The position numbers were made by a program, and so were the translations under genes. A DNA stretch of 64,000 bases. It comes from an uncultured Litoreibacter sp. GTDB taxonomy: Bacteria; Pseudomonadota; Alphaproteobacteria; Rhodobacterales; Rhodobacteraceae. Under the pieces are notes generated by a model. It did no database searches. It was given only the letters and a program-made list of their open reading frames with translations, and was not told where the DNA came from. This document shows, piece after piece, positions 1 to 64,000 of the stretch (its first letter is position 1; each line of letters begins with the position of its first letter). Location of the stretch: assembly GCA_947504205.1 (NCBI GenBank), contig CANNGL010000001.1, positions 682,001-746,000 of the forward strand. The letters run 5' to 3'.

Positions 1-429
1 CAGACGAAAGGCTTGAGTGGCGCGACGCGCGGGCGGGCGATCGAGAACAATGGGGACAAGCACATAAACCGTCAGCAATACCCGTGCCAAAGGAACAAAG
101 ATGATCAAAGCCGCTGTCAGCAATGCCAGCGCGAGCAGCGGGCCATCGCTAAACGCGAGTGCCGCGTCGAGGATCGAAACCGAGTTTGTGTTGCCCGCCG
201 CGGTGATGGACAGAAACGGAAAGACGGTAGCAGCAATGATCAGAATTGTAATGGCAACCGAGATCGCGATGATCTGCAACCCGGCTTTGCGCCGTGGTGT
301 AATGAGTACAGTTCCGCAGCGTGCGCATCTGGCCCGCTCACCAGCACTGGGACGCTTCAGCGTGTAAGCCGCATCGCAGTGCGTGCAAACAATCAACTGA
401 TCGAGGGGAATCGGTGAGGCGTCGGGCAT
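1..429 (-). CDS. PqiA-like (paraquat-inducible protein A) membrane protein, 5' part only
   Basis: Reading down from an ATG at 429 there are 143 uninterrupted codons to the left edge, so the gene is cut by the window. The first 40 residues form a zinc-ribbon-like module with C15-x2-C18 and C35-x2-C38. A hydrophobic span near residues 50-70 (IIAISVAITILIIAA) is followed by a loop and a second hydrophobic stretch near 95-120. Two CxxC pairs ahead of membrane segments is the layout of the PqiA/YebS family, inner-membrane partners of MCE-type lipid transport proteins. The downstream partner genes would lie outside the window. The open plus-strand frame over the same bases (13-417) is its shadow. 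Family assignment is fairly good; function is inferred. Confidence 0.72.
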   Translation of the reverse strand, partial: MPDASPIPLDQLIVCTHCDAAYTLKRPSAGERARCARCGTVLITPRRKAGLQIIAISVAITILIIAATVFPFLSITAAGNTNSVSILDAALAFSDGPLLALALLTAALIIFVPLARVLLTVYVLVPIVLDRPPARRATQAFRL

Positions 430-497
430 TCGTTTGATTAGCTGATTTTGGAACCGACCGCACCTGCTAGGCTGATCGTTAGTGGGCAGTCGCTTGG

Positions 498-515
498 GCT
501 TGGCCTACGCCAAGC
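498..515. other. Inverted repeat in the pqiA-like/gntR divergent spacer
   Basis: GCTTGGC (498-504) and GCCAAGC (509-515) form a perfect 7-bp stem with a 4-base loop. It lies between two divergent genes and has no T-tract, so a protein-binding site or leader hairpin is as likely as a terminator. Confidence 0.3.
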
Positions 516-528
516 AATCCACCGCGAC

Positions 529-556
529 TTGACAAAATGATGCACAATTATAGAAA
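529..556 (+). promoter_or_regulatory. Candidate promoter and operator of the gntR-family gene
   Basis: TTGACA at 529-534 and TAGAAA at 551-556 are separated by 16 bases and end 30 bases before the gntR start. The first 22 bases (529-550) are almost repeated at 1253-1274, directly before the transporter genes, so this segment probably also contains the regulator's own operator. There is no transcript evidence. Confidence 0.4.
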
Positions 557-586
557 TATCCAATATTTTTGACATGACGAGGCGCA

Positions 587-1252
587 ATGCTGTTTGGTGG
601 CAGGAAGCATGAGGACGACACAGTTGTGGCAGTGCTGTCCTCGGCTATCCGACGGGATATTTCCTTCGGCACTCTGCGACCGGATCAGAAACTCAAAATA
701 GAAGCCTTGCGCCAATCCTATGGCGGTTCCAACCATTCGATGCGCGAAACGCTACGGGTCTTGACCGCGGAGGGTATGGTCGAGGCGACCAGCCAACGCG
801 GGTTTCGTGTGACTTCCGCAACTGAGGATGACCTGCGGGACATCCTTTTCCTTCGATTGGAGACAGAAAAATTAGCGGCCAAGCGTGCCCTGGAATGGGG
901 AGATGTTGCTTGGGAAAGTCAGGTGATTGCGGCACTTCATTCGCTCAGCCGTGCTGAGGCAGCGGTGCAATCGACACCCGATGACGCGACCGCTCTGGGA
1001 TGGGATGAAGCCTGCAGAGTTGTGACCGCAACGCTTATCTCTGCGTGTCGATCGCCGCGCCTGATTGAGGTCGCAGACAAGTTCTACAATCAATCGCGCA
1101 GGTTCCGTCTCGCGCTATTGCGCGAAGGGCGCATAGATTTTGCCGAGCGCACCAAGCGTCAGGAACGCTTGCGAAGCGCAGTGCTCGAACGTGACGAGGT
1201 CGCTCTGCTTGAAACGATGGACGAAGATATCCACGCTGATCTCGGTGCGTGA
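587..1252 (+). CDS. GntR-family (FadR/FCD type) transcriptional regulator
   Basis: A 221-residue protein with an N-terminal winged helix (about residues 12-75; recognition-helix region NHSMRETLRVLTAEGMV) and an all-helical FCD-like effector domain (about 80-218). In ordinary FCD domains a metal is held by one Asp and three His. Here D140 and H216 are in place, but the His expected four residues after the Asp is R144 and the next is in TKRQER (about R191). The site therefore looks degenerate and a different effector mode is possible. The gene precedes two ABC transporters and a deaminase in the same direction, and a near-identical 22-bp element sits before it and before the next gene. It is most likely the local repressor. 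The start is the ATG at 587. Confidence 0.85.
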   Translation: MLFGGRKHEDDTVVAVLSSAIRRDISFGTLRPDQKLKIEALRQSYGGSNHSMRETLRVLTAEGMVEATSQRGFRVTSATEDDLRDILFLRLETEKLAAKRALEWGDVAWESQVIAALHSLSRAEAAVQSTPDDATALGWDEACRVVTATLISACRSPRLIEVADKFYNQSRRFRLALLREGRIDFAERTKRQERLRSAVLERDEVALLETMDEDIHADLGA

Positions 1253-1274
1253 TTGACAGAATGATACTTAATTA
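1253..1274 (+). promoter_or_regulatory. Second copy of the putative GntR operator, before the transporter genes
   Basis: Starts with TTGACA immediately after the gntR stop codon, continues with AATGAT at 1260-1265 and ends with AATTA at 1270-1274. It matches 529-550 at 18 of 22 positions with the same spacing. A good Shine-Dalgarno (GGGAGGA) follows before the ATG at 1287. Confidence 0.5.
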
Positions 1275-1286
1275 GGGAGGACTGAC

Positions 1287-2306
1287 ATGATGAAATTCAA
1301 CAGACGCCAGACTTTGGGACTGATCGGGGCAACCGCAGCAACTGGATTGGCCGCGCCCGCTTTGGCAATGAACAAGAAGGTGAAAGTGGGCGCGCTGCGC
1401 TTCACCTCGCATTCTGCAAGCTTTGTTGCGCTTGAGCGTGGATATTTCGCCGATGCTGGTCTGGATGTGGAGCTTGAGTTCTTTCAGGCCGCGCAGCCGA
1501 TGGCGGTGGCCATTGCGTCAGGTGACATCGATTATGCAGTAACTGCTGTTTCTGGTGGCCTGATCAGCTTGGCTCAGAAGGGTGCGATCAAGGTAATCGG
1601 CGGCGCTCTGAGCGAAGAAGCAGGCATCGATGGTCAGAAATATTTGGCGTCTGATGCGGCATTTCAGGCTGGCGTCAAATCGCCAAAAGACCTTGACGGA
1701 AAGAAATACGCCGTCACCCAAGCCGGATCGTCCTTTCATTATATGGGCGCTAAAATGGCAGCCGCGGAGCGGATTTCTCTGAAGTTCACGCCTTTGCAGA
1801 AGGTCGGCGCCATTATCGGTGCTATGAAGTCAGGGCAGGTCGATGGCTGGTCCATCGTGCCCCATATTGCCAAGCCGCTGGCGGGCTCAGGTGCAGTGCA
1901 CATCATTGGTAACGTCGCCGATTACCTGCCCGACTATCAGGTCACAACTGTTTTCACCTCGGCAAAAAATGCCTCCGATGAACGTGAGATGACCCAAAGC
2001 TTCCTGAAAGGATTCTCGGCGGGTGTGGACGACTACGCGGCTGCGATGATCGATAAGTCTGGCGGCGATGAGGGCGTCGATCAGATGGTCGATCTGATCC
2101 ATAAATATGTCTATGCGGATCGCCCGCGCGAGAAGGCAGCGCCATCTATCATCAATGGGACAATGCGGTTGAATTCAGGCGCGGCCCTCAACGTGGCGTC
2201 CATTCAGGACCAGCTCGGTTGGTTCCAATCAGAAGGCCTGGTTGACTCGGATATCACCCTCGATCAACTGGTGGACACGTCTTACGTGGAAACGATCGGC
2301 GCTTAA
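1287..2306 (+). CDS. ABC transporter substrate-binding protein, SsuA/TauA/NMT1 type
   Basis: A 339-residue periplasmic binding protein. The N-terminus has a twin-arginine-like signal (NRRQTLGLIG then a hydrophobic stretch ending APALA, about residue 27), suggesting Tat export. The mature part has the family pattern: a short first strand (VKVGALRF), 'ALERGYFADAGLDVEL', then 'AIASGDIDYAVTAVSGGLIS'. Members bind nitrate, taurine, sulfonates, or thiamine and pyrimidine precursors; the sequence alone does not decide. The cognate ATPase and permease follow directly. GGGAGGA precedes the chosen ATG; the next codon is also ATG. Confidence 0.85.
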   Translation: MMKFNRRQTLGLIGATAATGLAAPALAMNKKVKVGALRFTSHSASFVALERGYFADAGLDVELEFFQAAQPMAVAIASGDIDYAVTAVSGGLISLAQKGAIKVIGGALSEEAGIDGQKYLASDAAFQAGVKSPKDLDGKKYAVTQAGSSFHYMGAKMAAAERISLKFTPLQKVGAIIGAMKSGQVDGWSIVPHIAKPLAGSGAVHIIGNVADYLPDYQVTTVFTSAKNASDEREMTQSFLKGFSAGVDDYAAAMIDKSGGDEGVDQMVDLIHKYVYADRPREKAAPSIINGTMRLNSGAALNVASIQDQLGWFQSEGLVDSDITLDQLVDTSYVETIGA

Positions 2307-2319
2307 GCCCTAAAGGGCA

Positions 2320-2342
2320 GGGGCACGGCCTGGTCGTGCCCC
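2320..2342 (+). terminator. Stem-loop between the binding-protein and ATPase genes
   Basis: GGGGCACG (2320-2327) pairs perfectly with CGTGCCCC (2335-2342) around a 7-base loop. No T-run follows, so it more likely stabilises the binding-protein mRNA 3' end, or partly attenuates, than acts as a full terminator. Confidence 0.55.
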
Positions 2343-2366
2343 GCCTATCTGTCTGCTGCGAGGTCG

Positions 2367-3137
2367 ATGATGGACATCCGATTGGAGGGCATCAGCCACT
2401 CTTATGATGATTTCGAGGTGATGCGGGACATCACTCTTGATGTGCCTGACGGTCAGATCGTGTGCATCGTGGGGCCTTCGGGATGCGGCAAGTCGACCTT
2501 GTTGCGATTTATCGGTGGGTTAGAGCGCCCCAAAGCCGGGCGCGTGATGCAACTGGGCGAGCCGCCCGAAGGCTGCCTGAACCCGCTGACATATATATTT
2601 CAGGATTTCGCATTATTGCCGTGGCGCACGGTCGCCGGAAATATCTCACTGGTGCTGGAAGATCATGGAATCCGCGGTGCGGCGGCGCGCAACATCATAG
2701 ACGATGTTCTGACGCGCACAAAGCTGACTGATTTTGCGGAAGCTCTGCCAAAGCAGTTGTCCGGCGGCATGAAGCAGCGCGTTGCGATAGCGCGGGCCTT
2801 GGCCGTGAAGCCTGCGGTTATGTTGATGGATGAGCCGCTCTCGGCACTCGACAGTCAAACGCGTGAGTTGCTGATGGATGATCTGGTCGACTTATGGTCC
2901 CGCCAGCCTTTCACGGCGGTTTATGTCACGCATAATCTGGCTGAAGCCGTGCGTCTGGGGCATTCCGTTGTCGTGCTGTCCCGCCGACCCGGACAAATCC
3001 GCGAAATCGTTCATATCGCCAAGCCATTGGCCGAACGCGGGTTCGGCGACCCCGATCTGGACGCGCAGCAGAAACATCTTTGGCAGCTAATGCGAGATGA
3101 GGCCCGGGCCGCCGACGCAGAGTTGCTCAATGTCTGA
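2367..3137 (+). CDS. ABC transporter ATP-binding protein, SsuB/TauB type
   Basis: A 256-residue nucleotide-binding subunit. Walker A is GPSGCGKST (about residues 36-44), the Q-loop is in YIFQDFALLPWRT, the signature is LSGGMKQR, Walker B is VMLMDEP, and the switch His is in YVTHN. The 'DFALLPWRTV' stretch is characteristic of the SsuB/TauB group, agreeing with the neighbouring NMT1-type binding protein and SsuC-like permease. The start is taken at the first of two ATG codons (2367/2370). The end overlaps the permease start by 8 bases, implying translational coupling. Confidence 0.9.
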   Translation: MMDIRLEGISHSYDDFEVMRDITLDVPDGQIVCIVGPSGCGKSTLLRFIGGLERPKAGRVMQLGEPPEGCLNPLTYIFQDFALLPWRTVAGNISLVLEDHGIRGAAARNIIDDVLTRTKLTDFAEALPKQLSGGMKQRVAIARALAVKPAVMLMDEPLSALDSQTRELLMDDLVDLWSRQPFTAVYVTHNLAEAVRLGHSVVVLSRRPGQIREIVHIAKPLAERGFGDPDLDAQQKHLWQLMRDEARAADAELLNV

Positions 3138-3927
3138 GGCTCAAGGAAAGTCTGTTGCATTTCGCGGCGGCGGGTTCGCGCCCAAAGCCCATCGCTGGGT
3201 GAGCGTCATGGTTTTTGTGGTTTTGATCGCTCTGGCGGAATGGGGAACTCGCTCGGGTTGGATCTCGGCGTTGACCTTGCCCAAACCATCCGATGTGCTG
3301 ACTACGTTTCAGGAGCTTTATAGCAGCGGTTTGCTTTTCGGGCATCTTATGCCGTCTCTCTCGCGGCTGATTATTGGCGCCTTTATAGGTGCAAGCGTAG
3401 GGATCAGCGTCGGTGTATTGATCGGATTGTTTTCCTACATCAGATCCGGGCTCGTGCCCCTCGTTGCCGCTATCTTTCCGATACCAAAAATCGCCCTGCT
3501 GCCGCTTTTCGTCATTTGGTTTGGCATCGGCGAGGGGTCCAAATACGCCCTGATCGCCTTCGGAACATTTACCCCAACGGTCGTGGCGACCTATGGAGCT
3601 GTCGACAATGTGGATCGAACACTGATCCGCATGGGGCAGAGTTTTGGCCTGTCGTGGTGGTCCATCGTGCGCAAGATCGTGTTGCCCGGCGCGATGCCCG
3701 GCATTCTGTCTGGACTGAGAATATCGTTGGCGATTGCAATCATTCTGCTCGTGGCCGCGGAAATGTTAGGTGCTGAATATGGGATCGGAGCCTACATTCT
3801 GGAGGCGGGTTCGCTCTATGATCTTGAACGGCTGTTTGTTGGTGTCTTCATCTTGTCGCTGCTTGGTGTGATCATGAGTGCCTGTATCAGCCTGATCGAG
3901 CGCAAGTTGCTCGGGTGGCGCGTCTGA
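3130..3927 (+). CDS. ABC transporter permease, SsuC/TauC type
   Basis: A 265-residue inner-membrane protein with about six hydrophobic helices and the permease coupling loop (LIRMGQSFGLSWWSIVRKIVLPGAMPGILSGLRI), matching the BPD_transp_1 domain of sulfonate/taurine-type permeases. The ATG at 3130 (ATGTCTGAG, overlapping the ATPase stop by 8 bases) is preferred to the in-frame ATG at 3097, which would add 11 residues buried in the ATPase gene. It completes an SBP-ATPase-permease transporter. Confidence 0.88.
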   Translation: MSEAQGKSVAFRGGGFAPKAHRWVSVMVFVVLIALAEWGTRSGWISALTLPKPSDVLTTFQELYSSGLLFGHLMPSLSRLIIGAFIGASVGISVGVLIGLFSYIRSGLVPLVAAIFPIPKIALLPLFVIWFGIGEGSKYALIAFGTFTPTVVATYGAVDNVDRTLIRMGQSFGLSWWSIVRKIVLPGAMPGILSGLRISLAIAIILLVAAEMLGAEYGIGAYILEAGSLYDLERLFVGVFILSLLGVIMSACISLIERKLLGWRV

Positions 3928-4107
3928 GTGACCACGTTCACAGCGCCACGAGGGATCAGACTTAAAGAGATCAATCTTTGATCAGGGTCGACGTTTTCTT
4001 ATGCGCACGCGATAATTATCGCCATAATCGCATAGCTGTGTATTCATTTCTTGACCAGTTGGTCAAATGTGCTCTTACTGGACGCAATCAAAAAGGGGGA
4101 CTTCAAG
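3928..4107. promoter_or_regulatory. 180-base control region before the BMP-type transporter, with two perfect palindromes
   Basis: Contains a 14-bp perfect palindrome, GCGATAATTATCGC, at 4009-4022 and a 16-bp element at 4051-4066 (TTGACCA, GT, TGGTCAA). The second resembles sites bound by dimeric repressors, and its first six bases could double as a -35 box. An in-frame ATG at 4051+3n exists, but the purine-rich AAAAAGGGGGA before 4108 marks the real start, leaving this stretch non-coding. Confidence 0.5.
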
Positions 4108-5115
4108 ATGACTTCAATTAATCGCCGCCAGCTATTGGCCAGCACGGGTGCGACGGCTTTGATGATGGGCACTTTCGGCGCTCAACGTGCTTTTGCAGCG
4201 GAGCCGATCAAGACCGCGGGCATTTATACTGTTCCAGTCGAGCAGCAATGGGTGAGCCGGATCCACAAAGCTGCGCTCACCGCGCAAGAACGAGGTGATA
4301 TCGCTTATTCGTTCTCCGAAAATGTCAGCAATACCGACTATGCCCGCGTGATGCGGGAATACGCCGAAGCTGGCAACAAGCTGATCATCGGTGAGGTGTT
4401 CGGTGCCGAACAAGAAGCGCGCGAGGTGGCTGCGGATTACCCGGACGTGGCGTTCCTGATGGGCTCCAGCTTCAAGGAAGATGCAGCGCTGCCGAACTTT
4501 GCAGTGTTCGATAACTACATTCAAGACGGGTCGTATCTTTCTGGGATTATTGCTGGGGCGATGACCAAATCTGCCAACATTGGCATGGTCGGAGGCTTTC
4601 CAATCCCGGAGGTGAACCGCCTGATGCACGCCTTCATGGCCGGGGCACGCGAGATGAACCCAGAAATCACGTTCCAGGTCAGCTTCATCGGTAGCTGGTT
4701 CGATCCTCCAAAGGCCAAGGAAACGGCGTTTGCAATGATCGAGAATGGTGCCGATATTCTTTACGCGGAACGCTTTGGCGTCTCGGATGCGGCAAAGGAA
4801 AAAGGTATCCTGGCCATAGGCAATGTCATCGATACGCAAGGGGACTACCCTGACACGGTGGTTGCTTCCGCAATTTGGCATTTCGAGCCGACGCTGGATA
4901 AGGCGATTGCTGAAGTGCAGGCCGGAAGCTTTGCTGCCGCCGATTACGGCGTATATTCCTTCATGAACCAAGGCGGCACGTCGCTGGCGCCGTTGGGAAC
5001 GTTTGATGGCAAGGTGCCTGCGGCTGCGATGGAATTGGTGGCAAAGCGCACCGAGGAAATCAAATCTGGTGCGTTTACCGTGACAATCAACGACGAAGAA
5101 CCGAAGTCGTCCTAA
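4108..5115 (+). CDS. BMP-family ABC transporter substrate-binding protein (PnrA-like)
   Basis: A 335-residue exported binding protein with a twin-arginine-like leader (NRRQLLAS... ending ...RAFAAEP, cleavage near residue 31). The mature part carries BMP/Med-family features: 'KTAGIYTVPVEQQWVSRIHKA' near the start, repeated 'GADILYAE', and the 'SYLSGIIAGAMTKSANIGMVGG' segment. Family members bind purine or pyrimidine nucleosides, which fits the deaminase at the end of the operon. It lacks a lipobox Cys, unlike PnrA of Gram-positives and spirochaetes. The start at 4108 is fixed by the strong Shine-Dalgarno; the longer frame from 4051 is unlikely. Confidence 0.86.
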   Translation: MTSINRRQLLASTGATALMMGTFGAQRAFAAEPIKTAGIYTVPVEQQWVSRIHKAALTAQERGDIAYSFSENVSNTDYARVMREYAEAGNKLIIGEVFGAEQEAREVAADYPDVAFLMGSSFKEDAALPNFAVFDNYIQDGSYLSGIIAGAMTKSANIGMVGGFPIPEVNRLMHAFMAGAREMNPEITFQVSFIGSWFDPPKAKETAFAMIENGADILYAERFGVSDAAKEKGILAIGNVIDTQGDYPDTVVASAIWHFEPTLDKAIAEVQAGSFAAADYGVYSFMNQGGTSLAPLGTFDGKVPAAAMELVAKRTEEIKSGAFTVTINDEEPKSS

Positions 5116-5121
5116 CGGCTC

Positions 5122-6663
5122 ATGGAAAAGAAGCCGGTTGAGGCGCTTCGCCTGAACGAAATCACCAAAAGGTTCGGAGAGCTGATCGCGAATGACGCGG
5201 TCAGCTTTTCGGTGAGCCAAGGAGAAGTTGTCGCTCTGCTGGGTGAAAACGGTGCGGGCAAGACGACCCTGATGAACATATTGTTCGGCCAGTATACGGC
5301 CGACAGCGGAACCGTGTCGGTCTTCGGCCAGACGCTTCCGCCTGGAAATTCACGCGCCGCATTGGAGGCGGGCGTGGGCATGGTGCATCAGCATTTCACC
5401 TTGGCCGACAATCTGACCGTTCAGGAAAACATCACATTGGGTGTGAACCCCTTGTTTAGCGCCAGCCTGGGCAAGGCCGCAGCGCGTGCGCGGATCGTTG
5501 AGTTATCCGAACGCTTCCAGCTAAGTGTTTTACCCGAGGCCCGTGTCGCCAACCTGAGCGTCGGTGAAAGACAGCGGGTCGAAATTCTCAAAGCACTTTA
5601 CCGCGATGTACGCGTCCTGATCCTCGACGAGCCAACGGCCGTCCTGACCCCGCAAGAAACCGATGACCTGTTCGCGACGCTTCGGCAGGCAACGGCAAAT
5701 GGGCTATCGATCATTTTCATTTCGCACAAACTGCACGAGGTGATGGAAATCGCAGATCGTGTGGTGGTCCTGCGCCATGGGAAGCTCACGGGTGGTGCAC
5801 GTACAAAGGATACGGACAAACATGCCTTGGCGGCAATGATGATGGGGACAGAAACAACGCCACCAGACATCGCTACGACAAGTCCTGGCAAAACTCTAAT
5901 CTATCTTCAGAATGTAACGACACCTGACATTGGAAACGCGCCGGGGCTGAAATCGGTCTCTCTCGCACTTCGCTCGGCTCAGATCATTGGATTGGCGGGG
6001 GTCTCCGGCAACGGACAGACCGCTATGGCCGAGCTGATTGCCGGCATGCGGATTCCCTCCGAAGGCCGGATCATTTTGCGCGGAGAAACGGTCGCTGCTT
6101 GGTCGCCACGAACCGCAGTACAAAGTGGCATCGCGCGAATCCCGGAAGACCGTCACAAGACCGGCACCATCTCAGATTTCGACCTGACCGAAAACGCGAT
6201 TTTGGAGCGCTATACCTCTTCGACATTCAGCAGGAACGGCTGGTTGAACTGGCGCGCTGCGCGTGGTTTTGCAGACGAGATAATCGAAAAATATGATGTG
6301 CGGTGCCCGGGCGCGGATACAACGATCCGGCTTTTGTCAGGGGGTAATATGCAAAAGCTGATCCTTGGTCGCGTGCTTGAGGCCGATCCGCAAATCATAC
6401 TGGCAAACCAGCCGGTGCGAGGACTTGATATCGGCGCAGTCAATTATGTGCATGGCCAACTTCTTGCCGCGCGTGATCGCGGTGCGGCTGTTCTATTAAT
6501 CTCCGAAGACCTTGATGAGATTATGGCGCTGTCGGATGTGATCCATGTGATCGCTGATGGCAGACTATCCCCGGGTTTCGAGCGCGGAAGCATGTCTCCC
6601 GCAGAGCTTGGTATATGGATGGCTGGACAGGGGTTTGATGAAGCGGTGGTCCATGCGACTTGA
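5122..6663 (+). CDS. ABC transporter with two fused ATP-binding domains (nucleoside/simple-sugar class)
   Basis: A 513-residue tandem ATPase, partner of BMP-type binding proteins. The first domain is canonical: Walker A GENGAGKTT (about residues 40-48), signature LSVGERQR, Walker B VLILDEP. The second domain has GVSGNGQTA in place of Walker A (no Lys-Ser/Thr), 'LSGGNMQK' as signature and 'IILANQPVRGLD', the usual degenerate second half in the RbsA/YufO class. It starts 6 bases after the binding-protein stop and overlaps the next permease, so the subunits are cotranslated. Confidence 0.9.
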   Translation: MEKKPVEALRLNEITKRFGELIANDAVSFSVSQGEVVALLGENGAGKTTLMNILFGQYTADSGTVSVFGQTLPPGNSRAALEAGVGMVHQHFTLADNLTVQENITLGVNPLFSASLGKAAARARIVELSERFQLSVLPEARVANLSVGERQRVEILKALYRDVRVLILDEPTAVLTPQETDDLFATLRQATANGLSIIFISHKLHEVMEIADRVVVLRHGKLTGGARTKDTDKHALAAMMMGTETTPPDIATTSPGKTLIYLQNVTTPDIGNAPGLKSVSLALRSAQIIGLAGVSGNGQTAMAELIAGMRIPSEGRIILRGETVAAWSPRTAVQSGIARIPEDRHKTGTISDFDLTENAILERYTSSTFSRNGWLNWRAARGFADEIIEKYDVRCPGADTTIRLLSGGNMQKLILGRVLEADPQIILANQPVRGLDIGAVNYVHGQLLAARDRGAAVLLISEDLDEIMALSDVIHVIADGRLSPGFERGSMSPAELGIWMAGQGFDEAVVHAT

Positions 6664-7702
6664 ACCCATCGCAAACCCGACGCTGGGGCGCAGGTTGATG
6701 CCACCGGCAACTGCTCTGGTCGCGACAGTGACAATCGCTTCACTTTTGGCAATGACGGCGGGAGCCAATCCATTTTCCGTGCTTGGATTGATCCTCAAAG
6801 GTGCGTTTGGCTCCAAATTTGCGATCCTCGAGACATTGAACCGCGCAACACCCCTGATCTTTACGGGTTTGGCTGTCGCGGTGGCGTTTCGCGCCAAGTT
6901 CTGGAATATCGGTGCTGAGGCCCAGCTTTATGCAGGGGCGTTGGTGACTGTTGTATTTGGCACCGGACTGCTGCCTTGGCCAAGCATCGCGATCTTGCCA
7001 GTAATCATGATATTGGCAATCCTGGCGGGCGCGTTTCTTTTGTTAATCCCCGCGCTTCTGAAAACACGGTTTGGCGTTGACGAAGTGGTCACGACGCTTC
7101 TGTTTAACTTCATATTTCTGCTTTTCATTTCGATGTTGCTGGAAGGACCTCTCAAAGACCCAATGGGCATGGGCTGGCCCAAATCAGCGCGGGTGCTGGC
7201 CGAAGTGCGGTTGCCACGCATCGTCGAAGGATTAAGGCTGCACTGGGGCTTTGGCATCGCAATCATATCGGCTTTTGTCATCTGGATCATCCAGACCCGA
7301 AGCACCTTGGGGTATGAGATGCGCGCCGTCGGGTTGAACAAGGAAGCGGCAGCATTTGCAGGCATTCCGGTAAACAAGGTTCTGGTGAAGACAGCGCTTT
7401 TGTCAGGCGGACTGGCCGCACTTGCCGGGTTCTCGGAGGTGGCTGGGCTGAAGGGCAGCCTGACGCTCGATCTGTCTCCCGGCTTTGGCTACACGGGTAT
7501 CATCGTGGCGATGCTGGCGCTGCTCAATCCGCTGGGCGTTGTGATTGCGGCTCTCTTCGTTGCGGGGATCTTTGTTGGTGCAGACAGCATGAGTCGGGCT
7601 GCCGATGTGCCGACTTATCTGGCTGATATCATGTTGGCGACGGCGCTGTTGCTGATGGTTCTGGCGATCATGCTGACCCGGTTTCGCGTGGTAAGGGACT
7701 AA
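6638..7702 (+). CDS. ABC transporter permease, nucleoside type (YufP-like)
   Basis: A hydrophobic protein of 354 residues (from 6638) with 8-9 membrane segments and the branched-chain/simple-sugar permease signature (FRAKFWNIGAEAQLYAGAL; later NKEAAAFAGIPVNKVLVKTALLSGG). The start is uncertain: ATG 6638 has GGACAGGGG just upstream, while ATG 6653 (MRLEPIANP) lies inside the ATPase 3' end with a weaker site. The longer frame from 6557 is improbable because it sits within the ATPase gene. It pairs with the next gene as the two-permease core. Confidence 0.87.
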   Translation: MKRWSMRLEPIANPTLGRRLMPPATALVATVTIASLLAMTAGANPFSVLGLILKGAFGSKFAILETLNRATPLIFTGLAVAVAFRAKFWNIGAEAQLYAGALVTVVFGTGLLPWPSIAILPVIMILAILAGAFLLLIPALLKTRFGVDEVVTTLLFNFIFLLFISMLLEGPLKDPMGMGWPKSARVLAEVRLPRIVEGLRLHWGFGIAIISAFVIWIIQTRSTLGYEMRAVGLNKEAAAFAGIPVNKVLVKTALLSGGLAALAGFSEVAGLKGSLTLDLSPGFGYTGIIVAMLALLNPLGVVIAALFVAGIFVGADSMSRAADVPTYLADIMLATALLLMVLAIMLTRFRVVRD

Positions 7703-7704
7703 GC

Positions 7705-8649
7705 ATGGAAATCATCGAAATCCTGTTTACCGCAAGTTTCTGGGCCGCCGCCATCCGTATCGCGAGCCCGTTGATCTTCGCCACATTGGGGGAACTCATT
7801 TGTGAGCGTGCCGGGGTGCTCAATCTTGGGATCGAAGGGATTATGGTAGCGGGCGCATTTGCGGGCTGGATGGCAGTCTATTCGGGAACCGGGCTTTGGA
7901 CCGGCGTCTGTGTAGCGATGCTCGTTGGTATGGCATTCGGACTATTGCATTCTATCCTGACCGTGCCATTTGGTTTGTCACAGCACGTGGTTGGTTTGGG
8001 CGTGACCCTACTGGCGACCTCCTCAACCTACTATGCTTATCGCCTCGCACTGCCAGAGGTCACAAGCCCTCCGAAAATCGAAGCGTTTCAACCTTTCGAA
8101 ATACCCTTGCTGTCCGATCTTCCATTGGTGGGTCCGGCGCTATTCTCACAAACGCCCTTCACCTATCTTGCATTTGCGCTGGCGGTGGTTGTGTCTGTGG
8201 TGCTCTATCGCACGCCGCTTGGACTTGCCGTCCGTGCTGCAGGTGAAAATCCGGCGGCGGTAGCTGCACAAGGGCTATCAGTCTCGGCAATCCGGATGGG
8301 TGCCGTGGTTGTTGGCAGTGGCTTTATGGCTGTAGGTGGTGCATTTCTGACCATGTCTGCGTTCGACAGTTTCTTCTTTGAGATGGTCAATGGCCGGGGC
8401 TGGATCTGTATCGCGCTGGTGGTGTTCGGGTCGTGGCGTCCCGGAAAGGCTTTGCTGGGCGCTGTGTTATTTGCAGCCTTTGATGCGCTACAAATCCGGG
8501 TGCAGCAAACGGGCTTTGGCGCAGATATTCCCTATCAGATATTCCTCATGATGCCGTATGTTCTCTCGATTGTGGCTCTGGTGGTGATGTCGCGCCGGGC
8601 GGAAGTGCCAGCCGCCCTTATGGTACCGTTCAACAAAGGAGAACGCTGA
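7705..8649 (+). CDS. ABC transporter permease, nucleoside type (YufQ-like)
   Basis: 314 residues, about eight membrane helices. The signature 'ICERAGVLNLGIEGIMVAGAFAGW' (residues about 32-55) is the motif of the second permease in BMP/nucleoside transporters, with a coupling segment 'AVRAAGENPAAVAAQGLSV'. It begins 2 bases after the previous permease stop and shares one base with the deaminase start (TGATG), consistent with a single operon for uptake and deamination. Confidence 0.88.
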   Translation: MEIIEILFTASFWAAAIRIASPLIFATLGELICERAGVLNLGIEGIMVAGAFAGWMAVYSGTGLWTGVCVAMLVGMAFGLLHSILTVPFGLSQHVVGLGVTLLATSSTYYAYRLALPEVTSPPKIEAFQPFEIPLLSDLPLVGPALFSQTPFTYLAFALAVVVSVVLYRTPLGLAVRAAGENPAAVAAQGLSVSAIRMGAVVVGSGFMAVGGAFLTMSAFDSFFFEMVNGRGWICIALVVFGSWRPGKALLGAVLFAAFDALQIRVQQTGFGADIPYQIFLMMPYVLSIVALVVMSRRAEVPAALMVPFNKGER

Positions 8650-9917
8650 TGTTTGATTTGATCGTCAAAGGCGGCGTATTGCCCGATGGACGGGTAAGCG
8701 ACATTGGGATCAAGGCGGACAAGATTGCGGCCGTTGAAGACCTAAGTGGCGCTGATGCAGGGGACGTGATTGATGCCAGCGGTGATTTGGTAAGTCCGCC
8801 CTTTGTCGATCCGCATTTTCATATGGATGCGACGCTGTCTTATGGACTGCCGCGGATCAACGCGTCGGGTACGTTGTTGGAAGGCATCGGCCTTTGGGGT
8901 GAACTCAAGCAGGTCATGACGCAAGATGAGGTTGTGGCTCGTGCACTCAGATATTGTGACTGGGCCGCCAGCATGGGCCTTCTGGCGATACGCAGCCACG
9001 TCGACACGTGTGACGACCGCCTGTTGGGGGTTGAGGCGCTTCTGGACGTGCGAGAACAGGTCAAAGACTACATCGACATGCAACTCGTGGCATTTCCGCA
9101 GGATGGATTTTACCGCGATCCGACTGCACGGGAAAACACGATCAGGGCGTTGGATATGGGCGTCGATGTGGTGGGCGGCATCCCGCACTTCGAGCGCACG
9201 ATGGCGGATGGCGCCGCTTCGGTCAAAGAGCTATGCGAACTCGCAGCGGCGCGCGGTCTGCAGGTTGATATGCATTGTGACGAAACAGATGATCCTATGT
9301 CGCGCCATATCGAGACCCTTGCCTTTGAAACCCAGCGTTTGGGGCTTCATGGACGGGTAGCCGGCTCACACCTGACCTCTATGCATTCGATGGACAACTA
9401 TTATGTCTCGAAACTTTTGCCCTTGATTGCAGAGGCCGAGATCAACGTAATTCCGAACCCTTTGATCAATATTGTGCTGCAAGGCCGACATGACAGCTTT
9501 CCCAAGCGCCGGGGGCTGACCCGCATCAAAGAGATGCTGGCGATGGGCATCAATGTCGGCTGGGGGCAGGATTGCGTGCTGGACCCGTGGTACTCTCTAG
9601 GGACGGCTGACATGCTGGACGTGGCCTTTATGGGTTTGCACGTCGCACAGATGACCAGCCCGGACGAGATGCGGACCTGTTTCGATATGGTGACAACGCA
9701 CAATGCGCGTACGATGGGTTTGAAAGATTACGGGCTGCAGGTGGGGGCGAAAGCATCTCTGGTCGTGTTGGATGCGAGCAATCCGATTGAAGCACTACGC
9801 CTGCGGGCCGCGCGTCTGCATGTCGTGGCGAACGGGCGGATTGTCAGCCAAACACCACGCGGCGATGCCGCTCTTGACCTAAAAGACCGTCCCGAAACAG
9901 TCCGCAGACGTCACTGA
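8649..9917 (+). CDS. CodA-family amidohydrolase, predicted 5-methylcytosine/cytosine deaminase
   Basis: A 422-residue metal-dependent amidohydrolase that aligns with E. coli CodA with a constant -5 offset at the active site: H56/H58 (HFHMD), Q151 (VAFPQDG), H209 and E212 (HCDETDD), H241 (SHLTSMHS), D308 (GQDCVLDPWY). E. coli Asp314 is replaced by Cys309. Loss of that Asp was reported to mark CodA homologues that deaminate 5-methylcytosine to thymine, including one from Rhodobacter sphaeroides. Location at the end of a BMP-type transporter operon fits import of a nucleobase or nucleoside. A creatinine- or isoguanine-type deaminase is an alternative. The protein is cytoplasmic; no signal peptide is seen. 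Confidence 0.82.
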   Translation: MFDLIVKGGVLPDGRVSDIGIKADKIAAVEDLSGADAGDVIDASGDLVSPPFVDPHFHMDATLSYGLPRINASGTLLEGIGLWGELKQVMTQDEVVARALRYCDWAASMGLLAIRSHVDTCDDRLLGVEALLDVREQVKDYIDMQLVAFPQDGFYRDPTARENTIRALDMGVDVVGGIPHFERTMADGAASVKELCELAAARGLQVDMHCDETDDPMSRHIETLAFETQRLGLHGRVAGSHLTSMHSMDNYYVSKLLPLIAEAEINVIPNPLINIVLQGRHDSFPKRRGLTRIKEMLAMGINVGWGQDCVLDPWYSLGTADMLDVAFMGLHVAQMTSPDEMRTCFDMVTTHNARTMGLKDYGLQVGAKASLVVLDASNPIEALRLRAARLHVVANGRIVSQTPRGDAALDLKDRPETVRRRH

Positions 9918-10009
9918 TCGGCATACTCCCCGGATTCAGGTCCCTCAAAGGGCCCCAGCTTAATCACGATTTTCCACAGCATGGTGAGATCGCAAGTTAA
10001 GGCTTGTGT

Positions 10010-10041
10010 GAACGCTGTTCCCATCGAACAATCGCGAACAA
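10010..10041 (+). promoter_or_regulatory. Cluster of GAAC/GTTC boxes upstream of the Rieske cluster
   Basis: GAAC (10010-10013) and GTTC (10017-10020) are inverted, and the heptamer CGAACAA occurs twice at 10025 and 10035, exactly 10 bases (one helical turn) apart. It lies 32-60 bases before the first Rieske gene in a 155-base spacer that otherwise holds no gene. A regulator site is plausible but unproven. Confidence 0.35.
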
Positions 10042-10072
10042 CTAAGCAAAAGACAAAAATGCGGGGACAGCC

Positions 10073-11683
10073 ATGCGCACCACAGCAATCCTCAAGCTCG
10101 ATGAGCTTCCGGATCGAAAGCCGAAATATGCCATCGTAGGAGAGGTCGATCTGGTCGTGGTCAGGTTCGACGATGAGATTTCGGTTTTCTATGGTCGATG
10201 CCTGCATCGTGGGGCTCTGATGGCGGATGGTTTCGTTCGAGGCAAAGACCTGATCTGCGGTGTACATGATTGGGACTACCGTCTCGATTCAGGCGTCTCG
10301 GCCTATGCCAATGACGAAGCGTTACCGAAATTCAAATCCTGGGTGGAGGACGACTATGTCTGCGTCGATGCTCAAGAGATCGAAGATTGGGCCGAGGCCA
10401 ACCCGCAACCCTATAATCGCGACGCCTATCTTGGACTATATGCGGACCCTAGCCATGGAACTGACGAAGAGCCGTATACTGGATTGATCCAGAACTACGC
10501 CAAGAATGGCCTATCCAAAACGGGTCATCATGGAATTGTGGAATCCATGGGTGTGCCACGTAATCAACTGCCGGATTGGGATGACATCCAGCTTTTGACC
10601 GCACAATTGGCGACGCCGCCCTTGCTCGATGACGATCCGGTCGGCACCGATGTGGTTATCGGGCCGAATGCACAAAAGCCTCTGCGTCTGGATATTCCGC
10701 TATTTGTCTCGGACATGAGTTTCGGTGCGTTGTCAGAAACCGCGAAAATCGCCCTTGCGCGCGGCGCCGAGTTGGCCGGCACCGGGATTTGTTCGGGCGA
10801 GGGCGGAATGCTGCCTGAAGAACAAGCCGAAAACAGCCGCTATTTTTACGAGCTTGCCTCGGGCCGCTTTGGCTTCGGGTGGGACAAGCTGGACAAAGTG
10901 CAGGCGTTTCACTTCAAAGGCGGGCAGGGCGCCAAAACCGGAACCGGCGGCCATCTTCCGGGCAACAAAGTACAAGGCAAAATTGCCGAAGTACGGGATC
11001 TGGAACCCGGCACATCTGCAGTATCTCCTCCGCGTTTTCCCGATTGGACAGAAACCAGCCAAATCAAAGAGTTCGCCGACGAAGTTCGCAGCCGGACCGG
11101 AGGCATTCCCATCGGTTACAAGCTGTCTGCACAGCATATCGAAAAGGATATCGACGCGGCTCTCGATGTGGGCGTCGACTACATCATTCTAGATGGGCGA
11201 GGCGGTGGCACTGGTGCCGCACCGATTATTTTCCGAGACAACATTTCGGTCCCGACGATCCCTGCCTTGGCTCGCGCCCGTCGTCACTTGGACACGCTAG
11301 GGCGCGGGGATGTCTCACTGGTGATCACCGGTGGCCTGCGCAAACCTGCCGATTTCATCAAGGCGTTGGCTATGGGGGCTGATGCTGTTGCGGTCTCAAA
11401 CTCTGCGATGCAGGCGATTGGGTGCCTCGCGATGCGCGCCTGCCATACCAACAATTGCCCGGTGGGCATTGCGACGCAGAAACCTCACCTTGTCAGTCGA
11501 TTATTGGCTGACAAGTCTGCGCAACAGTTAGCAAATTTCTTCGGAGCGAGTGTCGAGTTGATGCAGGTAATGGCGCGGGCCTGTGGACATGATCACCTCT
11601 CAAAATTCAATGCCGCAGATCTGACCACGTGGAAACGCGAGATGTCAGATATGTCGGGCGTTTCCTTTGGAGGCCTTGCATGA
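10073..11683 (+). CDS. Rieske domain fused to a GltS-type FMN/FeS oxidoreductase
   Basis: 536 residues. Residues 1-100 are a Rieske-type [2Fe-2S] ferredoxin module with C43-x-H45 and C62-x2-H65. From about residue 150 it is the FMN-binding (synthase) domain of glutamate synthase: 'PLFVSDMSFGALSETAKIALARGA', 'GQGAKTGTGG', 'DGRGGGTGAAP', and a [3Fe-4S]-type motif C451-x5-C457-x4-C462. No glutaminase domain is present, as in the GltB2/archaeal-type group, so an amine or ammonia donor other than glutamine is likely. The Rieske module could feed electrons where GltD or ferredoxin normally does. GGGGACA precedes the ATG, and the gene opens a six-gene overlapping cluster. Confidence 0.85.
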   Translation: MRTTAILKLDELPDRKPKYAIVGEVDLVVVRFDDEISVFYGRCLHRGALMADGFVRGKDLICGVHDWDYRLDSGVSAYANDEALPKFKSWVEDDYVCVDAQEIEDWAEANPQPYNRDAYLGLYADPSHGTDEEPYTGLIQNYAKNGLSKTGHHGIVESMGVPRNQLPDWDDIQLLTAQLATPPLLDDDPVGTDVVIGPNAQKPLRLDIPLFVSDMSFGALSETAKIALARGAELAGTGICSGEGGMLPEEQAENSRYFYELASGRFGFGWDKLDKVQAFHFKGGQGAKTGTGGHLPGNKVQGKIAEVRDLEPGTSAVSPPRFPDWTETSQIKEFADEVRSRTGGIPIGYKLSAQHIEKDIDAALDVGVDYIILDGRGGGTGAAPIIFRDNISVPTIPALARARRHLDTLGRGDVSLVITGGLRKPADFIKALAMGADAVAVSNSAMQAIGCLAMRACHTNNCPVGIATQKPHLVSRLLADKSAQQLANFFGASVELMQVMARACGHDHLSKFNAADLTTWKREMSDMSGVSFGGLA

Positions 11684-12057
11684 ACGAAGCAGAACTCATC
11701 CTCTTTGCCGCCAAGATTTGGTGTGGGATCGGTGCGTTGGTGGCGGTTGTGTTTCTGACCTTTGGGATAGACCGGATCGATGAAGATGCAGATGGCGCAT
11801 ATGTGTTTCGTCCGCTTCTCGTGCCCGGTGTTTTGCTGATCTGGCCGATGGTGTTGTGGCGCTGGTACATATTGGCGGACGGAAAAGACGAGTGGTCGCA
11901 TCGCTATCGTCCGAAGCGACATAACCATGTCTGGTTCGCTTTGCTGATGCCCGTGGCAATCGTCATAATCATTGGGGCGGCCTTCTCCGTGCGGCAGACT
12001 TGGCCGGGTGACATTGCTCCAGAACCTCTGTCAGCACCGGCGGAGGTCAGCGAATGA
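11680..12057 (+). CDS. Small membrane protein of unknown function in the Rieske cluster
   Basis: 125 residues with three hydrophobic segments (about 5-26, 42-62 and 83-102). Between the second and third is a polar loop (ADGKDEWSHRYRPKRHNH) rich in His and Arg. No family recognised. The ATG at 11680 overlaps the previous stop (ATGA), and the longer upstream frame is not needed. It overlaps the next gene by 4 bases. It may anchor the soluble Rieske-GltS protein to the membrane or form part of a membrane redox complex; this is inference from position only. Confidence 0.72.
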   Translation: MNEAELILFAAKIWCGIGALVAVVFLTFGIDRIDEDADGAYVFRPLLVPGVLLIWPMVLWRWYILADGKDEWSHRYRPKRHNHVWFALLMPVAIVIIIGAAFSVRQTWPGDIAPEPLSAPAEVSE

Positions 12058-13124
12058 GCGTCAAATACATTCCCGTTCAGTGGAACCGTAACAAGTGGAT
12101 TTACGATGCCGTGATGCTGATTGGCGTGATCTTGTTTCTCTATCTGTTTTTGTTTGTCAGTCCTGAAATTTTAAGCCACGAAAATCCGATCAATCCACAG
12201 ATTCACAATGCGCGAGCCTTTGGTGCGTGTGCGTTCATTATGCTGACCGTGATCTTGTGCATCGGCCCGCTGGCACGGATCGACAGGCGGTTCTTGCCGC
12301 TCCTCTATAACCGGCGACACTTTGGTGTAATGACCCTGTTTGTGGCGATTACCCACGCCAGCTACATTCTGAACTGGTACTTTGCCTTTTCGAGTTCGAA
12401 CAAATTCGAAGCACTGCTTTTTGCCAATACCAGCTACGGTCAGCTTGCCGGTTTCCCCTTCGAGGTATTCGGGGTTTTCGCGCTCTTTTGCCTGGCCCTT
12501 CTGGCGGTCACGAGCCACGACTTCTGGATGAAATTTCTAACGCCTCCCGTCTGGAAGCGTCTGCATAGCCTTGTTTATTTTGCTTATGTTTCGGTCGTGG
12601 CACATGTCAGCTTTGGCATCCTGCTGGATCAACAAAACCACGTGTTTACCGTAATCTTTGTCGGCGGCGCGTTGAGCGTGGCCGGACTTCATGCCTATGC
12701 GGCTTGGCTGGAATATAAGGCAGGCGATGATATCGGCTCAAATCAGGGTGGTTGGGTCGATATCTGTGATGCATCCGAATTTCGGGATGGGTTTGCCAAA
12801 ATCAAGATATTGCCGAGTGGTGAACGCGTTGCGGTCTTTAACCAGGGCGGCAATCTATCAGCGATCTCGAACGCCTGTGCACATCAAAATGGCCCATTGG
12901 GAGAGGGACGGGTGATCGACTGTTTAGTGACGTGCCCGTGGCACGGCTTCCAATACGATGTCACAAATGGGCGTTCCCCAGCTCCGTTTACGGAGAAAAT
13001 ACCAACCTACAACTTGCGTCTGGATGGCACGCGGGTGTTGGTGGATCCGGTTGCCAACTCGCCCGGCACCTACGTGGAACCGGTGCCGCTGCCTGATGTA
13101 GTGACAAAGGAGGTTTTGGTATGA
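12054..13124 (+). CDS. Ferric-reductase-like haem membrane domain fused to a Rieske domain
   Basis: 356 residues. The N-terminal half has about six membrane helices with His placed as in the ferric reductase/MsrQ (FRD) family: ITHASYIL, then WKRLHSLVYFAYVSVVAHV with the two His one helical pitch set apart, suggesting b-type haem ligation. After about residue 230 comes a Rieske [2Fe-2S] module: C275-x-H277 and C294-x2-H297 (CPWHGF). The usual FAD/NADPH domain of such reductases is absent, so electrons probably pass directly between haem and Rieske centre. 4-base overlaps on both sides tie it to the cluster. Confidence 0.83.
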   Translation: MSVKYIPVQWNRNKWIYDAVMLIGVILFLYLFLFVSPEILSHENPINPQIHNARAFGACAFIMLTVILCIGPLARIDRRFLPLLYNRRHFGVMTLFVAITHASYILNWYFAFSSSNKFEALLFANTSYGQLAGFPFEVFGVFALFCLALLAVTSHDFWMKFLTPPVWKRLHSLVYFAYVSVVAHVSFGILLDQQNHVFTVIFVGGALSVAGLHAYAAWLEYKAGDDIGSNQGGWVDICDASEFRDGFAKIKILPSGERVAVFNQGGNLSAISNACAHQNGPLGEGRVIDCLVTCPWHGFQYDVTNGRSPAPFTEKIPTYNLRLDGTRVLVDPVANSPGTYVEPVPLPDVVTKEVLV

Positions 13125-13882
13125 GCGAGAAAACTCCATTCTTCGTAGGGTACCTTCCTGTTCCGCAGGGCTTGCGTCGGTTTCTACTCGTGGCGGTGCT
13201 GGGGGTCATCGCGTTGTTTGGTGTCGTAGGGCTTGTGATTGGCAGCACGCAAGACGCGCCGGAACAATCCGGTTTTCGATTTGATTATGGCCGCCAGACA
13301 GTGACCGGCGTGATCGAGATGACACCTTACCCCATTCTGCGGGTCACTGAGGGAAACGATCTGATAATGCCCGGCAAAACTCTGATGCTGGCCGGTCAGG
13401 GTAAGAATGGGATTGATGCCCGTACCGGACCAATGGCAGGCGGCTTGGCAACCGTCACCGGTATCGTGTTGCAGCGGGGTACGATCGATATGCTCCAGCT
13501 GTTACCGGGACAGCGCGGGATCAAGGTCGCCGAGGGAGAGGCCCAACCCATTGAGACCGAGGCCTTGGGGCGTTGGAAACTGGCCGGAGAGATCTGCGAT
13601 GGTAAATGCCTGAACGGCGCGATGCGACCGGGGCGTGGCTTAGCCCACAAAGCATGTGCATCGCTCTGCTTGCTCAACGAGGTTCCGCCGGTTTTCGTCT
13701 CCACCCAACCTGTCGAAGGGCGCGAGTTCATGCTGATCACCGGACCGGATGGCACACCACTGCCCGACATGGCTTACGATTTTATTGGCCAGTTCGTTAG
13801 CCTGGAGGGTGATCTGGAGCGTCGTGGAGATATTCTGGTACTTCGCATGGATGCCGCGACGTTGGAGGTAATCCCACAATGA
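13121..13882 (+). CDS. Membrane-anchored protein with a four-Cys motif, unknown function
   Basis: 253 residues: one N-terminal membrane anchor (about 20-41), then a probably periplasmic domain. The notable segment is GEICDGKC (C159, C163), followed by GRGLAHKACASLC (C179, C183), i.e. C-x3-C-x15-C-x3-C with a His at 176. This could hold a metal or FeS centre or form disulfides. The flanks are rich in beta-strand-like sequence (TVTGVIEMTPYPILRV; FVSLEGDLERRGDILVLRM). The family is not recognised. It overlaps both neighbours by 4 bases, so it is an integral part of the Rieske cluster. Confidence 0.72.
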   Translation: MSEKTPFFVGYLPVPQGLRRFLLVAVLGVIALFGVVGLVIGSTQDAPEQSGFRFDYGRQTVTGVIEMTPYPILRVTEGNDLIMPGKTLMLAGQGKNGIDARTGPMAGGLATVTGIVLQRGTIDMLQLLPGQRGIKVAEGEAQPIETEALGRWKLAGEICDGKCLNGAMRPGRGLAHKACASLCLLNEVPPVFVSTQPVEGREFMLITGPDGTPLPDMAYDFIGQFVSLEGDLERRGDILVLRMDAATLEVIPQ

Positions 13883-14157
13883 TCAAGCGTGTCGGACTAC
13901 TTCTGCTGATGGTCGCCGTTGCGATCGCATTGCTCTATATTTCACGCTTCTGGACGGTGCGATTATGGGACCGGGGCGATTTGTTCGGCTTGCGCCCTCA
14001 AGGTGGTTATCTAGCGCAATGGCTGCGTGGTACCCGCTTTGCCCCCTTCGAATTGTTGATCTGGGTGACAGGCTCGTTCCTGATCCTGACCTGGCTACAA
14101 CGACTGACCGATTATCTAAGCTCACCCCCCGAAACCGATGGAGAGACGCATGAGTGA
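13879..14157 (+). CDS. Small two-helix membrane protein, unknown function
   Basis: 92 residues with hydrophobic helices at about 5-22 and 58-75 and an Arg-rich connecting segment (WTVRLWDRGDLFGLRPQGGYLAQWLRG). No recognised motif. It overlaps the upstream gene by 4 bases and the ThDP-enzyme gene by 8. Size and position suggest an accessory or assembly subunit for the membrane part of the cluster. Confidence 0.68.
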   Translation: MIKRVGLLLLMVAVAIALLYISRFWTVRLWDRGDLFGLRPQGGYLAQWLRGTRFAPFELLIWVTGSFLILTWLQRLTDYLSSPPETDGETHE

Positions 14158-16126
14158 AGACCTGGACTGGATCTCTGTTGGGCATGTTGATGACTTGCCT
14201 GAGGGCCGTATTAAAACTGTAACCGCGCGCACCACATCGATCTGCCTTGTGCACTTTGATGGTCAGTGGGCAGCGATGAACAACCATTGTCCACATCAGA
14301 AAGGTCCTCTGGGAGAGGGAACCATTGAGAAAGGCGTCGACAACAAATGCTGGATCAGGTGCCCGTGGCACGGTTGGGACTTTGACCCGCTAACCGGCGC
14401 CCCTCCGGGTGGGCACGAGGATACGGGCCAGCAGATGTACCCGCTCGATATTCGCGATGGCGAGATTTTCGTGGGTATCGAGGCTGAGCCACCCCACGAG
14501 CGCACCGTGACCGATCTCATGGTGGAAACTATGACAAATTGGGGCGTGAAATCGGTGTTCGGTATGGTCGGTCACTCCAATCTTGGATTGGCAGATGCCG
14601 TTCGTTTGGCGGTGATAGACAAGAAGCTGAATTTCTTTGGTATCCGCCATGAGGGCGCTGCTGCTTTCGCCGCATCCGCCTACGGAAAACTCACCGGTGA
14701 GCCAGCAGCATGCCTGACGATTGCAGGCCCCGGCGCGACCAATCTGCTGACAGGTATGTGGGACGCGAAAGTTGACCGTGCGCCGGTTTTAGCGCTGACG
14801 GGACAAGTGCAAACCCAAGTGTTTGGCCCCGGTGCTTTTCAGGACATTGACCTTGCCTCCGCGTTTGATGCCGTCTCGGCGTTTTCGCAGACGGTTCTAA
14901 GCACGTCGAACCATGCTGAACTAATGTCCCTTGCTTGCAAGCACGCGATTGTCGAGCAAAACGTGTCACATCTGATCTTTCCCGACGACATGCAGACCAA
15001 CCCGTCCGACAAGCCCGCGGGTAAGCCCGAGGGACGCATGGGGGGTACGAAGGTTACCCCGTCAGACGATGACATCGCCGCAGCGACGGATATGCTCAAC
15101 GGCGCGAAACGCCCGATGATTGTTGTAGGTCATGGCGCCTACGGTGCGCGGGATCAGATCGCGGCGCTGGCCGAGAAGCTTGGCGCTCCGGTTGTCACAA
15201 CGTTCAAGGCCAAGGGTCTGATACCGGACAGTCACTCACTGGGCGCAGGCGTTTTGGGTCGTTCTGGCACGCCCATTGCAAGCTGGTTCATGAATGAGGC
15301 CGATGTTCTTCTGGTCTTCGGGGCCAGCTTCTCGAACCACACGGGAATTGCACTGAAGGACAACATTATTCAGGTGGATTACGACCGGATGCAGCTTGGC
15401 AAATTCCATCCCGTAAAGCTCCCAATTTGGGGCGAGATCGGCGCGTTTTGCGATGTCATAGCTGATCGGCTGGAACCCAATGCGCAGGCGGATGATCAGC
15501 GATCTGAGTTGGCTGACCGTTGGCAGGCATGGTGTGAAGAAAAGCAACGCCGTTTGGCCGAAGAGCATGGCAGAGGCATCCATTCCTTCGCGATATTCGA
15601 GGCCCTCGGTCGTTTGGTCCCCGATGACACGATCTTTGCAGTCGATGTGGGCAACAACACCTATTCATTCGGGCGTTATCTGGAAACCAAGGGATCGCAG
15701 CGGGTGTTGATGTCCGGCTATCTTGGATCGATAGGGTTTGGTTTTCCCGCAGCGCTTGGCGCTTGGGCCGCGACACAGGACAAAGCCGGTCTCAAAGGAC
15801 GCAAGGTTGTCTCCATCTCGGGCGATGGTGGGTTTGGGCAGTACCCGATGGATTTCACCACAGCGGTCAAGTACGGGATGGATATCACCCACATTCTGCT
15901 CCACAACGGAGAGCTTGGCAAAATCTCGAAAGAGCAGCGCTCTGGGGAATGGCCTGTTTGGGAAACAGATCTCCAGAATCCGTCATTCGCGGCGTTTGCA
16001 CGGTTATGTGGCGGGCACGGGATCAAGGTCACAGAGGCCTCGGAGATCGAGGCCGCGATTTCTGAGGCATTGGCTATCGATGGCCCGGCACTCGTCGAAT
16101 TCATGACGGATGCGGAACTGGTCTAG
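14150..16126 (+). CDS. Rieske domain fused to a thiamine-diphosphate (ThDP) enzyme
   Basis: 658 residues from the ATG at 14150, which overlaps the previous stop. Residues 1-110 form a Rieske module: C47-x-H49 and C71-x2-H74 (CPWHGWDF). From about 118 it is a complete three-domain ThDP enzyme of the acetolactate synthase/pyruvate oxidase class: catalytic-Glu region IRHEGAAAFAASAYGKLTG, a central domain (RPMIVVGHGAYGA), and a C-terminal cofactor motif beginning GDGGFGQ and ending in HNGELGK. A Rieske centre joined to such an enzyme is unusual; it suggests that electrons from oxidative decarboxylation leave through the [2Fe-2S] centre. The substrate is unknown. The four residues before this Met in the longer frame lie in the previous gene. 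Confidence 0.85.
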   Translation: MSEDLDWISVGHVDDLPEGRIKTVTARTTSICLVHFDGQWAAMNNHCPHQKGPLGEGTIEKGVDNKCWIRCPWHGWDFDPLTGAPPGGHEDTGQQMYPLDIRDGEIFVGIEAEPPHERTVTDLMVETMTNWGVKSVFGMVGHSNLGLADAVRLAVIDKKLNFFGIRHEGAAAFAASAYGKLTGEPAACLTIAGPGATNLLTGMWDAKVDRAPVLALTGQVQTQVFGPGAFQDIDLASAFDAVSAFSQTVLSTSNHAELMSLACKHAIVEQNVSHLIFPDDMQTNPSDKPAGKPEGRMGGTKVTPSDDDIAAATDMLNGAKRPMIVVGHGAYGARDQIAALAEKLGAPVVTTFKAKGLIPDSHSLGAGVLGRSGTPIASWFMNEADVLLVFGASFSNHTGIALKDNIIQVDYDRMQLGKFHPVKLPIWGEIGAFCDVIADRLEPNAQADDQRSELADRWQAWCEEKQRRLAEEHGRGIHSFAIFEALGRLVPDDTIFAVDVGNNTYSFGRYLETKGSQRVLMSGYLGSIGFGFPAALGAWAATQDKAGLKGRKVVSISGDGGFGQYPMDFTTAVKYGMDITHILLHNGELGKISKEQRSGEWPVWETDLQNPSFAAFARLCGGHGIKVTEASEIEAAISEALAIDGPALVEFMTDAELV

Positions 16127-16131
16127 ACGCA

Positions 16132-17343
16132 TCAAGAAAGCGGCTCTCTGATCCAATCAGGGGCAAATTGCAGGTCGGTGGCGCCAGCCCATCGGCTAAG
16201 CCGTTCAATCTCGGAGGTCAGGCGCGCGATACGTCCACTTCCGGTTTTCTGACCACGTTCCGGCCAGAAGGCTTTGACCCGCATGCAGTTTTCAGGCCGA
16301 AAGCACTTCAAGTCGATCCGGCCTATCAAGCGGGCTCCCTCCATAACGGGAAAGACGTAGTAGCCATATTGTCGCTTGGCCTCGGGCACAAAGATCTCAA
16401 TTCGGTAGAAAAAACCAAACAATCGTTCTGCTCTCTTGCGATCCCGCAAGGCTGGATCGAAGGGCGACATGATGCGCACACGGCTGGGAGGCGGGGCTGG
16501 TACATGGTCCAACATCTCAGGCCGCATGAAGGTTTTGCGCGTGCTGCCGTCAACATTCGTGATTGCGACCTCGATTATATCGCGACTGGCTTGTGCTGAA
16601 GCGCACCACGCTTTTGCTTCGGCGGGTGTCACCAAGTCCCAAAACGCGGCAATCTCTCCGGAGGTCGCAAAGCCCAACTTGTCGAGCGCTGCCCCGCATG
16701 CCCAATCAATGATCTCACTGTCTGGAACGAAGCTGTTGAGGTGGTTTAACGGGATCACGTTTTCCGTCAGATCATAAATCTTGCGAAAGCCATCTCTTCG
16801 GGTGACCGAAAGTTGCCCAGATCGCCATAAATATTCCAATGCGGTTTTGGAGGGATGCCAGTCCCACCAACCCCCCGAGCTTCGCGCTTCGTCCTCACCC
16901 ACATCTGCCGAGCAACACGGGCCGTGGTCTGAGATACGCTTCAGCACATCGTCGAATTTCTGCTCGAACCCGTCGCGACGCCAATTCTTCCAGCGAGACT
17001 TTAGATTGGCCGCATCGCGCTCGAACTTCATCCGCCAGTAGGGATAGAGTTCCATTGAAATCGCACTGGCATCATGGGTCCAGTGCTCGAACATCGTTCG
17101 GTCTCGTTCTAAGAGGTGCGCCAACGCTTTTGGACGGTACTGCCCGGCGCGACTGCGCAGGATCATGTGCTGGGCGCGCGCAACTGTGTTGATGCTGTCG
17201 AGTTGCACAAATCCCAATCCATCGACGATAGATTGCAAGGCAGCCCCTTTGCCGGGACCGGTGGGTGGGGCGGTGAGCCCGTGCGCCTCCAAGAAGATGT
17301 GGCGGGCGCGGCTGTTTGAAATCACGGGCAAAGAAAGCGACAT
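16132..17343 (-). CDS. YcaQ-like winged-helix DNA glycosylase family protein
   Basis: 403 residues. The Q47-L48-D49 motif (FVQLDSINTVARAQH) and the following 'HWTHDASAI', 'W...WWDWHPSKTALEYLW' and 'FDPALRDRKRAERLFGFFYRIEIFVP' blocks match the HTH_42/YcaQ family, which includes DNA glycosylases for interstrand crosslinks and alkylated bases. It is convergent with the Rieske cluster (5-base gap) and divergent from the FAD hydroxylase across 54 bases. Family call is strong; the exact lesion substrate is not deducible. Confidence 0.82.
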   Translation of the reverse strand: MSLSLPVISNSRARHIFLEAHGLTAPPTGPGKGAALQSIVDGLGFVQLDSINTVARAQHMILRSRAGQYRPKALAHLLERDRTMFEHWTHDASAISMELYPYWRMKFERDAANLKSRWKNWRRDGFEQKFDDVLKRISDHGPCCSADVGEDEARSSGGWWDWHPSKTALEYLWRSGQLSVTRRDGFRKIYDLTENVIPLNHLNSFVPDSEIIDWACGAALDKLGFATSGEIAAFWDLVTPAEAKAWCASAQASRDIIEVAITNVDGSTRKTFMRPEMLDHVPAPPPSRVRIMSPFDPALRDRKRAERLFGFFYRIEIFVPEAKRQYGYYVFPVMEGARLIGRIDLKCFRPENCMRVKAFWPERGQKTGSGRIARLTSEIERLSRWAGATDLQFAPDWIREPLS

Positions 17344-17397
17344 GCTGCCGATCCTGAACTGATCGGGCCTTTTGCGCCACCCGGATCGTGCTAAGAT

Positions 17398-18615
17398 GTG
17401 AAAAAAGGCAAGAGCAGCCCCTTGGCACGAATTGAAAACAGAGCGGTTATTGTCGGTGGCGGCATTGGTGGTCTGTCGGCGGCGATCTCATTGGCGTCGA
17501 GCGGGTGGGATGTGCAGGTAGTCGAGCAAGCGCCAGCGATTTCCGAAGTCGGCGCAGGTATACAGATCAGTCCCAACGGAATGCGGGGGTTGCGCGCCCT
17601 CGGTGTCGTGGAACAGCTCGAAGGAGCATTCTTTGAACCGGATTACATTGCGCTTAAATCTGGTGTTTCCGGCCACTCCGTTTTCCGTCTGGCGATGAAA
17701 GACATTGCGACCCAGCGATGGGGGGATCGCTTCGTGCAAGTTCATCGCGCTGATCTTCAGGACGCGTTGCGAGTGCGTCTTGAAGAAGTTGTCGGCGACG
17801 TTATCCACACCGGTGCTGCGGTGACGGGCTATGTTCGCGAACGCGGCGGCGCTTCTGTTTATGTGGACGGCGCAGAACGCATTTTTGGCAATTTGGTGAT
17901 TGGGGCTGACGGTGTGCATTCGGTAGTGCGCAATCAGATGCACGGTACAGACCGTGCCCGATTCACAGGGCATGTCGCGTGGCGCTGTCTCGTTGATGCT
18001 GCGGCTCTGACCGACGAGATTCCAACCGGTACGACGGTTTGGTTTGGCGATCATCAGCACGCCCTGACGACCCGCATTCGCGGCGGTGACGTGATCAACT
18101 TCGTTGCCATTGCCGAGCAAGAGGGTTGGACAGAAGAAGGTTGGAGCCTGCCGGGCAAGAAGGAAGATGCCTTGGCGATGTTTGAGGGGTGGGACCCGTT
18201 TCTGAGCGAAATCCTCACGAAGACATCCAACATCAACCGCTGGGCGCTACTTAGCCGACCGCAGCTTAGTACGTGGCAAGATGGTCCAGTCGGGTTGCTC
18301 GGTGACGCGGCCCATCCGATGCTGCCGTCTATGGCGCAAGGTGCCGTGCAGGCTCTAGAGGATGCAATTGTCCTTGGGCAGTGTTTGCCGTCAGGATCAA
18401 AAACCGAGGAAGGTCTTGCGCGCTATGAAGCGCGGCGAAAGCCGCGCACCACGCGCATCCAACAGCGCTCTGCCCAGAATTTGGGGTTATTTCATCGAAA
18501 GGGCGGATGGCAAAAACTGGCTCTAATGGGCCCGCTGACAATAGCGGGGCATCTGGCTCCTTCACTCATCCACAGACAGCAGGACTGGATCTACGGGTTT
18601 GATCCATTGGCCTAG
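17398..18615 (+). CDS. FAD-dependent monooxygenase, salicylate/3-hydroxybenzoate hydroxylase-like
   Basis: 405 residues. FAD fold signature VIVGGGIGGLSAAISL (about residues 18-33), the DG motif GADGVHSVVR, and the GD motif LLGDAAHPMLPSMAQGAVQALEDA identify a class A flavoprotein aromatic hydroxylase; the last block is closest to salicylate 1-hydroxylase types. The start is a GTG at 17398, because the ATG two bases earlier is followed at once by a stop. A TTG at about 17422 is an alternative that trims 8 residues. No ring-cleavage gene is adjacent, so the substrate is open. It ends 3 bases before the convergent MBL gene. Confidence 0.82.
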   Translation: MKKGKSSPLARIENRAVIVGGGIGGLSAAISLASSGWDVQVVEQAPAISEVGAGIQISPNGMRGLRALGVVEQLEGAFFEPDYIALKSGVSGHSVFRLAMKDIATQRWGDRFVQVHRADLQDALRVRLEEVVGDVIHTGAAVTGYVRERGGASVYVDGAERIFGNLVIGADGVHSVVRNQMHGTDRARFTGHVAWRCLVDAAALTDEIPTGTTVWFGDHQHALTTRIRGGDVINFVAIAEQEGWTEEGWSLPGKKEDALAMFEGWDPFLSEILTKTSNINRWALLSRPQLSTWQDGPVGLLGDAAHPMLPSMAQGAVQALEDAIVLGQCLPSGSKTEEGLARYEARRKPRTTRIQQRSAQNLGLFHRKGGWQKLALMGPLTIAGHLAPSLIHRQQDWIYGFDPLA

Positions 18616-18618
18616 GCG

Positions 18619-20247
18619 CTAGAGCTTGTCTTCCAGCCAGTAGGACACGTAACTTTCGTTGTAATCCGTGCGCTTGACGAACTGCTTCCAGCTGGCGCTG
18701 CTCGAAGTGATGCCTGTGTCTGTTCGAAGATCTGGCTTGTCTTTGCGTATCGGCTCATCATTGTCGTCCTTGTCCAGATAACGTGTCATGATGACGCGTG
18801 ACTTGGCTTTCAGAAAAAGAGCATCCTCGATGGCTTTCATCGGATGCCGCCATGGGCGCTTTTTGCCGTATGCCCAAACCTTATTGGTAGGGATCATCGC
18901 CACGAAATGATCGGCATATTCGTTTTGCGCCATCCAGCTGAGATTGGCATGGGGGCTGTCGAGAGTGCCGTTCAGCGTTGCATTATGAGAGCCGTGATGC
19001 CCGACCTTATAGAAGGTGCATCGGCCCAGCAGGTCTTTTGCCGTCACGGTCTGGCCATCCACGGTCCACGATACATCGGCCCAACTGCGCCAGCTCCCGG
19101 CTTGCGCATCTCCGGTGAAAAGCATGACCTGCCGGCTCTTGGTCAGCTCGATTCCGAGCACCAGGGAGGTATTGTTCACCTCGGAATTCAGTCGCAATGC
19201 CATGCCCTCGGCGTCATCGAGCCAGTCCGCATCGATGCGCCGATCGGGGTCGCCGTTGTCGTAATGCAGGCTGTAGAACGTGCGAACTTTCTCGTCAGCT
19301 TCGGTTTCGCCTTCGGGTGGTTCTTCTGGTGAAGTGAAACGGAACCTTGGGTCGAAAGGACTTGCGTCGGCGTCGCCCGTGCGTGCTTCGAATGCGGCAA
19401 ACAGGCCTGCGCCAACGCCGCCCATTGCGTAAGGACCCGCATGGAATTCTTCTTTGCGGCGAGGGTTGAGGCTGGTCAGCAACTTCCTGTCGCGTGGTGG
19501 GCCAAATGGATAGAAGCGGACTTTGTCGCCCAACGCTTCGATTTCCAACGGTCCGTCGCCTGGGCTTAAGAATTTGATCTTTTTGGCCATGCCGCGCAGT
19601 CCTTGGAGCTTCTGCTTGTAGCGTTTGCCCCGGATCTTGGCGCTAAAGACCGCCGCAAAAGCCTGCTCTCCACGATCGCCGGATCTGCGAAGCGATACGC
19701 CAGCTGTTTTGGCCATGTTCTTGAGTATTTCCGAGCCCGTCTTCTCGCCCATCTCTAGTTCGAGAAATTCTTCGAGCGTTTCGATGAGCGTGGTGTCCGC
19801 TGCTGCCGCTGCGGGCAGGGAGGTTAGCTGATGATGCGCCATCGCAAGGGCAAGAAGCTTGTCACCGTATATGTCCCGCAATTCGTTGGCGAGATCGTCT
19901 TCGGGGTCCTCGGTCCACGCAAGCCAAAGCTCCTCGACCTCGAATTTTTTGAAGGGATGCAACGGATCGTCGAGCTTGGGAAAGCCAGACACATGGTCTT
20001 CGTGCTCGTGGGTCACCACGACGACATCGAGCTTCCCACCAGTATGCTCGCGCATTTCCTCCAGTATCGCGTCGGTGCCACGATCCTCCACAGCGTGGCT
20101 GCCTTTTTTCATGCCGCAATCAATCAGCATGTGAAACGGCACAGTGGAGCGTCCCGGTTTCTTGAAACTGAGCAAGAAGCAATCGCCATGTCCGGGACGA
20201 TACATCCGGATCGACACGCCTGAGCGAGGAGCTTTGATCTTGGTCAT
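18619..20247 (-). CDS. Metallo-beta-lactamase-fold protein, ComEC/Rec2-like catalytic domain
   Basis: 542 residues, last gene of a coupled trio. Metal-binding HxHxDH is present as H80-E-H82-E-D84-H85, followed by the ComEC-type strand-loop motifs NNTSLVL, LFTGD (D380) and KVGHHGSHNAT (about 414-424). It has no membrane helices, so it is a soluble MBL hydrolase, not a DNA-uptake channel. A charged insert of about 230 residues separates the two halves. Stand-alone ComEC-like MBL proteins occur in accessory loci and are probably nucleases or phosphodiesterases; activity here is inferred. The start overlaps the protease stop by 4 bases (ATGA). Confidence 0.78.
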   Translation of the reverse strand: MTKIKAPRSGVSIRMYRPGHGDCFLLSFKKPGRSTVPFHMLIDCGMKKGSHAVEDRGTDAILEEMREHTGGKLDVVVVTHEHEDHVSGFPKLDDPLHPFKKFEVEELWLAWTEDPEDDLANELRDIYGDKLLALAMAHHQLTSLPAAAAADTTLIETLEEFLELEMGEKTGSEILKNMAKTAGVSLRRSGDRGEQAFAAVFSAKIRGKRYKQKLQGLRGMAKKIKFLSPGDGPLEIEALGDKVRFYPFGPPRDRKLLTSLNPRRKEEFHAGPYAMGGVGAGLFAAFEARTGDADASPFDPRFRFTSPEEPPEGETEADEKVRTFYSLHYDNGDPDRRIDADWLDDAEGMALRLNSEVNNTSLVLGIELTKSRQVMLFTGDAQAGSWRSWADVSWTVDGQTVTAKDLLGRCTFYKVGHHGSHNATLNGTLDSPHANLSWMAQNEYADHFVAMIPTNKVWAYGKKRPWRHPMKAIEDALFLKAKSRVIMTRYLDKDDNDEPIRKDKPDLRTDTGITSSSASWKQFVKRTDYNESYVSYWLEDKL

Positions 20248-22451
20248 CCGAAACTATCCTGTGCGGTTTCAAATCGGTGCAGATCGGTGAAGGCTGTGTC
20301 GCTGTCGGATGTACTGCCATCAAAGAACGCGTTGTTCTGTCGTGCAGCATCTCCCAAAAGATGGGCGCGCTGCAGGGCAAGCCCCGTATTGCAATGCACG
20401 GGATAGCTTGACCGGATCAGGCGACGAATGTTGTAGGTGCTGGCATCCACCAGAAATGTCGTGCCCGCACGGTATTTGAAATCAAATGCCCGATCCTCGT
20501 TTTCCTCTCGCAGCTCCATCTGATCTTCGTATTCCTGTTGGTCGGGATCATAATAACCCCGACGCGTCTGGATAAGTTCGACAATATATTCACGGTCCAA
20601 TGCACCCCGCTGCCCCACACGTTTCGCTATCCGAACGGAGTGCACGTGCAATGAGGGGCAGCCTGTATTGAAGGAGCGCCGCACAGTTGGGGGCGCCTCG
20701 GGATCGAAGTTGATCCCAATCAATTGGGCAAATCGGCTGGTTTGTTCATTGGTGAGCAAGAACCACAAGAGTTGCTTGTAGTAGTTCGAGATCAGGTACT
20801 CGATATGTCGGTCCTTGGTCGAACCGATCTCCAGCATATTCGAGCTGAGGACTTCAGTTTTGGAAAACCTTGTGGCGGAGGCTTTGGTGTCATGACGCTC
20901 CGCCTCCAGATGCCCAAGCTCGCGCCGGATCAGAAGCGAGGCCTCTTTTAGATCGTTTTCCGCCTTTTCGATCAGTTTAATGCGCCGTGGAAGTTCATCC
21001 GCTTTGAATTGGCGATCCCCGAATTTCATTTCTTGCAGCATCAAGTTCGGATTTTCCATCAGCATACCCAGATGCGCGCGCACCTTGGAAACATCGACGG
21101 TTCCCTCACCAGAGGCATGGCCCGACGCGAGCCGGTCTTGCTCGGCCTGACTGAGTGTTGGCCATAGTAAGGCCCCAACGGAGGGGACATTCACGTCGCG
21201 CGGCAAGATGCCCCAAGCTGAGAACGCTTCGAGAAACGCATCGCGGTAACCCTGTTTGTCCTCCGGAAACAGGTCGTGATCGGCTGTCAGAATTGCACGA
21301 AGATAATCGCCAAAAGTCACGTTGACCGGTGGTGTGTAGTCCATCGCACGAATGCAGATACGCATGACGCGCCGAGCGCACTGGGCGGCCTCCGCCGATA
21401 GGCGACGCTTCAGGTCGGGATCAATTTCGCCCTCGCGCAGTTTGCCCGATCCGTTTGACGCAATTCGAAACAGGTCTGCGACTCGTGCTTTGTAGATAGT
21501 GAGAAACGCGCGGAATACGGCGGCAACCAGCACAGAACCGCGATCATGTGGACCCTTGGCATTGTAGAACTTTTGCGGGTCTGGTGTCAGAGGCTCCCAA
21601 TCTCCGGTTTCTGGGTTTTCTGAGCCCAAAAAATTTCTCAAGGCATGGCCGCGACCCAAGGCCTTGCCGAATTCCTGCGCCAACTCGCCCAAGATGTTCT
21701 GACGTGAAAGGTTGCCGCGCGTTTTAGCAATCTGGTCCATCAGCACTTCGGGATAAGAAAACATCTGAAACAGCGCCACAATATCTGCGAATGCCTCGTG
21801 AAGCCCGCGAATATCCGGGTTGGCATTCTCGGCGAAATGCGGGTGCATGCCGTCGAGAATAGCGTGGACTGTTTCGTGCACGATGACATCATGGCTAAGG
21901 CACGTGAACACAGTCGTTCCAGCAGGTGCTCCGGTCGATGTCTCGGGCGCGTCAAAATAACCAAATAGCAGTGCTTTTTTCTTCGGATTGTAAAAAGCAT
22001 TGGCTTCGCGCAGGGCGTGGGGAAAAATACGCAACCGTTGAATATAGGTGTCTACCCAGTTGCCTTGGTCGTCTTGCGAGATTTTGGGCGCCCATTGGAC
22101 GACGCGCCCCAGAGCCTCTTCAAACACTGCTACCGTGTTCATCGCGACTGCATAGACCATTTGCTGGTGAAACTGCGGGTTCTCCGGCGAGGGTTCCAAC
22201 CCGTCGTTGAACCGAACCTGATCTGAATTCAAATCCAGCGGAACGTAATATGCGTCACTTGCGGGATCGACATCAATGACCTCAAGATACTCTCCCCGTG
22301 GGCCGACATCTGCGTCGGCATCAAGCTCATAGGGCAGCGATATCGTGACGATCCGAGCATCTCTGTTGGCGAACTGCCGACCTGTTGAGGGATCGAAGGC
22401 GAAGACCCGCAAACGACGCGGAGGCCTGAATTCCGTTTTGAGTTGGCTCAT
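20244..22451 (-). CDS. Large HExxH (gluzincin-like) metalloprotease-fold protein
   Basis: 735 residues. A zinc-protease core is visible: HETVH at 192-196, then GLHEAFAD with E219 as the probable third ligand and D223. This resembles the thermolysin/M4-type HExxH plus ExxxD pattern with a modified second motif (HEAFAD rather than NExxSD). Residues 1-180 are beta-rich; the 500 residues after the core are mostly helical, with a segment near 480-530 rich in Lys/Glu that may coil. No signal peptide was found, so it should act in the cytoplasm, unlike secreted M4 enzymes. Both ends overlap neighbours by 4 bases, implying fixed stoichiometry with the patatin and MBL proteins. Confidence 0.72.
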   Translation of the reverse strand: MSQLKTEFRPPRRLRVFAFDPSTGRQFANRDARIVTISLPYELDADADVGPRGEYLEVIDVDPASDAYYVPLDLNSDQVRFNDGLEPSPENPQFHQQMVYAVAMNTVAVFEEALGRVVQWAPKISQDDQGNWVDTYIQRLRIFPHALREANAFYNPKKKALLFGYFDAPETSTGAPAGTTVFTCLSHDVIVHETVHAILDGMHPHFAENANPDIRGLHEAFADIVALFQMFSYPEVLMDQIAKTRGNLSRQNILGELAQEFGKALGRGHALRNFLGSENPETGDWEPLTPDPQKFYNAKGPHDRGSVLVAAVFRAFLTIYKARVADLFRIASNGSGKLREGEIDPDLKRRLSAEAAQCARRVMRICIRAMDYTPPVNVTFGDYLRAILTADHDLFPEDKQGYRDAFLEAFSAWGILPRDVNVPSVGALLWPTLSQAEQDRLASGHASGEGTVDVSKVRAHLGMLMENPNLMLQEMKFGDRQFKADELPRRIKLIEKAENDLKEASLLIRRELGHLEAERHDTKASATRFSKTEVLSSNMLEIGSTKDRHIEYLISNYYKQLLWFLLTNEQTSRFAQLIGINFDPEAPPTVRRSFNTGCPSLHVHSVRIAKRVGQRGALDREYIVELIQTRRGYYDPDQQEYEDQMELREENEDRAFDFKYRAGTTFLVDASTYNIRRLIRSSYPVHCNTGLALQRAHLLGDAARQNNAFFDGSTSDSDTAFTDLHRFETAQDSFG

Positions 22452-23602
22452 GGTAGAACCGGTTCTGCGGTTGGGGCAGGCGCCTCCGGCATGAGAAATG
22501 CGCGCGCAGCACCGTCTGCATAAGAATATCCCGACAGGATGGCGGCTTTTTGCGTTGCATAGTCAAACTTCTTCAGGCGGGTCGCCATATCGCGTGCGGT
22601 CTTCAATTGAGCTTCCGACGCCTTCCAGCCATCCCATGCAAGATTGGTTGTGCTGCTTGCAGCCGTCCAGTAAGCCCCGCGTCGCTCCGCGAGTGTATCT
22701 TTCAGTTCATTGCGGTAGAGGTTGATCAGCATGCGCTCGCGCCAATCAACGGAAACCTCCAGGAAACTGTTGATGATCCGCATCATCATGCCAGTGCGAA
22801 ATCTTTTGGTCATGGCAGGATTATTGCGCCCGGCATTAGAGGCCAACACAATCCCACACCGTTTCCAGATCGGTTCCAACCCGATATTATCGTAGACGCC
22901 GCCATCAACGAGGATGGGTTTTTTGCGTAAGCCTGCGTTGTTGAAGCGGGCGTTATCGGGCTTCGTGACGTCTTCGTCCGACAGATCAAGCCTTAGAGGG
23001 GCCAGAATGGGCGGAAAGCCGGACGACGCTGCAACAGCTTCACTCAACCTGACCTTCTTGGTCGTGGCGATCAGCGCGCGCGCGTCGGCCATATAGTTTC
23101 GGTTGAACCTGAAAAGGCCCCCAGTTTGCAGGTTGGAGGCGCAGAAGATGAAGCGCGTTTGCTCCGTGATCGAATTCAGCTTTTTGAAGTTGAAAATATT
23201 CTTGTCGTAGCTGCGCGCCAGTTGATTGCCCGCCGATATTCCCGGCAAAATACCTGCGATTGAAACACCGATGTCGATGTTGAGAGCTGTCGCTTCCATA
23301 CAGGGCGCTATCAGATACTCAATCATTTCGTCATGGGTCGCCTTGTGGTCGGCCCATGCGATCCGATCCCAGTTCATGGCCATGATCCCGGTTGTGATCG
23401 AGCCCCCAGAGACGGATGCGATACGGTTCGCGCGGCCAAGTATGCCTAATTCATTGAGGCGCAACATGGCACCGGCATGAAAGAGGGTTGCTCGGTATCC
23501 GCCACCCGAGAAGGCGAGACCAATTGCGGCGGGATCATATTTGGAATGCAAGTCGCGTGAACGGAAGAAACCGGTATCAGAGGAGGCAGGCGTCAGGGGC
23601 AT
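22448..23602 (-). CDS. Patatin-like phospholipase, first gene of the trio
   Basis: 384 residues. The patatin dyad is visible: oxyanion loop SGGGYRA (32-38), nucleophile Ser65 in ASVSGGS, and Asp233 in VDGGVYDN. It is expected to hydrolyse acyl esters of membrane lipids. No signal peptide was found. The leader before the gene is 120 bases long and separates it from glk on the same strand. A GAGAG Shine-Dalgarno lies just ahead of the ATG. The 3' end overlaps the metalloprotease gene (ATGA). Confidence 0.82.
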   Translation of the reverse strand: MPLTPASSDTGFFRSRDLHSKYDPAAIGLAFSGGGYRATLFHAGAMLRLNELGILGRANRIASVSGGSITTGIMAMNWDRIAWADHKATHDEMIEYLIAPCMEATALNIDIGVSIAGILPGISAGNQLARSYDKNIFNFKKLNSITEQTRFIFCASNLQTGGLFRFNRNYMADARALIATTKKVRLSEAVAASSGFPPILAPLRLDLSDEDVTKPDNARFNNAGLRKKPILVDGGVYDNIGLEPIWKRCGIVLASNAGRNNPAMTKRFRTGMMMRIINSFLEVSVDWRERMLINLYRNELKDTLAERRGAYWTAASSTTNLAWDGWKASEAQLKTARDMATRLKKFDYATQKAAILSGYSYADGAARAFLMPEAPAPTAEPVLP

Positions 23603-23722
23603 TTTGGCTCTCGAAAATAGGGCAACGTTCTAAAATACCGTTAGCCTAGCGGCAGATCATGCGAATTGGCGAGAACTTTTTGTCTTTTTGATCGCTGAGG
23701 CGACTGCTGCGAAGCTGCGGGT
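23603..23722. other. 120-base spacer between glk and the patatin trio
   Basis: No gene seen. On the minus strand a TATTTT stretch about 40 bases before the patatin ATG could be a -10 box, but no convincing -35 partner was found. No clear terminator for glk is visible. Confidence 0.3.
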
Positions 23723-24673
23723 TTAGCGACGATCCTGCAAGAATGCTGCACAACCGGATAAGGCAGCATAGTCATCTTCAATGACAAAAACAGGGAAGCT
23801 TTTCATGAAATCTGAGAAGCGGCCCTTGTCGCGGAAGGCGTCTGCAAAGCCCAACCGTTCAAAATGCGGCGCGAAAGCGCGTGCAACGCCGCCTGCAAAA
23901 AATACGCCGCCGAAAGGCAGGTGGATCAGGCTCAGATTTCCAGCGACGGTGCCCAACATCTGAACAAACAGCTGCGCCGCCTCTTCTGCTTGCTGATCGT
24001 TCTCAACCTCATAGCGTTGCATGATATCGGCGGCAGAAAGCTTTTGACCGGTCAGATAGTCGTATACGCGCTCCAGGCCGCGGCCAGACAACATATCTTC
24101 GACAGCCGGAAACTCGTGAGCTGTTTCAAAGTGTTTAAGAAGCTGCATGCCCTGATCATCACGAATGGGCAGGTTTGCGTGCCCCGCTTCCGACGGAGGA
24201 ACGATACGCCCGTGACCGGTCTGGTACACAGGGGCGATATTGAACCCCGTGCCTACACCGATAACCAATCTGGTGGCGTTGTCTTCCGGTGTTCCATCGA
24301 GCAGCGTCCGGATTGCCCCGGTCCCTAAGCGGTCCAAGCCATGACCTTGGGCTTGCAGATCGTTGAACAGTACCGCAACCTCAGCGCTTGTCGCTTCTGC
24401 CAAGCGCTTTTCGTCAATCGTCCAGTCCAGATTTGTCAGGGAGCCACAGCCGTTCTTCACCGGCCCTGCAAGGGCAGCACAGGCACCGGCACAATCTACG
24501 CCGTCATGTGACTGAAGAAAGCGCTGCAGGACGTCTTCCAAGCTTTTGTGATCCGCATTCTTGTAGCGCGTCACTGTGCCGGTCAGAAGCGCGCCATTCT
24601 CAGCCAGAGCCACGCGCGTGTTAGTGCCACCGATATCGGCCACAAGATCATATGTGTCAGCGGACAGGGACAT
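23723..24673 (-). CDS. glk: Glucokinase
   Basis: 316 residues. Begins with the ATP-binding phosphate-1 motif DIGGTNTRVAL (about 14-24); continues with 'VIGVGTGFNIAPV', 'SEAGHANLP' and 'FAGGVARAF', matching the bacterial glucokinase family (ATP + glucose to glucose-6-phosphate). It begins 8 bases after the beta-glucosidase stop, in an operon with that gene and the LacI-type repressor. Glucose freed by the GH1 and GH13 enzymes would be trapped here and sent to edd-eda. Confidence 0.9.
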   Translation of the reverse strand: MSLSADTYDLVADIGGTNTRVALAENGALLTGTVTRYKNADHKSLEDVLQRFLQSHDGVDCAGACAALAGPVKNGCGSLTNLDWTIDEKRLAEATSAEVAVLFNDLQAQGHGLDRLGTGAIRTLLDGTPEDNATRLVIGVGTGFNIAPVYQTGHGRIVPPSEAGHANLPIRDDQGMQLLKHFETAHEFPAVEDMLSGRGLERVYDYLTGQKLSAADIMQRYEVENDQQAEEAAQLFVQMLGTVAGNLSLIHLPFGGVFFAGGVARAFAPHFERLGFADAFRDKGRFSDFMKSFPVFVIEDDYAALSGCAAFLQDRR

Positions 24674-24681
24674 CGGAAACC

Positions 24682-26004
24682 TTATTGGGACAAAGCGCGT
24701 TTGAGCGCGTGATAGGATGCTTTCGGCGTGCGCTCAAGGGTGTCGAAATCGACATGCACCAGACCAAAGCGTTTTTCATAGCCAAGCGCCCACTCATAAT
24801 TGTCGAGTAGCGACCAAACCGTGTATCCGGCGACAGGCACGCCCTCGGCCAACACTTGTCTTGTCGCGGCAACATGTTGGTTCAGATAGTCGATCCGGGG
24901 TGTGTCCGGTACATCCACCTGATCGGGATTTGCCATACCATTCTCGGTGACAAACAAAGGCAGCCCCTTTGTGTATTCCGAGTGAACCATATGCAGAAAA
25001 TGATGTAGGCCCTCAGGGAAAACCTCCCAACCCATTTGAGTTTTCGGCAATGGACCTTCGAGCTCGTCATGTGATGGCCACGGCCCGGAATTTGGGGCAA
25101 TCCGTTTGCATGTATAGTAGTTTAGCCCAAGCCAATCGAGCGATTGACCAATCAGATCGAAATCATTCTGCCACCCGGCTGGCATATGTGGCTCAAACCC
25201 TTCCATCACGTTATCGGGGTACTTGCCTTTGAACAGTCCGCTCAGGAAGAACTGGTTATAGTATCCATCATAGAGGCGGGCAGCGCGCGCGGCTTCCTCG
25301 CTATCGTCCGCTGGATGGGCATATTCGAAATTACAGACGGCGCCGAGATTGGACATCCCCAAGCCCCGCATCACTTGAATAGCGCGCCCATGGGCCGTTA
25401 GGACGTGGTGCATCGAATGTGCTGTTGCGCGGATATCTCTCAGACCGGGGGCGTGATGCCCCAAGAAGTGACTGAGCCAACCGACACACCAAGGTTCATT
25501 TACGGGCGCGACCGAAAACATCCGATCACCAATGCGTTCCATGATGATTTGAGTGAAGTCTGCGAACCAGTTGGCAATATCGGGATTGCGCCACCCTCCA
25601 AGATCGGCAAGCGGGGAGGGAAGCTCCCAGTGATAGAGCGTGGCCATCGGTTTCAGCCCGTGATCCAGCATGGAATCAACAAGGCGATCGTAGAAATCCA
25701 ATCCTTCTGCGTTGGGCGAACCGCGACCCTCGGGCAATACGCGCGCCCAAGAGGTGGAGAAGCGATAGGCGTCAAAACCTGCCTGCTGCATCAATGCAAA
25801 ATCATCTTCATATCGGTGATAATGATCGCAGGCTCGGTGGCCGTTTTCTGCACGAATGACATTGCCTGGTGTCGCAGCAAAATCGTCCCAGTGGGTGCGT
25901 CCAGCACCGCCAAAGCCATGCCCCTCAATCTGATAACTTGAGGTTGCCGCGGCAAACAGGAAGCCCTCCGGGAAGTCTGAGCGTTTGAAACCTATGTCGT
26001 TCAT
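24682..26004 (-). CDS. Beta-glucosidase, glycoside hydrolase family 1
   Basis: 440 residues. GH1 retaining mechanism residues are both present: acid/base E170 in PVNEPW and nucleophile E354 in VTENGM. The opening FPEGFLFAAATSSYQIEG is also diagnostic. The ATG at 26004 overlaps the LacI-type gene's stop (ATGA) and is preferred to an upstream ATG that would add 17 residues (GGGVGPGPLYRSG...) with no homology to GH1 N-termini. Probably cytoplasmic, cleaving beta-glucosides in parallel to the GH13 enzyme on the other arm of the locus. Confidence 0.9.
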   Translation of the reverse strand: MNDIGFKRSDFPEGFLFAAATSSYQIEGHGFGGAGRTHWDDFAATPGNVIRAENGHRACDHYHRYEDDFALMQQAGFDAYRFSTSWARVLPEGRGSPNAEGLDFYDRLVDSMLDHGLKPMATLYHWELPSPLADLGGWRNPDIANWFADFTQIIMERIGDRMFSVAPVNEPWCVGWLSHFLGHHAPGLRDIRATAHSMHHVLTAHGRAIQVMRGLGMSNLGAVCNFEYAHPADDSEEAARAARLYDGYYNQFFLSGLFKGKYPDNVMEGFEPHMPAGWQNDFDLIGQSLDWLGLNYYTCKRIAPNSGPWPSHDELEGPLPKTQMGWEVFPEGLHHFLHMVHSEYTKGLPLFVTENGMANPDQVDVPDTPRIDYLNQHVAATRQVLAEGVPVAGYTVWSLLDNYEWALGYEKRFGLVHVDFDTLERTPKASYHALKRALSQ

Positions 26005-27029
26005 GGTCTGGGGGCCGGACCGGTAGAGCGGCCCAGGACCAACTCCGCCTCCCAAAGCTCTTGATGAGGTGGTGTCGTGGGGTCTTCAATCTTTGCCAGC
26101 AAAATCTCGGCGCAGCGGCGACCGGCCTCTCTGACCGAAGATCGCGTGGCGGTAAATATCGGCTCTCCGTCGCCGTTCGGAAAATATGAGATCGCGTCGT
26201 CGAAACAGATCACGGACACATCCTCGCCGAGCTTAAGATCGCTCTCCTCCACAGCACGTCGTACGCCCATAGCAATAACGATGGAGGAACAGATGAAAGC
26301 CGTAGGCGGTGCACCAAGCCTAAGCATGTCGCGGGCCGAACCATGGCCGAAAGGTTCAGTCATTTCAGAAGAACGCATCAGTTCCGGATCAGCTTCGATC
26401 CCGGCGGATTTGAGAGCGCTGAGATACCCCTCCTTTCGACGCAGGGCAAAGTCCATACGCTCAAGACCGTTGACCAAAGCGATGCGGGTATGCCCCAGAT
26501 CCAACAGCAATTTGGTTGCCCGTTCTATGGCACGCTTGTTGTTGACGTCGACGCAGGCATATTCGATCGCTACATCGGTCGAGCGGCCATGAACCACGAA
26601 TGGCAGGCCAAGCTCGCTTAGCAATTCTATGCGTTGATCATTGCGGCTTGGTCCGTGGACTATGACACCGTCAACGCTGCCTTTCTGGGTCAGATCACGG
26701 TAGGCTTGTGTCTCGTTCTCATCTGAAACCATCGACATCACCAGGTCATAGCCATGTTCAGCGTAGGTCTCGCCAGCGCCAGCGATGAAATCCGCGAAGA
26801 TCACATTCACCATCTCGTGTTGGGTCGAGTAGGGGATGACATGACCGATCGCCTTGGCGCGCCCCGTTGCCAACCCTTGGGCGCGCGTATTCGGTCTGTA
26901 GTTATGTAGTGCGGCTGCGTCCTGCACCTTGCGGCGCGTCGCTTCATTGACTTCGGGATAGCCGTTCAGAGCGCGAGAGACTGTCGTTTGCGACAGACCG
27001 AGCAATTCTGAAAGTTCCCTGAGATTCAT
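26001..27029 (-). CDS. aglR: LacI-family repressor of the glucoside locus (AglR-like)
   Basis: 342 residues. The N-terminal helix-turn-helix (LRELSELLGLSQTTVSRALNG, residues 3-23) and hinge helix region (RPNTRAQGLATGRAKAIG) are canonical, followed by a periplasmic-binding-protein-like sugar domain. Two identical CAAAGCGCTTTG palindromes lie in the divergent spacer, one 12 bases upstream of this gene and one before aglE. That is the arrangement expected for joint repression of both arms, with an alpha-glucoside or derivative as inducer. Confidence 0.88.
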   Translation of the reverse strand: MNLRELSELLGLSQTTVSRALNGYPEVNEATRRKVQDAAALHNYRPNTRAQGLATGRAKAIGHVIPYSTQHEMVNVIFADFIAGAGETYAEHGYDLVMSMVSDENETQAYRDLTQKGSVDGVIVHGPSRNDQRIELLSELGLPFVVHGRSTDVAIEYACVDVNNKRAIERATKLLLDLGHTRIALVNGLERMDFALRRKEGYLSALKSAGIEADPELMRSSEMTEPFGHGSARDMLRLGAPPTAFICSSIVIAMGVRRAVEESDLKLGEDVSVICFDDAISYFPNGDGEPIFTATRSSVREAGRRCAEILLAKIEDPTTPPHQELWEAELVLGRSTGPAPRP

Positions 27030-27040
27030 GCAACGTCAAC

Positions 27041-27052
27041 CAAAGCGCTTTG
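27041..27052. promoter_or_regulatory. LacI-type operator 1 (aglR side)
   Basis: Perfect 12-bp palindrome CAAAGCGCTTTG with the central CpG typical of LacI-family operators. It is identical to the element at 27205-27216. Confidence 0.7.
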
Positions 27053-27166
27053 AGATTTAGCGTAATTCTTAGGCAGTGATTGCCGTGACGTCAAAGGAGA
27101 AAGTTACCGATGCGCTCTTAATTTCTACGTGTGGGCGCAGGTTGAGCAATAAATTTGAGCGATTTA

Positions 27167-27172
27167 TTGACA
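27167..27172 (+). promoter_or_regulatory. Candidate -35 box of the aglEFGAK promoter
   Basis: TTGACA lies 33 bases before operator 2, placing that operator near the expected transcription start. No convincing -10 hexamer is visible 16-18 bases downstream, so this stays tentative. Confidence 0.35.
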
Positions 27173-27204
27173 GACTTCTGCCGCTACGTCAGTCTCCGCA
27201 CATT

Positions 27205-27216
27205 CAAAGCGCTTTG
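27205..27216. promoter_or_regulatory. LacI-type operator 2 (aglE side)
   Basis: Second exact copy of CAAAGCGCTTTG, 164 bases from operator 1 and 64 bases before the aglE start. The distance would allow looping between the two sites. Confidence 0.7.
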
Positions 27217-27279
27217 GGTAACTGATTCCCAAGGTGGAGGGATTGGGATGCGAACAGCATCTTTTCTGGGAGGATTATC

Positions 27280-28623
27280 ATGAAAACAAAACTCTATGCG
27301 GGTGTGGCATCCATAGCTTTGGCAAGCGGTGCGGCCTTTGCGGATGGACATCAGCCCTTCGCTATTGGTGATGGCGATTTCAACTGGGACAGCTACAACG
27401 TCTTCGCTGATCAATATGATTTGTCTGGCCAAACCGTCGAGGTGACAGGCCCGTGGACAGGTCTCGACGCTGAAAATGTCGAAAAGGTTCTGAGCTACTT
27501 TGCGTCCGCAACCGGCGCGCAGGTAAAGTATTCCGGTTCTGACAGCTTCGAGCAGGACATCGTGATCTCGGCGCGTGCAGGTTCTGCGCCAAATGTCGCC
27601 GTGTTCCCACAGCCCGGTTTGGCCGCCGATTTGGCGTCTCAAGGATTGCTGACGCCACTTCCGGACGGATCGGCCGACTGGATGCGCGACAACTACGCGG
27701 CCGGTCAGTCTTGGGTCGATCTCGGCACGTATCCTGACAAGGACGGCAACGACCAGTATTACGGCTTGTTCTACAAGGTCGATGTGAAATCTCTGGTCTG
27801 GTATTCCCCGGAAGCGTTCGACGAAGCCGGATATGACATTCCTGAAACGATGGAAGACCTGAAAGCACTAACCGATCAGATCGTCGAAGAGGGCGGCACG
27901 CCTTGGTGTATCGGGCTGGGTTCGGGTGCGGCGACAGGCTGGCCTGCGACTGACTGGGTTGAGGATATGATGCTGCGCACAGCATCGCCTGAAGACTATG
28001 ATGCTTGGGTCGCCAACGAGATGAAGTTCGATGATCCTAAAGTGATCGCTGCTATGGAGGAGTTCGGATATTTCGCCCGTAACGATGCCTATGTGGACGG
28101 AGGGGCCTCAGCTGTTGCGAATACGGATTTCCGTGACAGCCCGGCTGGTCTCTTCTCGATCCCGCCAAAGTGCTACATGCATCGTCAAGCTTCGTTCATT
28201 CCAACGTTCTTCCCTGAAGACTCCGAAGCAGATTTCTTCTACTTCCCGGCTTATGAGGGCAAGGATTTTGGCAAACCGGTTCTTGGCGCAGGAACGCTCT
28301 GGGCAATCACCAACGCCTCCGAGGCTTCGAACGCGCTTATCGACTATCTGAAGACGCCAATTGCGCATGAAACGTGGATGGCTCTCTCGGGCTTCCTGAC
28401 ACCGCACAAAGGCGTGGATACTTCGCTTTATGCAAATGAGACCAACAAAGCTCTGGGTGACGTTCTTCTGAATGCAACGACGTTCCGGTTTGACGCGTCA
28501 GACCTGATGCCGGGCGAGATTGGTGCAGGTGCCTTCTGGACTGGGATGGTGGATTACACCACAGGCAAAGATGCTGCCGAAGTGGCGAAGGGCATTCAGG
28601 ATCGCTGGGACGCAATTCAGTAA
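27280..28623 (+). CDS. aglE: Alpha-glucoside ABC transporter substrate-binding protein
   Basis: 447 residues with a Sec signal peptide (MKTKLYAGVASIALASGAAFA, cleavage after about residue 21). A sugar-binding fold with 'VEVTGPWTGLDAENVEKVL' and 'GTLWAITNASEASNALIDYLKTP'; AglE-type proteins bind maltose, trehalose, sucrose and similar alpha-glucosides. A strong GGGAGGATTATC precedes the ATG. It is first in aglEFGAK, a gene order known from Sinorhizobium meliloti. Confidence 0.88.
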   Translation: MKTKLYAGVASIALASGAAFADGHQPFAIGDGDFNWDSYNVFADQYDLSGQTVEVTGPWTGLDAENVEKVLSYFASATGAQVKYSGSDSFEQDIVISARAGSAPNVAVFPQPGLAADLASQGLLTPLPDGSADWMRDNYAAGQSWVDLGTYPDKDGNDQYYGLFYKVDVKSLVWYSPEAFDEAGYDIPETMEDLKALTDQIVEEGGTPWCIGLGSGAATGWPATDWVEDMMLRTASPEDYDAWVANEMKFDDPKVIAAMEEFGYFARNDAYVDGGASAVANTDFRDSPAGLFSIPPKCYMHRQASFIPTFFPEDSEADFFYFPAYEGKDFGKPVLGAGTLWAITNASEASNALIDYLKTPIAHETWMALSGFLTPHKGVDTSLYANETNKALGDVLLNATTFRFDASDLMPGEIGAGAFWTGMVDYTTGKDAAEVAKGIQDRWDAIQ

Positions 28624-28641
28624 GCCTGACAAGATATGGGT

Positions 28642-28660
28642 GCGGCAGCGATTGTGCCGC
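28642..28660 (+). terminator. Short stem-loop after aglE
   Basis: GCGGCA (28642-28647) pairs with TGCCGC (28655-28660) around 7 bases. No T-run follows, so it is more likely an mRNA-stabilising or attenuating hairpin, as is common after binding-protein genes. Confidence 0.45.
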
Positions 28661-28675
28661 CGCGCCCGACCAAAA

Positions 28676-28690
28676 TCTAAAATTTTTAGA
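28676..28690. repeat. AT-rich palindrome A in the aglE-aglF spacer
   Basis: TCTAAAA, T, TTTTAGA: a perfect 15-base palindrome around one central T. A near-copy lies 89 bases downstream, so the two are probably paired protein-binding sites. Confidence 0.55.
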
Positions 28691-28764
28691 GTTTGAGACG
28701 GCGAAATTTCTACGTATTTTGTGACTTAGAGTAGCGTTTTCACGACATCAGTCTGCACTCGAAT

Positions 28765-28779
28765 TCTGAAATTTTTAGA
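28765..28779. repeat. AT-rich palindrome B in the aglE-aglF spacer
   Basis: TCTGAAA, T, TTTTAGA: the same element as palindrome A with one substitution. The following bases (TTTGACAC versus GTTTGAGAC) are also similar. It is directly upstream of a TTGACA at 28781. Confidence 0.55.
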
Positions 28780-28846
28780 TTTGACACACGCAGGGCCGAA
28801 AGCAATGCCTTCGTGGGACAAATCGACAAAAAGGGAGGGACCAATC

Positions 28847-29827
28847 ATGTCACCGCTTTTACAGGGCGTCTTGACGATCATAATCGGGGTCGGCGGCTGT
28901 GTCGGATATTTTTATCTGTCTAATCTGATCCTGGATAAGGTCATTTTCCCGCCGCGCGCCGACAACCCGGGGCGCAACATCAATCGTGCAAACCTTGTGC
29001 GGCCTTGGTTGTTCTTGTTCCCGGCTATGTTCGCTTTGGGGCTGTATTTGGTCTATCCGGTTGTGGGCTCGTTCTGGCGATCCCTGTTTAATCGCTCTGG
29101 CGACGAATTTATCGGCTTTGGGAACTATACCACGATGTTTGGTGATGCAGGGTTTCAAACCGCCCTGTTCAACAATTTCCTCTGGGTTTTGTTCGTCCCT
29201 GCCGCAGCCACATTCCTCGGGCTATTGGTCGCGCAACTCACTGACCGGCTAAGCTGGGGCAATATCGCCAAGTCATTGATCTTTATGCCCATGGCAATCT
29301 CTTTCGTGGGCGCGTCGCTGATTTGGAAGTTTGTCTATGCAAACAATGCGGATATTGGCCTGATCAATGCGATCCGCGACATGTTTGGCGCTTCCGAGCC
29401 GTTGGACGTGTTACAGTTGAGATTTTGGAACAATTTCTTTCTGATGGTTATCCTGATCTGGATCCAGACAGGCTTTGCGATGGTGATCTTGTCCGCTGCA
29501 TTGCGAGGAATTCCGGAAGAAACCATCGAAGCGGCGATTATCGACGGGGCCAACCCGTTCCAGATTTTCTTCAAGATCAAGGTGCCGCAGATCATGGGTA
29601 CGATTGTTGTAGTCTGGACCACTATCACCATTCTGGTGCTGAAGGTTTTCGATATCGTCTACACGATGACAGGTGGCAATTTCGGAACCGAAATCCTGCC
29701 ATCCTACATGATGTCCTACATGTTCCGAGATGACGGGCGCGCAACCGCTGTGGCCTTCGTCATCATGATCATCGTGTTGCCAGTGATGATTTGGAACATT
29801 CGCCAAGCTCGCGCGGAGATGAGATAA
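28847..29827 (+). CDS. aglF: Alpha-glucoside ABC transporter permease 1
   Basis: 326 residues from the ATG at 28847, chosen because AAGGGAGGGA sits 6 bases ahead; an in-frame ATG at 28781 would add 22 hydrophilic residues overlapping the palindromic spacer. Six or more membrane helices are visible, and the permease coupling loop is EETIEAAIIDGANPFQIFFKIKVPQI. Together with aglG it forms the membrane channel. The stop overlaps the aglG start by one base (TAATG). Confidence 0.88.
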   Translation: MSPLLQGVLTIIIGVGGCVGYFYLSNLILDKVIFPPRADNPGRNINRANLVRPWLFLFPAMFALGLYLVYPVVGSFWRSLFNRSGDEFIGFGNYTTMFGDAGFQTALFNNFLWVLFVPAAATFLGLLVAQLTDRLSWGNIAKSLIFMPMAISFVGASLIWKFVYANNADIGLINAIRDMFGASEPLDVLQLRFWNNFFLMVILIWIQTGFAMVILSAALRGIPEETIEAAIIDGANPFQIFFKIKVPQIMGTIVVVWTTITILVLKVFDIVYTMTGGNFGTEILPSYMMSYMFRDDGRATAVAFVIMIIVLPVMIWNIRQARAEMR

Positions 29828-30951
29828 TGGATAATATTGCTGGAACAAAAAGCTCGCTAACCTGGGCGGTCAACCTTTCGGTCATCTTCCTTGTGCTGCT
29901 TTGGCTCGTGCCAACGATTGGATTGCTCGTCTCTTCTTTCCGGGATCGCGATCAGATATCGGCCTCAGGCTGGTGGTTGTCGCCGTTCCCGGTCGAGCAA
30001 AACTTCCGGGTGCGTGCACCCCTGGATGACTTGGCCCAGGATGGCCCGCTATATGTCTTGGAAGGCAATGTCTTTGGCGAAGGATCCGGATCCGTGTCCG
30101 CGTTTGGTGGGACATCACGTGCGCCAGACGCGAACGAACCGGGCGAGACCGCAGAGCTCACGCGCGATCGCACGCTGACAGTCGCTGCAGATGGCGCGTT
30201 CCGCTACACCTCACCGGCTGAGATCAAGCGCGAGCCCTCGATATACTTTGCGTCCGAAACCCCGCCTGATTTCTCGATGGGTAATTATGAGACGATCATG
30301 GCGTCCGACAACATGGATTTGGCGTTCATCAACACGCTGACCGTGACGATACCGGCCACGATTATTCCTATCCTGATTGCGGCCTTTGCGGCCTATGCCT
30401 TGGCCTGGATGGATTTCGCGGGCAGGGGGCTGCTCATCGCGATTGTGGTTGGGCTCCTGGTTGTGCCGTTGCAGCTGGCTCTAGTTCCGTTGTTGCAACT
30501 TCATAACAAGGTCGGGATTGGTCAAAGCTTTCTCGGAATTTGGCTTGCGCATACCGGCTTCGGCTTACCGCTCGCGATTTATCTTTTACGAAATTACATG
30601 GTGGGATTGCCGCGCGATATCATCGAAAGCGCGAAGGTGGACGGTGCGACCGATTTTCAGGTGTTCACCAAGATTGTCCTCCCTCTGAGCTTCCCGGCTT
30701 TGGCATCCTTCGCGATCTTCCAGTTCCTCTGGACATGGAACGATCTGCTCGTGGCCAAGGTATTCCTACCATCCAACAGCGAAAGCTGGGTGATGACGGT
30801 CAAGATCGCGGATGACCTGTTGGGGTCCCGTGGTGGCGACTGGGGGATTCTTGCAGCAGCAGCGTTCATCTCGATTGCGGTGCCGTTGGTCGTTTTCTTC
30901 ACAATGCAACGCTACCTCGTGCGCGGTCTGTTGGCCGGCTCGGTGAAATAA
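29827..30951 (+). CDS. aglG: Alpha-glucoside ABC transporter permease 2
   Basis: 374 residues. An N-terminal helix (about 10-32) is followed by an extended non-membrane segment of roughly 100 residues (containing VLEGNVFGEGSGSVSAFGG and LTVAADGAFRYTSP) before the usual permease core; this periplasmic insert is larger than in MalG. The coupling loop is DIIESAKVDGATDFQVFTKIVLP. The start at 29827 follows from the one-base overlap with aglF. Confidence 0.87.
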   Translation: MDNIAGTKSSLTWAVNLSVIFLVLLWLVPTIGLLVSSFRDRDQISASGWWLSPFPVEQNFRVRAPLDDLAQDGPLYVLEGNVFGEGSGSVSAFGGTSRAPDANEPGETAELTRDRTLTVAADGAFRYTSPAEIKREPSIYFASETPPDFSMGNYETIMASDNMDLAFINTLTVTIPATIIPILIAAFAAYALAWMDFAGRGLLIAIVVGLLVVPLQLALVPLLQLHNKVGIGQSFLGIWLAHTGFGLPLAIYLLRNYMVGLPRDIIESAKVDGATDFQVFTKIVLPLSFPALASFAIFQFLWTWNDLLVAKVFLPSNSESWVMTVKIADDLLGSRGGDWGILAAAAFISIAVPLVVFFTMQRYLVRGLLAGSVK

Positions 30952-30963
30952 GAGTGACCCTCC

Positions 30964-32625
30964 ATGAGCAATATGGATCCAAAAGCCATGCCACATAGGT
31001 CAGGAACGACTGACGCTGACTGGTGGCGTGGTGCCGTCATCTACCAAATCTATCCTCGCAGCTATCAGGACAGCAACGGGGACGGGATCGGCGACCTCCT
31101 CGGAATCGTTTCGCGCCTGCCTTACGTGGCCTCTCTGGGCGTGGATGCGATCTGGATCAGCCCGTTTTTCACCTCACCCATGAAAGACTTTGGGTACGAT
31201 GTCAGCGACTATTGCGATGTCGACCCGATGTTCGGCTCGCTTGCAGACTTTGATGCCTTGGTCGACACAGCTCATAAGCTGGGTCTCAAGGTGATGATCG
31301 ATCTGGTGCTCAGCCATACCTCTGATCAGCATCCCTGGTTTCAGGAATGCGCCCATAGTCGCGAAAACGAGAAATGCGATTGGTATGTCTGGGCCGATCC
31401 CAAACCCGATGGAACGGCGCCGAATAACTGGCTGTCGATTTTCGGCGGGCCAGCCTGGACATGGGAGCCGCGGCGCGAACAATATTATCTTCATAACTTC
31501 TTGAAGTCGCAGCCGGACCTGAACTTTCACAATCCAAAGGTGCAGGACGCGCTTCTTGATGTAACGCGTTTCTGGCTGGATCGCGGCGTCGATGGATTTC
31601 GGTTGGATACAATCAATTTTTATTTCGCTGACAAGGAATTACGGGATAATCCTCCACTGTCACTCGAAGAGCGCAATGACACGATTGCGCCGCGCGTTAA
31701 CCCTTACAATCACCAGCAACATCTCCATTCAAAGAACCAACCGGAGAACCTCGACTTTCTGAAGCGGTTCCGGTCGCTGCTGGATGAGTATGGTGCCCGC
31801 GCCGCAGTGGGTGAGGTTGGCGATGCGCAGCGCGGTCTTGAAATACTGGGCGAATACACCGCTGGCGACGAGCATATGCAAATGTGCTACGCGTTCGAGT
31901 TTCTGTCAAAAGATCCGCTGACCGCTGAGCGAATTGTCGATGTATTGAACCGGTTGGATACAGCAGCGCCCGACGGCTGGGCCTGCTGGGCGTTTTCCAA
32001 TCACGATGTGATGCGCCATGTGTCGCGCTGGAATCTCAGCCCCGCCGCGCAACGCGTCTTCATAGCGATGATGATTTCGTTGCGTGGGTCCTTGTGCCTC
32101 TATCAAGGAGAAGAGCTCGGTCTGCACGAAGCTGATGTCGCCTTCGAAGATTTGCAGGATCCGTACGGAATCGAGTTCTGGCCCGAATTCAAGGGCAGGG
32201 ACGGATGCCGCACGCCTATGGTTTGGACCGAGTCCAACTTGAACGGTGGGTTTTCAGAAGCAAAGCCTTGGTTACCGGTCAGCCATGAGCATCTCCATCA
32301 CTCGGTTGAAGCGCAAGAAGCTGATCCTGCTGCATTGCTGCATCATTACCGACGGGCCTTGGCATTTCGAAAGGCACATCCGCTGCTTCTCAAAGGGGCT
32401 CACAACGACCTGCTGGCCGAAGACGATATATTGAGTTTCACACGTACACATGACGGCAAAACCATGTTTTGTGCGTTCAATCTCAGTGACACACCATCAA
32501 CAACCAACATGCCGAAAGGAAATTGGACGCCTGTCGGAGCCGAGCTTGGCTCTACCGGTCCAGGACCTGACGGCAAACTGCATCTCGGGCCTTGGCAGCC
32601 CTGCTTTGCGCTCAAGAGAAAATAA
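30964..32625 (+). CDS. aglA: Alpha-glucosidase, glycoside hydrolase family 13
   Basis: 553 residues. GH13 conserved regions are all present: 'GVDAIWISPFFTSPMKDFGYDVSDY', nucleophile D215 in FRLDT, acid/base E284 in GEVGD, and transition-state stabiliser D348 in SNHDVMRH. The opening 'WWRGAVIYQIYPRSYQDSNGDGIGDL' is typical of oligo-1,6-/alpha-1,4-glucosidases. No signal peptide, so it hydrolyses imported alpha-glucosides in the cytoplasm. It begins 12 bases after aglG. Confidence 0.92.
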   Translation: MSNMDPKAMPHRSGTTDADWWRGAVIYQIYPRSYQDSNGDGIGDLLGIVSRLPYVASLGVDAIWISPFFTSPMKDFGYDVSDYCDVDPMFGSLADFDALVDTAHKLGLKVMIDLVLSHTSDQHPWFQECAHSRENEKCDWYVWADPKPDGTAPNNWLSIFGGPAWTWEPRREQYYLHNFLKSQPDLNFHNPKVQDALLDVTRFWLDRGVDGFRLDTINFYFADKELRDNPPLSLEERNDTIAPRVNPYNHQQHLHSKNQPENLDFLKRFRSLLDEYGARAAVGEVGDAQRGLEILGEYTAGDEHMQMCYAFEFLSKDPLTAERIVDVLNRLDTAAPDGWACWAFSNHDVMRHVSRWNLSPAAQRVFIAMMISLRGSLCLYQGEELGLHEADVAFEDLQDPYGIEFWPEFKGRDGCRTPMVWTESNLNGGFSEAKPWLPVSHEHLHHSVEAQEADPAALLHHYRRALAFRKAHPLLLKGAHNDLLAEDDILSFTRTHDGKTMFCAFNLSDTPSTTNMPKGNWTPVGAELGSTGPGPDGKLHLGPWQPCFALKRK

Positions 32626-32640
32626 AAGGGAGGGACCGAA

Positions 32641-33738
32641 ATGGCTGATCTGAAACTGACCGATGTCGGCAAGGCTTATGGCGGCACTGTTGAGGTTTTG
32701 AAAGACATCAACCTCGATATCAAAACGGGGGAGCTGATTGTCTTTGTTGGTCCGTCCGGCTGCGGCAAATCCACCCTTCTGCGGATGATTGCAGGGTTGG
32801 AGAAAATCACAGCGGGTGAGTTGCAGATCGACGGCCAGCGCATGAATGATGTGCCTCCGGCGCAGCGGGGCATCGCAATGGTGTTTCAGTCCTATGCTTT
32901 GTACCCACATATGACTGTCCGCGATAACATGGCCTTCGCGTTGAAGCTGGCCAAGAAAACGCCGGATGAAATTAATGCAGCGGTCGAGCGGGCTGCCAAG
33001 GTTCTGCAACTCGATGAATATCTTGATCGTTTGCCCAAGGCTTTGTCGGGTGGGCAACGTCAGAGGGTTGCGATTGGTCGATCTATTGTCCGTGACCCGA
33101 AGGTGTATTTGTTCGATGAACCTCTGTCCAACCTCGACGCATCATTGCGCGTGGCGACACGGATCGAGATTGCCCAGCTAAAAGAGAGCATGCCGAATTC
33201 GACGATGATCTACGTGACGCATGATCAGGTGGAAGCGATGACGCTCGCAAGCCGGATTGTGGTTCTTGCCAACAAGGGTATCGCACAAGTCGGATCACCT
33301 CTGGAGCTTTATGAGACCCCGGAAAACGAGTTTGTTGCTCAGTTCATCGGCTCACCGGCAATGAATTTGCTGGCCGGTGAAGTTGTGAAAACAGGGAAAG
33401 TAACCGAGGTGTCGCTGAAGGAAGGCAAGGGCACAATCAAGGCCAATATCCCGACGGAAGACAGCGACCAAGGCATGAAGGTCAATGTAGGTATTCGCCC
33501 AGAAGATATGATCGCCACCGAGGGCGCGAATTTTGCCTTTGCCGGAACCGTCGCTATCAGCGAGAAACTTGGTGAGGTAACACAGATTTACTTTGAGAAG
33601 TCTGCACCAGAGCACGACTCTGTAATTGCCAAGCTGCCGGGTATCCACAACGGGACGCGGGGAACGACATTGAACATGACGGCTGACCCGTCAAAGGTTC
33701 ACCTGTTCGCGAACGGACAGTCCTTGCTTTATCGCTAA
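32641..33738 (+). CDS. aglK: Alpha-glucoside ABC transporter ATP-binding protein
   Basis: 365 residues of the MalK/UgpC/MsmK type. Walker A GPSGCGKST (about 37-45), Q-loop MVFQSYALYPHMTV, signature LSGGQRQR, Walker B VYLFDEPLSNLD, switch His in YVTHDQVEAM, then a C-terminal TOBE-like regulatory domain from about residue 240. AAAAGGGAGGGACCGAA precedes the ATG. It completes the transporter; AglK-type ATPases can be shared with other sugar porters. Confidence 0.92.
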   Translation: MADLKLTDVGKAYGGTVEVLKDINLDIKTGELIVFVGPSGCGKSTLLRMIAGLEKITAGELQIDGQRMNDVPPAQRGIAMVFQSYALYPHMTVRDNMAFALKLAKKTPDEINAAVERAAKVLQLDEYLDRLPKALSGGQRQRVAIGRSIVRDPKVYLFDEPLSNLDASLRVATRIEIAQLKESMPNSTMIYVTHDQVEAMTLASRIVVLANKGIAQVGSPLELYETPENEFVAQFIGSPAMNLLAGEVVKTGKVTEVSLKEGKGTIKANIPTEDSDQGMKVNVGIRPEDMIATEGANFAFAGTVAISEKLGEVTQIYFEKSAPEHDSVIAKLPGIHNGTRGTTLNMTADPSKVHLFANGQSLLYR

Positions 33739-33765
33739 GGCGAGACTTAAGCCTAAAGGATTTGG

Positions 33766-34128
33766 TCAAGGTTCGTAGGTAATTCCTCGATCCTTGCCAA
33801 AGCTGCGGCAATAGCTCATCCAATCCCGCCAATCTTGCGAGACAAAATACGTCCGACCCTTGGCTTCATTAAGCTCGGTCTTTCGGTCGATCTTGGTCCA
33901 GATGTCCTCTTTGCTGACGCGTTGCCCTTCTTGTCGTGCCTGCACCAAAGCGGCATCAGCCCAGACACGCGCTGCTGCCATCAGCTTCTCTGAATTTTCA
34001 TCGTTTTGAACCCACTGAGCTGCGTTTTGAAATTGAGACGCACAGTCAGCCATACTTTCACTATAGGGTTGTGCAAACGCCGTGGCTGGTGCCGTTAGCG
34101 CCACTAGGAGGTAACAAATGTATTTCAT
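33766..34128 (-). CDS. Small secreted protein of unknown function
   Basis: 120 residues with a clear signal peptide (YICYLLVALTAPATAFAQ, cleavage after about residue 19). The mature 100 residues hold two Cys (in MADCASQ and MSYCRSF) that could form a disulfide, and are mostly helical by eye. No family is recognised. It lies between the convergent aglK and the divergent edd, with its own short leader. Confidence 0.68.
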   Translation of the reverse strand: MKYICYLLVALTAPATAFAQPYSESMADCASQFQNAAQWVQNDENSEKLMAAARVWADAALVQARQEGQRVSKEDIWTKIDRKTELNEAKGRTYFVSQDWRDWMSYCRSFGKDRGITYEP

Positions 34129-34210
34129 GGTTTGTCGCCCTAATTCCTTTCTTCTCCGGCTTACCTAATCGCAGGGGCGAAAATATGGCGCAGGGTGGCA
34201 CATCTTTTCG

Positions 34211-34239
34211 CTGGACTGTTAGCGCTAACACTCTATATG
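34211..34239 (+). promoter_or_regulatory. edd-eda promoter with an embedded LacI-type operator
   Basis: TGTTAGCGCTAACA (34217-34230) is a perfect 14-bp palindrome with the central GC step of LacI/GntR-gluconate-type operators. CTGGAC (34211-34216) and TATATG (34234-34239) flank it with exactly 17 bases between, so the operator fills the -35/-10 spacer. Its half-site differs from the CAAAGC half of the agl operators, implying a different repressor not encoded in this window. Confidence 0.6.
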
Positions 34240-34264
34240 TGTCACGAGGATTCAGGAGAGCATT

Positions 34265-36070
34265 ATGGCTTTGCATGATACGATTGCAGACGTAACTGAT
34301 CGCATCCAAGCGCGGTCGAAAGATACACGATCCACATATCTCGATCGCATGCGCCGAGCATCTGAAGAGGGACCTCGTCGGGCGCATCTAACTTGTGGCA
34401 ACCAAGCCCATGCCTACGCTGCGATGGGAAGCGACAAAGACACTCTGATGGCCGAGAAAGCGCCCAATATCGGGATTGTAACCGCGTATAATGACATGCT
34501 TTCGGCGCATCAGCCGTTTCAAACCTATCCTGACTTTATCAAAGAGGTTGCACGCTCGAATGGGGGGACTGCGCAAGTGGCTGGCGGCGTACCGGCTATG
34601 TGTGATGGTGTCACACAGGGTCAGGTTGGTATGGAGCTGTCGCTGTTTTCACGCGACGTAATCGCTTTGGCGACAGGAGTTTCGCTAAGCCACAACACGT
34701 TTGATGCCGCGGCTTATCTGGGAATCTGCGACAAGATTGTGCCCGGTCTGGTTATGGGGGCAGCGACCTTTGGTTATATTCCAGGCGTATTTATCCCTGC
34801 GGGGCCAATGACCTCAGGTTTGCCGAATGATGAAAAGACCGAGGTGCGAAAGAAATTTGCACAAGGGCAGATCGGCCGGGATGAGCTGATGAAGGCGGAA
34901 ATGGCGTCTTATCACGGGCCCGGAACATGCACATTTTACGGCACAGCGAACTCCAACCAGATGCTGATGGAGTTCATGGGTCTGCACTTGCCCGGCGCTT
35001 CGTTTGTCAATCCAGGCACGGAAATGCGCGACGCCCTGACCGCTGCAGCAGCGAAACGCGCACTGGAAATCACAGCATTGGGCAACGAATATATCCCGAT
35101 CTGCGATATTCTGGATGAAAAGACATTCGTGAATGGCTTGGTTGGGCTGATGGCAACAGGCGGGTCCACCAATCTGGTCATTCACATGATCGCAATGGCA
35201 CGCGCGGCGGGAGTTATGCTCGATCTTCAGGATTTGTCGGATATCTCCTCGGTGACGCCGTTGATGGCGCGGGTTTATCCAAACGGGCTGGCTGACGTGA
35301 ACCATTTTCACGCCGCAGGTGGCTTAAGCTATATGATTGGAGAGTTGCTGGAGGCCGGCTTGCTTCACGACGATACAAAGACGGTCATGGGGCAGGGACT
35401 TTCGGCTTATGCGAAAGAGCCGAAGCTGAAATCCGGGGAAGTTGTTTGGGAGGATCAAACCAGCGAAACCCTGAATGTTCGTATCCTGCGGCCGGTTTCC
35501 TCTCCATTTTCGGCAGAGGGCGGTTTGCGCCAACTCAGCGGAAATCTGGGTCGCGGTGTTATCAAGGTGTCAGCCGTGAAAGAAGAGCACCACGTGATCG
35601 AAGCGCGTGCGCGGGTATTTGACGGTCAGCAGCCCGTGAAGGAAGCCTTCCGGGCTGGTGAGTTCACCGAAGATACGATCGTTGTCGTTCGCTTTCAGGG
35701 CCCCAAAGCAAATGGCATGCCCGAATTGCACGGTTTGACGCCAACATTGTCGGTTCTTCTGGATCGCGGCCTGAAAGTCGCTTTGGTGACAGATGGTCGT
35801 ATGTCGGGTGCTTCAGGAAAGGTGCCTTCTGCCATTCACTTAGCGCCAGAAGCAGCTGCGGGCGGTTTGATTGCCAAGATAAAGGACGGGGATCTGATCC
35901 GCCTTGACGCCAAGTCCGGGACGCTGGACGTTCTTGAAGAGGGGGTTGAAGCCCGCACTGCAGCAATGCCCGATTTGAGCGATAATGGACATGGTGTTGG
36001 CCGCGAGCTGTTCGAGGTGTTTCGCCAAACCGTTTCAAGCTGCGACGCAGGCGCCGCAGTTGTCGTTTAA
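34265..36070 (+). CDS. edd: 6-phosphogluconate dehydratase (Entner-Doudoroff)
   Basis: 601 residues. IlvD/Edd family with the cluster-binding Cys contexts '[25 protein letters not shown]', '[17 protein letters not shown]' and '[11 protein letters not shown]', plus '[21 protein letters not shown]' and '[18 protein letters not shown]'. The KDPG-forming Edd subgroup is indicated by length and by eda immediately downstream (24 bases). CAGGAGAG lies ahead of the ATG. Glucose-6-phosphate from glk would reach it through Zwf and Pgl, which are not in this window. Confidence 0.93.
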
Positions 36071-36094
36071 CACTATATCCCGAGGAACCAGCCA

Positions 36095-36736
36095 ATGATC
36101 CCACAGGACGCTAGCCGCAAGGCACTAGAGATTGCGCAACTCGCTCCGATCATTCCGGTGCTGGTTGTGGACGATGCCGCCCACGCGCAGCCTTTGGCCT
36201 CCGCTTTGGTCGCAGGCGGCTTGCCCGCGCTGGAGGTTACTTTGCGAACGCCCGCCGCCTTGGAGGTGATTGCAGAGATGGCAAAGGTCTCTGGCGGGCA
36301 CGTGGGAGCGGGAACGTTGTTAACACCTGAAGATGTTCTGGCCGCTAAAGCCGCTGGTGCAACCTTTGGCGTATCTCCCGGCGCCACCGATCGTATCTTG
36401 AGCGCGTGCGAAGATGCCGACCTTCCCCTGTTGCCGGGGGCTGCGACGGCATCTGAAGCGATGGCCTTGTTGGAGCGCGGATATTCAATGTTGAAGTTCT
36501 TTCCGGCTGAAGCCTCCGGCGGAGCCGCAGCTCTGAAGGCGATTGGTTCGCCGATCCCACAAGTCAGCTTCTGCCCAACCGGCGGCGTAAGCGCCCAGAA
36601 CGCGACGAACTATCTGAGCTTGTCAAACGTGGTTTGCGCTGGTGGGTCTTGGGTGGCTCCGAAAGAGAAGGTGCAAACCGGCGATTGGGCCGGGATCGAG
36701 CAACTGGCCCGCGACGCCGCTGCGCTTCCGCGATAG
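36095..36736 (+). CDS. eda: 2-keto-3-deoxy-6-phosphogluconate aldolase
   Basis: 213 residues. Class I aldolase signatures: catalytic Glu region 'LPALEVTLRTPAALEVI', 'VGAGTLLTPEDV', and Schiff-base Lys in 'YSMLKFFPAEASGG'. 'FCPTGGVSAQNATNYLSLSNVVCAGGSW' is also typical. It cleaves KDPG to pyruvate and glyceraldehyde-3-phosphate, completing the pathway. A rho-independent-like terminator follows directly. Confidence 0.93.
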   Translation: MIPQDASRKALEIAQLAPIIPVLVVDDAAHAQPLASALVAGGLPALEVTLRTPAALEVIAEMAKVSGGHVGAGTLLTPEDVLAAKAAGATFGVSPGATDRILSACEDADLPLLPGAATASEAMALLERGYSMLKFFPAEASGGAAALKAIGSPIPQVSFCPTGGVSAQNATNYLSLSNVVCAGGSWVAPKEKVQTGDWAGIEQLARDAAALPR

Positions 36737-36771
36737 ATACGGGTACCGCTCAGGACACCCGTATTGGTTTT
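36737..36771 (+). terminator. Terminator after edd-eda
   Basis: ATACGGGT (36737-36744) pairs perfectly with ACCCGTAT (36757-36764) around a 12-base loop and is followed by TGGTTTT. It begins right after the eda stop and lies between convergent genes. Confidence 0.65.
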
Positions 36772-38327
36772 CAGGCCAGATGTATCTTAAAGCGTTTGCG
36801 GATGGCGTGATCGAGCATGGGATCAAACTCCGCAGTCGACGGCGCACCAAGTATTTCCTCTTTGCGGGCCACGGCTTTATCCAGCAAATCTGGTTTGTCG
36901 TTTTCAGCCCACTCCTTGGGTGAGGTTCGATCCCCGAGGTTTGGATATACAAAAGCACTTTCCATCAGACCCATGGTTTGATCGGTCCCAAGGTAATGGC
37001 CAACGCCGGGTTGGTCGTTTTTACCAAGACAGACCTCGCGCATCTCATTTAGTGAAAGTGTCTCTTCGGTGACTTCAATGCCGCGCACGCAGCGTTGCGC
37101 CTGACCGATAATATCATCGGCCAAGATGAGGGATTCGTGGCAAAAGCCGAGCAGGGAAGCATGCATGCCTGCGGCCTCATACACCATGTTCAAACCCGAA
37201 AGACCGGCAATAACGTTGGAGCACATTTGCTCCCAGCCCGCCTGCATGTCCGGCAGCTTGGAGTCCGAAGCGCCAGCCGCCGCGCCGCCGGGTAGGCCGT
37301 AGAACTGATGCATCTGCGCGCAACCAGCCGTAAGCAAAGCCTGCTCACCAGAGCCAATCGACATAGCGCCTGTGCGCAGATCCAGACCAAATGGCCAAGT
37401 TCCAAATATTGCTGGATGGCCAGGTGAAATCGCGTTGACATAAACCATTCCGGCCAGACATTCCGCAACTGCCTGAACGATCGCACCCGCAACAGTTGGC
37501 GGTGCTGTTGCACCCGCCATACCGGCGGAAAGCAGCAGTACGGGCATGCCCGCTGCGATGCAATTTTCCATGACCTGACACGATTCCGTTGCAAATTTCA
37601 TCGGAGGAACGACGAAACAGTTGGAATTCGACAGGAAGGGTCGCGCGCGCCACGCGTCTTCGCCACCTGCAATCATGTGCAGCAACTCGACGGCGTCAGC
37701 CACAAAATCGGGCTCGGTGAAGGACGTGCCGATGTGTTTTAAGGTGCCACGCGTGGTTGCGTAGACCGTGTTGAGGTCCATTTCCGCGTTGTTCGCAATG
37801 TCACGACAAACCATCGGTCGTTGCAGGAAGTGCACGTTATCGAGTGTGTTGACGATTTTGGCAGCATCAAACAGGTCCTGCACAGTGCTTTCGCGGTACT
37901 CCCGCCCAAGAACGTCGACCATGTGCACAGCTGCACCTGCAGTGCCATAGTGGACTTTCGTGCCCGACAGATCGAGATCATAAGCCGGATCGCGGCCGCA
38001 GAGAGTAATGCTCTTGGCCGCCTTGGTCAGCATATCCTCGACCAAAGCACGCGGAAACCTGATGCGCCCGTCATCGCCTTGTATGGCCCCGGCGCCAGTC
38101 AGGATCTGCACACCGCTTTCCGGGGCGTCGGCCAAGCCAATCTCCTCAAGCGCGGTCAGAGCGGCGCTGTGAATATTGGCAATATCGGCGTCGCTCAGCG
38201 GCCTGAAGGTGCCGCCCTCCATGCCGGGGCGGATCGGACGTTTATCTTCTGTCAAAGGGGCTGCACGCATCGCGTGACGCGCGGCGCGACCTCCGGAGCG
38301 GCGAGGTGGTTTTATCTGTTCGTTCAT
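36771..38327 (-). CDS. Trimethylamine methyltransferase family protein (MttB-like, non-pyrrolysine)
   Basis: 518 residues of the COG5598/MttB superfamily: the basic N-terminus (RRSGGRAARHAMRAAP), 'HYGTAGAAVHMVD', 'HIGTSFTEPD', 'FGTWPFGLDLRTGAMSIGSGEQALL' and 'NMVYEAAGMHASLLGFCHESLILADD'. The frame is read through without an amber codon, so it is the pyrrolysine-free type, some members of which demethylate glycine betaine or related quaternary amines using a corrinoid protein. No corrinoid protein or reactivase gene is adjacent, so its partner must be elsewhere. The substrate is not deducible. Confidence 0.83.
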   Translation of the reverse strand: MNEQIKPPRRSGGRAARHAMRAAPLTEDKRPIRPGMEGGTFRPLSDADIANIHSAALTALEEIGLADAPESGVQILTGAGAIQGDDGRIRFPRALVEDMLTKAAKSITLCGRDPAYDLDLSGTKVHYGTAGAAVHMVDVLGREYRESTVQDLFDAAKIVNTLDNVHFLQRPMVCRDIANNAEMDLNTVYATTRGTLKHIGTSFTEPDFVADAVELLHMIAGGEDAWRARPFLSNSNCFVVPPMKFATESCQVMENCIAAGMPVLLLSAGMAGATAPPTVAGAIVQAVAECLAGMVYVNAISPGHPAIFGTWPFGLDLRTGAMSIGSGEQALLTAGCAQMHQFYGLPGGAAAGASDSKLPDMQAGWEQMCSNVIAGLSGLNMVYEAAGMHASLLGFCHESLILADDIIGQAQRCVRGIEVTEETLSLNEMREVCLGKNDQPGVGHYLGTDQTMGLMESAFVYPNLGDRTSPKEWAENDKPDLLDKAVARKEEILGAPSTAEFDPMLDHAIRKRFKIHLA

Positions 38328-38369
38328 TGGGATCTCAATATTGATGTGTCAGGGCAGGGCGAAAAACCA

Positions 38370-38453
38370 TTAAGGGCGGCCGCGTGCCGCGCGTCCTCTG
38401 CGCGCACCGATGGTGCGGACAATCAATTCCTGGGTGCATGCGTGGTGTTGCAT
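38370..38453 (-). CDS. Possible 27-residue leader ORF upstream of the mttB-like gene
   Basis: An ATG at 38453 with GGGAG 9 bases upstream opens a 27-codon frame ending TAA at 38370. The product is Arg-rich at the end (GARRGRAARGRP). It lies between two stable hairpins in the 202-base leader of the mttB-like gene. It may be a regulatory leader peptide or chance; there is no homology evidence. Confidence 0.25.
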   Translation of the reverse strand: MQHHACTQELIVRTIGARRGRAARGRP

Positions 38454-38485
38454 AGACCTGTCTCCCTGATGCGATCAGGACAGGT
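38403..38485 (-). other. Two hairpins in the mttB-like leader
   Basis: Hairpin 1: ACCTGT (38456-38461) with ACAGGT (38480-38485) enclosing CCTGAT (38465-38470) with ATCAGG (38474-38479), a 12-bp stem with a 3-base bulge and GCG loop. Hairpin 2: CGCACC (38403-38408) with GGTGCG (38412-38417), loop GAT. The rest of 38328-38529 shows no other gene. Could be a structured 5' leader or a terminator of the upstream TPM-domain gene, which reads in the same direction. Confidence 0.5.
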
Positions 38486-38529
38486 TTTCGGCTTTCGATC
38501 AAGCCTGTTTGCGACATTCGGCAGGGCGC

Positions 38530-39600
38530 TTACCAGCTACCTGAACCACCGCCCCCTGAGGATGAACCACCGCCAAATCCACCGCCGCCCGACGATCCAC
38601 CAAATCCACTGGAGCTGTTGCTTTCGGATTTCAACGGCAACGTGATCTGTTCGCTGGCTCGGTGGTCACAGTTCAAGCAGCTATGATCCAAGCGCGCCAA
38701 CCCACCCAGTGATGTGGTCGAAGCGCGCAAGACGGTGCGCTTGGTCTCATAAGTTTTGTAGCCGCAGTTGGGACACGTCTTATGGCTCGAAAACCACTTG
38801 GGCTTTCCTATTATAGTGACATGCTCGTCATGTTCACAAAACCAGACGCCGTAATCCTTGGAGTTTAACTTCTCCTCAAGAATTTCGCTCTCATTGAGGT
38901 ATTGGTCTTCCTGCACGGTGCCCAAGCGGCGCATAAGACGATTGCACTCAGGGCATTTGCGCGGCCGGTGATAAAGCGCCTTGCGCCCACCGAATATGCC
39001 AGCGATGCCCACCAAGGCGGCGAGTATCGCCGACACAATAGGGTTGTTGCGGGCATAATTGCCAATGATACGTGTTTCCTCTTTCCAGCGCTCTCTCGAA
39101 GTGAGGGGCGCGGATCGATCAAAGAGCCGCAAGCGCTCCAGCGACGCACGGGTTCCGCTCACAATACCCTCCTCAAACCGGCCCTCCCGAAACTCAGGCA
39201 AAATGATGCTGTCGATGATGCGCTGCGTCATCCCGTCGAAGACGGCCGGATAGCCGGACCCAATCGCGATACGAATTTTCCGGTCACCTTTTGCAACCAG
39301 CATGACAATGCCGTCATTCCGCTCCGCGTTGCCAACACCCCATTTGTTGAACAGGTTCTTGGTGTATCGCTCAATTGAGCCGGTCCATCCGTAGTCCGCT
39401 AACCGATCGATCGTCACCACGGTCATCTCATGATCGCGCTCAGCGCGGGCCTCGCGAAGCATCGTCTCAATCTCGGCTTCGGCATTCTCTGAGAGGATAT
39501 CGGCGAAGTCATTGACGTAGATAGATTGCCAGTCGGGATAGGTTTCGGCGTGAACAGAACCCGTCCACAACAACATAATCAGCAAAATACTTCGAAACAC
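38530..39600 (-). CDS. TPM-domain (YgcG-like) secreted/membrane protein with zinc-ribbon region
   Basis: 356 residues. Signal peptide (residues 1-18, ending SVHA), then a TPM phosphatase-like domain (about 20-170: 'VNDFADILSENAEAEIETMLREAR', 'KWGVGNAERNDGIVMLVAKGDRKIRIAIGSGY'). A membrane helix follows near 190-210, then a Cys-rich part with CPECNRLMRRLG, CEHDEH, CPNCGYKTYE and CLNCDH, probably one or two zinc ribbons on the cytoplasmic side. It ends in a Gly/Ser-rich tail (GGGGFGGGSSSGGGG). Families with this layout are poorly characterised; roles in photosystem repair in plants or membrane stress are known only for distant members. Confidence 0.78.
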   Translation of the reverse strand: MFRSILLIMLLWTGSVHAETYPDWQSIYVNDFADILSENAEAEIETMLREARAERDHEMTVVTIDRLADYGWTGSIERYTKNLFNKWGVGNAERNDGIVMLVAKGDRKIRIAIGSGYPAVFDGMTQRIIDSIILPEFREGRFEEGIVSGTRASLERLRLFDRSAPLTSRERWKEETRIIGNYARNNPIVSAILAALVGIAGIFGGRKALYHRPRKCPECNRLMRRLGTVQEDQYLNESEILEEKLNSKDYGVWFCEHDEHVTIIGKPKWFSSHKTCPNCGYKTYETKRTVLRASTTSLGGLARLDHSCLNCDHRASEQITLPLKSESNSSSGFGGSSGGGGFGGGSSSGGGGSGSW

Positions 39601-39631
39601 CGTGCCTCTCCCTGAGTAGGTCTTACTGTCT

Positions 39632-40426
39632 TTATATCAGGAACTTGTCCACGTCGTCCCCGGGCATTGCAGCACTCAGCCCGGAAAAGTCACCATTCGC
39701 CAGAATAGCCGAGCCTGTGTCATGAATTGCACGGTGCGTGACACGCGCTAAAGCTGACCCGAGCGAAATCCTGGCGATGCCAATCGCTGCGAAGTCGGCG
39801 CGGCTATAGTTGGAATAGGGTCCGGCAGCCAACACATTCACAGGCTTGGTGGTGGCCGCCACAATGCGTTTAAGGTCGTCAAACGACTTGGGGATTGGAA
39901 CATATAGCCCATCCGCACCCGCATCATCAAACGCCCTGATACGCCGGATCGCCTCGTCGAGGTCGTAGCCGTTTGTCATCACGCCATCTGCGCGTGCTAC
40001 AAAGAAGAAATCGTTCGGAAGAGCGCGCGCTGCGGATGCGGCAGCTCGGACCCGCTCGACCGCGAGATCGAACTCATATGTCTTTTCAGACGCGCCGATC
40101 GTGTCTTCTATGCAGATGCCTGCCAAGCCTATTTCAGCTGAAAGACGGATAGTTTCTGCACAAGTATCCGGATCAGGACCAAACCCGTCTTCGAAGTCGC
40201 CCGATACCGGTATTTGTACGGCCGAGATCAGGTCCTGCGCATGTGCCAGCGCCTGATCACGGCTGACATGACCCCCGTCCGGCAATCCGAGGGTAAACGC
40301 ATGTGCCGCAGAAGACGTCGCAATCGCCTTGGCCCCCAAGCCTGCGAGCATCTTGGCCGAGCCGATGTCCCAGGCATTGGCGAGTACGAAGGGGTTTCCG
40401 GGCTGATGTAGGTCGCGAAAGGTCAT
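39632..40426 (-). CDS. PEP mutase / isocitrate lyase family protein
   Basis: 264 residues. Hallmarks: 'FVLANAWDIGSAKMLAGLGAKAIATSSAA', 'PVSGDFEDGFG', 'GICIEDTI', 'FFVARADGV' and 'DDAGADGLYVPIPKSFDDLKRI'. These place it in the carboxy-PEP phosphonomutase/oxaloacetate decarboxylase/2-methylisocitrate lyase superfamily; it lacks the KKCGH motif of true isocitrate lyases, and no phosphonate genes are nearby. It overlaps the upstream aminotransferase stop by 4 bases, so the two may act on related keto acids. Confidence 0.8.
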   Translation of the reverse strand: MTFRDLHQPGNPFVLANAWDIGSAKMLAGLGAKAIATSSAAHAFTLGLPDGGHVSRDQALAHAQDLISAVQIPVSGDFEDGFGPDPDTCAETIRLSAEIGLAGICIEDTIGASEKTYEFDLAVERVRAAASAARALPNDFFFVARADGVMTNGYDLDEAIRRIRAFDDAGADGLYVPIPKSFDDLKRIVAATTKPVNVLAAGPYSNYSRADFAAIGIARISLGSALARVTHRAIHDTGSAILANGDFSGLSAAMPGDDVDKFLI

Positions 40427-41595
40427 GGTGCGATTTCCTGTGCAAAGCTGAGCAAGGTGTCCAAGGCCGACGCAAAAGCATCATCCGCAATGGTCATAGC
40501 CACACGAATATGACCTGCTGCGGCTTGGCCAAAACTTTCGCCGGGCATCACAGCAATATGATGTCTGTCGAGTAACTTATTGGCAAATGCCTCACCAGAC
40601 AAACCGGTGCTCCTGATATCAAGCATGACATACATTGCCCCAGAGGCGGGGACGTGGCGTACCAGATTTTGCTGAGCCAGAAGCTCATAGGCGATGTTGC
40701 GGCGGCGACGAAATGGTGCGGCCACCTTCTTCTCCAACTCGGGTCCGTTGGTCAGTGCGAAAAGGGCTGCGTCCTGAATATAGCCTGGAACGCCATAGGT
40801 GGTGTTGGTCGCGAGATTGATGAGATGGCCGATGACCGCCTCCGGACCGACGATCCACCCGACGCGAGAACCGGTCATCGCATGGCTTTTTGACATTGAA
40901 CCGACCACCAGTGTTCGTTCAACCATGTCGGGTAAAGCTCGGGGGCTGATATGCTGGCCTTCCCAAATCTGAGTGTCATAGACTTCGTCAGAGATCAGCC
41001 AAAGATCATGATCAATACAGGCTTGGGCAATCCCTTCAATCGTATCTCGATTATAGACAACGCCTGTTGGGTTGTTGGGGGAGTTGATTAAAAGCGACTT
41101 GGCGCCTTTTGCTGCCGCGTTCAGGTCTGTCCGTTGCGGCTGAAAGTCCTGCTCAGGTCGTGTCAGCACCGCTCGAGGCGTGGCACCGACAGCCCGTAAT
41201 GTACCGGGATAGGTCGCATAATATGGATCGCAATAAAGCGCTATATCCCCTTGATCGCAAACAGCGTGATGGCTGGCAAAGAGCGCCGCCTGCCCACCCG
41301 GGGTAATGAGCACGTTGCCGCGGTGCGTTGGAACGCCGGTCTGGTCCTGCACGCGCGACGCAACGGCATCTCGCAGCCCATCGACACCCGGCACCATCGC
41401 ATAACCCGTATGTCCCGACTTGGCCGCTGCATGCATGGCGTCGAGGATGACCGGATCGGTGCGGATGTCATGTTCACCAATGGTCAGTTCGATGACATCA
41501 ACACCATCGGCAACCATTTGACGGGCGCGATAGAACACGCTCCAGCCATCATCACCGTCGGCGTTCAGCGTAGATATGCGGGTCGAAATATTCAT
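40423..41595 (-). CDS. Class I/II PLP-dependent aminotransferase
   Basis: 390 residues, fold type I. PLP Lys in SMSKSHAMTGSRVGW; 'NSPNNPTGVVYNRDTIEGIAQ', 'LWLISDEVYDTQIW' and the C-terminal 'GHIRVAM' (Arg binding the substrate carboxylate) are all present. Similar to aspartate/arginine:pyruvate-type aminotransferases; the amino donor cannot be fixed from sequence. Cotranslated with the PEP-mutase-family gene (ATGA overlap). Confidence 0.85.
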   Translation of the reverse strand: MNISTRISTLNADGDDGWSVFYRARQMVADGVDVIELTIGEHDIRTDPVILDAMHAAAKSGHTGYAMVPGVDGLRDAVASRVQDQTGVPTHRGNVLITPGGQAALFASHHAVCDQGDIALYCDPYYATYPGTLRAVGATPRAVLTRPEQDFQPQRTDLNAAAKGAKSLLINSPNNPTGVVYNRDTIEGIAQACIDHDLWLISDEVYDTQIWEGQHISPRALPDMVERTLVVGSMSKSHAMTGSRVGWIVGPEAVIGHLINLATNTTYGVPGYIQDAALFALTNGPELEKKVAAPFRRRRNIAYELLAQQNLVRHVPASGAMYVMLDIRSTGLSGEAFANKLLDRHHIAVMPGESFGQAAAGHIRVAMTIADDAFASALDTLLSFAQEIAP

Positions 41596-41661
41596 GTGCG
41601 CAGGGAGCCCGTCAGGCGTTCGTCTGTCAAATCGAAAGTCAGATCGGTAAGAATTTGTGAC

Positions 41662-42012
41662 CTATTCTGGAAGCTCATCCAGCGTTGCCTGAAACTTTTT
41701 GGTCAAGCCTGCGCGTACAATTTTGTAAGATGTCACAATGCGGTCACGTAACTCATCTTCCGGCACTGCATACCAGTCGACCCGAACCCACGAGCGATGG
41801 AAGTAGGGAGCCTTATCCGCGCGCGCCATCTCGATCAGCAACTCTGCATCTTCGATCGAAGGTGTTTTTACAGAGACACCGTCATTCGCCATCCCGATGC
41901 AGGCGAACATCTTGCCACCAACTTTCCAAGCGTCGTGTCCGCCGCCCCACGGATCAGACCAATCCGCACCGGGCAAGGCTTTGCAAATCGTGTTTACTTT
42001 ATCTCGGCTCAT
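41662..42012 (-). CDS. MmcQ/YjbR family protein
   Basis: 116 residues. 'DPWGGGHDAWKVGGKMFACIGM', 'SVKTPSIEDAELLIE', 'FHRSWVRVDWYAVPEDELRDRIVTSYKIVRAGLTKK' match the CyaY-like-fold YjbR family of predicted DNA-binding proteins. Function unknown. Monocistronic, between the aminotransferase operon and soxR. Confidence 0.82.
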   Translation of the reverse strand: MSRDKVNTICKALPGADWSDPWGGGHDAWKVGGKMFACIGMANDGVSVKTPSIEDAELLIEMARADKAPYFHRSWVRVDWYAVPEDELRDRIVTSYKIVRAGLTKKFQATLDELPE

Positions 42013-42039
42013 CTTGCCATGTTGCGCTATTGATCTGCG

Positions 42040-42510
42040 TCAGTCTACTGACACGGGATCGCCGCGCAAATATCGAGGCCCTGTGCCAAATCGTTTTGCC
42101 CGATCTCTGGGGTTGTAGAGCGCACATTTCTTCAAGCTTAAACAACCGCACCCGATGCAGCTGTCCAAACGATCCCGCAAGAGCTCCAACCCGGCAATTC
42201 GCGCGTCGATATCATGCCGAAAGCCACGAGCCATCCGGTTCCACGCGGTGATGTCCGGCGCTGTCCCGGCCGGGAGTTGGGCCAGATGCACACCGATCTC
42301 GGCCAGCGAAAAGCCCAGTTCCTGCGCGATCATCACGAAGCTCAACCGTCTGATGTCGGAGCGTTCAAACCGCCGTTGTCCTCCGGGCGTCCGAGAAGAC
42401 ATTACCAATCCTTCCGACTCGTAGTGCCGGATGGCCGAAACCGACAAGCCCGTGCGCTCGGCCAGTTGACCAATAGACAGTCCTCTTTTTGTTAATGCTC
42501 TGTTTTGCAT
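42040..42510 (-). CDS. soxR: Redox-sensitive MerR-family activator SoxR
   Basis: 156 residues. MerR winged helix at the N-terminus (LSIGQLAERTGLSVSAIRHYESEGL), a dimerisation helix, and the [2Fe-2S] motif C118-x2-C121-x-C123-x5-C129, within one residue of the E. coli SoxR Cys positions. It senses redox-cycling compounds and superoxide and untwists a promoter with a long spacer. There is no soxS; as in most alphaproteobacteria it should act directly on targets, here very likely the divergent glyoxalase-fold gene. Confidence 0.9.
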   Translation of the reverse strand: MQNRALTKRGLSIGQLAERTGLSVSAIRHYESEGLVMSSRTPGGQRRFERSDIRRLSFVMIAQELGFSLAEIGVHLAQLPAGTAPDITAWNRMARGFRHDIDARIAGLELLRDRLDSCIGCGCLSLKKCALYNPRDRAKRFGTGPRYLRGDPVSVD

Positions 42511-42523
42511 GGATTCTCTCCGA

Positions 42524-42554
42524 TTGACCTAAAGCTTACTAGAGGAATTAAAGT
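42524..42554 (+). promoter_or_regulatory. SoxR-type promoter with 19-base spacer
   Basis: TTGACC (42524-42529) and TAAAGT (42549-42554) are separated by 19 bases, the over-long spacing of MerR/SoxR-activated promoters. The spacer is spanned by an imperfect dyad at 42528-42545 (CCTAAAGC ... ACTAGAGG) similar to known SoxR boxes. It lies in the soxR/VOC divergent gap. Confidence 0.58.
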
Positions 42555-42591
42555 GAAAACAGTTTTAAATCAGACAGAAAGGAACAAGAAG

Positions 42592-42975
42592 ATGTCTGAA
42601 CCAAAATTGGAACATGTCAATATCACCGCATCCGATCCAAAGGCGACCGCCAGAATGCTGCGCGAATTGTTTTCGTGGAACGTCAGATGGGAAGGTGAGG
42701 CTAAAGCCGGTGGCTACACGATCCATGTCGGAGGGGTTGATAACTACATCGCGATCTATTCTCCGAAAGTTCAAACCGCGCCTAAGAATAACAATTATGC
42801 CATGACCGGCGGGCTGAACCATGTGGGCGTCGTGGTGGATGATCTCGACGAGACCGAGGAGAGGGTGATTGCCCTTGGCTTCAAGACCGTAAATCACGGC
42901 GATTACGAGCCAGGGCGTCGGTTCTACTTTCACGATGCCGATGACATCGAGTGGGAAGTTATAAGCTACAGTTGA
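42592..42975 (+). CDS. Glyoxalase/VOC-superfamily protein, predicted SoxR target
   Basis: 127 residues. 'LEHVNITASDPKATARMLRELF' and 'GLNHVGVVVDDLDETEERVIALGF' plus 'RRFYFHDADDIEWEVISYS' give the paired beta-alpha-beta-beta-beta units of the VOC fold, with His/Glu positions suited to metal binding. The start at 42592 (MSEPKLEH) follows AGAAAGGAAC; an upstream in-frame ATG at 42505 overlaps soxR and its promoter and is rejected. Divergence from soxR suggests detoxification of, or resistance to, a redox-active compound. Confidence 0.8.
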   Translation: MSEPKLEHVNITASDPKATARMLRELFSWNVRWEGEAKAGGYTIHVGGVDNYIAIYSPKVQTAPKNNNYAMTGGLNHVGVVVDDLDETEERVIALGFKTVNHGDYEPGRRFYFHDADDIEWEVISYS

Positions 42976-42981
42976 TTTCGA

Positions 42982-42999
42982 ATGACGCTCTCGCGTCAT
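42982..42999 (+). terminator. First of two tandem hairpins after the VOC gene
   Basis: ATGACGC (42982-42988) pairs with GCGTCAT (42993-42999), loop TCTC. It begins 7 bases after the stop codon. Confidence 0.5.
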
Positions 43000-43008
43000 C
43001 CGACCGAC

Positions 43009-43052
43009 GCGAGAGGGGCCAGCCCCTCTCGCACTCTCCCCGGGATATTTTG
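43009..43052 (+). repeat. REP-like terminator element of Rhodobacterales type
   Basis: GCGAGAGGGGC (43009-43019) and GCCCCTCTCGC (43022-43032) form an 11-bp perfect stem, followed by a CTCCCCGGGATATTTTGAAA tail. A GC-rich stem plus this tail recurs downstream of genes in Roseobacter-group genomes (from general knowledge). The remaining bases to 43236 hold no gene that I can support. Confidence 0.6.
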
Positions 43053-43236
43053 AAACATGGGAAGGCTTGACCACGGCGCTCATCGGGTCGTATGACAGTT
43101 TCATGACCAAGACATGCATCCTGATTTGCTGCTGCATTACCATCTGACATCTGTCGGCTGGGTCTTTGGTATTTCCTCTTTAAGTTGAACTTGCTAAGCC
43201 CCACCGGGACAGGCTTAACCCTGCGCGCGAGGCTTT

Positions 43237-44733
43237 ATGACCATCCAATTGCACAACACAGCGACCCGTAAAAAGGAGGTATTTCAACCTCTCGATCCGT
43301 CGAATGTGCGGATGTATGTCTGTGGGCCAACGGTCTATGATCGTGCGCATCTGGGCAACGCCCGCCCAGTGCTGGTCTTTGATGTGCTGTTCCGGCTGCT
43401 GCGCCACGTTTATGGCGAAAAATCAGTGACCTACGTGCGAAACTTCACGGATGTGGATGATAAGATCAACGCGACGGCTCTGGCCCGCAAAGAGGCAGGG
43501 GCTGCGGGCAGTCTGGAAGATCTCGTGCGCGAACGCTCTGATGAGACGATCCGTTGGTATCACGAGGATATGGATGCGCTCGGCGCACTGCGCCCCACTC
43601 ACGAACCGCGTGCGACCGAATTCATCTCTCAGATGATTGCCATGATCTCGGAGCTGATGGCGAAGGACCACGCCTATGCCAAAGAAGGCCACGTGCTGTT
43701 CCGTGTTCGGTCTTACAAGGAATACGGCAGACTGTCGGGTCGCTCTGTTGACGACATGATCGCTGGTGCCCGAGTGGAGGTTGCGCCGTTCAAGGAAGAT
43801 CCGATGGATTTTGTGCTATGGAAACCCTCCACTGACGAGCTACCCGGCTGGGACAGCCCATGGGGCCGAGGGCGTCCAGGTTGGCACATCGAATGCTCCG
43901 CCATGGCGTTTGATCTGCTCGGGGATAGCTTCGATATCCATGGCGGCGGCAATGATCTGCAATTTCCGCACCACGAAAACGAGATTGCACAGTCCAAATG
44001 TGCAGGCCACGGGTTCGCGCAAGTCTGGATGCATAATGAGATGTTGCAGGTCGAGGGCAAGAAGATGTCCAAGTCGTTGGGCAATTTCTTCACCGTTCGC
44101 GACTTGCTGGAGCAGGGGGTCCCCGGCGAGGTGATACGCTTTGTGATGCTGTCCACGCATTACAGGAAGCCGATGGACTGGACGGAGAAGAAGCGACAGG
44201 AGGCAACTGAAACACTCCGAAAATTCTCCAGTGCCGCAATTGAGTTCCCTTCGGAAGAGCCAAACGAAGATTTCGTTTTTGAGCTTGGTGAAGATCTAAA
44301 TACTTCTGAAGCGATTACGCTCCTAAACGAGTACTTTGATCGGGATGACCGCGAACAATTGAACGCTTGCGCAAAATTTCTTGGTTTTGATTTGTGGAAA
44401 ATACTGCAGTCTGAATGGGCCCACCCGTTCAAATATTCTAATGATAGTGAGATGGGAAACTTACTAGAAGGCTCGGACTACAATCCTACAGTGGGAGTTA
44501 TTGGTTGGGGACCAATAAGTGATGAACTTAGAGACGCTGCCAGCGCTCTTGTACTTCGTTGGTTATCTCACAGACGCTTGCAAAATTGGAAAGATGCAGA
44601 TGCGCTCAAAGAAGAGGCGGCGCGAGCAGGGGTGGGTCTACGCGCTACAAAGTCGGAAAACGGTATTAATGGCGGTGTTGCGAGTCTGAGTTCTTGGAAG
44701 ATAGATCCCACCCAGTTGGAGGCCCTCAAATGA
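43237..44733 (+). CDS. cysS: Cysteinyl-tRNA synthetase
   Basis: 498 residues, class I synthetase. HIGH-like motif in '[15 protein letters not shown]', zinc ligands in 'CGPTVY', 'WHIECS' and 'HHENE', and KMSKS at about 270. The catalytic two thirds have normal base composition, but from about 44215 to 44700 G+C falls to roughly 44% by hand count (about 62% upstream) and codon choice changes (TTA, AAT, AGT, GAA). The encoded anticodon-binding region is full length and in frame, so this looks like a recombinant 3' third and not decay. GTG/ATG alternatives upstream are not needed. It overlaps cimA by 4 bases. Confidence 0.93.
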
Positions 44734-46346
44734 CGCGCGAACGTCTCTCTTTGTTCGACACGACGTTGCGCGACGGGCAACAGACCCAAGGGGTGCAATT
44801 TTCGACCTCTGAAAAACTTCGTATTGCCGAGGCGTTGGACCAGCTTGGGGTCGACTATATCGAGGGTGGCTGGCCTGGGGCAAATCCAACCGATAGCGAA
44901 TTCTTCGACAAGACCCCGAAGACCCATGCCACGATGACCGCCTTTGGTATGACAAAACGGGCCGGCCGTTCTGCAGAAAACGATGACGTCCTGGCCGCTG
45001 TGATGAATGCCGGTACGCCCGCAGTCTGTCTGGTCGGCAAGTCGCATGATTTCCACGTGGAAAAAGCGCTTGGGATCAGTCTCAATGAAAATCTCGAAAA
45101 TCTGTCGGCAAGCTTCAAACATCTGACTGCGCAGGGCCGTGAGGCGCTTTATGACGCGGAGCACTTCTTTGACGGCTACAAGTCCAACCCCGAATATGCA
45201 CTGAAGTGTCTGCATGCTGCTTTTGACGCCGGTTGTCGCTGGATTGTACTTTGTGACACCAATGGAGGGACACTGCCGGCCGAGATTGGCAGGATCACCA
45301 AGGCGGTCATTGATAGCGGCATTCCGGGCACCCATGTTGCCATCCATACGCATAACGACACCGAAAATGCGGTGGCGGGTACCTTGGCGGCAATTGACGC
45401 GGGCGCGCGACAAATTCAGGGCACTCTGAACGGGTTGGGCGAGCGATGTGGCAATGCCAATCTGACCTCCCTGATCCCAACTTTGGTTCTTAAGAAGCCA
45501 TATCGCAGCAGGTTCGAGACCGGCATAGACGCGGAAAAACTGCATTTACTGACGCGGGTCTCGCGCATGCTGGATGACATTTTGAATCGAGTGCCCAACA
45601 AACACGCCGCCTATGTCGGCGCATCTGCTTTTGCGCACAAGGCGGGATTGCATGCGTCTGCTATTCTGAAGGATCCCACGACTTATGAACATGTCGATCC
45701 GGATGTGGTTGGAAACGCACGAATTATTCCAATGTCCAATCAGGCCGGGCAATCCAACCTGAAGAAACGTTTGGCTGACGCGGGCATAGAAAATATTGAT
45801 ACCAATGTGTTGCCGCGCATTCTTGAAGTCATCAAGCAGCGTGAAGACGAAGGATATTCCTACGACACAGCCCAGGCATCATTTGAACTGCTGGCCCGGA
45901 AAGAACTGGGGCAGTTGCCAAGCTTCTTCGAGGTAAAACGGTACAAGGTGACCGTCGAGCGCCGCAAGAACAAGTACAACAAGATGATCAGCCTGTCGGA
46001 GGCGGTGGTCGTCGTCAAAGTTGGTGATCGGAAAATGCTTTCGGTATCTGAGTCGCTTGACGAGGTCGGTTCGGATCGGGGTCCGGTCAATGCACTCTCC
46101 AAGGCATTGGCGAAAGACCTTGGGCCCTATTCCGCGATGTTGGAAGATATGCGGCTGGTCGATTTCAAGGTTCGTATCACGCAGGGCGGAACCGAGGCGG
46201 TCACGCGGGTTATCATTGATAGCGAAGACAGCAGTGGGCGGCGTTGGTCGACAGTTGGGGTCAGCCCCAATATCGTAGATGCGTCTTTTGAGGCGTTACT
46301 AGACGCCATCCTTTGGAAACTGGTTCAGGAAGGCGCGACCGCGTGA
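44730..46346 (+). CDS. cimA: (R)-citramalate synthase
   Basis: 538 residues from the ATG overlapping the cysS stop (ATGA), with TTGGAGG upstream. '[18 protein letters not shown]' is the CimA/LeuA-like acyltransferase opening, '[13 protein letters not shown]' gives metal-binding His residues, and the C-terminal LeuA-type regulatory domain ('[21 protein letters not shown]...[14 protein letters not shown]') is complete. It condenses acetyl-CoA and pyruvate to citramalate for threonine-independent isoleucine synthesis; the QGVQFS variant and short active-site loops fit CimA better than LeuA. Confidence 0.9.
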
Positions 46347-47107
46347 GTCTGGATGCCTGTCTGACACTTGTCGAACGGGCTGATCCGGATCGGTTCGCCG
46401 CTATCCGCGCACTGCCGGAAGATGTTCTGGCGAAGCTGCTTCCGATTCTGGCCTTCAATATTGAGGTGAGCCGCGCCCCGTGGGTGACTCAGGAAGCTAT
46501 GATTGCTGAGATGCGCCTGCAGTGGTGGCGCGACGTCCTTGAGGAGATTGCCGAGGGAAAGCCCGTTCGGGCGCACGAGGTCTCATCGCCTTTAGTCGAC
46601 GCGTTGACGCCAGATCTCGCTCGGCAGCTTGATCTGTTGGTCGCAGCGCGCCGGTGGGATATCTACTCTGATCCGTTTGAAAATGTCGGGCATCAGGACG
46701 AATATCTCCGAGACACCGGTGGCGTTCTGATGTGGGTGATGGCTGCAAGCCTTGGAGGGCGTAATCAGGATGCTATCCGGCATTTCGGTATGGCTGTGGG
46801 GGCTGCCGGGTTTCTCAAAGCCATGCCAGCGCTGCAGGCTGCCGGGAAATCACCGGTTTTGGGCGACTTGAGCGGAAAGCAATCTTTGGCAGACAGGGCG
46901 ATGGCGTGGCTCCATCACGCACAATCCGCCCGCCGTGATATCGACGCGGTCGCAACACCCGCGCTGCTGACTGGATGGTGGGCTCGCCCAATCCTGACCG
47001 GTCATCAAAGCGGTGATCAGCAAACGATAGAACGGGCCACGAACCCCAGCGAGTTCCAGCGGCGCGCGCGCTTGGCAAAGCTTGGCCTTCTGGGCTGGTG
47101 GCGCTAG
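46343..47107 (+). CDS. Squalene/phytoene-synthase-like protein (NDUFAF6-like)
   Basis: 254 residues from a GTG overlapping the cimA stop (GTGA). 'LAFNIEVSRAPWVTQEAMIAEMRLQWWRDVLEEIAEGKP' and 'HQDEYLRDTGGVLMWVMAASLGG' match the squalene/phytoene synthase-like fold, but the Asp-rich prenyl-diphosphate motifs are not preserved. It therefore resembles the NDUFAF6 branch, assembly factors of respiratory complex I in mitochondria, and not a carotenoid enzyme. An ATG at 46313 inside cimA is a less likely start. Confidence 0.75.
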   Translation: MSLDACLTLVERADPDRFAAIRALPEDVLAKLLPILAFNIEVSRAPWVTQEAMIAEMRLQWWRDVLEEIAEGKPVRAHEVSSPLVDALTPDLARQLDLLVAARRWDIYSDPFENVGHQDEYLRDTGGVLMWVMAASLGGRNQDAIRHFGMAVGAAGFLKAMPALQAAGKSPVLGDLSGKQSLADRAMAWLHHAQSARRDIDAVATPALLTGWWARPILTGHQSGDQQTIERATNPSEFQRRARLAKLGLLGWWR

Positions 47108-47165
47108 CTCTGTGGAACAAGAGGGCGCACGCGGCGTTCTCCCAGTCCATTGCAGGAGTTTTCTG

Positions 47166-47582
47166 ATGACATTCGCCGCACTTTATCTGATCGCCTTCGT
47201 TCTTTTTCTTGGGATCGACTACTTGGGTTTGAGCTATATCGTGAAGCCCGTATTTGAACGCGACATCGGACATCTTTTGCTGGATGACTTGCGGATTCTC
47301 CCGGCGTTCGCATTTTATGCGTTTTTCGTGCTCGGTGTGACGTGGTTCGTGTCCTATCCCGGTACGACTGGTGGCAAGAGCCTACTTTGGGTCTTTGCAT
47401 CAGCCGCCTTCATTGGCGCAATGGCCTATGGCACCTATGAGTTCACCAATCTGGCGACACTAAAGGACTGGACGTGGACGATGGTCATGACCGACTTGGC
47501 TTGGGGCACTATTTTGACAGGCACATCTGCCGCGTTGAGTGTGCTGATTGTCCGCTTGTTTCAGGGGGCGGGCACCAGCTGA
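47166..47582 (+). CDS. DUF2177 family membrane protein
   Basis: 138 residues with four membrane helices (about 5-25, 45-63, 72-92, 105-128). 'DYLGLSYIVKPVFERDIGHLL' and 'GAMAYGTYEFTNLATLKDWTWTMVMTDLAWGTIL' are the DUF2177 signature; function unknown. The ATG at 47166 has GCAGGAG 8 bases upstream and is preferred to the frame starting at 47082. Its 3' end overlaps the convergent penicillin-acylase gene by 22 bases. Confidence 0.82.
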   Translation: MTFAALYLIAFVLFLGIDYLGLSYIVKPVFERDIGHLLLDDLRILPAFAFYAFFVLGVTWFVSYPGTTGGKSLLWVFASAAFIGAMAYGTYEFTNLATLKDWTWTMVMTDLAWGTILTGTSAALSVLIVRLFQGAGTS

Positions 47583-50026
47583 GTAATGCCCACGGCCCCG
47601 GCGCGTGCCAGTTCGGGATTCAAGGACATGGGGATATATTCGCCCCGACGCCACAAAACGCCCAGATCATCGTAATGGCGTGACAAAGGATGGCCAGATT
47701 GACCGGTGGATATGATGAAGAGAGAGCTGTCGGGATCAGCAAAGTCGTAGACGCCACGGAAGCCAGCCGCATGTACGTTCAGAAACGGATCCTCGCCCGT
47801 TCCCGAGGTCCTACCGCGCATCAGGGTATTGTCACCGCCAGAGGTCGACTGCCTGATATTCACAAAAGCCGATAGCACGGGAATAGTGCCAAGAACCTGA
47901 TGGTCGTGGGTTGCCTCATGGGCATCGCCCCAACGCCAGCTTTCGATATTCGGTCCGTATTTTTCGGTCAGAAAGACAAGCGCATCGTCCAAGGCAAACC
48001 GGGACATATCCGTGCAGGTTTCTTCAGGCGCGGATTGAACGACATCGCACCAGACCCCGGCGCCGCTTGCGTTGCGGAACACGCGTTCAATGAAAATCGG
48101 CTCGACATGGGTGAACTCGGTGTGAAGTGGGCCAAGTTCGTCGCGGATCAGACGGGTCTGCAAGGCGCGCAACCATGCTGCGTAGATTAGCGGCTCAGGC
48201 AGATGCTCAGACATCTCGCCATTCCACTGCGCCATGAGTTCCAATGCGCGCTGGCGTTTCCGGTCGGGTGAACCTTCGGGCGCCGCTTCTCCGGTGAACC
48301 AAAGATCGCCAGCCACCAATGGTAGCAGCGCTCGCGCCGTAAAGCTGACAGTATCCAATTGCGCTTCGACGAAGCTGTCACGTGTATGAACCTGGCGATT
48401 GAGCATTAAGCGGCGCCAGCGCTGAACCCTCTGCGTGTCGCCATATGTAAAGCTGACATGGTTTGGAAAGGGACGCGACAGCGTCTTGTTATTGGTATTT
48501 CCTACAATTCCGGTCTTGGGCGCGCGAAACTCAGGATTCGAAGCGTAGGGCATGACGCCTTGCCAACGGTTCTGCGCCAGCCACCCCGGGGCAGGGATGC
48601 GGCCTTCGCTTTGGTGTGCAACATTGCGACGCGGGACATTCCCAATGGTTTTGAGCGCGATCCGATCTTGATCCGCGATTGTCAGGTTCTGCGCTGGAGC
48701 GACGTAGTCTTTAGCGGCCTCTATTATCTCGCCCAAAGACTGAGACCGATTTATCGCCAGCGCGGCTTGCATCGAGGTGTTGCGATCCGTCAGCGCAGTC
48801 CATGACAACGCCGTAACGTGCCCCGGCGGTGTGATCGTGCCTAGCTTATAATGCTCGCCTGGCAGAACCGGTCCGTTATCGGTCCATTGAAGCTGGATTG
48901 TAACCGGATTTGCGTCCTTGACCTCAATAATAGACTGACGTGAGCGGAAAGGTTTAAATCCATCCGGGGTCAGATACTCATTTGAGTTTTCGGGGTTCAA
49001 TCTTTCGATGAAGACATCTTGGTCATCCACATAGGCCGTGGTGAGCCCCCAACCTGTACGGTCGGAGCGTCCGCTAAGGACAACAGGCATCCCCGGAATT
49101 GTGCCGCCAATAACGCCGCCGCTTTCCAGTTCGAGGCGTGCCAAATACCAGATGGATGGCGCAGACAGTCCCAAATGCGGATCGTTTGCCAGAAGCGTAC
49201 CTCCTGCCGCGGATCGGTCTGGTGCGGCGGCAAAGGCGTTTGACGCCCCCGCCAATTTTCGACGCGGAAACGGCGACAGTGGATCATCTATGAAGGGCGC
49301 GCCTTCGGCATATCGGGGAATGTTGGTGTCCGGAAACAAAGCCGCGTAATCAAGCTGTGCAACACCATTGCCTGGCGCATCCGGAAGAATGTCCATTACA
49401 CGCTCCGGTGGCAGGATCAGCGATGTTCTCGCCCGGATAACTTCTTCCTCAAGATGACCGCTGAGTTGCAACGCCATGATGTTAAGGACCGCGAGACTGT
49501 CTGCGGGCTGCCACGGTGCGATTGCGTTGGAGAACAGGAACAGTTCTGGTGCCCCACGCCCTAGGGCTCCCTGATTGACTTGCCGCAACCACGCATTGAC
49601 GCCCTCTGCATAAGCATTGAGCGCGCCAAGCGTTATCTCATCTTGAGCCGAAACCGAGCGTTGCGCATGACCGTAGAGATCAAGACGCCTCAGCAATTTG
49701 TCGATCGGCAGGGTTCTTTCTCCAAACAACTCAGACAAGCGACCTTGTGCGGTGCGCCGGAGCATTGTCATTTGCCACAGACGATCCTGAGCGTGCGCAA
49801 ATCCCAGGCCGAAATAGACATCTTCGTCCGATTGCCCAAAAATATGAGGCAGGTTGGAATTGTTTCGCACGATTTCGACAGGCTCGGTGATCCCATCGAC
49901 CTGGTGCGTTGCAGAATAGTCAGGCAGGGACCGTGAAGCGAAATAATAAACCAACACCAAGACAAACGCCGTCAAGCAGGCCAGAACCAGAAAGAGCCGC
50001 AATGACCAGCGGAAGACTGTGCTCAT
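47561..50026 (-). CDS. Penicillin acylase (amidase) family N-terminal nucleophile hydrolase
   Basis: 821 residues. An N-terminal hydrophobic segment (about 8-30) exports or anchors it in the periplasm. 'IVRNNSNLPHIFGQSDEDVYFGLGFAHAQDRLWQM' opens the alpha chain; self-cleavage should occur before Ser262 in GASNAFA, making Ser262 the nucleophile of the beta chain. Later blocks ('LANDPHLGLSAPSIWY', 'GTIPGMPVVLSGRSDRTGWGLT') complete the pattern. The family includes penicillin G, glutaryl and acyl-homoserine-lactone acylases; the large bulky-lipid-type length and 'IWYLARL' leave quorum-signal degradation possible but undecided. Confidence 0.88.
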   Translation of the reverse strand: MSTVFRWSLRLFLVLACLTAFVLVLVYYFASRSLPDYSATHQVDGITEPVEIVRNNSNLPHIFGQSDEDVYFGLGFAHAQDRLWQMTMLRRTAQGRLSELFGERTLPIDKLLRRLDLYGHAQRSVSAQDEITLGALNAYAEGVNAWLRQVNQGALGRGAPELFLFSNAIAPWQPADSLAVLNIMALQLSGHLEEEVIRARTSLILPPERVMDILPDAPGNGVAQLDYAALFPDTNIPRYAEGAPFIDDPLSPFPRRKLAGASNAFAAAPDRSAAGGTLLANDPHLGLSAPSIWYLARLELESGGVIGGTIPGMPVVLSGRSDRTGWGLTTAYVDDQDVFIERLNPENSNEYLTPDGFKPFRSRQSIIEVKDANPVTIQLQWTDNGPVLPGEHYKLGTITPPGHVTALSWTALTDRNTSMQAALAINRSQSLGEIIEAAKDYVAPAQNLTIADQDRIALKTIGNVPRRNVAHQSEGRIPAPGWLAQNRWQGVMPYASNPEFRAPKTGIVGNTNNKTLSRPFPNHVSFTYGDTQRVQRWRRLMLNRQVHTRDSFVEAQLDTVSFTARALLPLVAGDLWFTGEAAPEGSPDRKRQRALELMAQWNGEMSEHLPEPLIYAAWLRALQTRLIRDELGPLHTEFTHVEPIFIERVFRNASGAGVWCDVVQSAPEETCTDMSRFALDDALVFLTEKYGPNIESWRWGDAHEATHDHQVLGTIPVLSAFVNIRQSTSGGDNTLMRGRTSGTGEDPFLNVHAAGFRGVYDFADPDSSLFIISTGQSGHPLSRHYDDLGVLWRRGEYIPMSLNPELARAGAVGITQLVPAP

Positions 50027-50107
50027 GAGGGAAGCTCGCTATTGACGCCTTGAACGGTGTCGTTACATCGGATGTTGAGCATAATCAAATGGATCGGAGA
50101 ATGCCTT

Positions 50108-50983
50108 ATGGCAAAAGTGAGTTTTCTTGGGCTTGGCGTCATGGGTTACCCGATGGCAGGGCATCTGGTCAAAGCCGGCCACGAGGTGACGGTCTATAAC
50201 CGCTCATCCGAAAAAGCGAAATCATGGACGGAGGAGTTCGGCGGAACTTCAGCGTCAACACCGCGCGAGGCGGCTGGAGGCGCTGATTTTGTCATGGCCT
50301 GCGTCGGCAATGATGATGATCTGCGCTCGGTTGTGCTGGGCGACGATGGCGCGCTGGCTGGCATGGGGGCAGGCAGCGTCTTTGTCGATCACACCACAGT
50401 ATCTGCGCAGGTCACGCGCGAACTTTATGGCGCTGCGGATGCCGCACAGGTCAGTTTCGTGGACGCACCTGTTTCTGGCGGGCAGGCCGGGGCTGAAAAC
50501 GGACAGCTGGTTGTGATGTGTGGCGGCGATCAAGGCGCTTATGATCGGGCTGAACCGGTAATCGACGCCTACTCAAAGCTGTGCAAGCGGCTCGGAGAAA
50601 GTGGTGCTGGCCAGTTAACCAAGATGGTCAACCAGATCTGTATCGCCGGGTTGGTACAAGGTCTGTCCGAGGGGCTCCATTTTGCAGAGAAAGCCGGGTT
50701 GGACGGGCGCGCGGTCGTCGATGTGATCGGCGGAGGGGCAGCAGGTTCGTGGCAGATGGTCAACCGCTATGAAACCATGATCGATGACGAATTCGAGCAC
50801 GGATTTGCCGTGGACTGGATGCGTAAAGACTTGGGAATCTGCCTAATGACCGCCAACGAAAATGGTGCAGCGCTGCCAGTCACAGCGCTTGTGGATCAGT
50901 TTTACAAGGAAGTACAAAAAATGGGCGGCGGACGCTGGGACACATCCTCCCTGATCGCACGGTTGAGAAAGCTTGACGGATAG
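50108..50983 (+). CDS. NAD(P)-dependent beta-hydroxyacid dehydrogenase (3-hydroxyisobutyrate dehydrogenase family)
   Basis: 291 residues. Rossmann motif FLGLGVMGYPMAGHLVKAGHEVTVYNR, substrate loop 'VDAPVSGGQAGAENGQLVVMCGG', and catalytic Lys region 'LTKMVNQICIAGLVQGLSEGLHFAEKAGLD'. Related to HIBADH, tartronate semialdehyde reductase and GHB dehydrogenases. The ATG at 50108 (MAKVSFLG) with GGAGA upstream puts the nucleotide-binding motif at residue 6, as usual, so the upstream ATG at 50057 is rejected. Divergent from the acylase gene. Confidence 0.88.
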   Translation: MAKVSFLGLGVMGYPMAGHLVKAGHEVTVYNRSSEKAKSWTEEFGGTSASTPREAAGGADFVMACVGNDDDLRSVVLGDDGALAGMGAGSVFVDHTTVSAQVTRELYGAADAAQVSFVDAPVSGGQAGAENGQLVVMCGGDQGAYDRAEPVIDAYSKLCKRLGESGAGQLTKMVNQICIAGLVQGLSEGLHFAEKAGLDGRAVVDVIGGGAAGSWQMVNRYETMIDDEFEHGFAVDWMRKDLGICLMTANENGAALPVTALVDQFYKEVQKMGGGRWDTSSLIARLRKLDG

Positions 50984-51098
50984 GGTGACCTAGAGCGGTC
51001 AGCTTGAACATCAGCCGAAGATCCGAATACCTCCAACGCCTTGGAAGCATTTTAGACGGTCCTCGAAAGACGCGGTTTTACCATCCAATCGAGCCACC

Positions 51099-51515
51099 TT
51101 AGTCGTCTCGCCCGGGTTCAGTTGGATCGCTGGAGAACAGCGCAATCTTGTTGCCTTGAGGGTCGCGAAGGTAAGCGACGAAGAAATGGGGTCCATATGA
51201 CGCGCGGAAACCCGGCTGGCCTTCGTCAACGCCGCCTGCAGATAGCGCTGCAGCGTGAAGGTCACGCACTTGGCTTTGGCTGCGCGCCTCAAACGCTATC
51301 ATAGCACCATTTCCAGCCGAGGCCGCACGTCCATCGAAGGTCGGCTTTACGTAGAAATCCGGCTGAATGGGCATTTTTCCGGGCGCGACGGGCAGGGTGT
51401 AACTCAAGCCTTCGCTTCCTTCTTCCATGGCGTAGCCCAAGGCAGGCAGAAAGGCGGAGTAAAACCGCTTTGCAGCAGCCATGTCATCGGCACCAACGGT
51501 AACATAAGCAATCAT
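51099..51515 (-). CDS. Glyoxalase/VOC-superfamily protein
   Basis: 138 residues. 'MIAYVTVGADDMAAAKRFYSAFLPALGY' and 'GPHFFVAYLRDPQGNKIALF' form the two halves of a VOC domain, closest to the lactoylglutathione-lyase-like group lacking an obvious partner gene. The start at 51515 follows AAAAAAGGGTAGC; the longer frame to 51575 adds 20 residues without the fold. Substrate unknown. Confidence 0.8.
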   Translation of the reverse strand: MIAYVTVGADDMAAAKRFYSAFLPALGYAMEEGSEGLSYTLPVAPGKMPIQPDFYVKPTFDGRAASAGNGAMIAFEARSQSQVRDLHAAALSAGGVDEGQPGFRASYGPHFFVAYLRDPQGNKIALFSSDPTEPGRDD

Positions 51516-51610
51516 GCCGCTACCCTTTTTTGGGAGATTCAAGAATTGCCGCGAAAACACATCCCGGACTGCCAAGCCGCCGTCATCGACGGCTTAGCAA
51601 GATGCGTCCG

Positions 51611-52168
51611 TTAAGGAATGATGCGGGTGTATTTATTGCCCTCGACCGAAGCCCCGGCAATTAGCCCGGCCTGGCCAAAGACCAATGCCACCACGGGGGT
51701 CAGGGCGGTCGTCGTATCGACGCCAAGTTGACCAGCGTCAGTTTGAACGGTCACGCGCGCATCGGCCCCTGCGACCCAGCCCGGAGACCGACGGAAATCG
51801 TTCAACGCCTCTTGCGTCATGAAGAACAAGGCGTGAGCATATTGTTGCACGCCGAGTTGCAGACCAAAGCTCGCGCCCGCCACGGAGTAGTAGTCAACTG
51901 TTGCATCGTTGATCCGCAAGGCGCCGCGCCCGTAGGAGCCGCCCAATGTAATCAAACCGGCCTCCGAAACCAGCGGCATCATTAGAATGCCGGCAGCTTT
52001 TGCGGCAAGATCGGCAGATCCATCAACGTTCGCATACATGAAATTGAAGGCTTCATCGACGCGCGCATCGATCTTGGCCGATCCCGGACTCCCAATGCCA
52101 TTTCCGCAAGCGGTCAAAAAGGATGCGCCGGATAACGCCAGCATATGCCGACGGGAAAACTGTGTCAT
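51611..52168 (-). CDS. SYLF-domain (YSC84-like) lipoprotein
   Basis: 185 residues. The N-terminus has both a twin-Arg-like start (FSRRHMLALSG) and a lipobox ending at C21 (FLTACG), so it is probably a Tat-exported lipoprotein. The mature domain, 'AKAAGILMMPLVSEAGLITLGGSYGRGALRIN', '...YSVAGASFGLQLGVQQYAHALFFMTQEALNDFRRS' and 'GLIAGASVEGNKYTRI', matches the SYLF lipid-binding domain (phosphoinositide binding in eukaryotes; role in bacteria unclear). Confidence 0.84.
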   Translation of the reverse strand: MTQFSRRHMLALSGASFLTACGNGIGSPGSAKIDARVDEAFNFMYANVDGSADLAAKAAGILMMPLVSEAGLITLGGSYGRGALRINDATVDYYSVAGASFGLQLGVQQYAHALFFMTQEALNDFRRSPGWVAGADARVTVQTDAGQLGVDTTTALTPVVALVFGQAGLIAGASVEGNKYTRIIP

Positions 52169-52263
52169 GGTATCGCCTGTGCTCTGTTATGCCCCTTTTA
52201 CCGAGGCTTGGGCGGACTATACGCCTTTTTCAGGCGAGTGTCACGTCACAACACCAGGCAAGC

Positions 52264-53277
52264 CTAGCCATTCAGAAGTTCTGCCACGCGGGGTGCGAAA
52301 TAAGTCAGAATCCCATCACAGCCTGCGCGTTTGAACGCGATCAGGCTTTCCAGCATGACTTGCGTGTCGTCGATCCAGCCGTTTGCTCCGGCCCCCATGA
52401 TCATCGCGTACTCGCCTGACACTTGGTAAGCATATGTTGGTGCTCCAAACTGATCTTTGACACGTCTGCAGATGTCGAGATATGGCAAGCCAGGTTTGAC
52501 CATGACCATATCGGCCCCTTCCTGAAGATCGCGGGCGACCAACCGCAGGGCTTCATCGGAATTGGCAGGGTTCATCTGATAGGTCTTCTTATCACCGACC
52601 AACGCACCGGACGCGCCCACCGCGTCACGAAATGGTCCATAAAAACCCGACGCATATTTGGCGGCGTAGCTCATGATAGCCGTATCTTTGTGACCCTCGA
52701 CCTCAAGCGCGTTTCTGATGGCGCCTATCCTGCCATCCATCATATCAGAGGGTCCCAGAATATCAGCGCCAGCTTCCGCTTGCGCCAGCGCCATTTTCAC
52801 CAAGGCTTCGACCGTCTCGTCGTTGAGGATTGCACCGTCGCGCACGACCCCGTCATGGCCGTTGGCGTTGTAAGGGTCCAACGCCACATCGGTCATTATG
52901 GCAATCTCTATTCCCGCATCTCGGATTGCGGAGATGCACCGGTTCGACAGATTGTCAGTGCTCCATGCCTCTTCGCAAAGTTCCGTCTTCAGAGACGGGT
53001 CGATATAGGGGAATATACATATTGCGGGAATTCCGAGCGATGCTGCTTGAGTTGCTGCTTGGACAACCCGGTCGATGGTAAGGCGCTCAACACCCGGCAT
53101 GGACGGAATAGATTGCGTCGCATCGCTGCCCTCCATCACAAAAACTGGCCAAATCAGATCGTCCACACCGATTGTATTTTCCTGCGCCAAAGCGCGCAGT
53201 TGCGCCGTGCGACGCAGACGTCGAAGGCGGGCAATTGGGGTAGGCGCAACAAGTGGTGTCATTTCTGGCTCAATCAT
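52264..53277 (-). CDS. hemB: Delta-aminolevulinic acid dehydratase (porphobilinogen synthase)
   Basis: 337 residues. Both Schiff-base lysine contexts are present ('SYAAKYASGFYGPFRDA' and 'MVKPGLPYLD'). In the metal segment the zinc enzymes' Cys triad is replaced by Asp/Ala (DVALDPYNANGHDG), so this is the Mg-dependent, alphaproteobacterial type; 'CEEAWSTDNLSNR' is also typical. Makes porphobilinogen for haem, bacteriochlorophyll and cobalamin. The start could be 53277 or the ATG five codons later. Confidence 0.94.
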   Translation of the reverse strand: MIEPEMTPLVAPTPIARLRRLRRTAQLRALAQENTIGVDDLIWPVFVMEGSDATQSIPSMPGVERLTIDRVVQAATQAASLGIPAICIFPYIDPSLKTELCEEAWSTDNLSNRCISAIRDAGIEIAIMTDVALDPYNANGHDGVVRDGAILNDETVEALVKMALAQAEAGADILGPSDMMDGRIGAIRNALEVEGHKDTAIMSYAAKYASGFYGPFRDAVGASGALVGDKKTYQMNPANSDEALRLVARDLQEGADMVMVKPGLPYLDICRRVKDQFGAPTYAYQVSGEYAMIMGAGANGWIDDTQVMLESLIAFKRAGCDGILTYFAPRVAELLNG

Positions 53278-53395
53278 GGCTTGGTGTTTTGACCGTCATA
53301 AAGTGGTGCCACGGTTGCCTGACATTCTCAAGTGTGGCATTTGCCCAAAGTCGACCGCTGAAGGTCACACCCACTCACGACGAAGGCCGAAAAAC

Positions 53396-53917
53396 TTGGA
53401 TTGGTATTCCACCGCATTTGAGCTGATCGATTTGCGCTCGTTCTCGAACCTGTGGTTCTGGATCATGCTTGCCGTAATCTGGTCAACAGCCAGTCATTTC
53501 GTCTTGGGTGTGCCTTATGATCTGGTCGTCCGAGCCGCCCGAAACGGTGGGCAGGCCGAGCAGGACATGATTGATCTAGTGCGCATCAATGCTGGCCGGT
53601 TGATCTATATTGCGGATGTGGCAGGCAGTTGGCTGATCGCAATCGGTTTTTGTCTGATCTCGAGCTTGGTTCTCATGGGGTTTGCTTATGGCGTCGAGTT
53701 CTGCCAGGCTGTCGTGCTGATTTTTGCGCCAATGATGATCGTGTTCGTCCTGACCGTACGTCGTGCGCGCACAATTGTTGGCCTGCCCGGGGCCGAAACC
53801 CGCAAAGCGCTTCGGGGTCATCGCCTGATCGTGCAGGTGATTGGTATGATTTCGATCCTGATCACCTCTATGTGGGGCATGTTCTATAGTCTCTCAGTGG
53901 GCGTTTTGGGAAGTTGA
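53396..53917 (+). CDS. Membrane protein annotated in Rhodobacteraceae as 'component of SufBCD complex'
   Basis: 173 residues with four membrane helices (about 15-35, 65-88, 92-112, 145-165). The opening LDWYSTAFELIDLRSFSNLWFWIMLAVIWSTASHFVLGVPYD is characteristic of this family; its real function is unknown despite the inherited name. No ATG or GTG fits; a TTG at 53396 with GAAGG upstream matches the family's usual first residue before DWYS. The long frame from 53075 runs antisense through hemB and is rejected. Confidence 0.72.
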   Translation: MDWYSTAFELIDLRSFSNLWFWIMLAVIWSTASHFVLGVPYDLVVRAARNGGQAEQDMIDLVRINAGRLIYIADVAGSWLIAIGFCLISSLVLMGFAYGVEFCQAVVLIFAPMMIVFVLTVRRARTIVGLPGAETRKALRGHRLIVQVIGMISILITSMWGMFYSLSVGVLGS

Positions 53918-53948
53918 CCTTCGTGCCAGTCAGCGTAGATCAGCATCC

Positions 53949-56900
53949 ATGACAAGTTCATCCCACATCACTGTCAGCGGTGCGCCGGAAGGGTTTGACG
54001 CTCGGCTGGTCGTGCAGGAGCTTGAGCGTGCTAATGGTCCGGTCATCCATGTGGCCCGCGACGACAAACGCCTTGCTGCCATGCGCGCAGGCCTCGCATT
54101 CTTTGCGCCAAATGTGCCAATTCTGAATTTTCCAGCGTGGGATTGTCTGCCTTATGACCGCGTGTCGCCCAATGCCGATGTGGCGGCGATGCGTATGGCC
54201 ACACTGGCTGCGTTGGTGCAGGGGGTGCCGGGGCCCTTCGTGTTGCTGACGACGCTGGCCGCCGCCACGCAGAAGATCCCCGCGGGCAGTTTGTTAAAGG
54301 ACGCTTCCTTCTCGGCAACGGTTGGTCAGCAGATAGATGAAAGAGCCCTGCGCACATTTCTGGCGCGCATGGGCTTCTCGCAAAGCCCAACCGTGATGGA
54401 GCCGGGTGACTATGCGGTGCGGGGCGGGATCATCGACATTTATCCGCCTGGCGAGACAGGCCCGGTCCGGCTTGATCTCTTTGGTGATGTGCTGGATGGC
54501 GCCCGCCGGTTCGATCCAGCTACGCAGCGCACCATCGAGAAGCTGGGAGAGGTCGAGCTGGCGCCGGTATCGGAGGTTATTCTGGATGATGCGGCCATCA
54601 CCCGGTTCCGCCAGAACTATCGGATAGAGTTTGGCGCCGCGGGGACAGATGATCCTCTTTACGAGGCTGTTAGTGCAGGGCGCAAGCATCAGGGGATGGA
54701 ACATTGGTTGCCATTCTTTCACGAACGGCTTGAGACGATCTTTGATTATCTACCAGACGCTCCTGTACTGCTTGATGATCAACTTGCGGCTGCTCGCATA
54801 AGCCGGTGGGAGGGGATCGCCGACCAATATGACAACCGTATCGAAGCGATGAAATCCAAGTCGCGAATAGACACGGTTTACAAGCCGGTTCCGCCAGAGG
54901 CGCTCTACCTTGATGACGCAGCGTTCGAAACCTCGGTAGCAGAACATCGGGTTCTCAACCTCATAAGCCTTCCACAGGCTACCGGTCCGGGCGTGATCGA
55001 CGCGGGAGGGCGTGTTGGTCGCAACTTCGCACCGGAGCGCCAATCTGATGGCGTCAACGTTTTCGAAGCATTGGCCGACCACATTCGTGATCAGTTGAAA
55101 ACACGTTCCGTTGTCGTCGCCAGCTTTTCTGATGGCGCACGGGAACGTCTGTCTGGTTTGCTGGAAGATCAGGACTTGCACGGTGCGCGTGATGTAGACG
55201 ACATCCGAGCGCTGGAGGAGGGTCGCGTCCACCTAACTGTTTGGCCATTGGAGGAAGGGTTCACCGCGCTCGGTCTGGCCGTGATTTCGGAACAAGATGT
55301 GCTGGGCGACCGCCTTGTCCGAGGTGCACGCAAGCGGAAGCGGGCTGAGAATTTCCTGACGGAGGCACAATCTCTATCGCAGGGCGATCTTGTGGTTCAC
55401 GTAGATCACGGGATCGGGCGCTTCATGGGTCTTGAGACAGTGACAGCCGCCGGTGCACCTCACGAGTGCATCCTGTTGGAATATGCGGGCGGGGACAGGC
55501 TGTTTCTACCTGTCGAGAATATCGAACTTCTGTCACGCTACGGGCACGAGGAAGGGCTTCTCGACAAATTGGGCGGTGGCGCGTGGCAAGCCAAGAAAGC
55601 CCGACTGAAAGAGCGCATTCGCGAGATGGCAGAGCGGTTGATCCGTGTTGCCGCTGAACGAGAGTTGCGTAAAGCACCGATAGTCGAGCCGCCACAGGAT
55701 ATGTGGGAGGCGTTTTGTGCTCGTTTCCCTTATGACGAAACCGAAGATCAGTTGACCACGATCGAGGCTGTTCTGGATGATCTCGGACGTGGTCGTCCGA
55801 TGGACCGGCTGGTTTGCGGTGATGTCGGCTTTGGAAAGACCGAAGTTGCGATGCGCGCAGCATTCGTGGCGGCGGCCCAAGGGCTCCAGGTGGCCGTGGT
55901 GGCGCCAACCACCTTGCTCAGTCGGCAACATACCAACTCATTCAAAGAGAGATTTCGCGGATTTCCGATGAAGGTGCGCCAATTGTCTCGATTTGTGGGT
56001 GCCAAGGAAGCGGCCCTGACACGCGCAGAGATCAGCGAAGGAACCGCAGATATCGTCATCGGCACCCATGCGCTCTTATCCAAACAAGTGCGCTTCAAAA
56101 ATCTCGGGCTGCTTATTGTCGATGAAGAACAACATTTTGGGGTACAGCACAAAGAGCGTTTGAAGCAGATGCGCTCGGATATTCACGTGCTGACGCTGTC
56201 GGCGACGCCGATCCCTAGGACATTGCAACTCTCTCTGTCTGGCGTACGTGAGTTGTCGATCATAGGAACACCTCCTGTTGATCGCTTGGCTATCCGAACC
56301 TATGTCAGCGAATTTGATGCGGTCACGATCCGCGAGGCGCTGTTGCGAGAACACTACCGCGGCGGTCAAAGCTTCTATGTGGTGCCCCGCGTCTCGGATC
56401 TGCCCGAGATCGAAGAATTCCTGAAAACCCAAGTGCCCGAGGTGTCTTATATCGTGGCTCACGGACAGATGGCCCCGGGTGAGTTGGACACGCGTATGAA
56501 CGCATTTTACGACGGCAAATATGATGTGCTTCTGGCAACCACGATCGTTGAGTCAGGCATTGATATTCCAACCGCCAACACAATGATTGTTCACCGGGCA
56601 GACATGTTTGGCTTGTCTCAGCTCTATCAAATTCGGGGGCGCGTTGGACGTGCGAAAACCCGGGCTTATGCCTATCTGACCACCAAACCTCGCGCCAAGC
56701 TGACCGCAACGGCTGAGAAAAGACTGCGAGTTCTGGGGTCCATCGACAGCCTTGGGGCCGGTTTCAATATCGCCAGTCAGGACCTCGATATTCGCGGTGC
56801 CGGAAACGTTCTTGGGGAAGAGCAGTCGGGCAATGTCCGGGAGGTCGGCTACGAACTGTATCAATCCATGCTCGAAGAGGCGATTGCCAAGATACGATCC

Positions 56901-57398
56901 GGGCAGATCGACATGGTGGAGGACGATGATCAATGGGCGCCGACGATCAACCTGGGCGTGCCGGTTCTGATCCCTGAGACCTATGTCCCGGATCTTGATG
57001 TCCGCTTGGGCCTTTATCGGCGACTGTCTGGCCTGACGACGAAGGTGGAGCTTGAAGGCTTTGCTGCCGAGTTGATTGACCGCTTTGGCAAGCTGCCCAA
57101 AGAAGTTAACACCTTGCTTCTCGTCGTGCGGATCAAAGCGATGTGCAAGCGGGCCGGAATCGCCAAACTCAATGGTGGTGACAAAGGGGCCACCATCGAA
57201 TTCCACAATAACAAATTTGCCAACCCGGCAGGTCTCGTGGATTTCGTAAATGACGAGCGCAATCTGGCGCGGATTAAAGACAACAAGATTGTCGTGCGCC
57301 GCGACTGGAAAAAAGATGCCGACAAGATCAAAGGGGCTTTTGCAATCGCCCGTGATCTGGCCGAGAAAGCCGGCACCTTTAAGCCCAAGGTGAAGTAG
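53949..57398 (+). CDS. mfd: Transcription-repair coupling factor
   Basis: 1149 residues. UvrB-homology region at the N-terminus ('NFPAWDCLPYDRVSPNADV', 'GDYAVRGGIIDIYPPG'), an RNA-polymerase-interacting CarD-like domain (about 475-540: 'QGDLVVHVDHGIGRFMGL', 'LLEYAGGDRLFLPVENIELLSRY'), then a RecG-like translocase: Walker A GDVGFGKTEVA, DEEQ box, 'TLSATPIPRTLQLS', 'ATTIVESGIDIPTANT', 'GRVGRAKTRAYAYL', and the TRCF C-terminal domain. It releases stalled RNA polymerase and recruits UvrA. Full length for the family. Confidence 0.95.
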   Translation: MTSSSHITVSGAPEGFDARLVVQELERANGPVIHVARDDKRLAAMRAGLAFFAPNVPILNFPAWDCLPYDRVSPNADVAAMRMATLAALVQGVPGPFVLLTTLAAATQKIPAGSLLKDASFSATVGQQIDERALRTFLARMGFSQSPTVMEPGDYAVRGGIIDIYPPGETGPVRLDLFGDVLDGARRFDPATQRTIEKLGEVELAPVSEVILDDAAITRFRQNYRIEFGAAGTDDPLYEAVSAGRKHQGMEHWLPFFHERLETIFDYLPDAPVLLDDQLAAARISRWEGIADQYDNRIEAMKSKSRIDTVYKPVPPEALYLDDAAFETSVAEHRVLNLISLPQATGPGVIDAGGRVGRNFAPERQSDGVNVFEALADHIRDQLKTRSVVVASFSDGARERLSGLLEDQDLHGARDVDDIRALEEGRVHLTVWPLEEGFTALGLAVISEQDVLGDRLVRGARKRKRAENFLTEAQSLSQGDLVVHVDHGIGRFMGLETVTAAGAPHECILLEYAGGDRLFLPVENIELLSRYGHEEGLLDKLGGGAWQAKKARLKERIREMAERLIRVAAERELRKAPIVEPPQDMWEAFCARFPYDETEDQLTTIEAVLDDLGRGRPMDRLVCGDVGFGKTEVAMRAAFVAAAQGLQVAVVAPTTLLSRQHTNSFKERFRGFPMKVRQLSRFVGAKEAALTRAEISEGTADIVIGTHALLSKQVRFKNLGLLIVDEEQHFGVQHKERLKQMRSDIHVLTLSATPIPRTLQLSLSGVRELSIIGTPPVDRLAIRTYVSEFDAVTIREALLREHYRGGQSFYVVPRVSDLPEIEEFLKTQVPEVSYIVAHGQMAPGELDTRMNAFYDGKYDVLLATTIVESGIDIPTANTMIVHRADMFGLSQLYQIRGRVGRAKTRAYAYLTTKPRAKLTATAEKRLRVLGSIDSLGAGFNIASQDLDIRGAGNVLGEEQSGNVREVGYELYQSMLEEAIAKIRSGQIDMVEDDDQWAPTINLGVPVLIPETYVPDLDVRLGLYRRLSGLTTKVELEGFAAELIDRFGKLPKEVNTLLLVVRIKAMCKRAGIAKLNGGDKGATIEFHNNKFANPAGLVDFVNDERNLARIKDNKIVVRRDWKKDADKIKGAFAIARDLAEKAGTFKPKVK

Positions 57399-57414
57399 CA
57401 GTCGCGACGCTACT
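57394..57414. terminator. Stem-loop between convergent mfd and the small membrane gene
   Basis: AGTAGC (57394-57399) and GCTACT (57409-57414) enclose a GTCGCGAC self-complementary core. It spans both stop codons; there is no clear T-run on either strand. Confidence 0.35.
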
Positions 57415-57784
57415 GTTGTGTGTAATCGCGATAAAGTTCGATCATCGCCCGCTGACATCCCGGCTCTGCCTCATCCTTGATGATCATGATCTGACCTTGA
57501 TGATAACCGCTTTCTGCCAGCAGCGGCGTCAAAGGATAAGTGGCTTTAAGCTCGTCAAGCGTCGCTGAGGTGCCAAAACTGATACCTGAATATTCTCCGC
57601 ACACATCACCACAATCGCGCAAGCTGCGCGCATATCGCGTTGGTGCACATTGCGCGACAGGCTGAATGGCGCGAAGGGCTGATGGCATAAAAACCCAAGC
57701 AGCTGGATTGGCCGGATGAATGGCGTCGTCTTCAAAGGCGAGCCAGAACACCGAACCGAATAAAACGGCAGCCCCGGTCATCAA
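57410..57784 (-). CDS. Small membrane-anchored protein, unknown function
   Basis: 124 residues from the ATG at 57784. The first 20 are hydrophobic (TGAAVLFGSVFWLAF), and the open frame extends upstream through further hydrophobic codons (NLVIVLAITL) to a CTG at 57832, just 2 bases after the peroxiredoxin stop. The true start may be that rare CTG or a TTG at 57787, giving a complete membrane helix. The remainder has four Cys-containing spots (QCAPTR, DCGDVCGE, GCQRA), possibly disulfides in the periplasm. No family recognised. Confidence 0.6.
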   Translation of the reverse strand: MMTGAAVLFGSVFWLAFEDDAIHPANPAAWVFMPSALRAIQPVAQCAPTRYARSLRDCGDVCGEYSGISFGTSATLDELKATYPLTPLLAESGYHQGQIMIIKDEAEPGCQRAMIELYRDYTQQ

Positions 57785-57834
57785 TGTGATGGCAAGGACT
57801 ATTACAAGATTGAGTGCAGTACGCGGAGCCAGTG

Positions 57835-58371
57835 TTAAACCTGTCCGGTGTACTCGCCCCGGGCGGGGTAGCTTTTCTCAATGGCGAAATCGACTGCGCT
57901 CAGCAACTCAGAAAAATGCGGACGCACAAATGGCATGGTTTGCACAGACATATAGTAAAGAGTCTGATCCGGGTTGATCAAAAACAGACCGGGTTCTGCG
58001 AACAAGGCAGGCTCTTCAATCCCGATGGAGGTTTTGCCACGTGACGTTGAAATATAAAGACCCCATTCGCGGGCCTTGGTCAGGTCCAGATCATAGGCGA
58101 TCCGCAGGCTATCAGCATTGATCTTGTCAGCCATATCTTGGGCGCGGTCTTGCTGATCGGAACTGATCGCGACAGTCTTCACGCCGCGCTTGGCGAAGTC
58201 GGGCGTCAGACGTTCAAGCTCTTTGAGATAGGTTGCGCAGACCGGACAATGTAAACCGCGATAGAAACAGACGACTGTTCCGCGTTCAGAGTCATCAGAA
58301 CTCAAATCGAACTGATTGCCATCCAAGAGCGGCAGATTGAGGTCGGGCGTTTTCTGGCGGGGCATAAGCAT
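57835..58371 (-). CDS. Peroxiredoxin-like (AhpC/TSA family) protein
   Basis: 178 residues. Thioredoxin fold with a C42-x2-C45 motif (YRGLHCPVCATYL) at the N-terminus of the first helix and 'TVAISSDQQDRAQDMADKI', the pattern of the AhpC/TSA-like group that reduces peroxides or acts as a thiol oxidoreductase. Probably cytoplasmic. It lies 13 bases from the Bcr/CflA pump gene, in a run of minus-strand genes linked to thiol chemistry and efflux. Confidence 0.83.
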   Translation of the reverse strand: MLMPRQKTPDLNLPLLDGNQFDLSSDDSERGTVVCFYRGLHCPVCATYLKELERLTPDFAKRGVKTVAISSDQQDRAQDMADKINADSLRIAYDLDLTKAREWGLYISTSRGKTSIGIEEPALFAEPGLFLINPDQTLYYMSVQTMPFVRPHFSELLSAVDFAIEKSYPARGEYTGQV

Positions 58372-58384
58372 ATGAAAGGTCCTT

Positions 58385-59590
58385 TCAGGTTCGGATAAAT
58401 TCGTTCGCCGGCAAGCCGATACGTAAGGTCAACAAGGCCAAGGCGCTCAAGCACAGGCTGCCAAGTGCCAAGGGCAGGGGCGTACCATCAAAGGCAAGGC
58501 CGATCGGGATGGCGAGACAGACGCCAAGGATCGTCGCAATCGACCCGATGATAGATGCTGCCATTCCTGCGACCTCTCCAAGGGGCTCCATCGCCAAGGC
58601 GTTCAGGTTGCCGATGACAAATCCCACCATGAAGAACAGGCTGGTGATCCAGACCATAAACATCGGGAAAGGCAACCCACCGCTCAAAAGCAACCCAAGG
58701 ACGACCGCAGAGATGGCTATTTGCCCGATGAAACCCGCATAAATCATCCAGCGCATGCCCAAAATCATGACCAGACGGGCATTGATGATGCTAGCTGTGC
58801 CACCCACCAGCGCAATGACAGCAAACCATGCCGGGAAGCTGTCAGCGCGATCGTAGGTGTCCGCAAAAATCTGTTGGGTCGAACTCAGTGTGCCGAACAG
58901 AAGCCCGAAGGTCATGGCCTGGGCAACCGCGCTTATCGTAAACGTACGGGAGGCCAGGCAAGTTCGAAAGGCTTCCAGCAGACGTTTGCCGCGGAAAGGT
59001 TTGCGCGCGGCTTTTGGCAGCGTTTCAGGTTGCCGGATCATCAGCCAAGAGGTGACGAGCAAAGCGAAAAGGACGAAGACATAGAAGATCGCGCGCCAAC
59101 CGGACGCGTCGATTATGAATGCGCCCAGTAATGGGGCTGCGGCTGGTACCAAAGTAAATACGATCATTGCAAAAGACATGATCTGCGCCATGTCGCGCCC
59201 TGCATAAAGGTCGCGTATGATCGCCAGTGCGACGATGCGCGGACCCGCCACCCCAAGCCCTTGCAGCACTCGGGCAAGGATCATCTGTTCCATTGTCTCT
59301 GCCTGACCGGCCAGCAGGGCCCCTGCGCAGTAGACAGCTATGCCTGCAGCTATCACCGGTTTGCGCCCGAAAGCGTCTGACAATGGGCCAGTGAAAAGCG
59401 TGCCGACGCCCATACCAAAGACGAAGCTGGTGAGCACCAACTGGGCTCGGTTCACATCATCGGGCGTGATCGCCGCAGCAATCTCCGGCAGCGCTGGCAG
59501 CATGGCATCGATGGAGAAAGCGACCATGGCGAAATTCATTGCGATCAGCGCAACGAATTCCGGTTTGGACAGCGCTTTTGATACGTTCAT
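58385..59590 (-). CDS. Bcr/CflA-family drug efflux MFS transporter
   Basis: 401 residues, twelve membrane helices. MFS motif A variant 'GPLSDAFGRKPVIAAG' after helix 2, 'VLQGLGVAGPRIVALAIIRDLYAGRDMAQIMS' and 'PAAAPLLGAFI' are typical of the Bcr/CflA 12-TM proton antiporters. The ATG at 59590 overlaps the DsbA-like gene's stop (ATGA); the ATG 16 codons upstream lies inside that gene. Confidence 0.87.
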   Translation of the reverse strand: MNVSKALSKPEFVALIAMNFAMVAFSIDAMLPALPEIAAAITPDDVNRAQLVLTSFVFGMGVGTLFTGPLSDAFGRKPVIAAGIAVYCAGALLAGQAETMEQMILARVLQGLGVAGPRIVALAIIRDLYAGRDMAQIMSFAMIVFTLVPAAAPLLGAFIIDASGWRAIFYVFVLFALLVTSWLMIRQPETLPKAARKPFRGKRLLEAFRTCLASRTFTISAVAQAMTFGLLFGTLSSTQQIFADTYDRADSFPAWFAVIALVGGTASIINARLVMILGMRWMIYAGFIGQIAISAVVLGLLLSGGLPFPMFMVWITSLFFMVGFVIGNLNALAMEPLGEVAGMAASIIGSIATILGVCLAIPIGLAFDGTPLPLALGSLCLSALALLTLRIGLPANEFIRT

Positions 59591-60231
59591 TCTGATGCTG
59601 CAAGTTGTGCGGCGATATCTTCGATAACGCTGGTCCAAAGCTCGGCGGGTTGCGCTCCGGGTAATACATGCTGGTTGGCGACCACGAAGGTTGGCACACC
59701 TGTGACGCCGCGTTCGCGCGCATGGGCATCTCGGGCACGAATATCCTCGCTATCGGCATCGCTGCTCAAAAGTCTTTCGGTCATGGCCCGATCCATGCCG
59801 ACGCCCTCTGCGATATCGAGAAGAACAGCGTGATCGCCGATGTCCAATCCCTCCACGAAATAGGCTTTGAACAGCCGCGCTATGACGGCGGTTTGGCGCC
59901 CCTCAAGGCCAGCCCAATGGATCAGTCTGTGGGCGTCAATCGTGTTGGGCGTACGTTTCATTGCCTCGAAGTCGATCTCCAAGCCCGCCGCCTTCGCAGC
60001 ATCCGCAATCTGTGAATAGACACGCACAGCGTTCTCTTTGCCGCCGAACTTGGTCTCCAGATATCCACGTCGGTCCATTCCGCCCATAGGCATATCCGGA
60101 TTCAATTGAAACGGGTGCCATTCGATCTGAAACGGATGGTCAGGATGTTTTTCAAGTGCCCGGTCAAGCCCGGCTTTTCCAATATAGCACCACGGGCAAA
60201 TCGGATCAGAAATGATATCAAGCTTGACCAT
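59587..60231 (-). CDS. DsbA-family (FrnE-like) thiol oxidoreductase
   Basis: 214 residues. C12-P-W-C15 redox motif in SDPICPWCYIG, helical insertion, 'GVPTFVVANQHVLPGAQP' with the cis-Pro. The 2-hydroxychromene-2-carboxylate isomerase/FrnE subgroup is cytoplasmic, and no signal peptide is seen. The ATG at 60231 is chosen so that the motif begins at residue 12; it overlaps the acyl-CoA synthetase by 14 bases. Confidence 0.87.
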   Translation of the reverse strand: MVKLDIISDPICPWCYIGKAGLDRALEKHPDHPFQIEWHPFQLNPDMPMGGMDRRGYLETKFGGKENAVRVYSQIADAAKAAGLEIDFEAMKRTPNTIDAHRLIHWAGLEGRQTAVIARLFKAYFVEGLDIGDHAVLLDIAEGVGMDRAMTERLLSSDADSEDIRARDAHARERGVTGVPTFVVANQHVLPGAQPAELWTSVIEDIAAQLAASE

Positions 60232-61729
60232 TGGTTTTCTCCAAAGCGAGACGCAATGCTTTGCGATTGAGTTTTCCGTTGCCACCTTTAGGCAGGACGT
60301 CGCGATGGATGTAAAGGCGGGGTTGCTTATAACGCGCTAGCATTTGTTCTGCATGAGCGCGCAGGACCTCTTCCCTTATCGGTAGGTTAGACGTGTAGAT
60401 CAATGCGATCACGGTGGTGTCGGCCTTGGGGCTGTAGGCTACGGCAGCGGCATCTTGCACCTCATCAAGACCAACAAACGTAGCTTCCACCTCTAATGGA
60501 GAGACACGAAAGCCGCCTGCATTCAGCATATCATCATCGCGACCCAAAAATGTGATCGCTCCGTTTTCGCCCATGCTCACCGTGTCACCGGTCAGAAACC
60601 AATCCCCGGCGGCGTGCGGCGCATCAAGGTAGCCCAGAAACAGTCCCGGATCGGACCGATGAATGGCGAGCGTCCCAGCGGTCTCACGCAGGACAGGGTG
60701 CCCGGCTTCGTCAAGGACGGCGATGCGCCGACCGGGTTGCGGCCAGCCTGCGCAGGTGTCTTCAGCCGGGTTTTCAGGTGAGCCAGAGATGAAGGTAGAG
60801 CACTCCGACATGCCAAGTGCCTCATGCACATCGACACCGGTGCGGTTAGTCCATGTTTGTTTGAGGGCTGGCGTCAGCTTCTCCCCGGCAGACAGACCAT
60901 GCCGCAGAGTGGTAAGTTTTGGTATATATTTTTTCTTCAACATCTGCCTGTAAACACCTGGTGCACCGGCAAAAATCGTCGCATCATACTTGTTGAGATA
61001 TGAAAAAAGATCGACAGCCCTCGTGTCTGCTGCCGGAATCAAGGCCGTCGCGCCCATCGTCCATGGGTCCATCAGGCCAGTTCCCAGCGTATAGGTCCAG
61101 TTGAAGGCGCCCGCATGCATTAATCGGTCCGTTTGCAAGAGGCCATACCATCCATCAAACATCATGCGCCGCGCCCAGATAGCCCGGTGCGCATGACACA
61201 CCCCGCGTGGACCTTGTGTCGTGCCGGATGTAAAAATGATGTAACCCAGCCGTTCTGGATCGCCAAGATGCGGCGCGGGCGTGTCCTCCACATGGTGCTC
61301 CCTTAGGTCTGACCACAACAGGCATTTGACCGCTTTCGGGACCGGTAGTTGACCCGCGCAAACAGTGAGATCGGGATCAAGCTCCTGTGTAATCTTGTCG
61401 ATCTCGGGTTGGGTCAACTGGGCGGAGGTTGGCACGGGCACGGCACCAAGCCATAGCGTCGCAAGATACGTTACCGGGAAGGACAGATCGTTTCCCAAAC
61501 GCATAAGCACGCGCGTTTGAGGCTTCACACCGTGGTATTGCAGCGCACCTGCGATTCTTCGAACCAGGGCTTCAATCTCCGCGAAGGTATAGGCCTCACT
61601 GGTCTCAGAACCACAAATCTCCAAAGCGATCTTGTCCGGCGTCTGGCGACCAGCAGTCAGCACATAATCCGCTAGATTGAACGGCGTAGGGCAGTCGGGG
61701 TAGGAGGATGTTTGGCTCACGGATAGCAT
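60218..61729 (-). CDS. AMP-binding acyl-CoA synthetase (benzoate/acyl-CoA ligase-like)
   Basis: 503 residues. ATP/AMP signature 'GYIIFTSGTTQGPRGVCHAH', 'ALGMSECSTFISGSP', 'DWFLTGDTVSMGENGAITFLGRDDDMLNAGGFRVSPLEVE' and the adenylating Lys near the C-terminus (LPKGGNGKLNRKALR). It forms an acyl-CoA from a carboxylic acid; the benzoate-CoA-ligase-like architecture does not settle chain type. First gene of a four-gene overlapping run with the thiol oxidoreductase and pump. Confidence 0.88.
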   Translation of the reverse strand: MLSVSQTSSYPDCPTPFNLADYVLTAGRQTPDKIALEICGSETSEAYTFAEIEALVRRIAGALQYHGVKPQTRVLMRLGNDLSFPVTYLATLWLGAVPVPTSAQLTQPEIDKITQELDPDLTVCAGQLPVPKAVKCLLWSDLREHHVEDTPAPHLGDPERLGYIIFTSGTTQGPRGVCHAHRAIWARRMMFDGWYGLLQTDRLMHAGAFNWTYTLGTGLMDPWTMGATALIPAADTRAVDLFSYLNKYDATIFAGAPGVYRQMLKKKYIPKLTTLRHGLSAGEKLTPALKQTWTNRTGVDVHEALGMSECSTFISGSPENPAEDTCAGWPQPGRRIAVLDEAGHPVLRETAGTLAIHRSDPGLFLGYLDAPHAAGDWFLTGDTVSMGENGAITFLGRDDDMLNAGGFRVSPLEVEATFVGLDEVQDAAAVAYSPKADTTVIALIYTSNLPIREEVLRAHAEQMLARYKQPRLYIHRDVLPKGGNGKLNRKALRLALEKTNGQA

Positions 61730-61750
61730 GTGTCTTGGCTACGCGAGCTT

Positions 61751-61765
61751 TTGACCAATTGGCAA
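61751..61765. promoter_or_regulatory. TTGACCAATTGGCAA dyad upstream of the acyl-CoA synthetase
   Basis: Near-palindrome with an 8-bp perfect core, CCAATTGG (61755-61762), 22 bases before the synthetase start. It resembles the TTGACCA...TGGTCAA element at 4051-4066. A repressor site is plausible. Confidence 0.3.
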
Positions 61766-61803
61766 GCCCGCGATGATTAATGACCAAGCTGGGTGTATGG
61801 CCC

Positions 61804-61830
61804 AAAAAAACACCTTGCCGAAGCAAGGTG
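61804..61830 (-). terminator. Rho-independent terminator with UUCG tetraloop for the 71-residue gene
   Basis: Read on the minus strand: CACCTTGC, TTCG loop, GCAAGGTG, then seven T (61810 down to 61804). A perfect 8-bp stem, C(UUCG)G-type loop and T-tract make it a textbook terminator, 46 bases after the small gene's stop. Confidence 0.9.
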
Positions 61831-61876
61831 TAGTTGAGGGATATTCTCTCAAGACATGTTTGGCCATGAATGCAGT

Positions 61877-62092
61877 TTATTCGGCGGCTGGGTCCATTCG
61901 ACCTTTGGGTTTTGGGCCAAGAGCAAACGCGATCTGTTCTCTGACCTCGCATGGGGTCAGATCATGAGTATGTGCGAGATCGGCAACAGCAGTGTCCGAA
62001 GCCAAGCCGCCTGTGCCCAGCATTTCTGGATAGGATTGTTGAACATGCTGATGGATTGCAGTCCATGTGTCGCGGGTTGCGGCTCTTTCCAT
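61877..62092 (-). CDS. Small cytoplasmic protein of unknown function
   Basis: 71 residues, hydrophilic, mostly helical by eye, no membrane segment. 'DLAHTHDLTPCEVREQIAFALG' resembles a short helix-turn-helix, but too little is present to name a family. It is supported as a gene by a strong GAGGAG 7 bases before the ATG and by a textbook terminator after the stop. The overlapping plus-strand frames (61856, 61951) lack such signals. It stands between arsenic genes and the acyl-CoA synthetase run. Confidence 0.7.
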   Translation of the reverse strand: MERAATRDTWTAIHQHVQQSYPEMLGTGGLASDTAVADLAHTHDLTPCEVREQIAFALGPKPKGRMDPAAE

Positions 62093-62177
62093 TTAGCAAC
62101 TCCTCAAAGGGAAGGGCGATCATGACGTCATGAGACGCGATCGACCCAATGGTTGCTAAATACTGATCTCAGAACGT

Positions 62178-62840
62178 TTAATTTTTGGTTTCTTGTCCGC
62201 CAAAAAGTCTGGACAAAAGCGACGTCGACAGAAGAGCAACCCCCATCTGGACCACAACAAAGGCCAATACATGATTGGGGTTGATGCCCGCGAATGTATC
62301 GGAAAATGCCCGTGCGATCGTGACCGCTGGGTTGGCAAAGCTGGTGGAGGCAGTGAACCAATACGCGCCTGTAATATAAAGAGCCACAAGTATCGGAACT
62401 TCGTCCGGGCGATGTCTGATCCCTCCGAAAATCACGAAGAGCAGGCCGAATGTCGCAATAGCTTCTGACACCCATTGGGCGCCGCCTGTGCGCGCTGTGC
62501 TCGAGGCCTGGAATACCTCCATCCCAAATTGCACATGGGTCAGCCAGACACCAAGAATCCCGCCCGCAATCTGGCAGCCGATGTATATCAATGCGGCCCG
62601 TGTGGTGATTTCTTTACGCAAGAAGAAAGCCAGAGTTACGGCCGGATTGAAATGTGCACCTGAGATCGGTCCCAAAACGGAAATCAAGAAATAAAGTGCA
62701 CAACCTGTTGCGATCGCGTTGGCGAGTAGAGCAATGGCAACATTCCCATCCGACAGAGCTTCTCCCATGATGCCGGAGCCCACTACTGCAACCAGAAGCA
62801 ATCCGGTGCCCAGTGCCTCCGCAACATATTTCTGGATCAT
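62178..62840 (-). CDS. aqpS: Aquaglyceroporin of the arsenic-resistance type (AqpS-like)
   Basis: 220 residues, six membrane helices and two NPA half-helices: N65-P-A in HFNPAVT and a second NPA in FANPAVT (about residue 168). The MIP family; a channel gene translationally coupled to arsC (4-base overlap) is the known S. meliloti arrangement in which AqpS releases arsenite made by ArsC, in place of an ArsB pump. No arsR lies beside it in this window. Confidence 0.85.
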   Translation of the reverse strand: MIQKYVAEALGTGLLLVAVVGSGIMGEALSDGNVAIALLANAIATGCALYFLISVLGPISGAHFNPAVTLAFFLRKEITTRAALIYIGCQIAGGILGVWLTHVQFGMEVFQASSTARTGGAQWVSEAIATFGLLFVIFGGIRHRPDEVPILVALYITGAYWFTASTSFANPAVTIARAFSDTFAGINPNHVLAFVVVQMGVALLSTSLLSRLFGGQETKN

Positions 62841-63283
62841 GAAAGTCGTCCGATATCCATAAGAACTGCTCGGTCAGTTTTATCTTTCAGAGCTGCGAAC
62901 GCAATCACACGACTTTGAAGAGTTTGAAACGCGTTTTCAAATGCGAGGGGTTCATCTTCGACCCCGGCGGGGTCGTCAACGCCCCAATGCACCTGCATGG
63001 GGCCGCCTAGCCAGATTGGACAGGTTTCACCGGCGGCCGAGGCGCAGACCGTGATAACCAAATCAAGAGTGGGCGCGGCGGGACCAGAGAACTCATCCCA
63101 GCTTTTGGATCTCGGATTTTCCAGCTCTATGCCATGGCGTAGTAGCGTCCTGATGGCGACCGGATTTACCTGTCCAACGGGATGAGACCCCGCCGAGAAA
63201 CTTGTGAAGCCGTGGTGACCAAGCAATCCCTCCAACAATATCGATCGCGCGGAATTCCCCGTGCACAGCGCCAGTATTCTCAT
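62837..63283 (-). CDS. arsC: Arsenate reductase, low-molecular-weight phosphatase/thioredoxin type
   Basis: 148 residues. Phosphatase loop C7-TGNSA-R13 at the N-terminus and a redox pair C80 and C88 (VITVCASAAGETCP), at nearly the positions of the three catalytic Cys of S. aureus ArsC (10, 82, 89). It reduces arsenate to arsenite using thioredoxin. The 'SFSAGSHPVGQVNPVAIRTLLRHGIE' and 'KSWDEF' segments are also typical. Confidence 0.88.
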   Translation of the reverse strand: MRILALCTGNSARSILLEGLLGHHGFTSFSAGSHPVGQVNPVAIRTLLRHGIELENPRSKSWDEFSGPAAPTLDLVITVCASAAGETCPIWLGGPMQVHWGVDDPAGVEDEPLAFENAFQTLQSRVIAFAALKDKTDRAVLMDIGRLS

Positions 63284-63362
63284 TGATGTACCCGTTGCCT
63301 GTTCTTCTTTAGGGTTTAAGAATATCCTGTAACATCCGTTTGACGCCTAACACAGATTACTT

Positions 63363-64000
63363 TCAGTCAAACATCGCCTTGAGATCAACCGAGTTGCGCT
63401 CATTCAGATCGTCCCAATGATCGCTCAGAAACTCACCTGCTGCGCGGCGGCCTGCTTGTTTCAGTTCACCCAAAACATACGGCGTGGGAATGAGCTTGGT
63501 CGCCACTGAAAGCTGCGTCATCAGATCATCATCCGCTATCATGTGGATAATCGGCTCTTTCATGACATCGTCGCTCATGCGCTTGCTTGCAATCAGACGC
63601 TGCACAAAGTGGATTGCGCGAAGTTCTCGCAGCATCGATCCGTTGAAGCTAATTTCATTTATACGGTTCTGGATGGCCTGAGGTGTTCGCGGAACCTCCT
63701 CGCGGTAGAGCGGATTGATGTTCACGATCACGATGTCGCGCGGCAAATGTTGCTCGAAAAGCGGGAAAAGCGCCGGGTTTCCCATATACCCACCGTCCCA
63801 GTAGGCCTCGAGGGCACCAGTTTTTGGGTCTTCGATCTCAACGGCCTGGAACAAGGTGGGCAGGCACCCAGACGCCAAGATCGCGTCGGTTGAGATATCG
63901 CCCTTCGAAAATATCCGGATGCGACCGGAGCGGACATTGGTTGCGCAGATACTCAGATCAGGCCCATCGATGGCGCAGACTTTGTCGAACGCGAATTGCT
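63363..64000 (-). CDS. Patatin-like phospholipase, 3' part (runs off the right edge)
   Basis: The frame is open from the window end down to TGA at 63363, giving 212 residues. 'ICATNVRSGRIRIFSKGDISTDAILASGCLPTLFQAVEI' and the catalytic Asp in 'YWDGGYMGNPALFPLF' are the C-terminal half of a patatin domain; the GxGxxG loop and the nucleophile Ser lie beyond the edge. It is of a different subfamily from the patatin at 22448 (ASGCLP versus ASSGFPP; longer C-terminus). The reading frame begins within the domain, so no start is proposed. Confidence 0.8.
   Translation of the reverse strand, partial: QFAFDKVCAIDGPDLSICATNVRSGRIRIFSKGDISTDAILASGCLPTLFQAVEIEDPKTGALEAYWDGGYMGNPALFPLFEQHLPRDIVIVNINPLYREEVPRTPQAIQNRINEISFNGSMLRELRAIHFVQRLIASKRMSDDVMKEPIIHMIADDDLMTQLSVATKLIPTPYVLGELKQAGRRAAGEFLSDHWDDLNERNSVDLKAMFD

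Follow-up and report, generated by a model that had tools for sequence, protein, structure and literature searches.

The window, which is the whole stretch of DNA that was analyzed (64,000 nt), contains a cluster of six overlapping genes, designated A to F (Table 1). With the ATG codons at 11680 and 14150 taken as the starts of B and F, neighboring genes overlap by 4, 4, 4, 4, and 8 bases in order, in agreement with the 4–8 bases given by the first-pass annotation; the longest listed ORFs, from 11629 for B and 14138 for F, would instead yield overlaps of 55 and 20 bases. The junction of A and B is an ATGA overlap, and a GGAGG-type site precedes the starts of B, C, D, and E. An Rfam search of the window gave no match.

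Table 1. Genes, domains, and motifs of the cluster, in window coordinates.
Feature	Position	Strand	Description
Cluster A–F, six overlapping genes	10073–16126	+	ORFs, 64,000-nt window
Gene A, 536 aa	10073–11683	+	Rieske + glutamate-synthase FMN/[3Fe-4S]
A, N-terminal Rieske domain	about 10088–10300	+	PF00355, 2.4e-11
A, glutamate-synthase-type FMN/[3Fe-4S] barrel	about 10667–11587	+	PF01645 (Glu_synthase), 2.8e-89
Gene B, small membrane protein, 125 aa	11680–12057	+	three hydrophobic segments (hydropathy)
Gene C, 356 aa	12054–13124	+	heme membrane domain + C-terminal Rieske
C, MsrQ/YedZ-like heme membrane domain	about 12222–12596	+	PF01794 (Ferric_reduct), 1e-11
C, C-terminal Rieske domain	about 12753–13010	+	PF00355, 6.4e-15
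Gene D, 253 aa	13121–13882	+	a single membrane anchor at the N-terminus, followed by two OB-like barrels (predicted)
D, motif C163-H176-C179-C183	13607–13669	+	invariant, 49/49 relatives
Gene E, small membrane protein, 92 aa	13879–14157	+	conserved Trp/Arg
Gene F	14150–16126	+	Rieske + pyruvate-oxidase-like ThDP enzyme; alternative ORF start 14138
F, N-terminal Rieske domain	about 14168–14401	+	PF00355, 4.8e-17
F, pyruvate-oxidase-like ThDP enzyme	about 14504–16102	+	PF02776/PF00205/PF02775

Domains and conserved residues of the six products

Pfam searches confirmed the three Rieske fusions claimed at the outset: A, C, and F each combine a Rieske domain, with its CxH/CxxH pair, with a different partner. 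The Rieske ligands were intact in every aligned relative holding the domain, that is, in 59/59 rows for A (12 of 71 left out: five without the N-terminus in the ORF or locus and seven of CDGSH type), 65/65 for C, and 85/85 for F (11 of 96 left out: seven ThDP paralogues from the window's genome, one fragment, and three Rhizobium paralogues). The loss of conservation that would have spoken against the annotation was thus not seen. B, D, and E, described there as unknown membrane proteins, had no Pfam family at E ≤ 0.1.

In A, cysteines C451, C457, and C462 were kept in 71/71 rows. A pattern search of the seven CDGSH-type relatives found two CDGSH motifs in each, in place of the Rieske domain. 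CDGSH-Glu_synthase proteins are mentioned in the accessible part of PMC5859297, in which no mention of a Rieske-Glu_synthase version was found.

For F, the Pfam TPP_enzyme M, N, and C domains were detected at 2.2e-35, 8.9e-32, and 1.1e-31, and both the catalytic glutamate and the GDG...N metal site were present. Glu172 was kept in 96/96 rows, D563 in 95/96, and N590 in 88/96, the remaining eight having Asp. Models of pyruvate oxidase and of pyruvate dehydrogenase are among the five top NCBIfam matches; the scores fell below the equivalog cut-offs (385.4 vs 742 for PRK08611 and 308.2 vs 792 for PRK09124). The nearest solved relative is E. coli PoxB (7.6e-67). The alignment with PoxB reaches residue 527 of its 572, and five more residues complete F; the C-terminal membrane-binding extension of PoxB is not present. 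A giant fused F at a Myxococcota locus was rejected; its long open frame is rich in GC, and other frames of the same stretch hold other genes.

C matched the NCBIfam MsrQ model with an E value of 1.1e-11, its 44.7 bits being below the cut-off of 130. Placed by spacing, with the motif rule taken from the accessible part of PMC3591440, its heme residues describe an FRD helix bundle in which an Arg (R87) stands where the first heme histidine would be, along with three His (H101, H171, and H184). R87, H89, H101, H171, H184, and the four Rieske ligands were found in 65/65 rows. Hydropathy showed five hydrophobic segments, and a sixth may lie around H89–H101. We read the positive charges in the loops, and the N-terminus of D, as consistent with a cytoplasmic Rieske domain in C and an outer domain in D. 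The Rieske domains of F and C are related (25/82 aa identical).

The C-x3-C-x15-C-x3-C motif described earlier for D does exist in the window's protein (C159, C163, C179, and C183). Just 39/49 relatives retain C159, however, and the conserved motif is C-H-C-C. This site probably binds a metal or a cluster. The AlphaFold2 model of D (mean pLDDT 87.2) matched no PDB fold at E ≤ 0.001 (best E 0.068), and the 49 relatives gave just isolated sub-threshold Pfam matches. Three matches from a profile search of the PDB (E 0.011 to 0.29) were taken as chance. Kinship with the monooxygenase 8fhj (E 2.8e-4) was likewise rejected, because the aligned part does not keep C-H-C-C. In E, W25, W30, W48, and W62 were present in all rows of a 41-row alignment.

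Linkage and neighborhood of the two modules

The locus survey revealed two modules, A-F and B-C-D(-E), which occur singly, jointly, or permuted. The fixed six-gene unit was therefore rejected; what held of that earlier idea is the co-occurrence of the parts in distant lineages, partly unlinked. The arrangements were A-BCDE-F, BCDE-F, BCD-A-F, A-F-BCD, BCD-F-antiporter, and one divergent form, in records titled as members of Alphaproteobacteria, Saprospiraceae, and Myxococcota; one cyanobacterium had C-D near F-A. The arrangement recurs in several lineages, so it is no chance neighborhood, and the objection that homologues might never be co-localized falls away. This recurrence, reshuffled, in very different bacteria suggests an electron-transfer system. 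A lies at most 500 bases upstream of F in 27/59 loci, and 31/59 have no C in the stretch. Relatives of B precede C in many loci; for E, the BLAST matches were confined to loci of the window's order and to other alphaproteobacterial records. By record titles, F relatives in the best 80 of 115 loci, with near-identical strains and MAGs among them, belong to Alphaproteobacteria, cyanobacteria, Myxococcota, Bacteroidota, Planctomycetota, and others; they also occur on haloarchaeal plasmids and one Mycobacteroides plasmid.

Among 196 genomes of the window's order, F was found in 18, C in 22, and both in 16 (Fisher p 8.9e-17, inflated by linkage). This set says little beyond linkage, since 13 of these 16 genomes have F linked to C and just three have them apart. 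The 63 cyanobacterial genomes contained F in eight, C in ten, and both in six (Fisher p 7.6e-5), with linkage within 4 kb in a single genome, G409. Of the 19 F-bearing genomes found by way of the loci, 15 also had C; these genomes partly overlap the other two sets (by coordinates, G210 and G208 equal G059 and G169, two of the three order genomes with F and C apart, the third being G112; G196, G197, and G198 are also in the cyanobacterial set). C tracks F partly beyond linkage. No C match was obtained in the F-bearing genomes G031 and G102 of the order, G197, G206, G213, and G214 of the locus-derived set, and the cyanobacterial G423; C without F was seen in 6/196, 4/63, and 2/194 genomes. All 18 F-bearing genomes of the order have A, which is absent from 6/19 of the locus-derived ones.

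A cation/proton antiporter accompanies the set in 21/59 loci. Na_H_Exchanger made up 13/134 neighbor proteins vs at most 1/126 controls (it was not among the 25 control families listed); 232 case and 152 control gene calls had been hand-thinned to these proteins, so the p values are only a guide. The gene calls came from a simple longest-ORF script, and one region, L176, had no control protein. The antiporter search of the window's own genome gave no match, and is weak as it had no known positive. ECF sigma and anti-sigma clusters were found in 7/85 loci; one scanned anti-sigma copy was zf-HC2, and HxxxCxxC was present in 8/8. The ECF sigma factors beside antiporter-A-F (L110) and beside C-D (L167) are of one type (80/180 aa identical). 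Three Rhizobium plasmids have C-D and no F match at 1e-100, with neighbors that vary by plasmid: sigma factor, NrsF, chlorite-dismutase-family, CopD, and DsbD genes. On haloarchaeal plasmids, F lies less than 9 kb from MerA, dihydrolipoyl-dehydrogenase, DsrE, or TauE genes.

Electron transfer and alternative explanations

We prefer to read the two modules as one redox system, and from the sequences we give this slightly less than an even chance. Oxidation by F and A would take place in the cytoplasm, and electrons would pass from Rieske to Rieske to C, and then through heme to D or quinone. F would oxidize a small metabolite, probably pyruvate or another 2-oxo acid, and its electrons would leave through its own Rieske center, not through a PoxB-type membrane-binding tail. 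Where A is present, its Rieske (or CDGSH) module would link it to the common electron pool, and A may act before F by oxidizing an amine or an amino acid. C would receive electrons on its cytoplasmic Rieske domain and relay them via the MsrQ-like heme helix bundle; B and E would be its small partners in the membrane. D would face outward and would likely be the outer acceptor or a coupling part, with quinone as the alternative acceptor. We infer the contact of the modules, the cytoplasm-to-outside direction, the substrates, and the terminal acceptor. The intact ligands, the missing tail of F, the kinship of the F and C Rieske domains, the permuted linkage, the F–C co-occurrence, the topology, and the common ECF sigma type argue for this redox system. 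Loci and genomes with F and no C, those with C and no F, and the genomes lacking A argue against it, and the antiporter, sigma factor, and detoxification-type neighbors could point to a response to stress and not to catabolism.

Those neighbors would also fit two independent stress-response units, antiporter-A-F and B-C-D-E, which have common regulators, exchange no electrons, and are inherited jointly because both answer the same oxidative or electrophile stress. B-C-D-E would then resemble MsrPQ as a route of repair or reduction toward the cell envelope. The sigma/anti-sigma clusters, the antiporter, the Rhizobium plasmids with C-D alone, and the company of F on haloarchaeal plasmids all favor such units. 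We nevertheless consider them somewhat unlikely: F and C own related Rieske modules, their linkage recurs in several lineages with differing gene orders, and electron transfer and common regulation are not exclusive. The frequent position of A just upstream of F, its presence in all F-bearing genomes of the order, and its preserved GltS FMN/[3Fe-4S] core would also suit a soluble biosynthetic pair, where F, by oxidizing a 2-oxo acid, supplies the electrons with which the FMN of A reduces an imine, in the manner of N-methylglutamate synthase, and the membrane module merely drains or supplies electrons. This is improbable, as A has no glutaminase domain, F does occur without A, and the potentials of ferredoxin-type Rieske centers are high for imine reduction.

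Still less credible are Rieske domains that serve as regulatory redox or oxygen sensors switching A, C, and F, and not as electron wires. The stress-type neighbors on the plasmids are consistent with sensors, and so is the replacement by CDGSH, a redox-sensitive cluster; however, a swap to another [2Fe-2S] carrier suits wiring equally. FRD proteins, moreover, serve to conduct electrons, and some of them are fused to electron-transfer domains, according to the accessible part of PMC3591440. Finally, we see hardly any likelihood that electrons flow inward, with quinol feeding C and the Rieske centers driving reductive chemistry in A and F. MsrQ-type proteins are reported to use quinones, but reductive carboxylation to a 2-oxo acid is strongly uphill at Rieske potential.

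If the two-module redox system is right, ThDP oxidases and GltS-type flavoenzymes would be hard-wired to a membrane heme by fused Rieske centers, giving a carbon oxidation route without NAD, lipoamide, or direct quinone binding. For MsrQ-like membrane heme proteins this would be a new source of electrons, and a function would be assigned to D for the first time. Since F relatives span many phyla and plasmids, the answer would annotate a widespread protein. A bolder reading, which we offer tentatively, is that of an undescribed system of the respiratory type. Its [2Fe-2S] modules, either Rieske or CDGSH and interchangeable, would plug soluble ThDP and FMN dehydrogenases into a membrane heme feeding the new outer metalloprotein family D, and the system would have spread between phyla as two exchangeable modules, often with an antiporter.

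Comparison with known systems

Literature searches for a system with the make-up of A to F found no description, as the first-pass annotation had supposed. FRD model M4, in the accessible part of PMC3591440, combines a heme membrane domain with a Rieske domain as C does (the legend also names FMN); it is a figure-legend architecture without operon, partners, or function. Compared with NADPH oxidases and long-form ferric reductases, C has no C-terminal FAD and NAD(P)H domain, and carries the Rieske domain instead. Pfam found no catalytic domain of the Rieske non-heme oxygenases in A, C, or F.

MsrPQ (YedYZ) is a transmembrane electron path to a periplasmic methionine sulfoxide reductase. C likewise has a YedZ/MsrQ-like domain, with R87 replacing the first canonical histidine, and its gene partner probably faces outward, as in MsrPQ. 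C differs by its Rieske domain, and D, its partner, by having no Pfam family; no MsrP-type molybdoenzyme or molybdopterin domain was found by Pfam in A to F and four flanking proteins. A shares the FMN and [3Fe-4S] core with the glutamate synthase large subunit and single-domain GltS relatives. It differs from glutamate synthase by the N-terminal Rieske domain and, according to Pfam, the missing glutaminase (class II GATase) domain, and scores 133.3 bits against the full-length NCBIfam equivalog, below the cut-off of 1047. F has the ThDP fold and the catalytic residues in common with PoxB (pyruvate:ubiquinone oxidoreductase), and differs from it by the N-terminal Rieske domain, the missing C-terminal tail, and scores far under the family cut-offs.

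Composition and layout of the cluster

Pfam assigned a different partner to each Rieske domain, as the first-pass annotation had proposed: Glu_synthase in A, Ferric_reduct in C, and TPP_enzyme N, M, and C in F. For the small membrane proteins B and E and the anchored protein D, neither Pfam nor NCBIfam gave a match at E ≤ 0.1. Conservation was counted in alignments of relatives taken from the collected loci. The four Rieske ligands were retained in F (85/85 rows holding the domain) and C (65/65 rows), as were those of A (59/59 rows holding a Rieske domain); the loss of Rieske residues, named in that annotation as counter-evidence, did not occur. The [3Fe-4S] cysteines of A (71/71) and the ThDP glutamate of F (96/96) were likewise invariant. 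Outside its Rieske part, the top NCBIfam match of C was the haem protein MsrQ (1.1e-11, below the cut-off). By our own residue placing, C carries the Arg/three-His pattern given for YedZ/STEAP in PMC3591440 (R87, H101, H171, and H184; 65/65 rows).

In the C-x3-C-x15-C-x3-C motif noticed earlier in D, C163, C179, and C183 were kept in 49 relatives, together with H176, but C159 was missing in 10. The AlphaFold2 model of D (48 sequences, pLDDT 87.2) contains one helix and two beta-rich halves, which we read as OB-like because of the strand order and weak, non-significant OB-type matches. The barrels should face outwards, since positive residues precede the N-terminal anchor.

The junctions overlap by 4, 4, 4, 4, and 8 bases, within the 4–8 bases originally reported, and a GGAGG-type site lies immediately 5' of the start codons of B, C, D, and E. 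A 155-base gap separates A from the upstream cytosine deaminase gene, and F stops 5 bases short of the end of a convergent gene. Promoter-like and terminator-like sites were no more frequent than in shuffled sequence. Elsewhere, a minus-strand trio of overlapping genes is a possible operon of effector or defence type, and a tRNA-Phe call inside the transcription-repair coupling factor gene is probably false.

Coordinates of the cluster and of other features (window or locus positions)
Feature	Record	Position	Strand	Remark
Genes A–F	window	10073-16126	plus	six genes, ORF calls
ATG starts of B, C, D, E, F	window	11680, 12054, 13121, 13879, 14150		
NMT1/THI5-like substrate-binding gene, two ORFs	window	1287-3927		ORFs follow the gene, possibly its transporter; genes of the next row come after them
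PnrA/Bmp-type ABC transporter, cytosine-deaminase-like gene	window	4051-9917		directly upstream of A
Overlapping trio	window	18619-23602	minus	metallo-beta-lactamase-fold protein (542 aa); 735-aa protein, no Pfam family, HETVH motif by eye; patatin-like phospholipase
tRNA-Phe call	window	54682-54774	minus	ARAGORN; anticodon AAA, 93 bases
Transcription-repair coupling factor gene	window	53949-57398		
B-C-D with ATP-grasp/GNAT/cysteine-dioxygenase-like set	L097	4004-11986		
Same set	L166	3927-8562		
Same set	L169	5907-11100		
Same set	L170	5062-10076		
FMN_red/flavodoxin-type gene	L115	6145-6861		near F, Mycobacteroides plasmid
ChrR cupin-like gene	L068	6959-7639		
~280-aa gene	L110	12000-12875		no Pfam or NCBIfam match

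Gene order and co-occurrence

The genome-collection scan gave 115 F relatives. Record titles of the best 80 of 115, many of them MAGs, included Alphaproteobacteria, cyanobacteria, Acanthopleuribacter, Myxococcota, Saprospiraceae, Phycisphaerales, and others. F also occurred on plasmids (52–60% identity), four of them haloarchaeal and one from Mycobacteroides. Gene order was tallied where 7 kb or more of sequence preceded F (59 of 80 loci). A-F stood in 15 loci; antiporter-A-BCDE-F and antiporter-A-F (the latter with or without sigma/anti-sigma genes) in 9 each; A-BCDE-F, BCDE-F, and F alone in 6 each; and BCD-A-F in 3, one of them with the antiporter. BCD-F, antiporter-F, BCD-F-antiporter (Myxococcota), A-F-BCD (Saprospiraceae), and divergent DCBA/F were found once each. 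C was present in 28/59 loci and A in 44/59; in one cyanobacterium, C-D lay ~2.4 kb from F-A. The set therefore consists of two modules, soluble A-F and membrane B-C-D(-E), which meet in different orders. The six-gene unit of the first-pass annotation does recur, but its modules also stand apart or reordered.

Among 196 genomes of the window's taxonomic order, F occurred in 18, C in 22, and both in 16, far apart or on separate contigs in three of these; A accompanied F in 18/18, once as a CDGSH type. In one cyanobacterial order (63 genomes), the counts were 8, 10, and 6 (p 7.6e-5). F and C were close in G409, 0.29 Mb apart in G419, 6.6 Mb apart in G198, and split between contigs in the remaining three. 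Across the cyanobacterial phylum (194 genomes), C was found in three, F in one, and both in one. C without F occurred in 6/196, 4/63, and 2/194 genomes. For 19 F-bearing genomes reached from the loci, C was found in 15 and A in 13; C was not found on five plasmid records, for which the search covered the plasmid sequence alone. These counts, unlinked pairs included, tie F and the B-C-D module together by more than operon hitch-hiking, though not absolutely.

Seven further A relatives lack the Rieske domain and carry two CDGSH motifs each (L089, L125–L129, and L131); zf-CDGSH matched in all three scanned. Two of the seven (L089, L131) adjoin F, and C had no match in their genomes (G213, G102). 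The association of the Rieske on A with C is only suggestive, because G031, G206, and G214 hold Rieske-type A and F without a C match. One catalytic core accepts either [2Fe-2S] module.

Neighbouring genes

A cation/proton antiporter (PF00999) was found in 21/59 loci, in 18 at most 400 bases upstream of A. The nearest NCBIfam model was a potassium/proton antiporter (138.8 vs. a cut-off of 355); when the window's own genome was searched for it, without a positive control, no match appeared. ECF sigma and anti-sigma clusters occurred with A-F in 7/85 loci, with HxxxCxxC in 8/8 anti-sigma copies. This ECF type also lay beside C-D in a Phycisphaerales genome (80/180 identical). C-D occurred on three Rhizobium plasmids, where F was not found at 1e-100.

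One Myxococcota locus and three cyanobacterial genomes combined B-C-D with related genes of three kinds, ATP-grasp (glutathione-synthetase-like), GNAT, and cysteine-dioxygenase-like, joined by an EamA transporter in 3/4 cases; an EamA relative adjoins D in a fourth cyanobacterium. None of these gene types was found in the window (BLAST, 1e-5, among the 14 best matches per query). As a side reading, the set may represent a small-molecule pathway common to Myxococcota and cyanobacteria.

An FMN_red/flavodoxin-type gene lies downstream of F in cyanobacteria (L102, L105, L106, L108, and L193); where A is absent, its product could serve as an alternative redox partner. In six Tateyamaria loci, a gene whose L068 copy matches the ChrR cupin-like domain lies within ~3 kb upstream of F, beside A where present, and hints at redox or singlet-oxygen regulation. 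Nine loci have the ~280-aa gene downstream of F.

Proposed electron route and known relatives

From the order of the redox centres, we tentatively propose, at slightly under an even chance, a route from 2-oxo acid through F and C to D or quinone, with A joining. Electrons would pass from the 2-oxo acid to the ThDP of F (and to FAD, if bound), then from the F Rieske to the C Rieske, and would leave through haem b to D or quinone; A would feed the same pool as F. Each transfer between proteins is putative. Given the stress-type neighbour genes, the modules may also be two stress units, a reading compatible with the electron route.

No description of the Rieske–ThDP fusion, the Rieske–GltS fusion, D, or the linked system was found in searches of open-licence full texts. 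PoxB, the GltS FMN domain, and MsrQ are known parts. E. coli PoxB, a pyruvate oxidase, is the closest solved relative of F (7.6e-67), but has a C-terminal tail that F lacks. FRD–Rieske, joining a ferric-reductase-like haem domain to a Rieske, appears as an architecture in PMC3591440, and CDGSH–Glu_synthase in PMC5859297.
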